Virus record (IMG/VR): IMGVR_UViG_3300013101_000042
Coordinates: 1 to 35,812 of that record
DNA from: a virus
Length of the DNA stretch: 35,812 bases
Strand: one strand, 5' to 3'
Numbering within the stretch: the first letter of the stretch is position 1; the number at the start of each line of letters is the position of its first letter. This document shows, piece after piece, positions 1 through 35,812 of this stretch. Position numbers and translations under genes: made by a program. Under the pieces are notes generated by a model, which did not search any database, was not told where the DNA came from, and saw only the letters and a list, made by a program, of their open reading frames with translations.

Positions 1-45
1 CCATCTGTCGCTTCCGCTAGGTGATAATCTGGCATGGTTAGACAT
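1..45 (-). CDS. RecB-like exonuclease (DUF2800-type), N-terminus only
   Basis: Only the first 15 codons are in the window, reading MSNHARLSPSGSDRW. The pattern H-x-x-LSPS-x-x-x-RW is the typical opening of DUF2800 phage proteins, a PD-(D/E)XK RecB/Cas4-like exonuclease family that acts in phage recombination with a single-strand annealing or binding partner. The start is an ATG preceded by GGAGGT at five bases. It overlaps the last 8 bases of the HNH gene, so the two are probably translationally coupled. The catalytic core lies off the left edge, so the family call rests on the N-terminal signature alone. Confidence 0.55.
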   Translation of the reverse strand, partial: MSNHARLSPSGSDRW

Positions 46-523
46 ACACACCTCCATGGTTAGGATGGTAACCGTATCTATTTTCTGCACTCTTGCGGAC
101 ACATACTGCATCCCACCATTCTTTAAAACTGCCTAACGAAAGTCGAACAGCGGGAGACAGTGATATGCAAACTCTCCAAGTGTTGTATCCGCTTGGACTG
201 ACTCCGCATACCCCAGAGGTGTTTCGACTGTGTAATGAGACGTTTCTTGAATTCTCAATTCGTGTGACCACTCTCAAGTTATCCCATCGAGTGTTCCGTT
301 TATTGTGATCAACATGATCAACATCGTGTGGCGGAAACTTCCCCATCATGTAGAGAACTGCCAAACGATGAGCGTCATATTGCCGCCCAGCCACCCTTAT
401 CGGAATGTACCCTGATTTACCGGATAGATTCCGCACGATCCCAACACCAATACGGGTGAATCGCCCCGTATCAGGATCGTAATGAAGATGAACCTTCAAT
501 TGCTTTTGCGTGAGACTGCTCAT
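38..523 (-). CDS. HNH homing-type endonuclease with AP2-like C-terminal domain
   Basis: The 161-residue protein carries an HNH_3-type core at about residues 66-84 (HDVDHVDHNKRNTRWDNLR), with the paired histidines and the asparagine of a beta-beta-alpha metal finger. A C-terminal stretch from about residue 101 (NTSGVCGV...WRVCISL...LGSFKEWWDAV) resembles the AP2 DNA-binding domain that often follows HNH in free-standing phage homing endonucleases. It would make site-specific breaks in DNA. It sits between the Pro/Ala-rich gene (2-base gap) and the exonuclease start (8-base overlap), which suggests it was inserted into a replication/recombination operon. All core residues are present, so it looks intact. 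Confidence 0.85.
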   Translation of the reverse strand: MSSLTQKQLKVHLHYDPDTGRFTRIGVGIVRNLSGKSGYIPIRVAGRQYDAHRLAVLYMMGKFPPHDVDHVDHNKRNTRWDNLRVVTRIENSRNVSLHSRNTSGVCGVSPSGYNTWRVCISLSPAVRLSLGSFKEWWDAVCVRKSAENRYGYHPNHGGVYV

Positions 524-525
524 GC

Positions 526-942
<417 letters not shown>

Positions 943-955
943 AATTTAATACTCG

Positions 956-1008
956 TTGTGTTGTGTATGTGAACGTGGTATCATAGCACACAATTTATCA
1001 CAACACAA
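956..1008. promoter_or_regulatory. Mirror-image overlapping promoters sharing one -10 box
   Basis: A perfect 10-bp inverted repeat, TTGTGTTGTG at 956-965 and CACAACACAA at 999-1008, is centred on base 982. Each arm holds a -35 box (TTGTGT at 956-961 on plus; TTGTGT on minus at 1003-1008). Each has a -10 box exactly 17 bp away: TATCAT at 979-984 on plus and TATGAT on minus at 980-985. The two -10 boxes are almost the same bases, so only one polymerase could occupy the site. The plus promoter would serve the RHH/HTH/primase genes and the minus promoter the Pro/Ala-rich, HNH and exonuclease genes. The dyad is a plausible operator for the adjacent RHH or HTH protein. Activity is inferred. Confidence 0.65.
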
Positions 1009-1021
1009 AGGGTTTATTCAA

Positions 1022-1186
1022 ATGGCTAAGAAAGATCACATTACAATGCGTGTCGATGGGGACATGCACGTTTATTTAAAGAAGATGGCTGCGCGGGAAA
1101 ATCGACCGCTATCTAATATGATTCACACGTTACTTCGCAAGGCGGTCAATCATGACAAAGCATTGTATAAGGGGGCCAGACAGTGA
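1022..1186 (+). CDS. Small ribbon-helix-helix (Arc/MetJ-like) DNA-binding protein
   Basis: The start chosen is the ATG at 1022 (MAKKDHITMRVDGDMHVYLKKMAARENRPLSNMIHTLLRKA), preceded by AAAGGG. An ATG further upstream lies inside the promoter. The 54-residue protein has a short beta strand (HITMRVD) followed by two helices with the RPLSNMIHTLLRKA pattern typical of ribbon-helix-helix repressors and antitoxins, which bind palindromic operators as dimers. It is the first gene after the symmetric promoter and overlaps the HTH gene by four bases, so autoregulation at the 956-1008 dyad is likely but unproven. No toxin partner is evident. Confidence 0.75.
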   Translation: MAKKDHITMRVDGDMHVYLKKMAARENRPLSNMIHTLLRKAVNHDKALYKGARQ

Positions 1187-1479
1187 AAACATTCAACGAA
1201 CAGCAAATGGGTGACCCTTGGACTTGGGCTTTGTCCGTACTGGTTAAACATCAGATCAAAAGTAAAGACTTGTCAGATCACATAGGCATGAACCGCTCGA
1301 CTGTCCGCAGCCTGATGAACCAGACTAGTGCCAACCCCAAATACGCCACACTCATTCAAATCCTGCAAGTCTGCATCCAGTTGGAGAACGGTGTGAATCT
1401 GGTTTCTCCTGTCGAGGAAGAAGTTGCGCCGAAGCAACTTTCTGAGCTTGAAGATGAACAAGAGTATGATTGGCTGTGA
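1183..1479 (+). CDS. HTH (Xre/Cro-like) transcriptional regulator
   Basis: The protein has 98 residues and starts at a GTG that overlaps the RHH stop codon (GTGA). Residues about 20-62 form a helix-turn-helix of the Cro/C1 type (IKSKDLSDHIGMNRSTVRSLMNQTSANPKYATLIQILQVC). The acidic C-terminus (ELEDEQEYDWL) is outside the domain. It is probably a phage regulator acting with the RHH protein on the divergent control region. A copy of the dispersed 20-bp hairpin lies inside the gene at 1421-1440 and is translated as EVAPKQL. Confidence 0.8.
   Translation: MKTFNEQQMGDPWTWALSVLVKHQIKSKDLSDHIGMNRSTVRSLMNQTSANPKYATLIQILQVCIQLENGVNLVSPVEEEVAPKQLSELEDEQEYDWL
1421..1440 (-). repeat. Dispersed AAGTTGC hairpin, copy 1 (intragenic, antisense)
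   Basis: AAGTTGC (1421-1427), six-base loop and GCAACTT (1434-1440) form a 7-bp stem. Read on the minus strand the loop is TTCGGC, one base from the usual TTCGAC. It lies inside the HTH gene and points against it. No clear T-run follows on the minus strand. Confidence 0.8.
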
Positions 1480-1512
1480 CGGGGGTATTGTGCTATGATA
1501 TATGACGCTCAT

Positions 1513-1543
1513 AAAAAAGGCCCGAAGTTTGAGCTTCGGGCCT
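1513..1543 (-). terminator. Minus-strand intrinsic terminator between the HTH and primase genes
   Basis: A 10-bp stem (AGGCCCGAAG at 1518-1527 with CTTCGGGCCT at 1534-1543) is followed on the minus strand by six T residues (A-run 1513-1518 on plus). On the plus strand no T-run follows, so it should stop leftward (antisense) transcription before it reaches the HTH/RHH genes. On the plus transcript it forms a hairpin in the primase leader. Confidence 0.7.
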
Positions 1544-1568
1544 CCTAACCAACTACAGAGGAATTACC

Positions 1569-4163
1569 ATGCTGGCAAGCACAAACCACACGATAACACA
1601 AAAACAATCCCTGAGCAACCTCAAATTTCTAACTGCCATCTTCGGTGAATACGCACTTGCTGCTCACGTTACCGGATTCATCGAGTCACCATCAGACTTA
1701 CCCAAGCTGGGACTCAATCACTACTGGGGAGGGAATGCTTGGTATAAAAGACCGCTCGAAAATCCAGACTTCAATAACTTCCTGACCATCAGTACATTCC
1801 ATGCAGCGGATGACGGTACGCACCGCAGACGCAAAGACCTGTTCGCTGCTGGCTTCGCTATGATGATAGATGACGTAGGCACTGGAACGGGCAGCAAGAT
1901 CGACCCGTTCATGCTGGGTAGTCTGATGGTAGAGTACCGACCCTCATGTATCATCGAGACCAGTCCTGACAACTACCAGTATTGGTACTTCTATGATGAG
2001 CCTGTTATGGATCGAGGTAAGATCGAGGCACTGCTTAAAGGCTTCGTCGCAAAAGGTCTGGTCGATGGAGGTGCTGATCCTGGAATGCTAGGTGTCACCC
2101 GCTATGGCAGGCTCCCTGTTGGCTCGAATACTAAGGCAGTGTATGGCGAACCCTTCCGGCATGTCGTGATAGAATGGGATCCTGACCGTCGATACAGCAT
2201 CGATACGCTGGCAGCTAACTTCGACATCAAACTTCAAGACTACTACCCTGACACTATCGAGGACTTCGGCACCGCTGTTTCTCCAGAGGATGATCCGGTC
2301 TACCAGTCACTCAAACGACTAGGCATGATCAAGGGTGTGAACCGCTCCGGTATCTATGATGTCATCTGCCCTTGGGTATCCCAGCATACTGAGCTGCTCG
2401 ATAACGGCTCTGCTTATCTGGCACCCATGGGTTACCGCTGTCACCACGGACATTGCGAATCGAAGACAGGCAGGGACTTGATGGGTTACCTGCATGGAAA
2501 AGACCCTATATACAAAGCTCACTGTGCGGCTCTCTTACCGTTTGAACCTGTAAGTGACCCTACCCCCTCGATTCAGGGAGTTAGTCCAGTAGCGAGTCAT
2601 CTGGAGGCTCTGGCACCCCTTGGTGAGATGATCACTGAGTTCGATATACAGTTCAATGCAATGCTCCAGCTCCTCGACCCTAACAACCCACTGTCAGCGG
2701 AGGGTATATACAGGCTGGTAGCTCAACACTATACCAAATTCAATCCGCTGGAGATTAACCTGTACACCAACCTGATCAAAGGCAAAATGAACTGCACGCT
2801 CAAGGTAGCACGCGATCAGATGAAACATGTACGTGCGGAGCTGTTGAGAGAACATCGCAAGAATGGTGTTCTCGATGAGCCAGCATGGAAAGACTTGGAA
2901 GGTGACAAGATCATCGGCACCCTCGATAACTTCCGAGCTGTATGTGAGTTCCACGGTATCACTCTCCGCTTCAACCAGATGAACCACTCGATAGATTGTG
3001 ACATTCCAGGAGAAGACTTCTCAAAGGATGACATCGACAATCTGAACCTCACTCACATGCGCGATGCAATCTCTCGCTACGGTATGAATCACATGCGAAC
3101 TGGTGAATGGATGAACAGCGTTGCATTCGAGAATGAGTTCCATCCGTTTCGTGACTACCTCGACAAGATCAGCGGACTAAAGATTGACCCTACCTGCCCC
3201 ACCTTCGCCAAACTATTCTCAACTCTGGACATCAACGTGTTCGGGGATGAGTCAGAGGTGTTTCTTCGCCGCTGGTTGATCTCGATAGTTGCCATGGTGC
3301 GCGGTCATGCAGGAGCTGGGGCAAAGGGTTGTCTGACATTGAGCGGTAAGCAGGGATGCGGTAAGACCAGTTGGTTCCGCAATCTGTTCGAGGAAGGTAT
3401 GTTTCAGGAGGGTATGGTACTTGATCCGCATAACAAAGACAGTATCATCCAAGCCACTAACGCACTGGTCACAGAGTTTGGTGAGCTAGACTCTACCTTC
3501 AAGCGAGACATCCCAGCTATCAAAGCATTCATGACCAATCAGTTTGACAAGGTGCGGCACCCATACGCAGCCAAGGTGTCATCGACTCCGCGCCGCACAG
3601 TGTTCTGTGCATCGGTCAATGCTCATGACTTTCTAGTCGATCCGACAGGCAATTCAAGATTTTGGGCGGTCTCTGTGAACAAGTGTAATTTCCTGGAAGT
3701 GGAGAACATGAGAGCTAGTGGTGAGATCGACATGCTGTGGGCCGAAATTCAAAGCATGTACTACGCTGCGATGGATGGGGTATCCGAGTTTAGATGGTGG
3801 ATTGGAATTGAGGATGGTGATCTGCTGGATCGAGTGTCTGAGGAATTCGTAAAACACACTGCCGGAGAGACCATGCTTCGAGAGTGCTTTGATATGGATG
3901 GGCCGCTGATAGAAGTTGTATCGACTCAGGAGATCATGACAACGTGCGGATTAATGACCAGCGATCACAACTACGGTGTGCGCAAGAATGAACTGATGTC
4001 AGCTATCAGACGCATCACAGGACAGCAGCGACAATCATCTCATCGTGTCGGCGGTGTAGTAGAGAAAGGTTACAAGATGCCGCGCCGATTGGGTGCTGGT
4101 GGCAAGGCTAGACTAACCGCTGTGTCGATGCCCTTCGAGGCTAGCGATTTTCCTTGGCTCTGA
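1569..4163 (+). CDS. Phage replication protein: RepB-like primase fused to VapE-type P-loop helicase
   Basis: The protein has 864 residues and starts at an ATG with AGAGGA upstream. The N-terminal third resembles RepB/archaeo-eukaryotic-type primases: MMIDDVGTG, IIETSPDNYQYWYFY and RYGRLPVGSNTK supply the acidic, serine/tyrosine and basic positions seen in such primases. The C-terminal third is a VapE (PF05272-like) P-loop ATPase with Walker A GKQGCGKT at residues 593-600. This is followed by VTEFGELD and the KVSSTPRRTVFCASVN...DPTGNSRFWAVSV stretch that defines the family. It is likely the replicative primase-helicase that opens the origin. A hairpin precedes it and a minus-strand terminator separates it from the convergent leftward genes. 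The helicase half is confident; the primase half is a family inference. Confidence 0.85.
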   Translation: MLASTNHTITQKQSLSNLKFLTAIFGEYALAAHVTGFIESPSDLPKLGLNHYWGGNAWYKRPLENPDFNNFLTISTFHAADDGTHRRRKDLFAAGFAMMIDDVGTGTGSKIDPFMLGSLMVEYRPSCIIETSPDNYQYWYFYDEPVMDRGKIEALLKGFVAKGLVDGGADPGMLGVTRYGRLPVGSNTKAVYGEPFRHVVIEWDPDRRYSIDTLAANFDIKLQDYYPDTIEDFGTAVSPEDDPVYQSLKRLGMIKGVNRSGIYDVICPWVSQHTELLDNGSAYLAPMGYRCHHGHCESKTGRDLMGYLHGKDPIYKAHCAALLPFEPVSDPTPSIQGVSPVASHLEALAPLGEMITEFDIQFNAMLQLLDPNNPLSAEGIYRLVAQHYTKFNPLEINLYTNLIKGKMNCTLKVARDQMKHVRAELLREHRKNGVLDEPAWKDLEGDKIIGTLDNFRAVCEFHGITLRFNQMNHSIDCDIPGEDFSKDDIDNLNLTHMRDAISRYGMNHMRTGEWMNSVAFENEFHPFRDYLDKISGLKIDPTCPTFAKLFSTLDINVFGDESEVFLRRWLISIVAMVRGHAGAGAKGCLTLSGKQGCGKTSWFRNLFEEGMFQEGMVLDPHNKDSIIQATNALVTEFGELDSTFKRDIPAIKAFMTNQFDKVRHPYAAKVSSTPRRTVFCASVNAHDFLVDPTGNSRFWAVSVNKCNFLEVENMRASGEIDMLWAEIQSMYYAAMDGVSEFRWWIGIEDGDLLDRVSEEFVKHTAGETMLRECFDMDGPLIEVVSTQEIMTTCGLMTSDHNYGVRKNELMSAIRRITGQQRQSSHRVGGVVEKGYKMPRRLGAGGKARLTAVSMPFEASDFPWL

Positions 4164-4172
4164 ATTGCAGAC

Positions 4173-4202
4173 AAAAAAAAATGCCCCAACCGAAGTCGGG
4201 GC
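4173..4202 (-). terminator. Strong minus-strand terminator with UUCG tetraloop
   Basis: Read on the minus strand, GCCCCGAC-TTCG-GTTGGGGC forms an 8-bp stem (one G-U pair) closed by a C(UUCG)G tetraloop, then A and nine T residues. It lies between the convergent primase gene and the leftward DUF3102 unit and should end the latter. Confidence 0.9.
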
Positions 4203-4209
4203 GTTGATT

Positions 4210-4407
4210 TTAAGATAATATATACTTCGTGTAATCAGGACTAGGTGGCTGGTCTATGTAAGTGAAAGCCCCGAATTCAATATCGGGGATGATCACATTC
4301 TGAGTCAGCGTCACACCATCCGCATGGGTCAGGGAGGGTTTGGCCTTTCGACCTTTAGCCCTCGCCCGACCCGCTGCTTTGGCACGCTGTAGTGCGCTCT
4401 GCTCCAC
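4210..4407 (-). CDS. Small basic hypothetical protein
   Basis: The 65-residue product starts at GTG, which overlaps the stop codon of the upstream DUF3102-like gene (TAGTG), so it is probably translated by re-initiation. Its N-terminal half is Arg/Lys/Ala-rich (LQRAKAAGRARAKGRKAKPSL), suggesting nucleic-acid contact, and its C-terminal half is neutral (DIEFGAFTYIDQPPSPDYTKYIL). I do not recognise a family. It is the last gene before the terminator at 4173-4202. Confidence 0.6.
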   Translation of the reverse strand: MEQSALQRAKAAGRARAKGRKAKPSLTHADGVTLTQNVIIPDIEFGAFTYIDQPPSPDYTKYILS

Positions 4408-5126
4408 TAGCTGAGTGGGTCAACGTGATCAGATACGTCTTCCGCTGCTTCCGCTACATCCGCTGCTGCATCGATCTCAGCGTTTGCATTAGCATCGTCG
4501 TCGTCATCGACCTCAGCCTGTACCAGTTCCTCGATGCGCTCCGCAACGAATCCCTGAATAGCCCGAAGGTCTTCGAGGGTCATTGTGTTGAGCATGTCGA
4601 ATGCCGCATTGATAGTGAAGGGTACAGCCTTCGCGGTAGCTGCTGGAGCCGCTGCTTTTTCTGCTGCCTTGGCTTCTGCTGCTGCCTGCTTCTCAGGCTT
4701 CTTGATGTACTCGATCTGACGAACCGCTTCCTCGATTGAGGTTACACCGTCAGCCTTGACCAGTGCGAACTCAGTAGGGTTAGCTGCCAGTTTCTGATAG
4801 CGGGTAGATTGCTCGTAAGAAAACGGAAGGTTGTTTTCTGTTTGCGCCCACTCTTTCCATTTACCGCCATGCTTTTTAACAGCATCTTTCAATGCCAGTA
4901 AACGGTTACCTGTATCGACTGCGATGTCCAGCAGGCCGACAGCGGCTTTCAGGATACGATCCTGATTCTTGCCGATCATAACCAGGTTTTGTGCTTCCTT
5001 GTTGGTGAATGCCAGCGGCCCTTCGACCACGTTCAGATCGGCGGGTGCTACTGCGGTTGCTGCCTTTTTAACTACAGCCTTTTTAGTTGCTGCCTTTTTG
5101 GTTACTGCCTTTTTAGTTGCTGCCAT
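4407..5126 (-). CDS. DUF3102-like protein with histone-H1-like N-terminal tail
   Basis: The protein has 239 residues in three parts. Residues 1-24 are an AATKKAVTKKAATKKAV repeat like histone-H1/AlgP tails and should bind DNA non-specifically. Residues about 50-145 (DRILKAAVGLLDIAVDTGNRLLALKDAVKKHGGKWKEWAQTENNLPFSYEQSTRYQKLA) match the pattern of DUF3102 proteins found beside phage and plasmid replication genes. The C-terminus is Ala-rich and then strongly acidic (QAEVDDDDD...). The start ATG has GGAG seven bases upstream, after a hairpin leader. The overall charge pattern (basic head, acidic tail) suggests a nucleoid- or replication-associated DNA-binding protein; function is not proven. Confidence 0.7.
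   Translation of the reverse strand: MAATKKAVTKKAATKKAVVKKAATAVAPADLNVVEGPLAFTNKEAQNLVMIGKNQDRILKAAVGLLDIAVDTGNRLLALKDAVKKHGGKWKEWAQTENNLPFSYEQSTRYQKLAANPTEFALVKADGVTSIEEAVRQIEYIKKPEKQAAAEAKAAEKAAAPAATAKAVPFTINAAFDMLNTMTLEDLRAIQGFVAERIEELVQAEVDDDDDANANAEIDAAADVAEAAEDVSDHVDPLS
5060..5120. repeat. Tandem Lys/Ala-encoding repeat in the H1-like tail
   Basis: Units of about 15-18 bp (GTTGCTGCCTTTTT-like on plus) repeat here and encode the AATKKAV units on the minus strand. Such a tract may expand or contract by slippage in frame. Confidence 0.6.
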
Positions 5127-5195
5127 GATAATATTCTCCGTTGAGATTTAAAGTTATGGTGCAAATCGCACCGATCAAAAACCCTGATTAGGATT
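5127..5195 (-). promoter_or_regulatory. Leader of the DUF3102 gene: divergent relative of the early leader module
   Basis: On the minus strand AATCC (5195-5191) can pair with GGGTT (5184-5180) using one G-U. It is followed by a hairpin GGTGC-GATTT-GCACC (5172-5158) and then GGAGAATATTATC before the ATG. The order stem, second hairpin, ribosome site, AATATTAT matches the repeated module of the 5.9-10 kb array, but the sequences differ. A helper structure for translation or processing is inferred. No clear -35/-10 pair was seen. Confidence 0.5.
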
Positions 5196-5270
5196 CTTGT
5201 CGCTGTGATCGAGGTAACACAATGTACGCGCTTGTAACATCCTTGTCAACAAGCGATTAAAATTAATTTC

Positions 5271-5294
5271 AAAAAGTTGCGTCCAAGCAACTTA
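5271..5294 (-). terminator. Dispersed AAGTTGC hairpin, copy 2: terminator of the early leftward array
   Basis: On the minus strand the stop codon TAA of the 114-residue gene overlaps the stem: AAGTTGC, loop TTGGAC, GCAACTT, followed by a T5 run. The fusion of stop codon and terminator is seen again at 16056 and 32746. It should end the leftward early transcript coming from about 10 kb. Confidence 0.85.
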
Positions 5295-5636
5295 TTTTGC
5301 CCTCCTGTCATTGTATGAGGGATGTACCAGTGCTTCCGGTTTGAACTGCTTCAATTCATCCGCAGTAAGCCAGCGGGTATGCTTGCTATTGGCAAACCAT
5401 GCCTCTGTGAAAGCTAGCCCTCCCTGCCTACCTAGACCATTGCTGGTAAGGTGTCTCTGAATGCCTGAGAAGCTCACAGTGCCATGATCGAAAGCATCAG
5501 GCCAGATAGCCTCAATAGAAAATGAAGCCCTTAGATGAGCTGTGAGGTGCTTCTGTTCTAGCTGTGCATCCTCAAGCCTTTTCAGCAAATCTGCCTTTTC
5601 AGGATGGACTCCACCTATTGCCTTTTTGTCGATCAT
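5292..5636 (-). CDS. Hypothetical early protein (114 aa)
   Basis: The product begins MIDKKAIGGVHPEKADLLKRLEDAQLEQKHLTAHL, a likely helical N-terminus, and has a Trp/Phe-rich middle (AFTEAWFANSKHTRWLTADEL). No known domain is recognised. The ATG lies just after the stop of the 75-residue gene (TTTGAGATG), with GGAGA inside the end of that gene as the likely ribosome site, so the two are probably co-translated. It is the last gene of the early leftward array and its stop codon is part of the terminator stem. Confidence 0.65.
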   Translation of the reverse strand: MIDKKAIGGVHPEKADLLKRLEDAQLEQKHLTAHLRASFSIEAIWPDAFDHGTVSFSGIQRHLTSNGLGRQGGLAFTEAWFANSKHTRWLTADELKQFKPEALVHPSYNDRRAK

Positions 5637-5637
5637 C

Positions 5638-5865
5638 TCAAATCTCCGTTAAACCAGCTACTTTGGCAACTAAACCGCTGTAACTCTCCATGACACGATA
5701 AGCTACGCCATGGGTCATGTGGATTTCAACGTACTCCTTGCCATTGTGCTGCTGGACTTTTTTGAAGTGTAAAATCTGATCAGTGTTAATCATCACTTTA
5801 TCAGACCATCCACCAACGGTTTGAGACACCTCGATAAACTTAGGTGCTACTATTTTGTCGATCAT
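5638..5865 (-). CDS. Hypothetical early protein (75 aa)
   Basis: The sequence MIDKIVAPKFIEVSQTVGGWSDKVMINTDQILHFKKVQQHNGKEYVEIHMTHGVAYRVMESYSGLVAKV is predicted to be mostly beta strand with a short C-terminal helix. The stretch INTDQILHF...VEIHMTHG...VMESY loosely recalls small FlbD-like beta proteins, but I would not assign that family. It starts with ATG after the standard leader (GAGGAAAATATTATG) and is preceded by a complete leader module at 5866-5934. Confidence 0.65.
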   Translation of the reverse strand: MIDKIVAPKFIEVSQTVGGWSDKVMINTDQILHFKKVQQHNGKEYVEIHMTHGVAYRVMESYSGLVAKVAGLTEI

Positions 5866-5934
5866 AATATTTTCCTCTGTGCAGTACGAAATTGTACTAG
5901 TCTGGATATCCGAAGATAACCAGAATGCTACAAT
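5866..5934 (-). promoter_or_regulatory. Early leader module, copy M2
   Basis: It begins directly after the TAA of the 50-residue gene. On the minus strand: AAATTGTA, then stem P2 TCTGGTTATC-TTCG-GATATCCAGA (one mismatch, C-UUCG-G loop, 5901-5924), then CTAG, hairpin P3 AGTAC-AATTTC-GTACT, GAGGAAAATATTATG. The leading AAATTGTA is fully complementary to TACAATTT inside P3, so P1 and P3 are alternatives or a pseudoknot. Confidence 0.8.
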
Positions 5935-6087
5935 TTACCAGTTTTTATAGTATCCAGTTTTCACTCTCAATGACTGTAGTTTAATTTCAAGCATCTGTAT
6001 TTTGCTTGCCTGTTGAATATGGCTGTATACTAATACACCTGTTGTCAAAACCCAGCCAAACATCACCATACCAAAATCAATATCCAT
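5935..6087 (-). CDS. Small single-pass membrane protein (50 aa)
   Basis: The protein is MDIDFGMVMFGWVLTTGVLVYSHIQQ followed by a helical tail (ASKIQMLEIKLQSLRVKTGYYKNW): one hydrophobic segment at about residues 5-21 and then a coiled-coil-like region. The start codon overlaps the stop of the 128-residue gene (TAATG), giving translational coupling. The stop codon directly abuts the repeated leader module M2, the same position as stop codons of clear genes in the array. This context supports a real gene despite its size. It could be a small inner-membrane effector; function unknown. Confidence 0.65.
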   Translation of the reverse strand: MDIDFGMVMFGWVLTTGVLVYSHIQQASKIQMLEIKLQSLRVKTGYYKNW

Positions 6088-6473
6088 TACATGTAATCCT
6101 CAAAATAGGCTTCGACTATTGGGAAAGACTCTGCGGTTTCATTCAAGTGATTACGGGCAGTACCGTACACCTCGTCACCCCTATCCCAAAACCCAGTACC
6201 GTGACCATTGCGGGTAAGCCAAAAATCATGTCCTGCCTGTGCGATGGTGCCTTCCTCGCTGTTGAGATAACAGCAAATCCTGCTATAAAAACACAGGCAA
6301 TCCAGCGTCGATTCGCGGATAAAATCCTCATCCAATTCCGCATCCGCTGGTGGCTGATCTCCATCGACATCACCGCCTCCAGTTTCTGTGAAATAAATCG
6401 CTGCAACATAGGCGTTCAAAAACTCAATTTCATCCTCAGTCAATTCGACATTTAATGGTGTTGTAAAATTCAT
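6087..6473 (-). CDS. Conserved phage protein with AGHDFWLTRNGHG motif (128 aa)
   Basis: The C-terminal half carries AQAGHDFWLTRNGHGTGFWDRGDEVYGTARNHLNETAESFP, a pattern I recall from small proteins widespread in phages and mobile elements. The N-terminal half is acidic (ELTEDEIEFLNAYVAAIYFTETGGGDVDGDQPPADAELDEDF). The molecular role is not known. It starts at ATG after GAGAATATTATT and is preceded by module M3. It is coupled to the 50-residue membrane protein downstream through a TAATG overlap. Confidence 0.7.
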   Translation of the reverse strand: MNFTTPLNVELTEDEIEFLNAYVAAIYFTETGGGDVDGDQPPADAELDEDFIRESTLDCLCFYSRICCYLNSEEGTIAQAGHDFWLTRNGHGTGFWDRGDEVYGTARNHLNETAESFPIVEAYFEDYM

Positions 6474-6547
6474 AATAATATTCTCTTGTGGTAGTGCGAA
6501 ATTGCACTAGCTAGAATCCAGGTATAGTAGATTCTAGGTGCTGCAAT
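6474..6547 (-). promoter_or_regulatory. Early leader module, copy M3
   Basis: On the minus strand: AAATTGCA, then stem P2 CTAGAATC/GATTCTAG (8 bp, 6511-6537), then CTAG, hairpin AGTGC-AATTTC-GCACT, and GAGAATATTATT before ATG. AAATTGCA pairs perfectly with TGCAATTT, a compensatory C-G for T-A change relative to M2. It abuts the stop of the 35-residue gene. Confidence 0.8.
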
Positions 6548-6655
6548 TTAACCGATGTAATGCCAGATTGATCCGTAGACGCTGTTGAAAACCATAAAGA
6601 ACAATGTAGCGGTTAATACTCCATTGATGTACCAAAGTGATAGCAGGGTTTTCAT
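6548..6655 (-). CDS. Small membrane protein (35 aa)
   Basis: The product MKTLLSLWYINGVLTATLFFMVFNSVYGSIWHYIG is almost entirely hydrophobic with one basic residue near the start, as expected of a single transmembrane helix. Its ATG overlaps the stop codon of the 105-residue gene (ATGA) and its TAA stop directly precedes module M3. Both features match its neighbours and support translation. No family is recognised. Confidence 0.6.
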   Translation of the reverse strand: MKTLLSLWYINGVLTATLFFMVFNSVYGSIWHYIG

Positions 6656-6969
6656 AGCTGGTCTCCATTCTGTAAAGCTACCAGTGACCGCCTAACTATC
6701 TCCATAGCTGCGTTATCGATAAACCATTCCTGTACGCTGCCTTCTAACAGTATGCCTGCCTCACCTTCGAGCAGGGTTTTCAGGTAGTATCTGCTGATGA
6801 ATTGACCGTGTTTATCATGCTTATAACGTGCATCATAAAACTCGATCAGTATCTCTCCAGACTCGTTTCTCAGACAATCGTCTAAGCCATAGTTAGCGTC
6901 AGGCAGGATAGCCACAACATTGAATGGCGTACCTTTATCGTTTACTACTGATGTGATTAACTTTCCCAT
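6652..6969 (-). CDS. Hypothetical early protein (105 aa)
   Basis: The protein is MGKLITSVVNDKGTPFNVVAILPDANYGLDDCLRNESGEILIEFYDARYKHDKHGQFISRYYLKTLLEGEAG..., probably an alpha/beta fold with strands in the middle. The GQFISRYYLKTLL stretch resembles small conserved phage proteins, but I cannot assign a function. It starts at ATG behind GAGGAATATTATT with module M4 upstream and is coupled by ATGA to the 35-residue membrane protein. Confidence 0.7.
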   Translation of the reverse strand: MGKLITSVVNDKGTPFNVVAILPDANYGLDDCLRNESGEILIEFYDARYKHDKHGQFISRYYLKTLLEGEAGILLEGSVQEWFIDNAAMEIVRRSLVALQNGDQL

Positions 6970-7040
6970 AATAATATTCCTCTGTGATTGTGCGAAATTG
7001 CACTAGTCTGATATCCGAATAGATACCAGAATGGTGTAAT
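6970..7040 (-). promoter_or_regulatory. Early leader module, copy M4
   Basis: On the minus strand: AAATTACACCATT, then P2 TCTGGTATC/GATATCAGA (9 bp with one G-U, 7007-7030), CTAG, hairpin GTGC-AATTTC-GCAC and GAGGAATATTATT. It follows the TAA of the 139-residue gene without a gap. Confidence 0.8.
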
Positions 7041-7460
7041 TTAACTGTTTGGAAATTTCAGCTTTTCGAGTATGTCTTTGCCAATTTCAACAGCGTTATC
7101 GATCATATCATTAGCAGCTTCTGTGAGATAGCTATTGTCACTATCAGGGTAATTACACTCGATACGCCATAAGCTATCTGTGTGGTCATCCAGCATGATA
7201 CCATTGCGAGACACTGACATAACTATACCGCAATAAAACCAGTTGCATAGTTCCCATTCCCTTCGAGCCTTTAACAATTTAGCTTGTTGTTTATCATTAC
7301 ATCCTGTCACCGATTGATCGATATTGTGACAATCATCGTCATCAATATGCGATTCTGAATCATGTCGCAATGTCGCGGTAACTGTGAACCCCTCAACGTC
7401 AACACTGATAGTGTCGTTATCTACAGCGTACTTGTTAAATTTTCCTGTAAATGTAGTCAT
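7041..7460 (-). CDS. Conserved hypothetical phage protein (139 aa)
   Basis: The start chosen is the ATG at 7460 (MTTFTGKFNKYAVDNDTISVDVEG) because it sits at the standard GAGGAAAATATTATG leader; a longer frame would run back into the module. The middle (DDDDCHNIDQSVTGCNDKQQAKLLKARREWELCNWFYCGIVMSVSRNGIMLDDHTDSLWRIECNYPDSDNSYLTEAANDM) is dense in Asp, Cys and Trp and looks like a conserved small phage family. No enzymatic motif is clear. It is part of the early array, with module M4 downstream and M5 upstream. Confidence 0.7.
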   Translation of the reverse strand: MTTFTGKFNKYAVDNDTISVDVEGFTVTATLRHDSESHIDDDDCHNIDQSVTGCNDKQQAKLLKARREWELCNWFYCGIVMSVSRNGIMLDDHTDSLWRIECNYPDSDNSYLTEAANDMIDNAVEIGKDILEKLKFPNS

Positions 7461-7534
7461 AATATTTTCCTCTGTGTAGTACGAAATTGTACTAGCCAAA
7501 AACCAGGATTAGTGGTTTCTGGATGGTTCAATTT
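7461..7534 (-). promoter_or_regulatory. Early leader module, copy M5
   Basis: On the minus strand: AAATTGAACCAT, then P2 CCAGAAACCA/TGGTTTTTGG (10 bp, one G-U, 7496-7522), CTAG, hairpin AGTAC-AATTTC-GTACT and GAGGAAAATATTATG. The P2 sequence is unrelated to M2-M4 yet still pairs. Confidence 0.8.
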
Positions 7535-8176
7535 CTAATCTTCTACTGGTGCGAATAGTTCATCATACATATCTGTTTTTATAACCAGCGATGCAAAATC
7601 GCTAGACATATCGATGTAAACCATTTCACTATCTTTATGGACGTAAACCGCATTGATAGAGTCAAGCACGTACTCATAAAATTGTGCTTGCACCTCCTTA
7701 TCGCTGTAGATAGCTGGAACAAAATCTGTGATCCATTCCATCGATTCCTCGATTTCACCGATACTTCCACCAGCCACACTGATACCTCGTGATGCTGAAT
7801 AGTTGCTGGTGATATCTACCTCGCAGTAGTAATCAAGCATACACTCAAGTCTATCTTCAACTACCTGAATATCAAGGTCGATATCATTGTCATCCATGTA
7901 GTTTTTGATCTGATCCATATCGATACCCATATCATACAGAAAATCGAAATAATCAGACTCAGGATTGTAGTAAGTATCCCTAATGTATGCGGTCAATTTC
8001 TCATCGATTTCATCAGCAAAATGTTGCGCGGTATCGCCAATAATAGCGTCGATGGTATTCTCATCGTCATTGCTATTTTCCGCTTCGTACGCTTCAAGAA
8101 TGGTGATTGCTAAACTGTTGTTTTGACACTCAGCATCCCGCACTAATTCATCGATAGATTTGTTTGAATTTAACAT
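7535..8176 (-). CDS. Highly acidic early protein (213 aa), possible DNA mimic
   Basis: The protein is very rich in Asp and Glu along most of its length (for example DELVRDAECQNN, NSNDDENTIDAIIGD, ESDYFDFLYDMGIDMDQIKNYMDDNDIDLDIQVVEDRLE) with few basic residues. Early phage proteins of such composition include DNA mimics that inhibit restriction enzymes or other DNA-binding host proteins; here that is an inference from charge alone. No conserved domain is recognised. It starts at ATG with GGAGAAATATT upstream and lies between modules M5 and M6. Confidence 0.7.
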   Translation of the reverse strand: MLNSNKSIDELVRDAECQNNSLAITILEAYEAENSNDDENTIDAIIGDTAQHFADEIDEKLTAYIRDTYYNPESDYFDFLYDMGIDMDQIKNYMDDNDIDLDIQVVEDRLECMLDYYCEVDITSNYSASRGISVAGGSIGEIEESMEWITDFVPAIYSDKEVQAQFYEYVLDSINAVYVHKDSEMVYIDMSSDFASLVIKTDMYDELFAPVED

Positions 8177-8248
8177 AATATTTCTCCTGTGATGGTGCGA
8201 AATTGCACTAGTCTGATATCCGCAATGGATACCAGAATGGTGTAATTG
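8177..8248 (-). promoter_or_regulatory. Early leader module, copy M6
   Basis: On the minus strand: CAATTACACCATT, then P2 TCTGGTATCC/GGATATCAGA (10 bp, one G-U, 8212-8236), CTAG, hairpin GGTGC-AATTTC-GCACC and GGAGAAATATTATG. The P2 stem has one more pair than in M4. It follows the TAG of the 86-residue gene. Confidence 0.8.
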
Positions 8249-8509
8249 CTATTTAATTTGCTTACGCGAAATTAGCTCGTATTGATACCGTGAATCGTCT
8301 ATCGGATGATTGAAAATTTCGACTCCTGTATAGCAAATCAATCCGCTGGTAGTTGAAAAATCAGTAGTGTGTGTATATGGCCTATGGAATGAAATTAACC
8401 CGCCTTTGATCTGGTACACTGTAAGCACACCGATTTGATGGTTGCTAGCGTCCAGCACTCTATCACCTAATTTTAATTTACTGCCAGCTAATAGTTTTGA
8501 AGTAGACAT
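8249..8509 (-). CDS. Hypothetical early protein (86 aa)
   Basis: The start chosen is the ATG at 8509 (MSTSKLLAGSKLKLGDRVLDASNHQIGVLTVYQIKGG) because it follows the standard GAGGAAAATATTATG leader; a longer frame reads through the leader module and is not credible. LKLGDRVLDASNHQIGVLTVYQI suggests a small beta-barrel fold. No family is recognised. It lies between modules M6 and M7. Confidence 0.65.
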   Translation of the reverse strand: MSTSKLLAGSKLKLGDRVLDASNHQIGVLTVYQIKGGLISFHRPYTHTTDFSTTSGLICYTGVEIFNHPIDDSRYQYELISRKQIK

Positions 8510-8589
8510 AATATTTTCCTCTGTGATTGTATCGAAATTGATACTAGTTAACCGCCAATTACTAGCGGTTAAATGGTTCCAATTTACAG
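8510..8589 (-). promoter_or_regulatory. Early leader module, copy M7
   Basis: On the minus strand: AAATTGGAACCATT, then P2 TTAACCGC/GCGGTTAA (8 bp, 8548-8572), CTAG, hairpin GTATC-AATTTC-GATAC and GAGGAAAATATTATG. Both P2 and P3 have new, still self-complementary sequences, so P3 too shows compensatory change (GTATC/GATAC against GTGC/GCAC). Confidence 0.8.
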
Positions 8590-8820
8590 TTACTTCGCTA
8601 TCTGCCATTCATCAAGATTATGCTCTGTTAAATACAGGTAAACGTATAGACCATGTTTGAGAGGAACCTTGACCTTTTCAGGGCTGCGTTTCCAGGTTTT
8701 TGGCTTACCATTCACTCGCACTCTCGATGGTGTACCATCCCTATTTTCAGAGATTTTGTGGTGTAAGATAGTGCCAGTTTTCAGAGTTTTTGCTTCTGAT
8801 AATGTGATTGCTTTAAACAT
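8590..8820 (-). CDS. Conserved hypothetical phage protein (76 aa)
   Basis: The start chosen is the ATG at 8820 at the standard leader. The sequence MFKAITLSEAKTLKTGTILHHKISENRDGTPSRVRVNGKPKTWKRSPEKVKVPLKHGLYVYLYLTEHNLDEW has a core (GTILHH...DGTPSRVRVNGKPKTWKRSPE) that I recall from small conserved phage proteins, strongly basic in the middle. The role is unknown. It is preceded by module M8, which carries an additional hairpin. Confidence 0.7.
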   Translation of the reverse strand: MFKAITLSEAKTLKTGTILHHKISENRDGTPSRVRVNGKPKTWKRSPEKVKVPLKHGLYVYLYLTEHNLDEWQIAK

Positions 8821-8922
8821 AATATTTCCTCTGTGATTGGTAACAGTGTTACACACTGATTACCAGTTGGTGCGAAATTGCACTAGTTTGGCTATCCGAG
8901 AATAGCCAAAATGGTGTAATTG
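8821..8922 (-). promoter_or_regulatory. Early leader module, copy M8, with an additional hairpin
   Basis: On the minus strand: CAATTACACCATT, P2 TTTGGCTAT/ATAGCCAAA (9 bp, 8887-8910), CTAG, hairpin GTGC-AATTTC-GCAC. Then comes an extra long hairpin (ACACTGATTACCA on plus 8853-8865 pairing with TGGTAACAGTGT 8838-8849, one bulge) before GAGGAAATATTATG. The extra hairpin is shared only with M9. Confidence 0.8.
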
Positions 8923-9126
8923 CTATTTATTTTGGTTAAGCCAATCCCTAACGAATATAATATCATCGACAGGTATTGTGCTAATAGGCATATAGCGTAC
9001 AAAAGTAGGCAAATGATCCGCTTCAATCATCCATATTTGAATGTCATCGAATGCGTAAAATCCCTGTAAAATAGTGCGGATTCTAGATTGCTCTCGCTGC
9101 CTGATTTGCTCTGCTGATTTTGGCAT
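8923..9126 (-). CDS. Hypothetical early protein (67 aa)
   Basis: The sequence MPKSAEQIRQREQSRIRTILQGFYAFDDIQIWMIEADHLPTFVRYMPISTIPVDDIIFVRDWLNQNK has a basic helical N-terminus and a mixed C-terminus. No known family is recognised. It starts at the standard GAGGAAAATATTATG leader behind module M9 and ends in TAG directly against module M8. Confidence 0.65.
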   Translation of the reverse strand: MPKSAEQIRQREQSRIRTILQGFYAFDDIQIWMIEADHLPTFVRYMPISTIPVDDIIFVRDWLNQNK

Positions 9127-9228
9127 AATATTTTCCTCTGTGATTGGTAACAGTGTTACACACTGATTACCAGTTGGTGCGAAATTGCACTAGTCTGAGT
9201 GCCTGTAAACACTCAGAATGCTGCGATT
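9127..9228 (-). promoter_or_regulatory. Early leader module, copy M9, with an additional hairpin
   Basis: On the minus strand: AAATCGCAGCATT, P2 TCTGAGTG/CACTCAGA (8 bp, 9194-9217), CTAG, hairpin GTGC-AATTTC-GCAC, then the same extra hairpin as M8 (9145-9172) and GAGGAAAATATTATG. From the extra hairpin to CTAGT the sequence is the same as in M8, while P2 is entirely different. Confidence 0.8.
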
Positions 9229-9303
9229 TTAGAAAAGTAACATTAGGCTACTGGTCAGGATATAACTACCCATAAAAACCGTGACAGCGTATGCGGTAAT
9301 CAT
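9229..9303 (-). CDS. Tiny membrane protein (24 aa)
   Basis: The product MITAYAVTVFMGSYILTSSLMLLF is a single hydrophobic segment. Its ATG overlaps the stop of the 103-residue gene (ATGA), and its TAA stop abuts module M9, as in the 35- and 50-residue genes. The repeated context is the main support, because the length alone would not justify a call. Confidence 0.5.
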   Translation of the reverse strand: MITAYAVTVFMGSYILTSSLMLLF

Positions 9304-9611
9304 ACTGGTAGACCAGTTATAACCAATGTTCGCGGATGCTTACCTTTTTCGACCTTTACAATTTTACTGATAAATTCAGAAGCTGTGATAGTGCCAGCGG
9401 ACATGTCGATTATAGGTCTGTTTGGTTTTCCTGCGATTTTGCGCTTACCATCCACCTTGCAAACTATGACAAGGCTATTTGGCGAATTGACAATATCAAA
9501 TCGCATACCATGGTGGATATTGGCATTTGTCAATACCGCACCTTCCAGCCATATTCTAGGTTTACCCCTATTCATGCCAATTTTACGAGTGACTAATGGT
9601 GATTTTTTCAT
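9300..9611 (-). CDS. Hypothetical early protein with IGMNRGKPRIWLEG motif (103 aa)
   Basis: The product is MKKSPLVTRKIGMNRGKPRIWLEGAVLTNANIHHGMRFDIVNSPNSLVIVCKVDGKRKIAGKPNRPIIDMSAGTITASEFISKIVKVEKGKHPRTLVITGLPV. The N-terminal pattern RKIG-x-NRG-x-PR-hydrophobic-EG resembles a short domain I recall at the start of some phage DNA methyltransferases, but the catalytic part is absent, so this is a stand-alone copy or relative. It is basic with beta-type periodicity and could bind nucleic acid. It starts at ATG after GAGAATATTATT, behind module M10. Confidence 0.65.
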   Translation of the reverse strand: MKKSPLVTRKIGMNRGKPRIWLEGAVLTNANIHHGMRFDIVNSPNSLVIVCKVDGKRKIAGKPNRPIIDMSAGTITASEFISKIVKVEKGKHPRTLVITGLPV

Positions 9612-9692
9612 AATAATATTCTCTTGTGGTAGTGCGAAATTGCACTAGTCAGGATAGCAGATTGCTATCCTGAATGGTTCCAATTTAACCTT
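9612..9692 (-). promoter_or_regulatory. Early leader module, copy M10
   Basis: On the minus strand: AAATTGGAACCATT, then P2 TCAGGATAGCA/TGCTATCCTGA (11 bp perfect, 9649-9673), CTAG, hairpin AGTGC-AATTTC-GCACT and GAGAATATTATT. This is the longest P2 stem in the array. Confidence 0.8.
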
Positions 9693-9944
9693 TTAACATT
9701 GTAACATTGTAAAATCTTTCTTATCCAGTACGCCGGCTTTTACCAGTTTGCCGTCTAAAAACATATTGAACACGGTCAGCCCATCATCGTCAGTATACCG
9801 CTCAACGCTGATTGTGGCTAGCTCATGCGAATTACTAGAGCTAGTGCCTACTCTGATTTCTTGCCTAAATCCATCGCTGCCGAATGAGCAATCGCTTTTT
9901 CGTTTTGGATTTGAAATGATGTTATAGATAGGTGATGATTTCAT
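9693..9944 (-). CDS. Hypothetical early protein (83 aa), first clear gene of the array
   Basis: The product MKSSPIYNIISNPKRKSDCSFGSDGFRQEIRVGTSSSNSHELATISVERYTDDDGLTVFNMFLDGKLVKAGVLDKKDF looks mainly beta-stranded. No family is recognised. It starts at ATG with GAGAATATTATT and has module M11 upstream. It is the gene nearest the non-coding region, so an early leftward promoter is expected to its right, but I could not identify convincing -35/-10 boxes there. Confidence 0.65.
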   Translation of the reverse strand: MKSSPIYNIISNPKRKSDCSFGSDGFRQEIRVGTSSSNSHELATISVERYTDDDGLTVFNMFLDGKLVKAGVLDKKDFTMLQC

Positions 9945-10010
9945 AATAATATTCTCTTGTGGTAGTGCGAAATTACACTGATAAACCGTAGTGGCTTATC
10001 GCTGTAATCC
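9945..10010 (-). promoter_or_regulatory. Early leader module, copy M11 (outermost)
   Basis: On the minus strand: GGATTACAGC, then P2 GATAAGCC/GGTTTATC (8 bp, one G-U, 9980-10000), then CAGTGTAATTTCGCACT. ATTACA pairs perfectly with TGTAAT, again a matched change in the outer helix, while the P3 hairpin keeps only a G-U at the altered position. A further imperfect stem (GACCGTCA with TGGCGGTC) lies just upstream at about 10020-10045. Confidence 0.7.
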
Positions 10011-10128
10011 GCTGGTCATTTCGACCGCCACTATTGACGGTCGCTGATTCACAAAAGAAGAATATATTATTTAGCTAGTGTTGTAAGGTTTACAGTTTCT
10101 TTCGATCTCAATGGGGCTGCTACCTCTG

Positions 10129-10293
10129 CTAGCTGATTCTATGGCGATTTGGGTCAGGGAAGAATAGTATGCCCTGTTTTGTTTTGGCAGTGCGGGGTAT
10201 CTTGTATGCGTCAAATTCGCGTCCGCTTCTGTTTTTTCTAGCTCTGCTACTCTTGGGTAGAATCTTGCTGGTTTTCGCTGGCCGCCTTGCCAT
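10129..10293 (-). CDS. Possible small basic protein (54 aa)
   Basis: An open frame from ATG at 10293 reads MARRPAKTSKILPKSSRARKNRSGREFDAYKIPRTAKTKQGILFFPDPNRHRIS, strongly basic and without a recognised domain. The ribosome site is weak and no leader module lies in front of it. A second overlapping frame begins with an ATG at about 10341-10350 and is equally uncertain. It is listed because the composition is like a nucleic-acid-binding protein and it lies at the head of the leftward unit. It may equally be chance. Confidence 0.3.
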   Translation of the reverse strand: MARRPAKTSKILPKSSRARKNRSGREFDAYKIPRTAKTKQGILFFPDPNRHRIS

Positions 10294-10406
10294 GGGAATC
10301 AATATAGCGCCTAGTTTGCGGATAACAAGTTTTATTTTGCATTTGTCGCATATTGAATAGTAATCCGCTGTTTATGTCGCATTTACGACAGCCTATTCAT
10401 CACTGT

Positions 10407-10430
10407 GTGTAGAATCGGTAACGCTGATAG
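10407..10430 (+). repeat. 24-bp inverted repeat, left arm
   Basis: The 24 bases here are the exact reverse complement of 10714-10737. The core ATCGGTAAC (10414-10422) also occurs at 10612-10620 and 10767-10775, and inverted at 10722-10730. It is a candidate binding site for a phage initiator or regulator. Confidence 0.85.
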
Positions 10431-10713
10431 AGAGGTTATCACTATTGCTATATAAGTAACAGGCATTATGAATTCTCACTGTCAGGTTTCTATGTCATTG
10501 AATTTAAAGGAATGTTACGTTGTTACTCTTTTTACCTGATATTTTGAAGGCATTGTGTATTTTTTACTAGTGTGATTTTATTTCAATATGGTCAGTAGAA
10601 TACCGGACTAAATCGGTAACAATGGTTACATTTCGTGTAGCCTCAATATCATGCGGTCAAATCCAGACTCTGAGCGTTATTGTATACGTTTTGGGTATGA
10701 GCTAGCGAGTAGG

Positions 10714-10737
10714 CTATCAGCGTTACCGATTCTACAC
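10714..10737 (-). repeat. 24-bp inverted repeat, right arm
   Basis: This is the exact reverse complement of 10407-10430. It contains GTTACCGAT (10722-10730), begins with CTATCA, which is the core of the iterons downstream, and is followed by TTGATAG. The repeat thus joins both sequence motifs of the region. Confidence 0.85.
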
Positions 10738-10782
10738 TTGATAGCCCAGTAATCACTACCTTGATAATCGGTAACACTAACA

Positions 10783-10902
10783 CTCAGACTATCAAGAATA
10801 ACAACACTCAGACTATCAGGCATTGAGGCTATCATGATACTGAGGCTATCATGGCATTGAGGCTATCATGGCATTGAGGCTATCATGGCATTGAGGCTAT
10901 CA
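10783..10902 (+). repeat. Iteron array, GAGGCTATCA at 17-bp spacing
   Basis: Five GAGGCTATCA cores start at 10825, 10842, 10859, 10876 and 10893, exactly 17 bp apart, mostly as ATTGAGGCTATCATGGC units. Two related CAGACTATCA cores precede at 10785 and 10809, and a further GACTATCA lies near 10924. Even spacing suggests co-operative protein binding. Confidence 0.85.
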
Positions 10903-11171
10903 ACACTAGTGCGGATGAATAGCAGACTATCAGGCACCCAGCAGTAGCCACCAAATCCAGGAAAACAATGTACCCGCACACGGGAGCGTTATTGTATGCG
11001 CGAGAAGCGACCCCCACCCCCCGAAAGCGCCGAATCGATCTTACTATTACCACCCACAGTGTTGCAAAATTCAAAAATGAAAAAAAAATCTGACAGTTGT
11101 AGTGTCACCCAAGAACGCAGAAACGCAGACACACTGACACCCTCACTACCATATCTCAAAAAATCGAATCC

Positions 11172-11200
11172 TTGACAACAGAAGCACATGCGGTTACTAT
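11172..11200 (+). promoter_or_regulatory. Sigma70 promoter for the late/packaging operon
   Basis: A consensus -35 TTGACA (11172-11177), 17-bp spacer and -10 TACTAT (11195-11200) lie just before the small terminase gene. The predicted start of transcription (about 11206-11208) falls on the ATG at 11208, so the mRNA would have almost no leader. Confidence 0.7.
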
Positions 11201-11207
11201 CGCGCAC

Positions 11208-11798
11208 ATGAGCAATGTAATCGACCACCCCAGCAGCGTTAATGCGCGGACAGATCGCGACAAGGCGCGGGAGAACCTAGCCCGACAGCTACGCACTAAT
11301 CAGATGATGCGTGAGTCGGCGCGGGAGCGAATAAATGCTAGCCAGATCATTGACCAGATAGGTGAGATCGAGGCGCAGCTCATGGGGAGTTACACCGAAG
11401 GGACGAAAGAACACATCGACACCGCCACTGGGGAGATAACCAAGGTCACCGTGCAAACACCGATCCCAATGGAGAGGGAGATCATACAGGCGCTCAAGAT
11501 AAGAGCGGATATCAAGTTCAGGCTGCTGGGGAAGGTGCTGCCTGACCTCAAGGCTACTGAGTCGATCAGTCATAATGTGCATGATCATCAGCACGCGCAC
11601 CTTCACGCGCCTGTGTCATCCGTTGAGATGGCTACGCGGATACAGCTATGGCAGAAGCAGATCAAGACGCAGAAGCAGGAGGTTAAGGTGATCAACGAGA
11701 TACCCGCGACTACGCTGATGCTAGCGTCACTGGAGCATAAGCCTGCTGGGGAAAGTTGCGTCGAAGCAACTTTTGAGAGGGAGTACGACTGGGAATGA
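11208..11798 (+). CDS. Terminase small subunit
   Basis: The start used is the ATG at 11208 (MSNVIDHPSSVNARTDRDKARENLARQLRTNQMM); an upstream TTG at 11172 is inside the promoter. The 196-residue protein has a helical N-terminus and the stretch REIIQALKIRADIKFRLLGKVLPDLKATE, which is typical of small terminase subunits that recognise phage DNA for packaging, and a His-rich segment (HNVHDHQHAHLHAP). It is followed by two tiny genes and the large terminase, the usual order. It ends with a copy of the dispersed hairpin translated as SCVEAT. Identity is inferred from pattern and position. Confidence 0.7.
   Translation: MSNVIDHPSSVNARTDRDKARENLARQLRTNQMMRESARERINASQIIDQIGEIEAQLMGSYTEGTKEHIDTATGEITKVTVQTPIPMEREIIQALKIRADIKFRLLGKVLPDLKATESISHNVHDHQHAHLHAPVSSVEMATRIQLWQKQIKTQKQEVKVINEIPATTLMLASLEHKPAGESCVEATFEREYDWE
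11753..11772 (-). repeat. Dispersed AAGTTGC hairpin, copy 3 (intragenic, antisense)
   Basis: AAGTTGC (11753-11759), loop, GCAACTT (11766-11772). The canonical TTCGAC loop reads on the minus strand. It is translated in a different frame (SCVEAT) from the copies at 1421 and 28366 (VAPKQ, VASKQ), so the DNA sequence, not the peptide, is what recurs. Confidence 0.85.
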
Positions 11799-11968
11799 AG
11801 ATTTCGAGACTGATCGACTGGTGGAGAAGCGAGGGTTCTTACCATCGCACCAAGGCTGATGAGAAGCCGCACCGTACACAGAAGGCTAACGCTCAACATG
11901 CGGAGTATCATCATGGACAGGCTGACGCATTGGAGCGGAGCGCAACTGAGTTGGAGAATAGCTTATGA
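11795..11968 (+). CDS. Small hydrophilic protein in the packaging operon (57 aa)
   Basis: The ATG overlaps the stop of the small terminase gene (ATGA), and its own stop overlaps the next ATG in the same way. The product MKISRLIDWWRSEGSYHRTKADEKPHRTQKANAQHAEYHHGQADALERSATELENSL is His- and charge-rich and probably helical. No family is recognised. The tight coupling on both sides supports translation. Confidence 0.6.
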   Translation: MKISRLIDWWRSEGSYHRTKADEKPHRTQKANAQHAEYHHGQADALERSATELENSL

Positions 11969-12093
11969 GCAACAAGGGCGGAGGGGGAGGCATCAAGGCG
12001 AAAGGGGTAAACCAGCCATGGTTCAATAACAACGTAGCCAAGCGTCGAAAGGCGCGGAAGGTAGAGGCGAGAGCGAGGAAGAAGAATCGATGA
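11965..12093 (+). CDS. Very basic 42-residue protein before the large terminase
   Basis: The product is MSNKGGGGGIKAKGVNQPWFNNNVAKRRKARKVEARARKKNR: a Gly tract followed by an Arg/Lys-rich tail. The stop codon overlaps the terminase ATG (ATGA), and the start overlaps the preceding stop. It may bind DNA or RNA during packaging, but this is only an inference from charge. Confidence 0.55.
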   Translation: MSNKGGGGGIKAKGVNQPWFNNNVAKRRKARKVEARARKKNR

Positions 12094-13727
12094 GCTACGA
12101 CGATGACCTTAGCTTCCTCGACGGTCTATCGAGTGACATGCCTGACTTTGAACACATGTCGTTCGAGGACACGGTAAACTTTGTCGAAGCACTGTCCGAT
12201 GCCGAGAAGCGGAACATGCTGGAGAGCATGAAAGACAAGCAACCCAGTCTGCTACCACTTCCAGGTCCTCAGACGATGGCGTGTGAATCGGAAGCCGACC
12301 TGACGTTATATGGCGGAGCCGCTGGTGGTGGTAAGACCTTCCTAGCCATCCTGTTAGCCCTGACACGCCATATACGCACGCTCATGATACGTAAGGAAGC
12401 TAGCCAGCTCTATGCTGTGCAGGATGAGATTGAAGGTCTGCTAGGCAGCAGGGATGGCTTCAACAGCCAAAACGGGATATGGAGACTACCAAACAATGAG
12501 ATCACTGACCCCTATGGTGAAAAGCCTTCACGACAGATACGCTTCGGTGGACTTAACAAACCTGGAGACGCAGCTAAGTATCAAGGTGCGCCTCGTGACT
12601 TACTGATCGTGGATGAGGCAGCTAACATCACCTTCGAGGAGTTTGTATTCCTTACCGTATGGGAGCGTACAGCCATCATAGGGCAACGAACGCGCACCAT
12701 CCTATGCTCTAACCCCCCTACGGATGCAACGGGCATGTGGATGGTCAGGCTATTCGCCCCATGGCTCGATCCTGAGAATGACAACCCTGCTAAGGACGGA
12801 GAGATACGCTGGTTCATCACTGTGGGTGACGACGACATCGAGGTAGCAAACGGAGAAGAAGTTGAGATCGACGGGCAGTTCTACTCGCCCCAGTCTCGTA
12901 CCTTCATATCAGCCAAGGTCGATGATAACCCACACATGATCGCGTCAGGGTACAAGCGGAAGCTACAGCGGTTGCCTACCTACCTACGTGACCGGATGCT
13001 ACACGGACACTTCCTATCCAGCCTTGAAGACGATGAGATGCAAGTCATACCGACCGACTGGGTAGAGGCTGCGGTACAACGCTGGAATGAAAGCCCCGAC
13101 ATGTCTGATCGCCGCATGACCGCGCTAGGTGTTGACCCAGCGAGAGGTGGAGCGGATGAAATGGTCATGTCACCCATACATGGAAATTGGTTTGCACCCT
13201 TAGTCAAGATTCCAGGTATAGACGTACCTACTGGGCCTTTGGGTGCAGCAGAGGTTGTGAAGGCGCGGAGAGATGCTGCCCCGATCAAACTCGATGCTAT
13301 CGGCGTAGGCACTAGTGTATATGACAAGCTGATGGAGAATGAAGTTGACGTTGAGCCTATGATCGGAAATGAGGCTACCGACGAGATAAGCAAAGACGGT
13401 CTGTTCCACTTCAAGAACAAACGTGCGCTATGGTATTGGCGAATGCGGGAGGCACTCGACCCCGAGAGTGGTAACAAGATATGCCTGCCACCCGACAAGA
13501 AGATGAAAGCTGACCTGTGCGTATTCACGTACAAAATACTCGAAGGTAACATCATACAGGTTGAATCCAAGCCACTAGCCAAGAAGCGGATAGGTCGATC
13601 TCCTGATGCGGGAGACAGTGTGATATATGGTAATAGTGGCTCTAAGATGCTGTCAGACTTGCGTAGAGGCTCGAAAAGGTTTAAAGTAATAACGACATCA
13701 TCCTACCGACAGAGACAAATGCAATGA
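12090..13727 (+). CDS. terL: Terminase large subunit (ATPase/nuclease)
   Basis: The 545-residue protein pumps phage DNA into proheads and cuts it. The ATPase has Walker A GGAAGGGKT at residues 75-83, Walker B LLIVDEA at 171-177 and a coupling motif SNPP at 207-210. The nuclease domain starts around residue 345 (ALGVDPARGGADEM, catalytic Asp349) and continues through DAIGVGTSVYDKL, as in RNase H-fold terminase nucleases. The length is usual for podovirus terminases. It overlaps genes on both sides by four bases. Confidence 0.95.
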   Translation: MSYDDDLSFLDGLSSDMPDFEHMSFEDTVNFVEALSDAEKRNMLESMKDKQPSLLPLPGPQTMACESEADLTLYGGAAGGGKTFLAILLALTRHIRTLMIRKEASQLYAVQDEIEGLLGSRDGFNSQNGIWRLPNNEITDPYGEKPSRQIRFGGLNKPGDAAKYQGAPRDLLIVDEAANITFEEFVFLTVWERTAIIGQRTRTILCSNPPTDATGMWMVRLFAPWLDPENDNPAKDGEIRWFITVGDDDIEVANGEEVEIDGQFYSPQSRTFISAKVDDNPHMIASGYKRKLQRLPTYLRDRMLHGHFLSSLEDDEMQVIPTDWVEAAVQRWNESPDMSDRRMTALGVDPARGGADEMVMSPIHGNWFAPLVKIPGIDVPTGPLGAAEVVKARRDAAPIKLDAIGVGTSVYDKLMENEVDVEPMIGNEATDEISKDGLFHFKNKRALWYWRMREALDPESGNKICLPPDKKMKADLCVFTYKILEGNIIQVESKPLAKKRIGRSPDAGDSVIYGNSGSKMLSDLRRGSKRFKVITTSSYRQRQMQ

Positions 13728-13999
13728 CAGAGGAAGCAACCCCAATCAAACCCCCCATGACTCAGGAACAGGTCGAGTCATGGATCATGCTGAAAGGCCA
13801 AGGTAAAGACCGCTGGTTTACGATCCGCATTCTCGACGACGAGGTGGGGCAAGACCCGACCATGATCGCCCTGATGGAAACTGTCAGTGACATGATCTTC
13901 GCAGGCATTCAGGACTTACCATTTCAGGAAGCCGAAGTGTTGCGAAAGAAGCAACAAGGCAAGGTTTCCAAGGCTGTTAAAATTGAGGTGGTGAAATGA
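13724..13999 (+). CDS. Hypothetical packaging/head-operon protein (91 aa)
   Basis: The sequence MTEEATPIKPPMTQEQVESWIMLKGQGKDRWFTIRILDDEVGQDPTMIALMETVSDMIFAGIQDLPFQEAEVLRKKQQGKVSKAVKIEVVK appears helical with no recognised domain. The ATG overlaps the terminase stop (ATGA), and the last codons overlap the next gene. Position between terminase and portal suggests a head-assembly accessory role. Confidence 0.65.
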   Translation: MTEEATPIKPPMTQEQVESWIMLKGQGKDRWFTIRILDDEVGQDPTMIALMETVSDMIFAGIQDLPFQEAEVLRKKQQGKVSKAVKIEVVK

Positions 14000-14190
14000 G
14001 CGGCGGCGATCCGTGGAAGCATCGTAGTAAGGGCATGTGCTGTGCAACGTGTATGTGGTATGTCGAAAAGGGAAAGTCGAAAAACAACTTTGGGAGATGC
14101 CGGAGACACTCCCCTTCCATGTCAGGCTATCCGGCTGTATTCGGTAATGACTGGTGCGGTGATCACAAACTTGACGAGACAAAACTATGA
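13996..14190 (+). CDS. Small Cys-rich zinc-ribbon-like protein (64 aa)
   Basis: The product MSGGDPWKHRSKGMCCATCMWYVEKGKSKNNFGRCRRHSPSMSGYPAVFGNDWCGDHKLDETKL has a C-x2-C knuckle (CATC) and two further cysteines in GRCRRHSP and DWCGDHK, consistent with one zinc site. Similar small proteins with a GYP...DWCG ending recur in phage head operons. It overlaps the portal start codon by four bases. A structural or regulatory role is unknown. Confidence 0.7.
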   Translation: MSGGDPWKHRSKGMCCATCMWYVEKGKSKNNFGRCRRHSPSMSGYPAVFGNDWCGDHKLDETKL

Positions 14191-15836
14191 AACTGCAAGA
14201 AATTAAATCGAGGTTTGATGCCTTATGGGGAATTCGCAAAACTCCAGAACAGACATGGGACTTGATCGAGAAGTACATAAGTCCGATCAGGGGCGGGAAG
14301 TTCTTTCAGGATCAATCGAGCGAACACGAGATCGATTGGCGTCGAGGCCGCGATGTGTTCGACTCGACTGCCGTACTCGCGGCAAATACCTTAGCGTCCT
14401 CTGTTCACGGTGCATTGACGAATCCATCGAGCAAATGGTTTGAGTTGCGATTCAGAGAGACCGCACTTAACGACGATGACTCAGCGAAAGAGTGGATACA
14501 AGCCTGTACCATGGCTATATGGCACGCACTGCAAGAGTCAGACTTCAACCTACAGATCAACGAAGCCTACATCGATCTCGTAGCGTTTGGAACGTCCTGT
14601 GTCGTAGAGGAAGCGGAGAGTGAAATCTCATGGCAAGGGTTGAACTTCTCAACACTGCCTATCCGCGAAGTCTACTTCGAGCAAAATCACAAGGGAGGCA
14701 TTCTCAACTTCTACCGACGATACGAGTGGAATCCACTTCAAATCCTCGACAAGTTTGGTGAGGATGGCACACCCGATTTAATCAAGGAGAGAGCAAAGCA
14801 ACCCTCTCAGGCTGATACAAAGTATCGTGTCATCATGTGTATCTATCCGCGCAAGAACGGAAAGATGGATACCAGCAAACCAATTCAACCGAAGAACCGA
14901 CCCTTCGGTGTGAAGTATGTCTTACATGAGACATGTGAGATGCTGGGTGAGGAAGGGGGTTATTACGAGATGCCATCATTCATCGCACGTTGGCAGAAAG
15001 CCAGTGGTTCCGCTTGGGGCTTCGGTCCTGGAACCATGTGTCTCAGCGATGTGATGACACTCAACACAATGGTAGAGCAGCGGTTGTCCTCTGCTGCGAA
15101 AGTCATCGATCCCCCTGCACTGGTTACTGAGCGAGGCATGTTATCCGATCTCGATCTCAGACCTGGAGGACAGAGTGTGGTACGTGACATCAAGGGTGTC
15201 GCACCCTACGAGTCAGCAGCACGCTTCGATGTGGCCGACCATCTGATCACAGGGTATCAAGAACAGATCAATAAAATGTTCCTTGTGGATCGGCTCGAAC
15301 TGAAAGAGTCACCAGCCATGACAGCGACCGAAGTGAATGCGCGGTTTGATCTCATGCAGCGGTTGCTTGGGCCAGTCTTCGGTCGTTTGCAAACTGACCT
15401 GTTAGACCCGCTAATCGAGCGAACCTTTAGCATTCTGTTACGTGGCGGTCAGTTTCCACCTATGCCGGAAATCCTAGCGAACCATGAAGGTGACTTTGAT
15501 GTTGACTACGTTGGGCCGATGGCGAGAGCGCAGAAGTCTGACGAGATTGGCATGATCAATCAGTGGCTTGGAATGATGGCAGAGATGGGTCAGGTATTTC
15601 CTGAGATGGCAATACTACCTGATCCTGCTGCTGCTGGACGAGAACTTGCGAAAGTGATGAACGTACCAGCAACTGTTGTTCGATCCAAGGATGAAGTGGA
15701 CGAGATAGTCAAGAAGAAGGAGCAGGAAGCCTTGCAAACCAAACAGCTAGAGATGGCTATGGCTGGAGCAGAAGGTGCGAAGAATCTCGGAGCGGGTGCC
15801 AAGAACATGGCAGACGCTGGGATGTCAGTACAATAA
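14187..15836 (+). CDS. Portal (head-to-tail connecting) protein
   Basis: The 549-residue protein fits the podovirus head-tail connector family (PF12236-like, T7 gp8 functional equivalent). Supporting segments are the start (FDALWGIRKTPEQTWDLIEKYISPIRGGKFF), SVHGALTNPSSKWFELRFR, GPGTMCLSDVMTLNTMVEQRL and SPAMTATEVNARFDLMQRLLGPVFGRLQTDLLDPLIERTF. It forms the dodecameric ring through which DNA enters and leaves the head. The C-terminus is Ala/Gly-rich and helical. It lies between terminase and scaffold, as expected. Confidence 0.9.
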   Translation: MKLQEIKSRFDALWGIRKTPEQTWDLIEKYISPIRGGKFFQDQSSEHEIDWRRGRDVFDSTAVLAANTLASSVHGALTNPSSKWFELRFRETALNDDDSAKEWIQACTMAIWHALQESDFNLQINEAYIDLVAFGTSCVVEEAESEISWQGLNFSTLPIREVYFEQNHKGGILNFYRRYEWNPLQILDKFGEDGTPDLIKERAKQPSQADTKYRVIMCIYPRKNGKMDTSKPIQPKNRPFGVKYVLHETCEMLGEEGGYYEMPSFIARWQKASGSAWGFGPGTMCLSDVMTLNTMVEQRLSSAAKVIDPPALVTERGMLSDLDLRPGGQSVVRDIKGVAPYESAARFDVADHLITGYQEQINKMFLVDRLELKESPAMTATEVNARFDLMQRLLGPVFGRLQTDLLDPLIERTFSILLRGGQFPPMPEILANHEGDFDVDYVGPMARAQKSDEIGMINQWLGMMAEMGQVFPEMAILPDPAAAGRELAKVMNVPATVVRSKDEVDEIVKKKEQEALQTKQLEMAMAGAEGAKNLGAGAKNMADAGMSVQ

Positions 15837-15860
15837 TTAAACTTATCGGGAGATAAATAA

Positions 15861-16058
15861 ATGAAGAAGCTATACGTAATGATCGGAGCAATGCTTGCGT
15901 TGTTCGCAACACTGTCACCTGTTCAGGTGAACGCTGCTGGGCCATGTCATATTGGTGAGCTGTTCGTTTGTCCAATCTACTGTCTGGTTGTCGAGGGATC
16001 GAGAGCAGAACTTGGCGGTCAGTGCGCCGGAACTAAGGAGAAGGAAGTAGCAACGTAA
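15861..16058 (+). CDS. Small secreted Cys-rich protein (65 aa)
   Basis: The N-terminus MKKLYVMIGAMLALFATLSPVQVNA is a clear signal peptide with likely cleavage after VNA (residue 25). The mature part of about 40 residues has four cysteines (29, 37, 41, 55), which could form two disulfides in the periplasm. It has its own GGGAGA ribosome site, is not coupled to the portal gene, and is followed at its stop codon by the dispersed terminator hairpin. A gene-plus-terminator unit in the middle of a head operon is typical of a moron. Function unknown; superinfection exclusion or lysis accessory are possibilities. Confidence 0.7.
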   Translation: MKKLYVMIGAMLALFATLSPVQVNAAGPCHIGELFVCPIYCLVVEGSRAELGGQCAGTKEKEVAT

Positions 16059-16080
16059 GTTGCTTCGACGCAACTTTTTT
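16057..16080 (+). terminator. Dispersed AAGTTGC hairpin, copy 4: terminator
   Basis: AAGTTGC (16057-16063), loop TTCGAC and GCAACTT (16070-16076) are followed by a T6 run (16075-16080). The stop codon TAA of the secreted-protein gene (16056-16058) overlaps the first stem bases. Confidence 0.85.
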
Positions 16081-16103
16081 AAATTACATTTTCGGAGAGA
16101 ACG

Positions 16104-16292
16104 ATGAACAACCCTATTATGAAATATTTTGAGTACGCCCATCTGCCAGTTCACCTACAGCTTGTGAGTAAACCTATCGGTGAGCTGGCAGCACAGATGG
16201 ACAGCCAACTGCCTCAGTGCGCTGAGACTAGCGCGGGACTCCGCAAGCTCTTAGAAGCGAAGGACTGTCTTGTCCGTGCGGCGTTGTCATAA
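16104..16292 (+). CDS. Conserved small phage protein (62 aa)
   Basis: The sequence MNNPIMKYFEYAHLPVHLQLVSKPIGELAAQMDSQLPQCAETSAGLRKLLEAKDCLVRAALS belongs to a small conserved phage type I recall (KYFEYAHLP...SKPIGELA...AEKSAGLRKLLEAKDC). Its role is unknown. It has a GGAGAGAACG ribosome site and overlaps the next gene (TAATG). It is the first gene after the 16057 terminator, so transcription either reads through or restarts. Confidence 0.7.
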   Translation: MNNPIMKYFEYAHLPVHLQLVSKPIGELAAQMDSQLPQCAETSAGLRKLLEAKDCLVRAALS

Positions 16293-16534
16293 TGCCCACA
16301 TCAGTAGAAGACATTCGCCGCAGACTTCGCCATAAGTCTGCGGCAGTTACAGAGTTTATGAACTCCCCAATCGGGAAGTCCATTATCGAAGCTCTGGAAG
16401 AAGAATTTTTTAATGGCGAACTTTTTGACCCCGATCCCTATGCAACCGCATTCAATTGTGGTCGTCGGGATGTGGTCGTTTACTTACAACAGTTAAAGAA
16501 TTATCCTTCGGAGGATATCAGCAATGCCACTTGA
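16292..16534 (+). CDS. Hypothetical protein before scaffold (80 aa)
   Basis: The product is MPTSVEDIRRRLRHKSAAVTEFMNSPIGKSIIEALEEEFFNGELFDPDPYATAFNCGRRDVVVYLQQLKNYPSEDISNAT. AFNCGRRDVVVYLQQL is a pattern often found in small phage head-operon proteins. It overlaps the preceding stop (TAATG) and the scaffold start by 11 bases. No function is known. Confidence 0.65.
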   Translation: MPTSVEDIRRRLRHKSAAVTEFMNSPIGKSIIEALEEEFFNGELFDPDPYATAFNCGRRDVVVYLQQLKNYPSEDISNAT

Positions 16535-17393
16535 ATTACCTGACGGTTGGAGAGACCAACTACCCGAAGACATCAAAACGAACGGAGTGTTCGATGATGT
16601 CAAGACTATTGACCAGATGGCTACGATGATTGTCAATGGTCGAACTGCACAAGCACACTCCATACGAATTCCTGGAAGTGATGCAAATGCTGAGACTCGC
16701 ACAGAGTTTCTGACTGACCTACAAGGCAAAGTACCAGACCTCGTGTATGTTGGTGAGGGGGCCGATCTCTCAAATGTCTATGACCGTATGGGTCGTCCAA
16801 AAGAATCGACTCAGTACGAGCTGGGAGACATTCCCGACCCCTTGACAGGTAACTTCGAGAACCTGACGAAGAAAGCTCACGAGTTAGGTCTGTCGAAGAC
16901 TCAACTCAAAGGCATGACCGAAACTATCCTCGGTGATTTCAACGACAGCATGAACGAACAGGCTGGCAAGATGGAGAAGACAAAGCTGGAGTTGAAGACA
17001 GAGTATGGAGATGCGATGTCGGACAAGCTGGGTGTTGCGTCAGACTTTGCAAAACAGTTAGGCTTCGATGCTAACTTCTCAGCAGCTATCAAGGACGGCA
17101 TGATGGGTCTTGAGAACATGAAGGCTTTCGATAAGATCATGGATGGTTTTGAGTCAACAGGCCCACGTATCGGCGGAGAGCTGGGAGATGGCGGTCGAAC
17201 TAACATCACTCCCTACGAAGCGGAGCAGCAGCTTACGGAGATGCAGAACAACAAGACTCATCCGTTTAACAACCCCAGTGACCCCATGCACGCACAGGCA
17301 AAACAGAAGTTTGTGGAGTTGGTTACTGCTGCGGAATCTGGAAAAGTTCAAACTGAGACTGAAAAGTTTCGAGCGGCTCAGAATTCTGGTTGA
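16524..17393 (+). CDS. Scaffolding (capsid assembly) protein
   Basis: The 289-residue product is acidic and helical with long stretches such as SMNEQAGKMEKTKLELKTEYGDAMSDKL and a C-terminus YEAEQQLTEMQNNKTHPFNNPSDPMHAQAKQKFVELVTAAESG. This composition and place directly before the major capsid gene fit a T7 gp9-like scaffold that directs prohead assembly and then leaves. It has a GGAGGATATC ribosome site. Its stop codon lies inside the -35 box of the capsid promoter. Confidence 0.8.
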   Translation: MPLELPDGWRDQLPEDIKTNGVFDDVKTIDQMATMIVNGRTAQAHSIRIPGSDANAETRTEFLTDLQGKVPDLVYVGEGADLSNVYDRMGRPKESTQYELGDIPDPLTGNFENLTKKAHELGLSKTQLKGMTETILGDFNDSMNEQAGKMEKTKLELKTEYGDAMSDKLGVASDFAKQLGFDANFSAAIKDGMMGLENMKAFDKIMDGFESTGPRIGGELGDGGRTNITPYEAEQQLTEMQNNKTHPFNNPSDPMHAQAKQKFVELVTAAESGKVQTETEKFRAAQNSG

Positions 17394-17419
17394 CAAATCG
17401 TGGGCTTGGGATGTATAAT
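17390..17419 (+). promoter_or_regulatory. Consensus sigma70 promoter for the major capsid gene
   Basis: TTGACA (17390-17395) and TATAAT (17414-17419) match the consensus exactly, 18 bp apart. The scaffold TGA stop is part of the -35 box. The predicted leader of about 105 bases contains two hairpins (ACGAC with GTCGT at about 17434-17460, and CCGA with TCGG at about 17478-17490) before GGAGGA and the GTG start, likely to stabilise an abundant mRNA. Confidence 0.85.
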
Positions 17420-17531
17420 CGCGCCCAAGTCCACGACAACTACCCGCAACGGCTGGTCGTTGGATAAATTACAGGGCCGACCTTTTCGGTAGCTACCCTT
17501 CCAAACCAAACTTATATGGAGGATAGCTAAA

Positions 17532-18407
17532 GTGGCTACCGATATCGATAAAGTCTACATCTCAACATTCGAGCGCATACTGCGCCATCTCGCCCAACAG
17601 GGCATCACCCGCTTACGTCAATACGTTACTGAACGGTCAACCAATGGTACAGACCACGGTTGGGAACGATTGACTGCTTCAACGTCAACCCCGAAAGCTG
17701 CTGGTCTGGTAGCTACCCCGTCAACTGGTGGTACGTACTCCAGACGACTGTCTGTTGCTGCAACCGAACATGCAGGCGACAGCACCCAGCACGAAGACAT
17801 CGTTCAGATGCTCATCGACCCCAACAGTAATCAGGCAATGTCTCTTGCCATGGCGATTCGTCGCGCATGGGATGACAAGATCATCGCTGCTGCCACTGGT
17901 GATGCGACTGACGGTGACGGGGTAGCTGTTGTATACGATACTGCGAATCAGCAGATCGTTGCTGCCAGTCAGATCACTTTCGATCTGGTCACTCAGGTTC
18001 AAGAGAAGTTCCTGGAAAACGACATCGAACTCGATACCGAAAAGGTTTTCGTTGTTGGGCCGAAGCAGATTCGCAAGCTGATGCAGCTTACGGAACAAAC
18101 CAGTGCTGACTACGTGGCTCGTGAGATGCTACAGAAGCTGTCTACCACTGGCATCTGTGCAAACTGGATGGGCTTCACATGGGTAATGTCTACCCGCCTT
18201 AACGTCACCGCTGGTACGCCTGATACGATTGACTGTATCGCGTTCACCAAACGTGGACTGGGTATGCAGATGAACCGCGACATGCTGGTTCGTGTTGCAG
18301 AAGACCCAAGTCAATCTTTCGCATGGCGCATCTACTGCGCTACCACATTCGGTGTGGTTCGTGTGGAAGACGAGCATGTTGTCTGGTTGCAGGTAGAAAA
18401 CACCTAA
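17532..18407 (+). CDS. Major capsid protein
   Basis: The 291-residue product starts at GTG (read as MATDIDKVYISTFERILRHLAQQGITRLRQYV) after GGAGGATAG. It has an HK97-like composition, with the E-loop-like segment rich in Thr/Gly (STNGTDHGWERLTASTSTPKAAGLVATPSTGGTYSRRL) and the motif IRRAWDDKIIAAATG...VVYDT found in phage capsid proteins of the T7-like/BPP-1-like podovirus type. It lies after scaffold and before tail genes, with its own strong promoter and terminator, as expected of the most abundant virion protein. Confidence 0.85.
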   Translation: MATDIDKVYISTFERILRHLAQQGITRLRQYVTERSTNGTDHGWERLTASTSTPKAAGLVATPSTGGTYSRRLSVAATEHAGDSTQHEDIVQMLIDPNSNQAMSLAMAIRRAWDDKIIAAATGDATDGDGVAVVYDTANQQIVAASQITFDLVTQVQEKFLENDIELDTEKVFVVGPKQIRKLMQLTEQTSADYVAREMLQKLSTTGICANWMGFTWVMSTRLNVTAGTPDTIDCIAFTKRGLGMQMNRDMLVRVAEDPSQSFAWRIYCATTFGVVRVEDEHVVWLQVENT

Positions 18408-18447
18408 GACCCCTGATGGGGAAAGTTGCTTCGACGCAACTTTCCCC
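18408..18447 (+). terminator. Dispersed AAGTTGC hairpin, copy 5: extended terminator after the capsid gene
   Basis: The standard stem is extended to 12 bp by GGGGA (18418-18422) pairing with TCCCC (18443-18447) around loop TTCGAC, followed by ATTTTC-type T-rich sequence. CCCC at about 18410-18413 can also pair with the same GGGG, so a small competing hairpin exists upstream. Confidence 0.85.
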
Positions 18448-18483
18448 ATTTTCATTTTCATTATTTAAATTGGAGAACTTCAA

Positions 18484-18870
18484 ATGGCACTAACAAAACA
18501 CATGACACAGGGCGATCTTTTACGGATTCGCAAGCTCATGGCTCAAGGCGTAACCGACATTGCTACGATTCAAGCGACTGTCCCTATTTCAACTCCACGT
18601 ATTCAGCAAGTTCTGAATGCCGGACTGGAAGGCCCAGCACAGGCAGCAGCAGCACAAGCTGCTAAAGATAAAGCTGAACTGGCAGCAGCCAAAGCAGGAG
18701 AAGCAGCGCAAGCAGCGGACAAGGCAGCAGCAGTAGCAGCCAGTCTAGCTGTAGCAGCAGCACCCGCTGAAGCTGGTCCTGACGTTCCTGACGTAAAGCA
18801 ACCGACTGCTGCACAGAAAGCAAAAGCGAAAGCTGCTGCCAAAGCTGCCAAAGTCGATCCAATCAGTTAA
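18484..18870 (+). CDS. Ala-rich structural-operon protein (128 aa)
   Basis: Residues 1-45 (MALTKHMTQGDLLRIRKLMAQGVTDIATIQATVPISTPRIQQVLNAG) form a compact helix-turn-helix-like segment, and the rest is an Ala/Lys-rich low-complexity helix (QAAAAQAAKDKAELAAAKAGEAAQAADKAAA...). It could be a head decoration or head-tail joining protein, or a DNA-contacting protein. I do not recognise a family. It has a GGAGA ribosome site and follows the capsid terminator. Confidence 0.65.
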   Translation: MALTKHMTQGDLLRIRKLMAQGVTDIATIQATVPISTPRIQQVLNAGLEGPAQAAAAQAAKDKAELAAAKAGEAAQAADKAAAVAASLAVAAAPAEAGPDVPDVKQPTAAQKAKAKAAAKAAKVDPIS

Positions 18871-18886
18871 TCTAACGGAGTACGTT

Positions 18887-19102
18887 ATGATCAGAGGTAC
18901 AAAAAACGAGGGCATTTCAAGCCTGACCAAAAAGCGACACGAGGCTTTGGGGTTGATCGGAGGCGGCATCGGAGGCGAAAGTCTTGAAGCCGTTCATGTC
19001 ATCGCCACTGGCGAGATGGTAGAACGGGCAGATGCGGTTTCTGATCATACCACTACCGTCAGTGACTTTCCATCGGACGCATTCAACGGAACTTTCGAGT
19101 AA
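18887..19102 (+). CDS. Hypothetical small protein before tail tubular A (71 aa)
   Basis: The sequence MIRGTKNEGISSLTKKRHEALGLIGGGIGGESLEAVHVIATGEMVERADAVSDHTTTVSDFPSDAFNGTFE has a Gly-rich middle and an acidic C-terminus. No family is recognised. It lies between the Ala-rich gene and the tail tubular genes and is read in the same operon, with a short gap on either side. Confidence 0.6.
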   Translation: MIRGTKNEGISSLTKKRHEALGLIGGGIGGESLEAVHVIATGEMVERADAVSDHTTTVSDFPSDAFNGTFE

Positions 19103-19105
19103 GTC

Positions 19106-19750
19106 ATGGCTAGTAGCGAAGTAGCTATTTGTAATATAGCACTGGGCTGGTTGGGCGGCGATCTGATCATTAGTCTCGATGATCCTAGCGTCGAAGCTAA
19201 ACTTTGCAAGGCGAACTATGGACCGCTACGTGACGCTGTACTAGAGGAGCGTGAGTGGACGTTCGCTGTTAAACGCTTAGAGTTCTCCCAATTACAGGAT
19301 GCGCCTCTCTACGGCTTCGACAGAGCCTTCCAGATACCTCCGCAGGTCATACGTGTATTACAGGTGTCGTTGTTCGATGCCTCTGTCACTGAGTCCGGTG
19401 CAGGTGCTAACGGTTTCCGTGCCAGTGCGCGATCAGGGACAGGCCAAGGCAGGGAGACTAGAATCGAATGGTTGAGGGAAGGTGACACTGTTGTAGCCAA
19501 TAGTGCAGAGCGGATAGTATCGCGGTCATTGATCAGGATCACTGACACAACCAAGTTCTCACCAGCTTTCGATCAATGCCTTGCAGCGCGGATTGCAATG
19601 GATTTGGCTATCCCTATCACCAATAGCGAGAAGATGCAAAAGTCAATGGCTGCGATGTATGGTGAGAAGATATCTCTCGCCGCTTCCAGTGACGGTATGC
19701 AGGGTCGGTCGTATAATGTCCGATCCGATTCTCTGACGATGGTGAGATGA
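19106..19750 (+). CDS. Tail tubular protein A (T7 gp11-like adaptor)
   Basis: The 214-residue product matches the podovirus adaptor pattern: ASSEVAICNIALGWLGG at the start, EAKLCKANYGPLRDAVLEEREWTFAVKRLEF and the C-terminal CLAARIAMDLAIPITNSEKMQKSMAAMYGEKI. Such proteins form a dodecameric ring between portal and nozzle. It is followed two bases later by the nozzle gene, the usual T7-like order. Confidence 0.9.
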   Translation: MASSEVAICNIALGWLGGDLIISLDDPSVEAKLCKANYGPLRDAVLEEREWTFAVKRLEFSQLQDAPLYGFDRAFQIPPQVIRVLQVSLFDASVTESGAGANGFRASARSGTGQGRETRIEWLREGDTVVANSAERIVSRSLIRITDTTKFSPAFDQCLAARIAMDLAIPITNSEKMQKSMAAMYGEKISLAASSDGMQGRSYNVRSDSLTMVR

Positions 19751-19751
19751 A

Positions 19752-22253
19752 GTGCCAAAGCTACAACGCAGCAATTTAAGTTTCCAAGCAGGAGAACTAT
19801 CCCCTCGTTTTTTCGGACGTAGTGATACCGAAATCTATTCTAAGGGTTTGGCTATTGCGGAGAACGTGTGGATCGATAAGCGCGGCGGCGCATTCAAGCG
19901 AGGCGGTTTAGAGCATGTCGCACGAATTGATGCCAACGATGCCCGACTTTTCACTATCCAAGTCTCCCGTGTCCAATACTACACCATCGTCGTATTCCAC
20001 GATCTGCTTCTAGCCAAGGGTCAAATGCTGATCGTGGCTCCAGGAGCTGGCCTACTTGGAAACAATTTACTGACCAATGGTAATTTTGCCGGTGTTGGAG
20101 TTGGATGGAACAGTAGTGTTGAACCAGCTAGTTCACAGGTACTGTTCAATGTAGGCGAGGCTGTATTACGACCAGAGCAGGATAATCCAGAATCAGTTGT
20201 TAATGGCAATTTCCAACAGCAAGGACTTGACTGGACTTTGCGAGAGCAACCCGCAGCATCAGAGGTTACTTTTACTGTCGGGTCTTGTAGCATGATTCCC
20301 CGAGGTAACAATGGTGACGTTGCAGGTATCGCGCAACAACTGACTGGCACAGCAGGAGAAGTCCATACGATAAAGGTCACTGGTGATTTCGGCGGCGATA
20401 CGAAACTGATGGTAGGCAATGCAGAGGGCGATGCCACATACCTTGATACTGTGATCAATAACTTGTCTTCGGGGCAAGAGGTTCAATTCACTCCAGCAGC
20501 TTCACCTTTTTGGATTACCATTGACTGTGAAGGGCTTGCGGGAACATACGCCACACTAGAAGATGTGTCAGTAGAAGAACAGATCATAAAGACAGCAGCG
20601 ATATCACAAATGGCAACCGTAGTTGCGGCTATAACCGATCCCCATCTGGTCATTATCGGACAGTCGGGTACAGAGCGGTTGCATGTACTGATCGGCACAA
20701 CCGAAGGTGCTAGTGACATTGCGGCTTTCGACTCTACTGCCCATGAGATCAGTGGAGTCTTCACACCAAACAATGCTACCTACTGGGTAACAGTGTTGGC
20801 TGATGGAGATGAGATTGTCGAGGCCAAAGTTAATAATGTCGCTACTGCGGCGGAAGCTGCAAGCCATCCTTTGGGAGTGGTGATGGACGCTCCATGGACG
20901 GAGACACAGCTCAATGAGCTTCACATGGTAGAGGTGCCTAGTGGTAAAACTTTGTATTTCACTCATCCAAATGTGCCAGTATACAAGCTGATATACGACC
21001 ATGCTCTTGACACATTCGTTCCATTGGCAATAGTGGATTTCCTCAACCCTCCTCCTCAATGGTCAGGTACAAACCATCCGGCTACCGGAGCGCACTTCCA
21101 AGGTCGCTTATGGCTTGGTGGTTCTCCTGGAGAAGGGCAAACTATGTGGGCCTCAGTGTCAGGTTCTCCAGAGGACTTTACAGTGACAGGCGGCGAAGAC
21201 TCGTCAGCACTGGAATTCACCCTACAGGAATTCGGTCGTATTGAATGGATGCTTGGCACTAAGAACCTGTTGATTGGCGCGGAGAACGGTGAGCATATCG
21301 TAACCTCTGACTTGGGTGTTATTACTCCTAGCGATTTTAAAATCGAACAGCAATCTTCGTTTGGATCAAATAACATGCAGGCTCTCCAAGTAGGTGAGAA
21401 GGTGTTTTATTTGACCCCTGACGGGCGTAAGCTCAGAGCCATGGCTTATCAATGGCAAGAGAATAACTGGCTGTCACAAGACCTCACGTTCGCCTCAGAG
21501 CATGTGACACAGGGTATCGGCATTCGCAGTGCATGGTCGCAGAATCCAGAGTCTATATTCGCCATAATATTGAAAGATGGCACTATGGCAATGCTGACCT
21601 ATGATCGTACAGCAGAGACAGTTGCATGGACTCGTATCGTCACTCCTGACATGCTTCTTAAAGATATAACCACGGGTCGTCGTGATGGTATAAACGAGCT
21701 AGTGACAGTTGGTTCGCGTGTGGCAGGTAAAATTGATGTTGAAGCTAGTTCATCAACTAAGCAGAAGTTGGATTCGTTCGTGTCCGTGTTTGATGCAGGG
21801 GGTACTGACATCATCACAGGACTTGAGCATCTTGAAGGAAAGACAGTGCGCCCGATTGTAGATGGAGCGGTCAACCCGTTAGTAGTAGTGGTTGGAGGTC
21901 AAGTCACCACACAGCAGACCGGACAACAGCTATACGCTGGCATTCCTTATAATGCTACTATCAAGACCTTACCGCCAGATATTCCACAAGATCAGATACG
22001 TTCATGGAAAAAGCGATGGAACAAAGTGTGGGCGTTAATGTACCTTTCCAAGCAGCCTATCATCAACGGCACCAGACCTCCTGATCGTACACCCTCGACC
22101 CCGATGGATACGGTAGAACCTAATACCTCTACGCATTACAAAACGGCAAACTTGGGTTGGGATGACTTCGGGCAGGTCACAATTGAAGAAGACTTGCCAG
22201 TTAATATGAACGTGCTTGCCATATACGGTGAGATGAGAGCGGAGGATATATAA
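19752..22253 (+). CDS. Tail tubular protein B (T7 gp12-like nozzle)
   Basis: The 833-residue product starts at GTG and begins PKLQRSNLSFQAGELSPRFFGRSDTEIYSKGLAIAENVWIDKRGGAFKRGGLEHVA, the characteristic opening of nozzle proteins. It continues with beta-propeller-type motifs (RLWLGGSPGEGQTMWASVSGSPEDFTVTGGEDSSALEFTL, EWMLGTKNLLIGAENGEHIV). It forms the distal tail tube that contacts the host. The inserted segment at about residues 115-290 (two GNF...GWNSS / GNFQQQGLDW repeats) looks like carbohydrate-binding-type beta domains. The stop codon overlaps the next gene (TAATG). Confidence 0.9.
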   Translation: MPKLQRSNLSFQAGELSPRFFGRSDTEIYSKGLAIAENVWIDKRGGAFKRGGLEHVARIDANDARLFTIQVSRVQYYTIVVFHDLLLAKGQMLIVAPGAGLLGNNLLTNGNFAGVGVGWNSSVEPASSQVLFNVGEAVLRPEQDNPESVVNGNFQQQGLDWTLREQPAASEVTFTVGSCSMIPRGNNGDVAGIAQQLTGTAGEVHTIKVTGDFGGDTKLMVGNAEGDATYLDTVINNLSSGQEVQFTPAASPFWITIDCEGLAGTYATLEDVSVEEQIIKTAAISQMATVVAAITDPHLVIIGQSGTERLHVLIGTTEGASDIAAFDSTAHEISGVFTPNNATYWVTVLADGDEIVEAKVNNVATAAEAASHPLGVVMDAPWTETQLNELHMVEVPSGKTLYFTHPNVPVYKLIYDHALDTFVPLAIVDFLNPPPQWSGTNHPATGAHFQGRLWLGGSPGEGQTMWASVSGSPEDFTVTGGEDSSALEFTLQEFGRIEWMLGTKNLLIGAENGEHIVTSDLGVITPSDFKIEQQSSFGSNNMQALQVGEKVFYLTPDGRKLRAMAYQWQENNWLSQDLTFASEHVTQGIGIRSAWSQNPESIFAIILKDGTMAMLTYDRTAETVAWTRIVTPDMLLKDITTGRRDGINELVTVGSRVAGKIDVEASSSTKQKLDSFVSVFDAGGTDIITGLEHLEGKTVRPIVDGAVNPLVVVVGGQVTTQQTGQQLYAGIPYNATIKTLPPDIPQDQIRSWKKRWNKVWALMYLSKQPIINGTRPPDRTPSTPMDTVEPNTSTHYKTANLGWDDFGQVTIEEDLPVNMNVLAIYGEMRAEDI

Positions 22254-22969
22254 TGGGCATGTTTGATATGTTTTTTGGAGATGGCGGCGAGTACGAAGCC
22301 AAACGTAGAAATACTAAATCGGCACACGATCTGTTCGGTAGAAGCGGAGCAGCTTACACAGGGAATCGTGAACAGATAGGAACCCAGTACGGTAAAGATT
22401 TGTCTGCTGCTAGAGCGCGAATGGGAGCCAGCGGTGCGTCTTCAACCGAAGGCCCAGCATGGCAGAGGATCGTCGGCGGGTTATCTTCTCGTCGTGATGA
22501 AGCACTTGCACGGGTACAAGGTGAGCAAGACGTATTTGAAGCCAGCACTTCCTATCAGTTAGTGAGAGAAGACTTTGCCAGTATGGGGCAAGTTAAACAG
22601 ATAAGAAAATCAAGACCTATGGACGGTGGACAATCCAAAGGTAGAGAAGCGTATTATGTGCCAACTTATCAAGCTGAGGGTATGACAGGAGAGAGTTTTC
22701 TCAATGATGAACAAAAGGGAATGGTTAAAGACAGCGGTTTATCCACTAGATCGGACTACGCCGCCAGCATCAAACCAAGCTGGGAAGAATATCAAGAGTT
22801 TCGCTTCGGTTCGGATGAGGATAAGGCTGCTTTCTCCGACAGCATGACTAGCCGGATCGAAGCGTCTAATATCAAGTATGGGAAAATACAGGCACAGGAT
22901 ACTGTGATAAGGGCGGCGCGAGATGAGGCGAAAAGAAAAATGTACGTGCGCGATCAAAACAGGAAATAG
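22253..22969 (+). CDS. Probable internal virion protein (238 aa)
   Basis: The protein begins MGMFDMFFGDGGEYEAKRRNTKSAHDLFGRSGAAYTGNREQIGTQYGKDLSAARARMGASGASSTEGPAWQRIVGGLSSRRDEAL and is helical, Gly/Ala/Arg-rich and without a recognised domain. The position after the nozzle and before the gp14-like protein fits a minor internal virion or tail-assembly protein, analogous in place to T7 gp13. The call is from order and composition. Confidence 0.65.
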   Translation: MGMFDMFFGDGGEYEAKRRNTKSAHDLFGRSGAAYTGNREQIGTQYGKDLSAARARMGASGASSTEGPAWQRIVGGLSSRRDEALARVQGEQDVFEASTSYQLVREDFASMGQVKQIRKSRPMDGGQSKGREAYYVPTYQAEGMTGESFLNDEQKGMVKDSGLSTRSDYAASIKPSWEEYQEFRFGSDEDKAAFSDSMTSRIEASNIKYGKIQAQDTVIRAARDEAKRKMYVRDQNRK

Positions 22970-22978
22970 GAGAAACTA

Positions 22979-23425
22979 ATGCCTTGGGTAATGCTAGCGG
23001 TCACGATATTTGGAGCAATCCAAAGCTATCAGGCGGGTAAGCAGCAAGAAGCGTTGGCGCGAGAACAGGCTGCATTGGCTGATCGCAACATGGTTCTTGC
23101 CAATGAAGAACTGGGAGAACAAATTCGTCGTCAGTCCGAAGAAGACAAGCGAGTACGCTCAACAGCACTGGCTAGAGCCGCAGCATCAGGCGCGGAGCTA
23201 TCAGGCTCACCGCTTGCTTACCTTGACTATATGGAGGAGGAGCAAGGGCGGCAACTTAACTGGATGAAGACCGCAGGAGCTTCTCGTATCCGCTTGCAGA
23301 ATGAGGGCGATCAGATTCGAGCCAGTGCTGGGATAATGAAAGGGAAAAATCAACAATGGGATGCACTGTTCACTGGAGTATCTGGTGCTGCGGGTATCTC
23401 AAATAAGTATGGGCTGTTCACATGA
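22979..23425 (+). CDS. Internal virion protein, gp14-like (148 aa)
   Basis: A hydrophobic N-terminus (PWVMLAVTIFGAIQSYQAGKQQEALAREQAAL) is followed by a long helical, Gln/Glu/Arg-rich region and a Gly-rich end (LFTGVSGAAGISNKYGLF). This layout matches T7 gp14-type ejection proteins, which insert in the host outer membrane at infection. The ATG has GGAGAAACTA upstream. It overlaps the next gene by four bases. Confidence 0.75.
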   Translation: MPWVMLAVTIFGAIQSYQAGKQQEALAREQAALADRNMVLANEELGEQIRRQSEEDKRVRSTALARAAASGAELSGSPLAYLDYMEEEQGRQLNWMKTAGASRIRLQNEGDQIRASAGIMKGKNQQWDALFTGVSGAAGISNKYGLFT

Positions 23426-25842
23426 AGCTACCTGACGTAAAATACAGACAGGTTGAAACGGTCGGTCGGCATGACTTGGGCGCACTTGATGCTATGGCTG
23501 CTGCTGTCGGACAACGTGGTCAGGTGATGCAGCAGGGCGCGGGGATGCTGGTCAGCGCATCTCAGGACTACCTTGATAGAAAGCAAAACGCCGAATACGA
23601 CGATCAGATTGCATCGATGCAGATTGAGTTTGACGAGTGGAACAAACAGTATGGGGCCAAAGACGTATTCACTGCTGATGAGGTTACAGCGTTGGGATTA
23701 CCTAGCCATCTCATTAACACTACACAAACTACAAGTGATGGTGGCGGGAGACAGATAAAGTCTAAGCGTGACAACATTCCTGCATACGAGGTATACCCCC
23801 ATCTGCTTAGAGCTAAACTAGCAGGCATGACAGCGGACAAGGTTGAGAAGATTAGCAACCCTCATCTGCGTAAAGAGTTTGCACGTAAGGCAGATGTCAA
23901 TGCAGCGAATCTCAACTTGCAAGCAGCGTTCAATGCGGAGAACCAGCAAGAGAAGTTCGTGCTCGACAAAGCTATATTCGATTATCAGAATGCAGGTGAC
24001 CGAGGAGATGGGATAGCGGGAGAATTCTACATCGATGGAGCAGCTACCGACGATCTCCACAAGGAGAAAATGCGACAGGATTTGTACTACCGTGTAGAGT
24101 ATTCTGACGCTTCCGGTGCTTTACGATCTAATGACCCTGAGACTGTCATGGTTTGGCTGTCAAGACTAACCGATCCCCAATACGAAGGAGACCTACCGGA
24201 GCCACAACGTCAGGCATTCGCTGGTGCTTTACAAACGAAACTCGATATCTTGGGTGCCAATCAAGTAGCGGAACTAGATCGGCAAGAGGGTATCCGGTTC
24301 GTCAACATGGTTGAGAAAACCAAAACAGGTGGATCGTCATTGGCCGAAATCCAGGAAGGGTTCGACAAGCATGTTATCGATCCTGACGATGCGGAAGGAT
24401 GGACAGCGGCCCAGTATGGACGTTTGATGGACTTGCAACGTGGCTATGAACAATCAGTGATAGTAGAGGATCGACGACTTGAAGCTGAACGTGTGGCTCA
24501 AGAGAAAGCCGACAAGATTCAAACAGACAAGGCTTATAAAAAGGCCAATGGGTTGTTCATCAGTGATACCCATGCGGGGATAGATAAAAACGAGGTTCAG
24601 ATACCTGATGTAGAACGTAGCTATGCTCAGTATCTTGATAGCCTTGAAACTGGAATACCGAATCCTAATACGGTGAATGCCAGCCAGCGTACAGCTCTAC
24701 GTCATCACATCATGGAGCGTGACAACAAGGCGAAAAAGGCTACTGAGGATTTCACCCTTGGCAAAGCACTTGTCGATGGTAAGCAACCCGCCAATCGTGA
24801 GAACGGTAAACATCAGACAGGGATAGACAAGTATGTGGAGGATATGCAAATAACCAGTGTTAGCGAACTAGTAAAGATCACTCAAGATACTAACATCATG
24901 CCACAGGTGATGGAGGATGCTGTTGTTCATTCTGCATATAACCTGAAAGACGGGGAAGGTATTCCAGGTTTAGCAGTATGGGGGTCTCTCAGTAAAAAAG
25001 GGATGCACGGTAAAATGGACGTTGGAGCTTCCGTTGGTGATCTGATGAACACTGCATGGGAATACCATCGCAACGGTATGAGTGCGGAGGAGTCATTGAC
25101 TAAGGCTCACGAGCTTTCTCAGATGCCAGAGTCGGAGCGTGAGTACAATAAAAAGGCGTACAAGGAACTGAATGCTTACGACAAGAACATGGGTTTTCTC
25201 GAAACTAAGATGGAGGACGACGAAAATAGCCTCTACCCCTTTGATGCCGGATTCACTAAGGCTGCCACGGCTCCCAACTCACAGATGGGTGCAGCCTATC
25301 AATATTTGGTGGCTAAAGAATTCGAGCGGACAGGCAATCTGGATTTGGCACGCAATACTGCATGGAACAAACTGACCGAAGTGTGGAGTCCGTCTGGTGT
25401 AGGTGTCCGCATGGAAGGTATCGAAATCAGCAGCAAGGTTCGCCCTGACAGGTACGGTGTTGAACGTACCCTTGGCATTACCACTCCAGTAGCCAACAAC
25501 CGTCTTGCAGCCTTTGCCGCAGCCAATGAGCTTGATGTCGGCACCATCATTGTGAATGGTGACGGGTTCACAGCCAGAGATGGTAAGTCATGGCAGATCA
25601 TGGTGGTTGATCCTGATACCCTCATGATGGATCAGTTGGTTGATATTGAAACAGGGTTGCCAGTCCGCTGGATTCCTGCTGATTGGGAAGATGAAGGCAA
25701 GAAGTACGGCTACGAGCAGAGTGTACAGAAAGCCATTGACGAGAAGGCTAGACAAGAGTCGTTGAATATCACTCCTCCTCCTAGTAGAAAGAAGGGTAAA
25801 GACATAAGAGAACTTCGTAAAGGTCTTTCTAGCTATGAGTGA
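23422..25842 (+). CDS. Large internal virion protein, gp15-like (806 aa)
   Basis: The protein is predominantly helical with the N-terminal MKLPDVKYRQVETVGRHDLGALDAMAAAVGQRGQVMQQGAGMLVSASQDYLDRKQNAEYDDQIASMQIEFDEW, a pattern common to podovirus internal core proteins of the gp15 type. The C-terminal part (TAPNSQMGAAYQYLVAKEFERTGNLDLARNTAWNKLTEVWSPSG) is also as in ejected core proteins. It would form part of the channel for DNA across the periplasm. No enzymatic motif was seen. It overlaps the next gene by eight bases. Confidence 0.75.
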   Translation: MKLPDVKYRQVETVGRHDLGALDAMAAAVGQRGQVMQQGAGMLVSASQDYLDRKQNAEYDDQIASMQIEFDEWNKQYGAKDVFTADEVTALGLPSHLINTTQTTSDGGGRQIKSKRDNIPAYEVYPHLLRAKLAGMTADKVEKISNPHLRKEFARKADVNAANLNLQAAFNAENQQEKFVLDKAIFDYQNAGDRGDGIAGEFYIDGAATDDLHKEKMRQDLYYRVEYSDASGALRSNDPETVMVWLSRLTDPQYEGDLPEPQRQAFAGALQTKLDILGANQVAELDRQEGIRFVNMVEKTKTGGSSLAEIQEGFDKHVIDPDDAEGWTAAQYGRLMDLQRGYEQSVIVEDRRLEAERVAQEKADKIQTDKAYKKANGLFISDTHAGIDKNEVQIPDVERSYAQYLDSLETGIPNPNTVNASQRTALRHHIMERDNKAKKATEDFTLGKALVDGKQPANRENGKHQTGIDKYVEDMQITSVSELVKITQDTNIMPQVMEDAVVHSAYNLKDGEGIPGLAVWGSLSKKGMHGKMDVGASVGDLMNTAWEYHRNGMSAEESLTKAHELSQMPESEREYNKKAYKELNAYDKNMGFLETKMEDDENSLYPFDAGFTKAATAPNSQMGAAYQYLVAKEFERTGNLDLARNTAWNKLTEVWSPSGVGVRMEGIEISSKVRPDRYGVERTLGITTPVANNRLAAFAAANELDVGTIIVNGDGFTARDGKSWQIMVVDPDTLMMDQLVDIETGLPVRWIPADWEDEGKKYGYEQSVQKAIDEKARQESLNITPPPSRKKGKDIRELRKGLSSYE

Positions 25843-28800
25843 TAACCTACCAGTCTCAACCCTACGCCGATATGGTGAGCGAGACATTGCCATTCAGGAA
25901 GATCAAGAGGAGCAGAAGCAGGCTCGTATCGCTGCACTTGGCCCTGATGCTAAATCGATAGCCTTCAAAGCTGGTGCCTATCGTGAAGACTATGGTATGG
26001 AGGCTATCGGACAAACAATGTTATATGGTTGGTCGGTGTTCAACAAGCCAAACTTCCCCGAAGCACCAGAGGTGGAATTCACCCCTGATCCAGACTATAG
26101 CTTCGATCAAGACGATGCTAACTTTGGTTATGATCCTCGTCAAATGGTCTATGCTCAGTCAGAGGCAGAAGCCTTTGCAATGCGGACACAGATCGATTAC
26201 GAAAACGCTCAGATGCAGATCATAAGTGATCAAGGTGCTGGGACTTGGGGAGCGGTCATAGGAAGTATGCTACAACCTCACGTAGCCCTCTCTATGGCAT
26301 TAACTCCGGTGAGCCTACCCCTAGCCATAGGTACAGAGATGGGCCTTGAGGGAGCTTCTGAGGCACTCTTACATTCTCGTCAATTAACCCGCACAAAAAC
26401 AGAGAGTGCGTTTCAGATTGTCTTTACTGGAGCTGCTGTCGGTATCCTTGGAGCTGGTAGCCGGATGCTGAGTAAGGAGCCGTATAAGCCTGACTCAAAA
26501 CTGATCGATGATATCAACGAAGGTGCCTATGAAGGGGAGCTGGTTGTCGGCACTGGAGCTGACAGTGCATCCGCAATGCGTGCCGGATCAGACATCAGTG
26601 CAGCAGAGGACAAGTTGATCGGCGGTAAGCTGGCTGACACCTTTGCCATAGGGCAGATATCGAACCTTGTCAATAGCCCTGCCAGAATCTCACGCTGGGT
26701 TGCACAGAAGCTGGGTGACAACCCGTTCTTCACAGAAGCGCATAAGCTGGGTAAGACTCACGGTGTCACGGTTGAGGCATTCAACAAGGCAGCTATGGGT
26801 AAGACTGTCATTGCGGTAGAGAGAGCAGTACCTATGCAGAAAGCGTCAGGATTGAAAGCTGATGACTTCTATCATGAGGTCGGTGTAGCCATGTCGGGAG
26901 GTGATCGTCATCTCAACCCGAAGGTACAGGAAGCTGCGGAAATGTATCGAGCCGAAGTTGTTGGCCCGATTCGTGAGGCAGCAGAAAAGGTCGGCATGTT
27001 AGAAAGCTCTGCGAAGCTGCAAGGTAAACTTCTTGAGATCGAAACTCAGATTAAAGACATCATCAAAACAGGTGAAGCCGGAGCAGGTAGCAAGAAGATT
27101 GGAGATGCGGTTCGAGCAGACATGGCTAAGATTGAAGCTGCTGCCGACAAGACAACCGTCAAGCTGCAAAAGAAAGTTGATGCACTCGAAGCGAAGCTAG
27201 CTAAGACACGAGGTATCGGCCCTGATGGTAAGAAGAACACTGCTCCAGCATCGATGATCAAGCAACACAATGAGGCGCGTAAACTTCTGACCGCTCACAA
27301 GAAAACAATAGCGGAGTCCACTAAAGGTCAACGGGCAAAAATAGCTGCTATGAAAAAGCAGGACGCTACTCTCAAAGCCGCACGTAAGGCCAAGCGGGAT
27401 ATCAAATCAAAGCTGGCTACTGGTGGCACCTCTTTTGCAGAGTCGTACTTCCCTCGTATCTACAATCAGAATAAGATTCTGAAAAACTGGGATCGGTTAG
27501 CAAAGTTGATAGAAGAAACTTTCACTGCTGACGAAAAGATGATGAAGCAGTACGGTGCCGACAAGATCAATGAGATGGTCAAGGACACCATGGACAATAT
27601 GATGATGGGTCGCTATCAGAATATGACTGTGAAGGGTGAGCCAAGTCCTACTCGCGCTCGTAGCCTTGCCATAATGGATGATGTGCTAGAAGACTTTCTT
27701 GAGAAGAATGCAACGGAAGCAATGCTCCGGTACACCCAGTCCATGCAACCGCACATTCTGTTTCGAGAGGTGTTCGAGAACCGCAGCCTTAGTGATCTGT
27801 TTGATGAGATCAGCGCAGAGTACAGGGTTATGCGTGAGAAGGAAGGCATAAGCGCGGATGAGCTTTCCGACCTATTCGCACAGGAAGGCAAGGACAAGAC
27901 CAATCTGCAAACCATGTATGACCGCTTGACCAATCAAGTGCAGCGGTCAGTCAAGCCGCAGAGTCCTGTTATGAAAATATTGCAGACATCCAAGGTATTG
28001 AACACAGCGGCGATGTTAGGTGAGATCGTACTAACCAGCTTACCTGATCTCGCACGCCCGATCTCGCATTACGGTATGCGTAGCTTCGGCAAAGGCGTGT
28101 CGCGGATGGTCACTCAGTTCATGGAGGGGATAGATAGTGTCCACTCGATTCAGGCCAAGCGACTAGGTGCTGCACTCCAGCGAACACTCAACGAGAGGGC
28201 AGCACAATTCGCTGACAGCCTAGAGCCGCAAGGTAAGTGGACTCAGAAGACCCAAAAGGCTTGGAGCAGATGGTCAGGCTTTAACATGTATACCAATATA
28301 GTTGAATCGATATCCGCTCATGCAGCCATGGACTACACTCTCAGGGCAGCTAAAAAAGTTGCGTCGAAGCAACCTTTATCGGTAGCTGAGAAGAAACAAA
28401 TTTCCCGCATGGGTCTGGACAGTGAAGATTTGCTTGCGATCTGGAATGAGTCAATGCAGACCATGGGAGCGCAAGAGAAGAATTTGAAGTACATGAATAC
28501 TATGGCGTGGCAGGATGTAGGGCTGGCGAAACGGGTAGAGGCTGGTATAGGTTCTGACATCCATCGCACGATCATCCAGTCCGGTATTGGTGACAAGCCA
28601 GCATTCATGGACGACACAACGCTTTCCTGGTTATTCCAGTTCCAGACCTTTGCTATGCAAGCACAGAATAAGATTATTGTTGCTGGCTTACAGAATATGA
28701 ATCGCCATACAGCAGAAGGGTTTGTGACTATGCTTGCACTGGGTGCAACCGTAGGCGGAATCAAGGCTACAATTCGTGGAGAGGACGTTTCAGAATGGAC

Positions 28801-29113
28801 AGCGGATCAATGGGTGATGGAAGGTATTGACCGCTCCGGTATGTCTGGTGCTATGCGTGCGCCACTGAACATGTTAAGATGGACGCTAGCCACTTACGGT
28901 ATACTTGACTCTGCACCCTCTCGATATATAGATCGGGAGCTGGAAGGGATATTCGCCCCTCCTGCTGCGGGTATGGCAGGAAACATAAGTCGTAGTGTAA
29001 CTTCGGCAATAGAGGGAGACTTCGGAACTTCTGCTGAGAAGCTAGTGAAGACGTTGCCACTAAATAATTTATGGGGTGTGAGGAATACCCTGATGACTTT
29101 GGGAGACCAGTAA
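25835..29113 (+). CDS. Large internal virion protein, gp16-like (1092 aa)
   Basis: This is the longest gene here, in the place of T7 gp16. An N-terminal domain is followed by two hydrophobic segments (about residues 135-175 and 185-205; WGAVIGSMLQPHVALSMALTPVSLPLAIGTEMG, AFQIVFTGAAVGILGAG). Long coiled-coil-type helices (about 390-520) and a C-terminal part with hydrophobic helices (TAAMLGEIVLTSLPDLARP, EGFVTMLALGATVGGIKATI) come next. I did not find the lytic transglycosylase signature that T7 gp16 has. It carries the intragenic hairpin copy at 28366. Virion channel or core function is inferred from order and size. Confidence 0.75.
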   Translation: MSDNLPVSTLRRYGERDIAIQEDQEEQKQARIAALGPDAKSIAFKAGAYREDYGMEAIGQTMLYGWSVFNKPNFPEAPEVEFTPDPDYSFDQDDANFGYDPRQMVYAQSEAEAFAMRTQIDYENAQMQIISDQGAGTWGAVIGSMLQPHVALSMALTPVSLPLAIGTEMGLEGASEALLHSRQLTRTKTESAFQIVFTGAAVGILGAGSRMLSKEPYKPDSKLIDDINEGAYEGELVVGTGADSASAMRAGSDISAAEDKLIGGKLADTFAIGQISNLVNSPARISRWVAQKLGDNPFFTEAHKLGKTHGVTVEAFNKAAMGKTVIAVERAVPMQKASGLKADDFYHEVGVAMSGGDRHLNPKVQEAAEMYRAEVVGPIREAAEKVGMLESSAKLQGKLLEIETQIKDIIKTGEAGAGSKKIGDAVRADMAKIEAAADKTTVKLQKKVDALEAKLAKTRGIGPDGKKNTAPASMIKQHNEARKLLTAHKKTIAESTKGQRAKIAAMKKQDATLKAARKAKRDIKSKLATGGTSFAESYFPRIYNQNKILKNWDRLAKLIEETFTADEKMMKQYGADKINEMVKDTMDNMMMGRYQNMTVKGEPSPTRARSLAIMDDVLEDFLEKNATEAMLRYTQSMQPHILFREVFENRSLSDLFDEISAEYRVMREKEGISADELSDLFAQEGKDKTNLQTMYDRLTNQVQRSVKPQSPVMKILQTSKVLNTAAMLGEIVLTSLPDLARPISHYGMRSFGKGVSRMVTQFMEGIDSVHSIQAKRLGAALQRTLNERAAQFADSLEPQGKWTQKTQKAWSRWSGFNMYTNIVESISAHAAMDYTLRAAKKVASKQPLSVAEKKQISRMGLDSEDLLAIWNESMQTMGAQEKNLKYMNTMAWQDVGLAKRVEAGIGSDIHRTIIQSGIGDKPAFMDDTTLSWLFQFQTFAMQAQNKIIVAGLQNMNRHTAEGFVTMLALGATVGGIKATIRGEDVSEWTADQWVMEGIDRSGMSGAMRAPLNMLRWTLATYGILDSAPSRYIDRELEGIFAPPAAGMAGNISRSVTSAIEGDFGTSAEKLVKTLPLNNLWGVRNTLMTLGDQ
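28366..28385 (-). repeat. Dispersed AAGTTGC hairpin, copy 6 (intragenic, antisense terminator-like)
   Basis: AAGTTGC (28366-28372), loop, GCAACCT (28379-28385). On the minus strand it reads GGTTGC-TTCGAC-GCAAC followed by a T6 run, so it looks like a complete terminator for antisense transcription inside the internal virion protein gene. One pair near the stem base is broken. Confidence 0.85.
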
Positions 29114-29114
29114 G

Positions 29115-30362
29115 ATGACAGTTTCGACTACAACCAACAAGATTATATACAATGGTTTGATCGGGCAGACGATATTCGCCTATAACTTCCGTGTCGATCA
29201 AAAGGAAAACATGGAAGTGTATCTTGCTGGTACGATCATCCCTGACGGTGACTGGACAATTGACGGACTTGGTGATGCTGGGGGCGGTAACGTCACATTG
29301 AATGCCGCGCTCACTGTTGACCAGACGGTTACCCTGTTGAGGGATGTGTCTGAAACGCAAGAAGTTGATTATCAACCGTTCGACGCTTTCCCTGCTGAGA
29401 CCCATGAGGGCGCACTTGATAAGCTGACCATGCTAGTCCAACAGATGCAGGAACAGGTTAGTCGATCTCCGCAGCTACCTGTAGATTCTACGCTGACTGA
29501 TTACGACCTTGGCAATCCTGTTGCCGAGAAGCTCATCCAGTACAAGGCCGATCTGTCAGGACAGGAACCGTCGATCTACACAGTCCAGGAATTGATCGAT
29601 AATAGCGGCGGCGATGAAATCCGCACAACTTCTCCTCCAAACCCAAAGTCAGGTGATGGTTGGTGGGATGCCGACACAGGTAAAGCCTACACATGGTACG
29701 AGGATGGAACGTCTGACCAGTGGGTCGAGCGGATACCAGTGCCGCAGTACAACGATGTGTTCGACGCCAAGCTCGATGGGTATGATGCTACTGGCCTGCA
29801 TAAGGCATTTACGGGCGATCTTGATGATGTTACTACTAACTCTATGTACACCTCCGTTACTCAGGACATAACTAATCACCCAATAGAAGTGCCAAGCGAT
29901 AATTCAACTGCTGTATTTATTCAAACATCGGCGTTTAATGTTAATTCTGCCATCCAACTTTTTTATATAATATCTTCTTCCACTACAGGTGTCCCATATC
30001 AACTATACTGGCGGTGGCGTTCGGGTGGAATATGGAATGCGTGGAAACTCGTAGTCGATGGCGGTGCGTTTACAGAGCGTCTGGCGGGGTATGATGATAC
30101 GGGGCTGCATTCTCAATACATAGGTGATCTGAATGCCATACTGGTTAATTCAAATTACGTTATTCGCCCTAGTGATATCAGTAATCACCCTGTTGATTTT
30201 GTGGCGTGGGGGCATATCACTACTGATATGCACACTAACGCGAATAACGGCACTCAAACACTGGTTGGTATGCTGGGCGATGATAAGCTGAAAACCTGGC
30301 AGCGTAATCTCGATGGCACGGTATGGGATGCCTGGACGCTGATAATTAACGGCGCGGCTTAA
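29115..30362 (+). CDS. Tail fibre protein with T7 gp17-like N-terminus (415 aa)
   Basis: Residues 1-120 (MTVSTTTNKIIYNGLIGQTIFAYNFRVDQKENMEVYLAGTIIPDGDWTIDGLGDAGGGNVTLNAALTVDQTVTLLRDVSETQEVDYQPFDAFPAETHEGALDKLTMLVQQMQEQVSRS) match the T7 gp17 virion-anchoring domain and following coiled coil. The rest carries two related modules (FDAKLDGYDATGLHKAFTGDLD, FTERLAGYDDTGLHSQYIGDLN) with IWNAWKLVVDGGAF and VWDAWTLIINGAA ends. It should attach to the nozzle and bind the host surface. The module type recurs in the next fibre gene. Confidence 0.9.
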   Translation: MTVSTTTNKIIYNGLIGQTIFAYNFRVDQKENMEVYLAGTIIPDGDWTIDGLGDAGGGNVTLNAALTVDQTVTLLRDVSETQEVDYQPFDAFPAETHEGALDKLTMLVQQMQEQVSRSPQLPVDSTLTDYDLGNPVAEKLIQYKADLSGQEPSIYTVQELIDNSGGDEIRTTSPPNPKSGDGWWDADTGKAYTWYEDGTSDQWVERIPVPQYNDVFDAKLDGYDATGLHKAFTGDLDDVTTNSMYTSVTQDITNHPIEVPSDNSTAVFIQTSAFNVNSAIQLFYIISSSTTGVPYQLYWRWRSGGIWNAWKLVVDGGAFTERLAGYDDTGLHSQYIGDLNAILVNSNYVIRPSDISNHPVDFVAWGHITTDMHTNANNGTQTLVGMLGDDKLKTWQRNLDGTVWDAWTLIINGAA

Positions 30363-30376
30363 ACCAGGTGATCTGA

Positions 30377-30511
30377 ATGACATCCAGCATAATTCAGTTC
30401 ACCGATACGCTCCCCCCAATGTCACTAATGATCAAGCGCAGCCGGATGGAGTGGTTGATAGATACCTTGCTGGCTGCGCGTAGAAGAGCGTTGATAAACG
30501 ATAAACGATAA
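30377..30511 (+). CDS. Small protein between the fibre genes (44 aa)
   Basis: An ATG with AGGTGATCTGA upstream opens a frame reading MTSSIIQFTDTLPPMSLMIKRSRMEWLIDTLLAARRRALINDKR. It fills the gap between the two fibre genes and ends in the triple ATAAACG repeat at about 30491-30513. The composition, amphipathic and basic at the C-terminus, is plausible for a gene. It has no recognised family and could be a degraded remnant of a fibre-associated gene. Confidence 0.5.
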   Translation: MTSSIIQFTDTLPPMSLMIKRSRMEWLIDTLLAARRRALINDKR

Positions 30512-30513
30512 AC
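30491..30513. repeat. ATAAACG triple direct repeat
   Basis: Three tandem copies of a 7-base ATAAACG unit lie just before the second fibre gene, partly inside the end of the small gene. It is likely a slippage product and a convenient joint for fibre exchange. Confidence 0.7.
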
Positions 30514-30527
30514 GAGGATATAGAGCA

Positions 30528-31520
30528 ATGGCAATGAATTTTCCAGACTCACCAGTAGATGGTGAACAGAGTCAACAGTCCAACGGGGTTCTCTATAAGT
30601 GGAACGCATCGAAGACCCGCTGGGAGGTAATCTCAACCAACGTCAACGATACGTCCTTCGATCTGAAACTCGCTGGGTATAATGTTAATGGCACACACGT
30701 AAAGTATGACGCTGATCTTAACCTGATCGACTATGATTCTTTCTTCCACATCAATACATCATTAGCGACAAACTTCCCGATCGGCATGACGGGGCATGGG
30801 TTTGTACGGTCAGACGTAATGTTCGAAGCGAAAGATTACGTTACTCAAACGATGTACGGTGCAAACAGTACAAGCGTCTGGAAAATTTGGATGCGGAGTA
30901 TGCAAGCTGGCGTCTGGGGCGACTGGAAACTCGTTATTGATGGCGGCGCATTCTCGCAGCGTTTGGCTGGTCTAAATGATGACGGTAATCACGTTAAATA
31001 CAATGCTGATGTGAATGACATCGAGGACAACTCGGTCTATCATACCTCTAGCAGTGTCGCGACGAATCTTCCAGCGGATATGGACGGGCATGGGTTTATT
31101 CGGACAGACATATTTGAGGCTGATAAGGCTTATAGAACTCAGACTATCTACGGTAACACTGCAAATAATGAATTCAAGCAATGGATGCGGAGTATGCAAG
31201 CTGGCGTCTGGGGTGCATGGAAACTGGTTGTTGATGGTGAGCGACCACGTATCGGGTTTATCAATGGTGTGACTGGGGCATTAAGCAGGGGTAATGGCGG
31301 CGTAACTTGCGTAAGAGATAGCGCGGGCGTCTACACGCTGACTTTCGATCCGCCATTTGCAAACAACCTTTATAATGTTCAGGTCACGGCTGCTGATACT
31401 GGCAAAGTTGTAAGTGTCAGTTCTGGCCCTGCACCAGACACGCAACAGGTGTTTGTAACTGATCTGGTAGGTGCGCTTACTGACGGGGCTTTCGCGTTCA
31501 GCGTTAAGTCTAACGAATGA
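30528..31520 (+). CDS. Second tail fibre protein (330 aa) built of duplicated modules
   Basis: The N-terminus (MAMNFPDSPVDGEQSQQSNGVLYKWNASKTRWEVIST) resembles the short adaptor start of phage fibre and tail-tip proteins. Two modules of 98 residues follow (FDLKLAGYNVNGTHVKYDADLN... and FSQRLAGLNDDGNHVKYNADVN...), each ending WMRSMQAGVWGxWKLVxDG, then a C-terminal head (IGFINGVTGALSRGNGGVTC...). The modules share a 32-bp identical DNA segment (30888-30919 and 31182-31213). It probably binds host surface structures, and the repeats suggest length variation. It overlaps the next gene by four bases. Confidence 0.85.
   Translation: MAMNFPDSPVDGEQSQQSNGVLYKWNASKTRWEVISTNVNDTSFDLKLAGYNVNGTHVKYDADLNLIDYDSFFHINTSLATNFPIGMTGHGFVRSDVMFEAKDYVTQTMYGANSTSVWKIWMRSMQAGVWGDWKLVIDGGAFSQRLAGLNDDGNHVKYNADVNDIEDNSVYHTSSSVATNLPADMDGHGFIRTDIFEADKAYRTQTIYGNTANNEFKQWMRSMQAGVWGAWKLVVDGERPRIGFINGVTGALSRGNGGVTCVRDSAGVYTLTFDPPFANNLYNVQVTAADTGKVVSVSSGPAPDTQQVFVTDLVGALTDGAFAFSVKSNE
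30888..31213 (+). repeat. Two 32-bp identical segments marking tail fibre duplication
   Basis: The same 32 bases occur at 30888-30919 and 31182-31213, 294 bp (98 codons) apart, in frame. They encode the conserved WMRSMQAGVWG stretch. The duplication is recent enough to be identical at the DNA level, while the flanks have diverged. Confidence 0.85.
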
Positions 31521-31702
31521 ACCGCGAACCAGATGATGCACTGGAGGCACTGGGTACAGTGGTACTGATCGTTATCATTGTACTGGTTCTGACTGGGTGT
31601 ACGGTTGTCTTCTGGTCAACCGGCACTGAGATAACGGATAAAGATAATGTCGGCCTAGTCGTTATCGATGCTGACGATTCAAAAAAGGGAGTAAAGAAAT
31701 GA
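31517..31702 (+). CDS. Small membrane or lipoprotein (61 aa)
   Basis: The sequence MNREPDDALEALGTVVLIVIIVLVLTGCTVVFWSTGTEITDKDNVGLVVIDADDSKKGVKK has one hydrophobic segment (about residues 12-27) ending in LTGC, a lipobox-like motif at Cys28. The N-terminus is acidic rather than basic, which argues against a standard signal peptide, so it could be a plain transmembrane protein. It is coupled to the fibre gene (ATGA) and to the next gene. The position after the fibres fits a lysis-associated protein such as a spanin or holin partner, but no endolysin is near. Confidence 0.55.
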   Translation: MNREPDDALEALGTVVLIVIIVLVLTGCTVVFWSTGTEITDKDNVGLVVIDADDSKKGVKK

Positions 31703-31938
31703 CAATCTCAGATGAAGTTTTCAGAGTGACCGGACTGGGTAGTAATGATGGTCAGGCCGAACACTACGGTAGAACCACAAGCGAGTCGTTGGAGGATGCT
31801 GAACTGCGATTTGTGAATGCCCTGCTCACAACGAAGCAGGCACATGTCAACGATGCGTGGTTTCAGCTTGGTAAGGAACAAGTCTTTGCGTCAGCACAAA
31901 TCAATGATATCAAACTAGAATACTGGGAAGGTCAGTAA
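31699..31938 (+). CDS. Hypothetical late protein (79 aa)
   Basis: The product is MTISDEVFRVTGLGSNDGQAEHYGRTTSESLEDAELRFVNALLTTKQAHVNDAWFQLGKEQVFASAQINDIKLEYWEGQ, acidic and probably helical. It overlaps neighbours on both sides (ATGA and TAATG), so it is translated as part of the late operon. No family is recognised. Confidence 0.6.
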   Translation: MTISDEVFRVTGLGSNDGQAEHYGRTTSESLEDAELRFVNALLTTKQAHVNDAWFQLGKEQVFASAQINDIKLEYWEGQ

Positions 31939-32123
31939 TGGCTAAGTTGAAAAAAGATGACACTGTGATAGTGATTTTTCCCTCTCACGTGGTCGGGGTA
32001 GTTGGTAGAGACGCGATAGTCAGGGAGCTTGCCGATGATAAGCGACCTTACTGGGAACTTGAAAATGTTGAAACTGGTACAACCTTTGTGGTGCCTATAC
32101 CTGTCCTGATGCGGAGAGTTTAG
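31938..32123 (+). CDS. Hypothetical late protein, small beta fold (61 aa)
   Basis: The sequence MAKLKKDDTVIVIFPSHVVGVVGRDAIVRELADDKRPYWELENVETGTTFVVPIPVLMRRV resembles short beta-barrel (SH3-like) phage proteins, with the KKDDTVIV start and alternating hydrophobics. The start overlaps the previous stop (TAATG). No specific function is assigned. Confidence 0.6.
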   Translation: MAKLKKDDTVIVIFPSHVVGVVGRDAIVRELADDKRPYWELENVETGTTFVVPIPVLMRRV

Positions 32124-32126
32124 ATT

Positions 32127-32627
32127 TTGGACTTTGCCATTATGTCGCTACCCCGATCAGGTAGTCACATGCTCATGTCAGCTCTCCATAGCCACCCTGA
32201 AATAACAATGACAGGTGAGCTACGGATGAAGGAGAAGTTCCCGCTACCAGCCTCTGAGGGGCTTCTACGTGGATGTATCTGCCCTTCCTACAACCTGCCT
32301 GTCCCTGTAGGCATATCAGCAAGTACCCCTATCATATTCTTGCTACGTGACCTTCAAGATATAAACCGATCAAACTATCACCAGCATCTTGCCCCAGCTC
32401 CAGTCGAGGACATCACACCCCCTAAGTCGAGGCTGTCGTATCTATACAACAGGTTTGTGATGATGGAGGAGTTTATGGAGAGTCGCACAGCACCGAAGCT
32501 GGTGATATGGTATGACGAGTTATGTGGTAACAACGATGCGCGGATACTGCACCGATCAGCAGAGATATGTTATTTTCTAGGAGTACATGAGCAGCCATTG
32601 CGACCGCTCACATACAAACCTACTTAG
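32127..32627 (+). CDS. Sulfotransferase-like protein (166 aa)
   Basis: The 166-residue product carries the signatures of PAPS-dependent sulfotransferases. SLPRSGSHMLMSALHSHPEI (residues 7-26) is the 5'-phosphosulfate-binding loop, IIFLLRDLQDINRSNY (69-84) is the 3'-phosphate-binding motif with R74 and S82, and KLVIWYDELCG...EICYFLGV (124-153) is the typical end. It would transfer sulfate from PAPS to a sugar, lipid or protein. The family is often 250 residues or more, so this is a compact form. The TTG start at 32127 is preferred because GGAG lies eight bases upstream; an in-frame ATG is at 32142. It is the last rightward late gene. Confidence 0.75.
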   Translation: MDFAIMSLPRSGSHMLMSALHSHPEITMTGELRMKEKFPLPASEGLLRGCICPSYNLPVPVGISASTPIIFLLRDLQDINRSNYHQHLAPAPVEDITPPKSRLSYLYNRFVMMEEFMESRTAPKLVIWYDELCGNNDARILHRSAEICYFLGVHEQPLRPLTYKPT

Positions 32628-32713
32628 AACTTATCGCTCGACCCGTAGATTAGGCCGATCACTAATACTAGGAATATAACTAGGCAATCCCAATTCTCTT
32701 TAATAAATTTCAT
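32624..32713 (-). CDS. Tiny membrane protein, convergent with the sulfotransferase gene (29 aa)
   Basis: A minus frame from ATG at 32713, with GGGGG four bases upstream, reads MKFIKENWDCLVIFLVLVIGLIYGSSDKF: a basic N-terminus, one membrane helix and a polar tail. This is a credible inner-membrane peptide. Its last four bases overlap the stop of the sulfotransferase gene. It lies just after the terminator hairpin at 32726, so expression would need read-through or a local promoter. Listed with moderate support. Confidence 0.45.
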   Translation of the reverse strand: MKFIKENWDCLVIFLVLVIGLIYGSSDKF

Positions 32714-32722
32714 GTTACCCCC

Positions 32723-32746
32723 AAAAAGTTGCGTCGAAGCAACTTA
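32723..32746 (-). terminator. Dispersed AAGTTGC hairpin, copy 7: terminator of the right leftward operon
   Basis: On the minus strand the TAA stop of the 80-residue gene overlaps the stem AAGTTGC-TTCGAC-GCAACTT (32745-32726), followed by a T5 run (A-run 32723-32727 on plus). It ends the leftward transcript just before the convergent late operon. Confidence 0.85.
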
Positions 32747-32986
32747 TCCAATTAGACCTTTCATCCTATTCGACAGTCTGCGGACATCCTGCTTAAAGTT
32801 CAAACGTGCATTCTTTTCATTGGCACTACAGCTCTGTCCAGTGAATGCCCTAAAGTTGTTGCCAACATCGTCCGTGATGTGGCAACAGACATGACCCGCA
32901 TGTTCGATTGTTATGCTGTTGCATGTAAAGCCTAGCCGTATGATAACCGCCTCGATACTTTTCAATCGTTTGCGTTGACCGCTCAT
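32744..32986 (-). CDS. Hypothetical protein, HicA-like pattern (80 aa)
   Basis: The sequence MSGQRKRLKSIEAVIIRLGFTCNSITIEHAGHVCCHITDDVGNNFRAFTGQSCSANEKNARLNFKQDVRRLSNRMKGLIG has a helix-strand-strand-strand-helix order with EHAGHVCCHI in the middle, which recalls the small dsRBD-like HicA fold and short phage relatives ending in FKQDVRR. No antitoxin partner is beside it. I list HicA-like as a possibility only. The ATG has GGGGAG upstream, at the end of the previous gene. Confidence 0.5.
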   Translation of the reverse strand: MSGQRKRLKSIEAVIIRLGFTCNSITIEHAGHVCCHITDDVGNNFRAFTGQSCSANEKNARLNFKQDVRRLSNRMKGLIG

Positions 32987-32987
32987 G

Positions 32988-33359
32988 TTACTCCCCGTTA
33001 CCCCCTGTTACTATCTCTGTAAGCTCATCGATACGGTTTCTGAGTATTGTGATCTCACCTCTGAAATCAATTTTCATTTGCTCCTGCTCTGCTTCAAGGC
33101 ATATGATACGTTCTCTGTTACCAGCACCAATGCTGTTCACACCCTTCCCGTATTTAAGTTTCAAATCCATAGACGCAACTACACGACTAATCTTATCCTC
33201 GTTAGCTGGTCTGGATAGCACCATTTCGGCGTTGATTTTTTCTGCAAGTTCGTCTCGCTGAAATTTCAATACCCCGTCAACAGCTTCAAGTGATAATATG
33301 TATTTGATCATACGCGCATTGTCTTTGGGTGTGTAGTCTTTCTGTCCTGTTGTACTCAT
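32988..33359 (-). CDS. Hypothetical coiled-coil protein (123 aa)
   Basis: The start chosen is the ATG at 33359 (MSTTGQKDYTPKDNARMIKYILSLEAVDGVLKF) because GGAGAAATATT precedes it, the same AATATTATG leader as in the early array. The N-terminal half looks like a winged-helix-type helical domain (MIKYILSLEAVDGVLKFQRDELAEKINAEM). The C-terminal half is a coiled coil (CLEAEQEQMKIDFRGEITILRNRIDELTEIV). A DNA-binding or dimerising regulator is possible but not proven. Confidence 0.6.
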   Translation of the reverse strand: MSTTGQKDYTPKDNARMIKYILSLEAVDGVLKFQRDELAEKINAEMVLSRPANEDKISRVVASMDLKLKYGKGVNSIGAGNRERIICLEAEQEQMKIDFRGEITILRNRIDELTEIVTGGNGE

Positions 33360-33378
33360 AATATTTCTCCGATATAGT

Positions 33379-34809
33379 TTATATAATTCCACGTTTCTTT
33401 CGTCCATACTCACGAATGAGTTCGCGGACTTCTGATTCAGTGGATCGTTTTACCTGTAACGCTGCCCTGACTAGCAAGTCAGTGGTATCGTCAACAAGGA
33501 TGCGGTGAACCATCACGGTAGGACTGGTCTGCCCCTGCCGTGCGATTCGTGAATTGGATTGGTAGTACAGCTCGTAGCTCCAGTTTAGGCCGAACCAGAT
33601 GACGTTGTGGCAGGCTGTCTGTAAGCGGTCAACACCGTGACCCATACTGGCAGGGTGAGCGATGATCATATCAAGGTTGCCGCTGTTCCAGTCAATGATA
33701 GCCTGATTGAAGTCACCATCGCTGGTCTTCGAGCTGATCCACTTGGCATCAGGGAACTGTTTCAATATTCGCTTGGCCTCATGTTGGTACTGGTAGAGCA
33801 ACAACACTGGCTGTCCCTCCAGCTCATCAACCAGATCGATGAGGGCATCGAGCTTGACACTATGGATCAGCTCCCAGTCAGGTAAACCTGGATTAAGGTA
33901 TACGCCACCACCAGCAAACTGGAGGCATCGATTGACAAGTGATGCGCGGTTGAAGATCGGGACATCGTGACCGCTCTCTAACTCGATCAACATCTCCCGC
34001 TCGATAGCATCGTATCGCTCCTGCATATCAGCGGGGAAGGTGAGCATGATGTCGTTCTCGATCATGTCCGGCATGGTGATGTAGTCTGAGGCTACGAGAT
34101 CAATGGTGATGTCCGCTAGCTTCTCAGTGATCTGATCCTTGGAACTTTCAAAGGCTTTCCACTTCGTACCCATGTAGTCGGACAGGTAGAAGTAGGTAGA
34201 GCGGAATGTAGTGTGACTCTGACCTAACCGCTCTCCCCCATCGAGGCACAGGTACTGACCGAATAGATCGAGCATACCGTTTGGGGCAGGGGTGCCAGTC
34301 AGGTTGACCCGACGAGGTGCGTACTGCAATAGCTTGAGTGCAGCAGTGCCGCGCTTGACTCCCTGACGTATGCGGGTGTTCTTCATCTTCGAGCTTTCAT
34401 CGAATACGATCATGTCCCATGGCGGGTACTTACCGTGAGTCAGGAAGCGATGCTCAACTTGAGTCTGGAGCCATGGAAGGTTCTCATAGTTGACGAGGTA
34501 GATATGAGCCTTGGTGCATAGCCCTCTGATCCGGCTACTGGGGTCTCCGGTGATGTAGGAGAACGTCAACTCCTTGGTATGCGACCACTTGGCTGATTCC
34601 TGCCTCCAGACGCTCTGTACGACTCGTAGCGGGGCGATCACTAGCACACCCTTGATACTGAATGAGTCAAAAAACAAGCTCTCTACGGCTGTTAGAACGC
34701 TTACCGTTTTACCCAATCCAGGATCAAGGTGAAGGGCAGAAGCAGGGTGTTCGATCATGTGTTGGACACATCGATTCTGGTACTCGTGCAGATCACTTCG
34801 CTGCATCAT
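33379..34809 (-). CDS. SNF2-type DEAD/H helicase
   Basis: The 476-residue protein is a superfamily 2 ATPase of the SNF2 type found in phage replication/recombination regions. Its motifs are the Q-like start (LHEYQNRCVQHMI), Walker A DPGLGKT at residues 29-35, motif II FDESSKMKN (DEXX-type), motif III LTGTPAPN, motif V ASMGHGVDRLQTA and motif VI QSNSRIARQGQT. It probably moves on double-stranded DNA at forks or junctions. It is co-transcribed with a VRR-NUC nuclease, a common phage pairing. Its ATG lies inside the end of the 52-residue gene. Confidence 0.9.
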   Translation of the reverse strand: MMQRSDLHEYQNRCVQHMIEHPASALHLDPGLGKTVSVLTAVESLFFDSFSIKGVLVIAPLRVVQSVWRQESAKWSHTKELTFSYITGDPSSRIRGLCTKAHIYLVNYENLPWLQTQVEHRFLTHGKYPPWDMIVFDESSKMKNTRIRQGVKRGTAALKLLQYAPRRVNLTGTPAPNGMLDLFGQYLCLDGGERLGQSHTTFRSTYFYLSDYMGTKWKAFESSKDQITEKLADITIDLVASDYITMPDMIENDIMLTFPADMQERYDAIEREMLIELESGHDVPIFNRASLVNRCLQFAGGGVYLNPGLPDWELIHSVKLDALIDLVDELEGQPVLLLYQYQHEAKRILKQFPDAKWISSKTSDGDFNQAIIDWNSGNLDMIIAHPASMGHGVDRLQTACHNVIWFGLNWSYELYYQSNSRIARQGQTSPTVMVHRILVDDTTDLLVRAALQVKRSTESEVRELIREYGRKKRGII

Positions 34810-34951
34810 TAGTTTCTTTCTCCATTTTCTCTCTGCAAGGTTGGTGGTTCTTCATGAATGCGTACCGCTGTTTCATAACGGATTCCCATCTGTAGGTATG
34901 GGTTGCGCTTTTGATGACCATCATCGAACCGCATACACAGCGGATAATCAT
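34793..34951 (-). CDS. Small CxC zinc-binding-like protein (52 aa)
   Basis: The product MIIRCVCGSMMVIKSATHTYRWESVMKQRYAFMKNHQPCREKMEKETNDAAK has a C-x-C knuckle (C5, C7) and an H-x-x-C pair (NHQPC), a likely zinc site. The start overlaps the preceding stop by ATGA, and its 3' end overlaps the SNF2 start by about 17 bases. Both features support translational coupling. Confidence 0.65.
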   Translation of the reverse strand: MIIRCVCGSMMVIKSATHTYRWESVMKQRYAFMKNHQPCREKMEKETNDAAK

Positions 34952-35136
34952 TTGTTTCTTACTCGTATTGACTTACGTAGTGCGCTTGTGAACTTATGCG
35001 GACAAGGGTCGTCATCTTCACTATTGATGATAATAGAATGCCACCCGTTGTGAACACCCTCGACAGGTTCTTCGTACCGCGCCATGCTGCGAAGCTCATC
35101 GTACAGCTTTGCTTTCTCTCGTGTGGTCAGTCTCAT
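34948..35136 (-). CDS. Hypothetical protein (62 aa)
   Basis: The start chosen is the ATG at 35136 (MRLTTREKAKLYDELRSMARYEEPVEGVHNGWHSIIINSEDDDPCPHKFTSALRKSIRVRNK). It has GGAGAAG at a good distance and overlaps the previous stop by ATGA; a TTG two codons upstream is too close to that site. It is charged and helical at the start, without a recognised family. Confidence 0.6.
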   Translation of the reverse strand: MRLTTREKAKLYDELRSMARYEEPVEGVHNGWHSIIINSEDDDPCPHKFTSALRKSIRVRNK

Positions 35137-35366
35137 TTCCAACTTCTCCGGTTACGTTCTTCAAACAGTCGTTGTTCCTCTCCACTTGACACAACAGCCT
35201 TACTTATCAGACTGAGTGTGTGTTTCAAACCGTTACGTTCAACTCTCAAAGCCTCTATTGTACCCTGTTGTCTATCACGCGCTCGACCAAGAGAGTCTAC
35301 TCTTTTGCGAAGTTCATGTATGACAATTTTGTACCCTGAGATTGTTTCTTTTTGATAATCGCTCAT
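35133..35366 (-). CDS. Hypothetical coiled-coil protein (77 aa)
   Basis: The start chosen is the ATG at 35366, which overlaps the VRR-NUC stop codon (ATGA). The product (MSDYQKETISGYKIVIHELRKRVDSLGRARDRQQGTIEALRVERNGLKHTLSLISKAVVSSGEEQRLFEERNRRSWK) has heptad-like hydrophobic spacing over most of its length. It is probably an oligomeric helper protein; the function is unknown. Confidence 0.6.
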   Translation of the reverse strand: MSDYQKETISGYKIVIHELRKRVDSLGRARDRQQGTIEALRVERNGLKHTLSLISKAVVSSGEEQRLFEERNRRSWK

Positions 35367-35644
35367 TCTTCCATCACCCACATTTTGAACCCATGGAGAT
35401 CACGAATAACCTGTACCTCATGACCATGCTTCTCGAACTGCTCGATCATGCGTACCTGTATAGGTGACAGTCTGCCTGTTGCATTTTTGAACTCGACGAA
35501 TACGATCTTACCGTTACGCGCCATGAATAATCTATCTGGCACTCCTGCATGTCCCGGACACGACATTTTCAATGACATCCATCCCTGACTCTCAGCGTAC
35601 TTACGACACTCCCTTTCAATCTGCTTTTCACTTTTACCGCTCAT
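35363..35644 (-). CDS. VRR-NUC nuclease
   Basis: The 93-residue product (from MSGKSEKQIE, ATG at 35644 after GGGGAATGTA) contains the VRR-NUC core: an N-terminal helix with Glu10 and Cys13, then GVPDRLF at residues 34-40 (catalytic Asp37), VEFKN at 50-54 (Glu51, Lys53) and LSPIQ at 59-63. This is the PD-(D/E)XK arrangement of phage stand-alone VRR-NUC enzymes, which cut branched DNA. An ATG four codons upstream lacks a ribosome site. It is followed by coupled genes and the SNF2 helicase, its usual partner. Confidence 0.9.
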   Translation of the reverse strand: MSGKSEKQIERECRKYAESQGWMSLKMSCPGHAGVPDRLFMARNGKIVFVEFKNATGRLSPIQVRMIEQFEKHGHEVQVIRDLHGFKMWVMEE

Positions 35645-35811
35645 TACATTCCCCATTGTGTAGCCATTGCGATTGCAAGGCCAGTTTTAGTTCTCGCTCG
35701 ATCCATCCAGCGAGTCTCCGATGGTGCCATGTAGAAAGCTGCTTCTCTTTCACACCTTGGCAACTTCATCATCTCGTAGTATACATAGTCTGTTGCTTTG
35801 AGTGGCGGCAG
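35644..35811 (-). CDS. C-terminal part of an unidentified protein (partial)
   Basis: An open frame enters from the right edge and reads LPPLKATDYVYYEMMKLPRCEREAAFYMAPSETRWMDRARTKTGLAIAMATQWGM, stopping in TAATG that overlaps the VRR-NUC start. The N-terminus lies outside the window. I do not recognise the protein. Coupling to the nuclease shows that it belongs to the same leftward operon. Confidence 0.6.
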   Translation of the reverse strand: MPPLKATDYVYYEMMKLPRCEREAAFYMAPSETRWMDRARTKTGLAIAMATQWGM

Positions 35812-35812
35812 A

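Follow-up and report, generated by a model that had tools for sequence, protein, structure and literature searches.

Genome context

The window, by which is meant the whole stretch of DNA analysed, is a linear virus record of 35,812 bases from a tailed phage. To the right of the intergenic region considered here are a gene in the terS position (11208..11798, + strand), TerL (12090-13727), which is distantly similar to that of Bordetella phage BPP-1, the portal gene (14187-15836) and a gene in the major-capsid position (17532-18407) that is strongly conserved in relatives. A 34-bp hairpin follows the major capsid gene (18416-18449) and shares a 27-bp stretch with the 3′ end of terS (11747-11773), as an inverted repeat; similar hairpins occur at the end of terS in the related contig L016 and behind the capsid gene in the related contig L004. 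A single operon (956-4163) encodes a ribbon-helix-helix (RHH, Arc-like) protein (956..1186, +), a Cro/C1-type HTH protein (1183..1479, +) and a RepB-primase/VapE primase-helicase (1569..4163, +).

The closest relatives of this phage are a few uncultured contigs. No close relatives of its clade were found in the phage record collection searched, nor were HTH or TerS relatives found in phage records; with the patterns used, the bacterial/archaeal genome collection gave no TerL or MCP relatives and no prophage relatives were found. In L016 the genes for a 599-aa protein (weak DNA_pol_B_exo2 match), an Enc34-type ssDNA-binding protein and a DUF2800 protein sit between a VRR-NUC gene and a homologue of window 526-942. 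The window contig is probably incomplete at its ends, by several kb, since none of these three genes was seen in it (ends 35656-35812 and 1-38).

Repeats in the intergenic region

The iteron unit is a 17-bp dyad, TGATA-N7-TATCA, whose left half decays to TGGCA in the tandem array. In that array (10818..10902, +) five iterons with the core GAGGCTATCA follow one another at exact 17-bp steps, with starts at 10825, 10842, 10859, 10876 and 10893, which bears out the initial annotation of at least five such iterons; TRF reports it (period 17, 5.4 copies, score 152) as the top-scoring array in the window. A PWM was built from ten window copies and a score of 15 was taken as the threshold for a good site. 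By this measure the intergenic region contains about ten iterons and the rest of the contig a single one, which lies outside 10400-11200, at 25993 (score 17.8). Copies on the + strand additional to the array lie at 10425..10441 (TGATAGAGAGGTTATCA), at 10703..10719 (partial, score 17.7), at 10778-10794 and 10802-10818, and at 10916..10932. On the reverse strand a dyad directly 3′ of an A-tract (TGACAGTTGTAGTGTCA, 11091..11107) matches the unit weakly, and a further weak dyad is found at 11135-11151; both of these fall outside the interval 10407-10902 that was first annotated.

Dyads of 17 bp are typical of Cro/C1 dimers, and it is possible, if unlikely, that these sites simply form an operator array for the Cro/C1-type HTH or the Arc-like RHH protein, controlling the divergent leftward genes and the terS promoter with no origin being present. 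Such an array would fit with the two proteins being encoded together, with the position of the region between divergent units and with the presence of conserved dyads upstream of a near-consensus terS promoter. However, at least ten sites over 500-700 bp, in close-packed tandem, are beyond the usual need of an operator, no strong PWM site is found at the start of the RHH-HTH operon, and the AT-rich segment and C-rich block described below would be left unexplained.

The region also contains a perfect 24-bp inverted repeat, with its left arm (GTGTAGAATCGGTAACGCTGATAG) at 10407..10430 (+) and its right arm at 10714..10737 (-); the arms are 100% complementary, with 283 nt between them. This is far beyond chance: when the window was shuffled 40 times (first-order Markov), perfect inverted repeats within 1 kb reached 15 bp at most. 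The box ATCGGTAAC occurs four times in the window, always in this region (10414, 10612 and 10767 on the + strand and 10722 on the - strand); the boxes outside the arms have the form AATCGGTAAC (10611..10620 and 10766..10775, both +), the first being followed by an inverted GGTTAC. The repeat and the four boxes are thus as initially described, and the claim that arms and iterons share the core CTATCA/TGATAG holds as well. Two of the iteron copies (10425-10441 and 10703-10719) overlap the inner ends of the left and right arm respectively, and it appears from this that the arms and the iterons are parts of a single system.

The matching regions of relatives showed neither the 24-bp repeat in its exact form nor the ATCGGTAAC boxes, and searches with the arm pattern (21 bp) or with an iteron-plus-TGTAGA pattern gave no relatives besides L004. 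A 16-mer, GGCTATCAAGTGTAGA, is common to the window and L004, and in the window it lies at the outer edge of the right arm. Perfect inverted repeats 283 bp apart that are not found in relatives could be the ends of a 331-bp mobile element or the recombination sites of an invertible switch. This we consider highly improbable: the proteins scanned yielded no recombinase or transposase, the sequence shows no target-site duplication, and the arms hold iteron half-sites and boxes that also occur outside them.

The AT-rich segment of the initial annotation is present at 10489..10588 (74% AT); it is the 100-bp stretch with the lowest stability in the intergenic region and a candidate unwinding element. 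Multiple direct repeats in non-coding DNA thus adjoin an AT-rich segment, as in iteron-type origins.

Conservation of the region in relatives

Four intergenic regions, all from metagenome contigs, were compared: that of the window and those of three independent uncultured relatives, L004 (the same contig as L001, L021 and L023), L007/L016 and L034. L004 has the exact window unit. Its PWM hits, TGACATTGAGAATATCA at 613, TGATATTGAGGCTATCA at 746 and TGACATTGAGGCTATCA at 1090, lie upstream of terS in the matching intergenic region and are the only hits of 15 or above in 18 kb; they score 19.9-26.4, where the maximum in 200 shuffles was 19.6. In L007/L016 the unit differs and is TGATGTGATGAACATATCA (N9), with five copies when up to 2 mismatches are allowed, and in L034 TGAYR-N6-YRTCA is found at 393, 670, 724 and 846. 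With the pattern TGAYR-N(6-9)-YRTCA, which was defined after the sequences had been seen, the strict dyads number 3 in the window (N7), 5 in L004 (N7), 3 in L007 (N9) and 4 in L034 (N6), as compared to an expectation of 0.02-0.07 per region. Clusters of these dyads are confined to this region in all four loci, being absent from the rest of the four loci and from the other contigs and phage stretches scanned, and they were found only in contigs with this type of terS. A separate search with a two-iteron pattern returned five contigs, none of which has protein similarity to the window.

In each of the four loci the 100-bp stretch of lowest stability is found at the leftmost iterons or between them (10489 in the window, 604 in L004, 8741 in L007 and 519 in L034), a comparison that was made post hoc and for which, over 40 bp, other stretches are equally unstable. 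IHF consensus matches are present in L004, L007 and L034, with none in the window, and there is no perfect DnaA box in the region. A 22-bp stretch, TCACAAAAGAAGAATATATTAT (window 10049-10070), lies about 105 bp from the first leftward gene and is kept in L004 (21/22) at a similar distance from the leftward gene; it could belong to a leftward promoter or leader.

Between the iterons and terS a C-rich block is followed, in all four loci, by an A-tract and then by a dyad or a site resembling one. In the window the C-rich block, ACCCCCACCCCCCG, is at 11010..11023 (+) and is a candidate cos or structural element; it is conserved in L004, L002, L007 and L034. The conserved A-tract follows at 11066..11088 (+). 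The dyad after the A-tract is reversed relative to the left group in L004, L002 and L034, and is a weak match to the unit in L007 and the window. A near-consensus sigma-70 promoter, TTGACA-N17-TACTAT (11172..11200, +), has a -10 element that ends 7 nt before the terS ATG, and a TTGACA/TTGACT-N17 promoter whose -10 ends 6-10 nt before this ATG is found in five of five cases (window, L004, L002, L007 and L034). This short distance suggests that the terS mRNA may be leaderless or nearly so. On this comparison, the layout of the region is kept in the relatives although most of the DNA letters have changed, and the conserved unit extends to about 11200, beyond the end at 10902 first given.

The product of the gene in the terS position is a rival candidate for binding of the sites. 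Were the region to serve in packaging, cos cleavage would take place at the C-rich block, with terminase bound to the dyads on either side. In all relatives covering it, the C-rich block, A-tract and dyad lie at a similar distance upstream of terS, and the dyad clusters are restricted to contigs with this terS type. Furthermore, the L002 contig ends (its position 1) at the conserved C-rich block, and this could possibly be a physical genome end (cos), although the support is weak as the other contigs, the window included, run through the block. Like lambda cos (cosQ-cosN-cosB), the region has repeated sites near a GC-rich putative cut site beside the small terminase gene; unlike it, the array reaches 600 bp from the block and includes an AT-rich segment between its sites, for which a cos has no need. 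Searches of the terS product against Pfam and PHROGs also revealed no DNA-binding domain. A role in packaging is doubtful.

Candidate binding proteins

The HTH protein (1183-1479), a candidate binder of the dyads, matches HTH_26 at 21.4 bits, just below the cut-off of 22, and has a homologue in L016; the RHH protein is a further candidate. The candidate initiator is the primase-helicase, which has RepB_primase and VapE domains (Pfam VapE 2e-44) and matches 7pds, ‘Similar to D. nodosus vapE’, at 3e-17. By these matches it is a predicted VapE/D5-like helicase, homologous to the staphylococcal-island VapE/Rep (7pds). Its VapE helicase relatives in cultured phages have around 30% identity over less than half of the protein. 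A model of the full-length protein was unusable (mean pLDDT 32.8), and the C-terminal part was refolded alone; for these 119 residues (746-864) the prediction is a winged helix whose core has pLDDT 75-86. Most of the top structural matches to this model are winged helices (Z up to 5.9), and Foldseek gave no significant match with it. The initial annotation placed the primase-helicase gene nearby; at 1569-4163 it is in fact about 6 kb from the region and not adjacent to it, and there are no iterons beside the gene itself.

An acidic-aromatic C-terminal tail was found on the HTH, VapE and TerS proteins of the window and relatives, and on the ssDNA-binding and DUF2800 proteins of L016 (tail sequences EYDWL, DFPWL, EYDWE, IDFL, HFDFL, DYDFM, EYDFI and TYDFL). 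The genes concerned are 1183-1479, 1569-4163 and 11208-11798 in the window, 5825-6544, 6545-7828, 8478-8771 and 9406-11949 in L016, 1532-2068 in L004 and 919-1392 in L034. It has the look of a shared docking tail of the kind borne by SSB or T7 gp2.5. Since this peptide is common to replication proteins and TerS, it adds a little to a wider proposal, which we nevertheless think improbable: that replication start, terS expression and packaging all converge on the dyad as a shared hub, with sites flanking both the AT-rich segment and the C-rich cut site, and that the replication proteins and TerS share a docking peptide by which the replisome would hand DNA to the terminase.

Discussion

On balance, we believe that the region is probably an iteron replication origin for a VapE-type initiator. 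It had been proposed to be an origin or a master control region, and of these the origin is best supported, by the iterons, the AT-rich element, the VapE-type protein and the layout in three relatives. The 24-bp repeat and ATCGGTAAC boxes on which that proposal also drew were not found in the relatives; what has been kept is the dyads, the C-rich block, the A-tract and the terS promoter. GC skew, which had been suggested as a check, gives no support for an origin. The cumulative minimum is at 9881, but fourfold sites are without a strand signal, so that this minimum, which follows gene orientation, reflects gene orientation and coding content, and it was rejected as evidence of an origin.

We infer a sequence of events in which a phage initiator would bind the 17-bp dyad iterons and melt the adjoining AT-rich stretch, where the VapE-type primase-helicase would be loaded and would prime. 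We think that the initiator is the VapE protein itself, which would read the iterons through its predicted C-terminal winged helix like the staphylococcal-island Rep helicases; our second choice is a helper role, like that of lambda O, for the Cro-like protein of the same operon. The 24-bp repeat would set extended sites face to face across the AT-rich segment, an arrangement that would suit two oppositely loaded helicases.

The iterons of the staphylococcal pathogenicity island (SaPI) origin, and those of the putative SCCmec origin, are read by the C-terminal domain of the respective helicase, Rep or Cch2 (PMC7581432). The window shares with these systems iterons and, by homology to 7pds, a VapE/D5-like helicase, a type that is self-loading in SaPI Rep-type origins. 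It differs from them in that its iterons are 17-bp dyads and its protein fuses a RepB-type primase to the helicase. Further, the SaPI origin is just downstream of rep whereas the window iterons are some 6 kb from the helicase gene, and this distance counts against an origin, as does the lack of a comparable array in the intergenic stretches that were examined in two of the distant cultured phages with a VapE relative.

A further point against an origin for VapE is that dyad iterons suit a dimer better than a hexamer. Lambda O is a dimeric initiator on several iterons beside an AT-rich tract (PMC7466680), and the iterons of lambda and lambdoid origins are of similar length to those of the window and likewise lie beside an AT-rich tract. 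As the dyad form suits a dimer, as with lambda O, the Cro-like protein is a serious alternative binder, either as an initiator helper or as a plain repressor. The lambda origin lies inside gene O and its helicase is that of the host, whereas the window region is non-coding and the primase-helicase is phage-encoded; no O homologue was found. RK2 oriV is a plasmid iteron origin with 17-bp iterons. Origins of this type have 17-bp direct repeats with AT-rich and GC-rich segments, as does the window; in contrast, the window region lacks a perfect DnaA box and the proteins scanned gave no plasmid-type Rep.

If the origin reading is true, it would provide a located origin for a phage clade without close relatives in the phage record collection searched. 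The layout has been kept while the half-site spacing (N6, N7 and N9) and sequence vary, and these phages would then offer a natural series for the study of co-change between VapE-type initiators and their sites.
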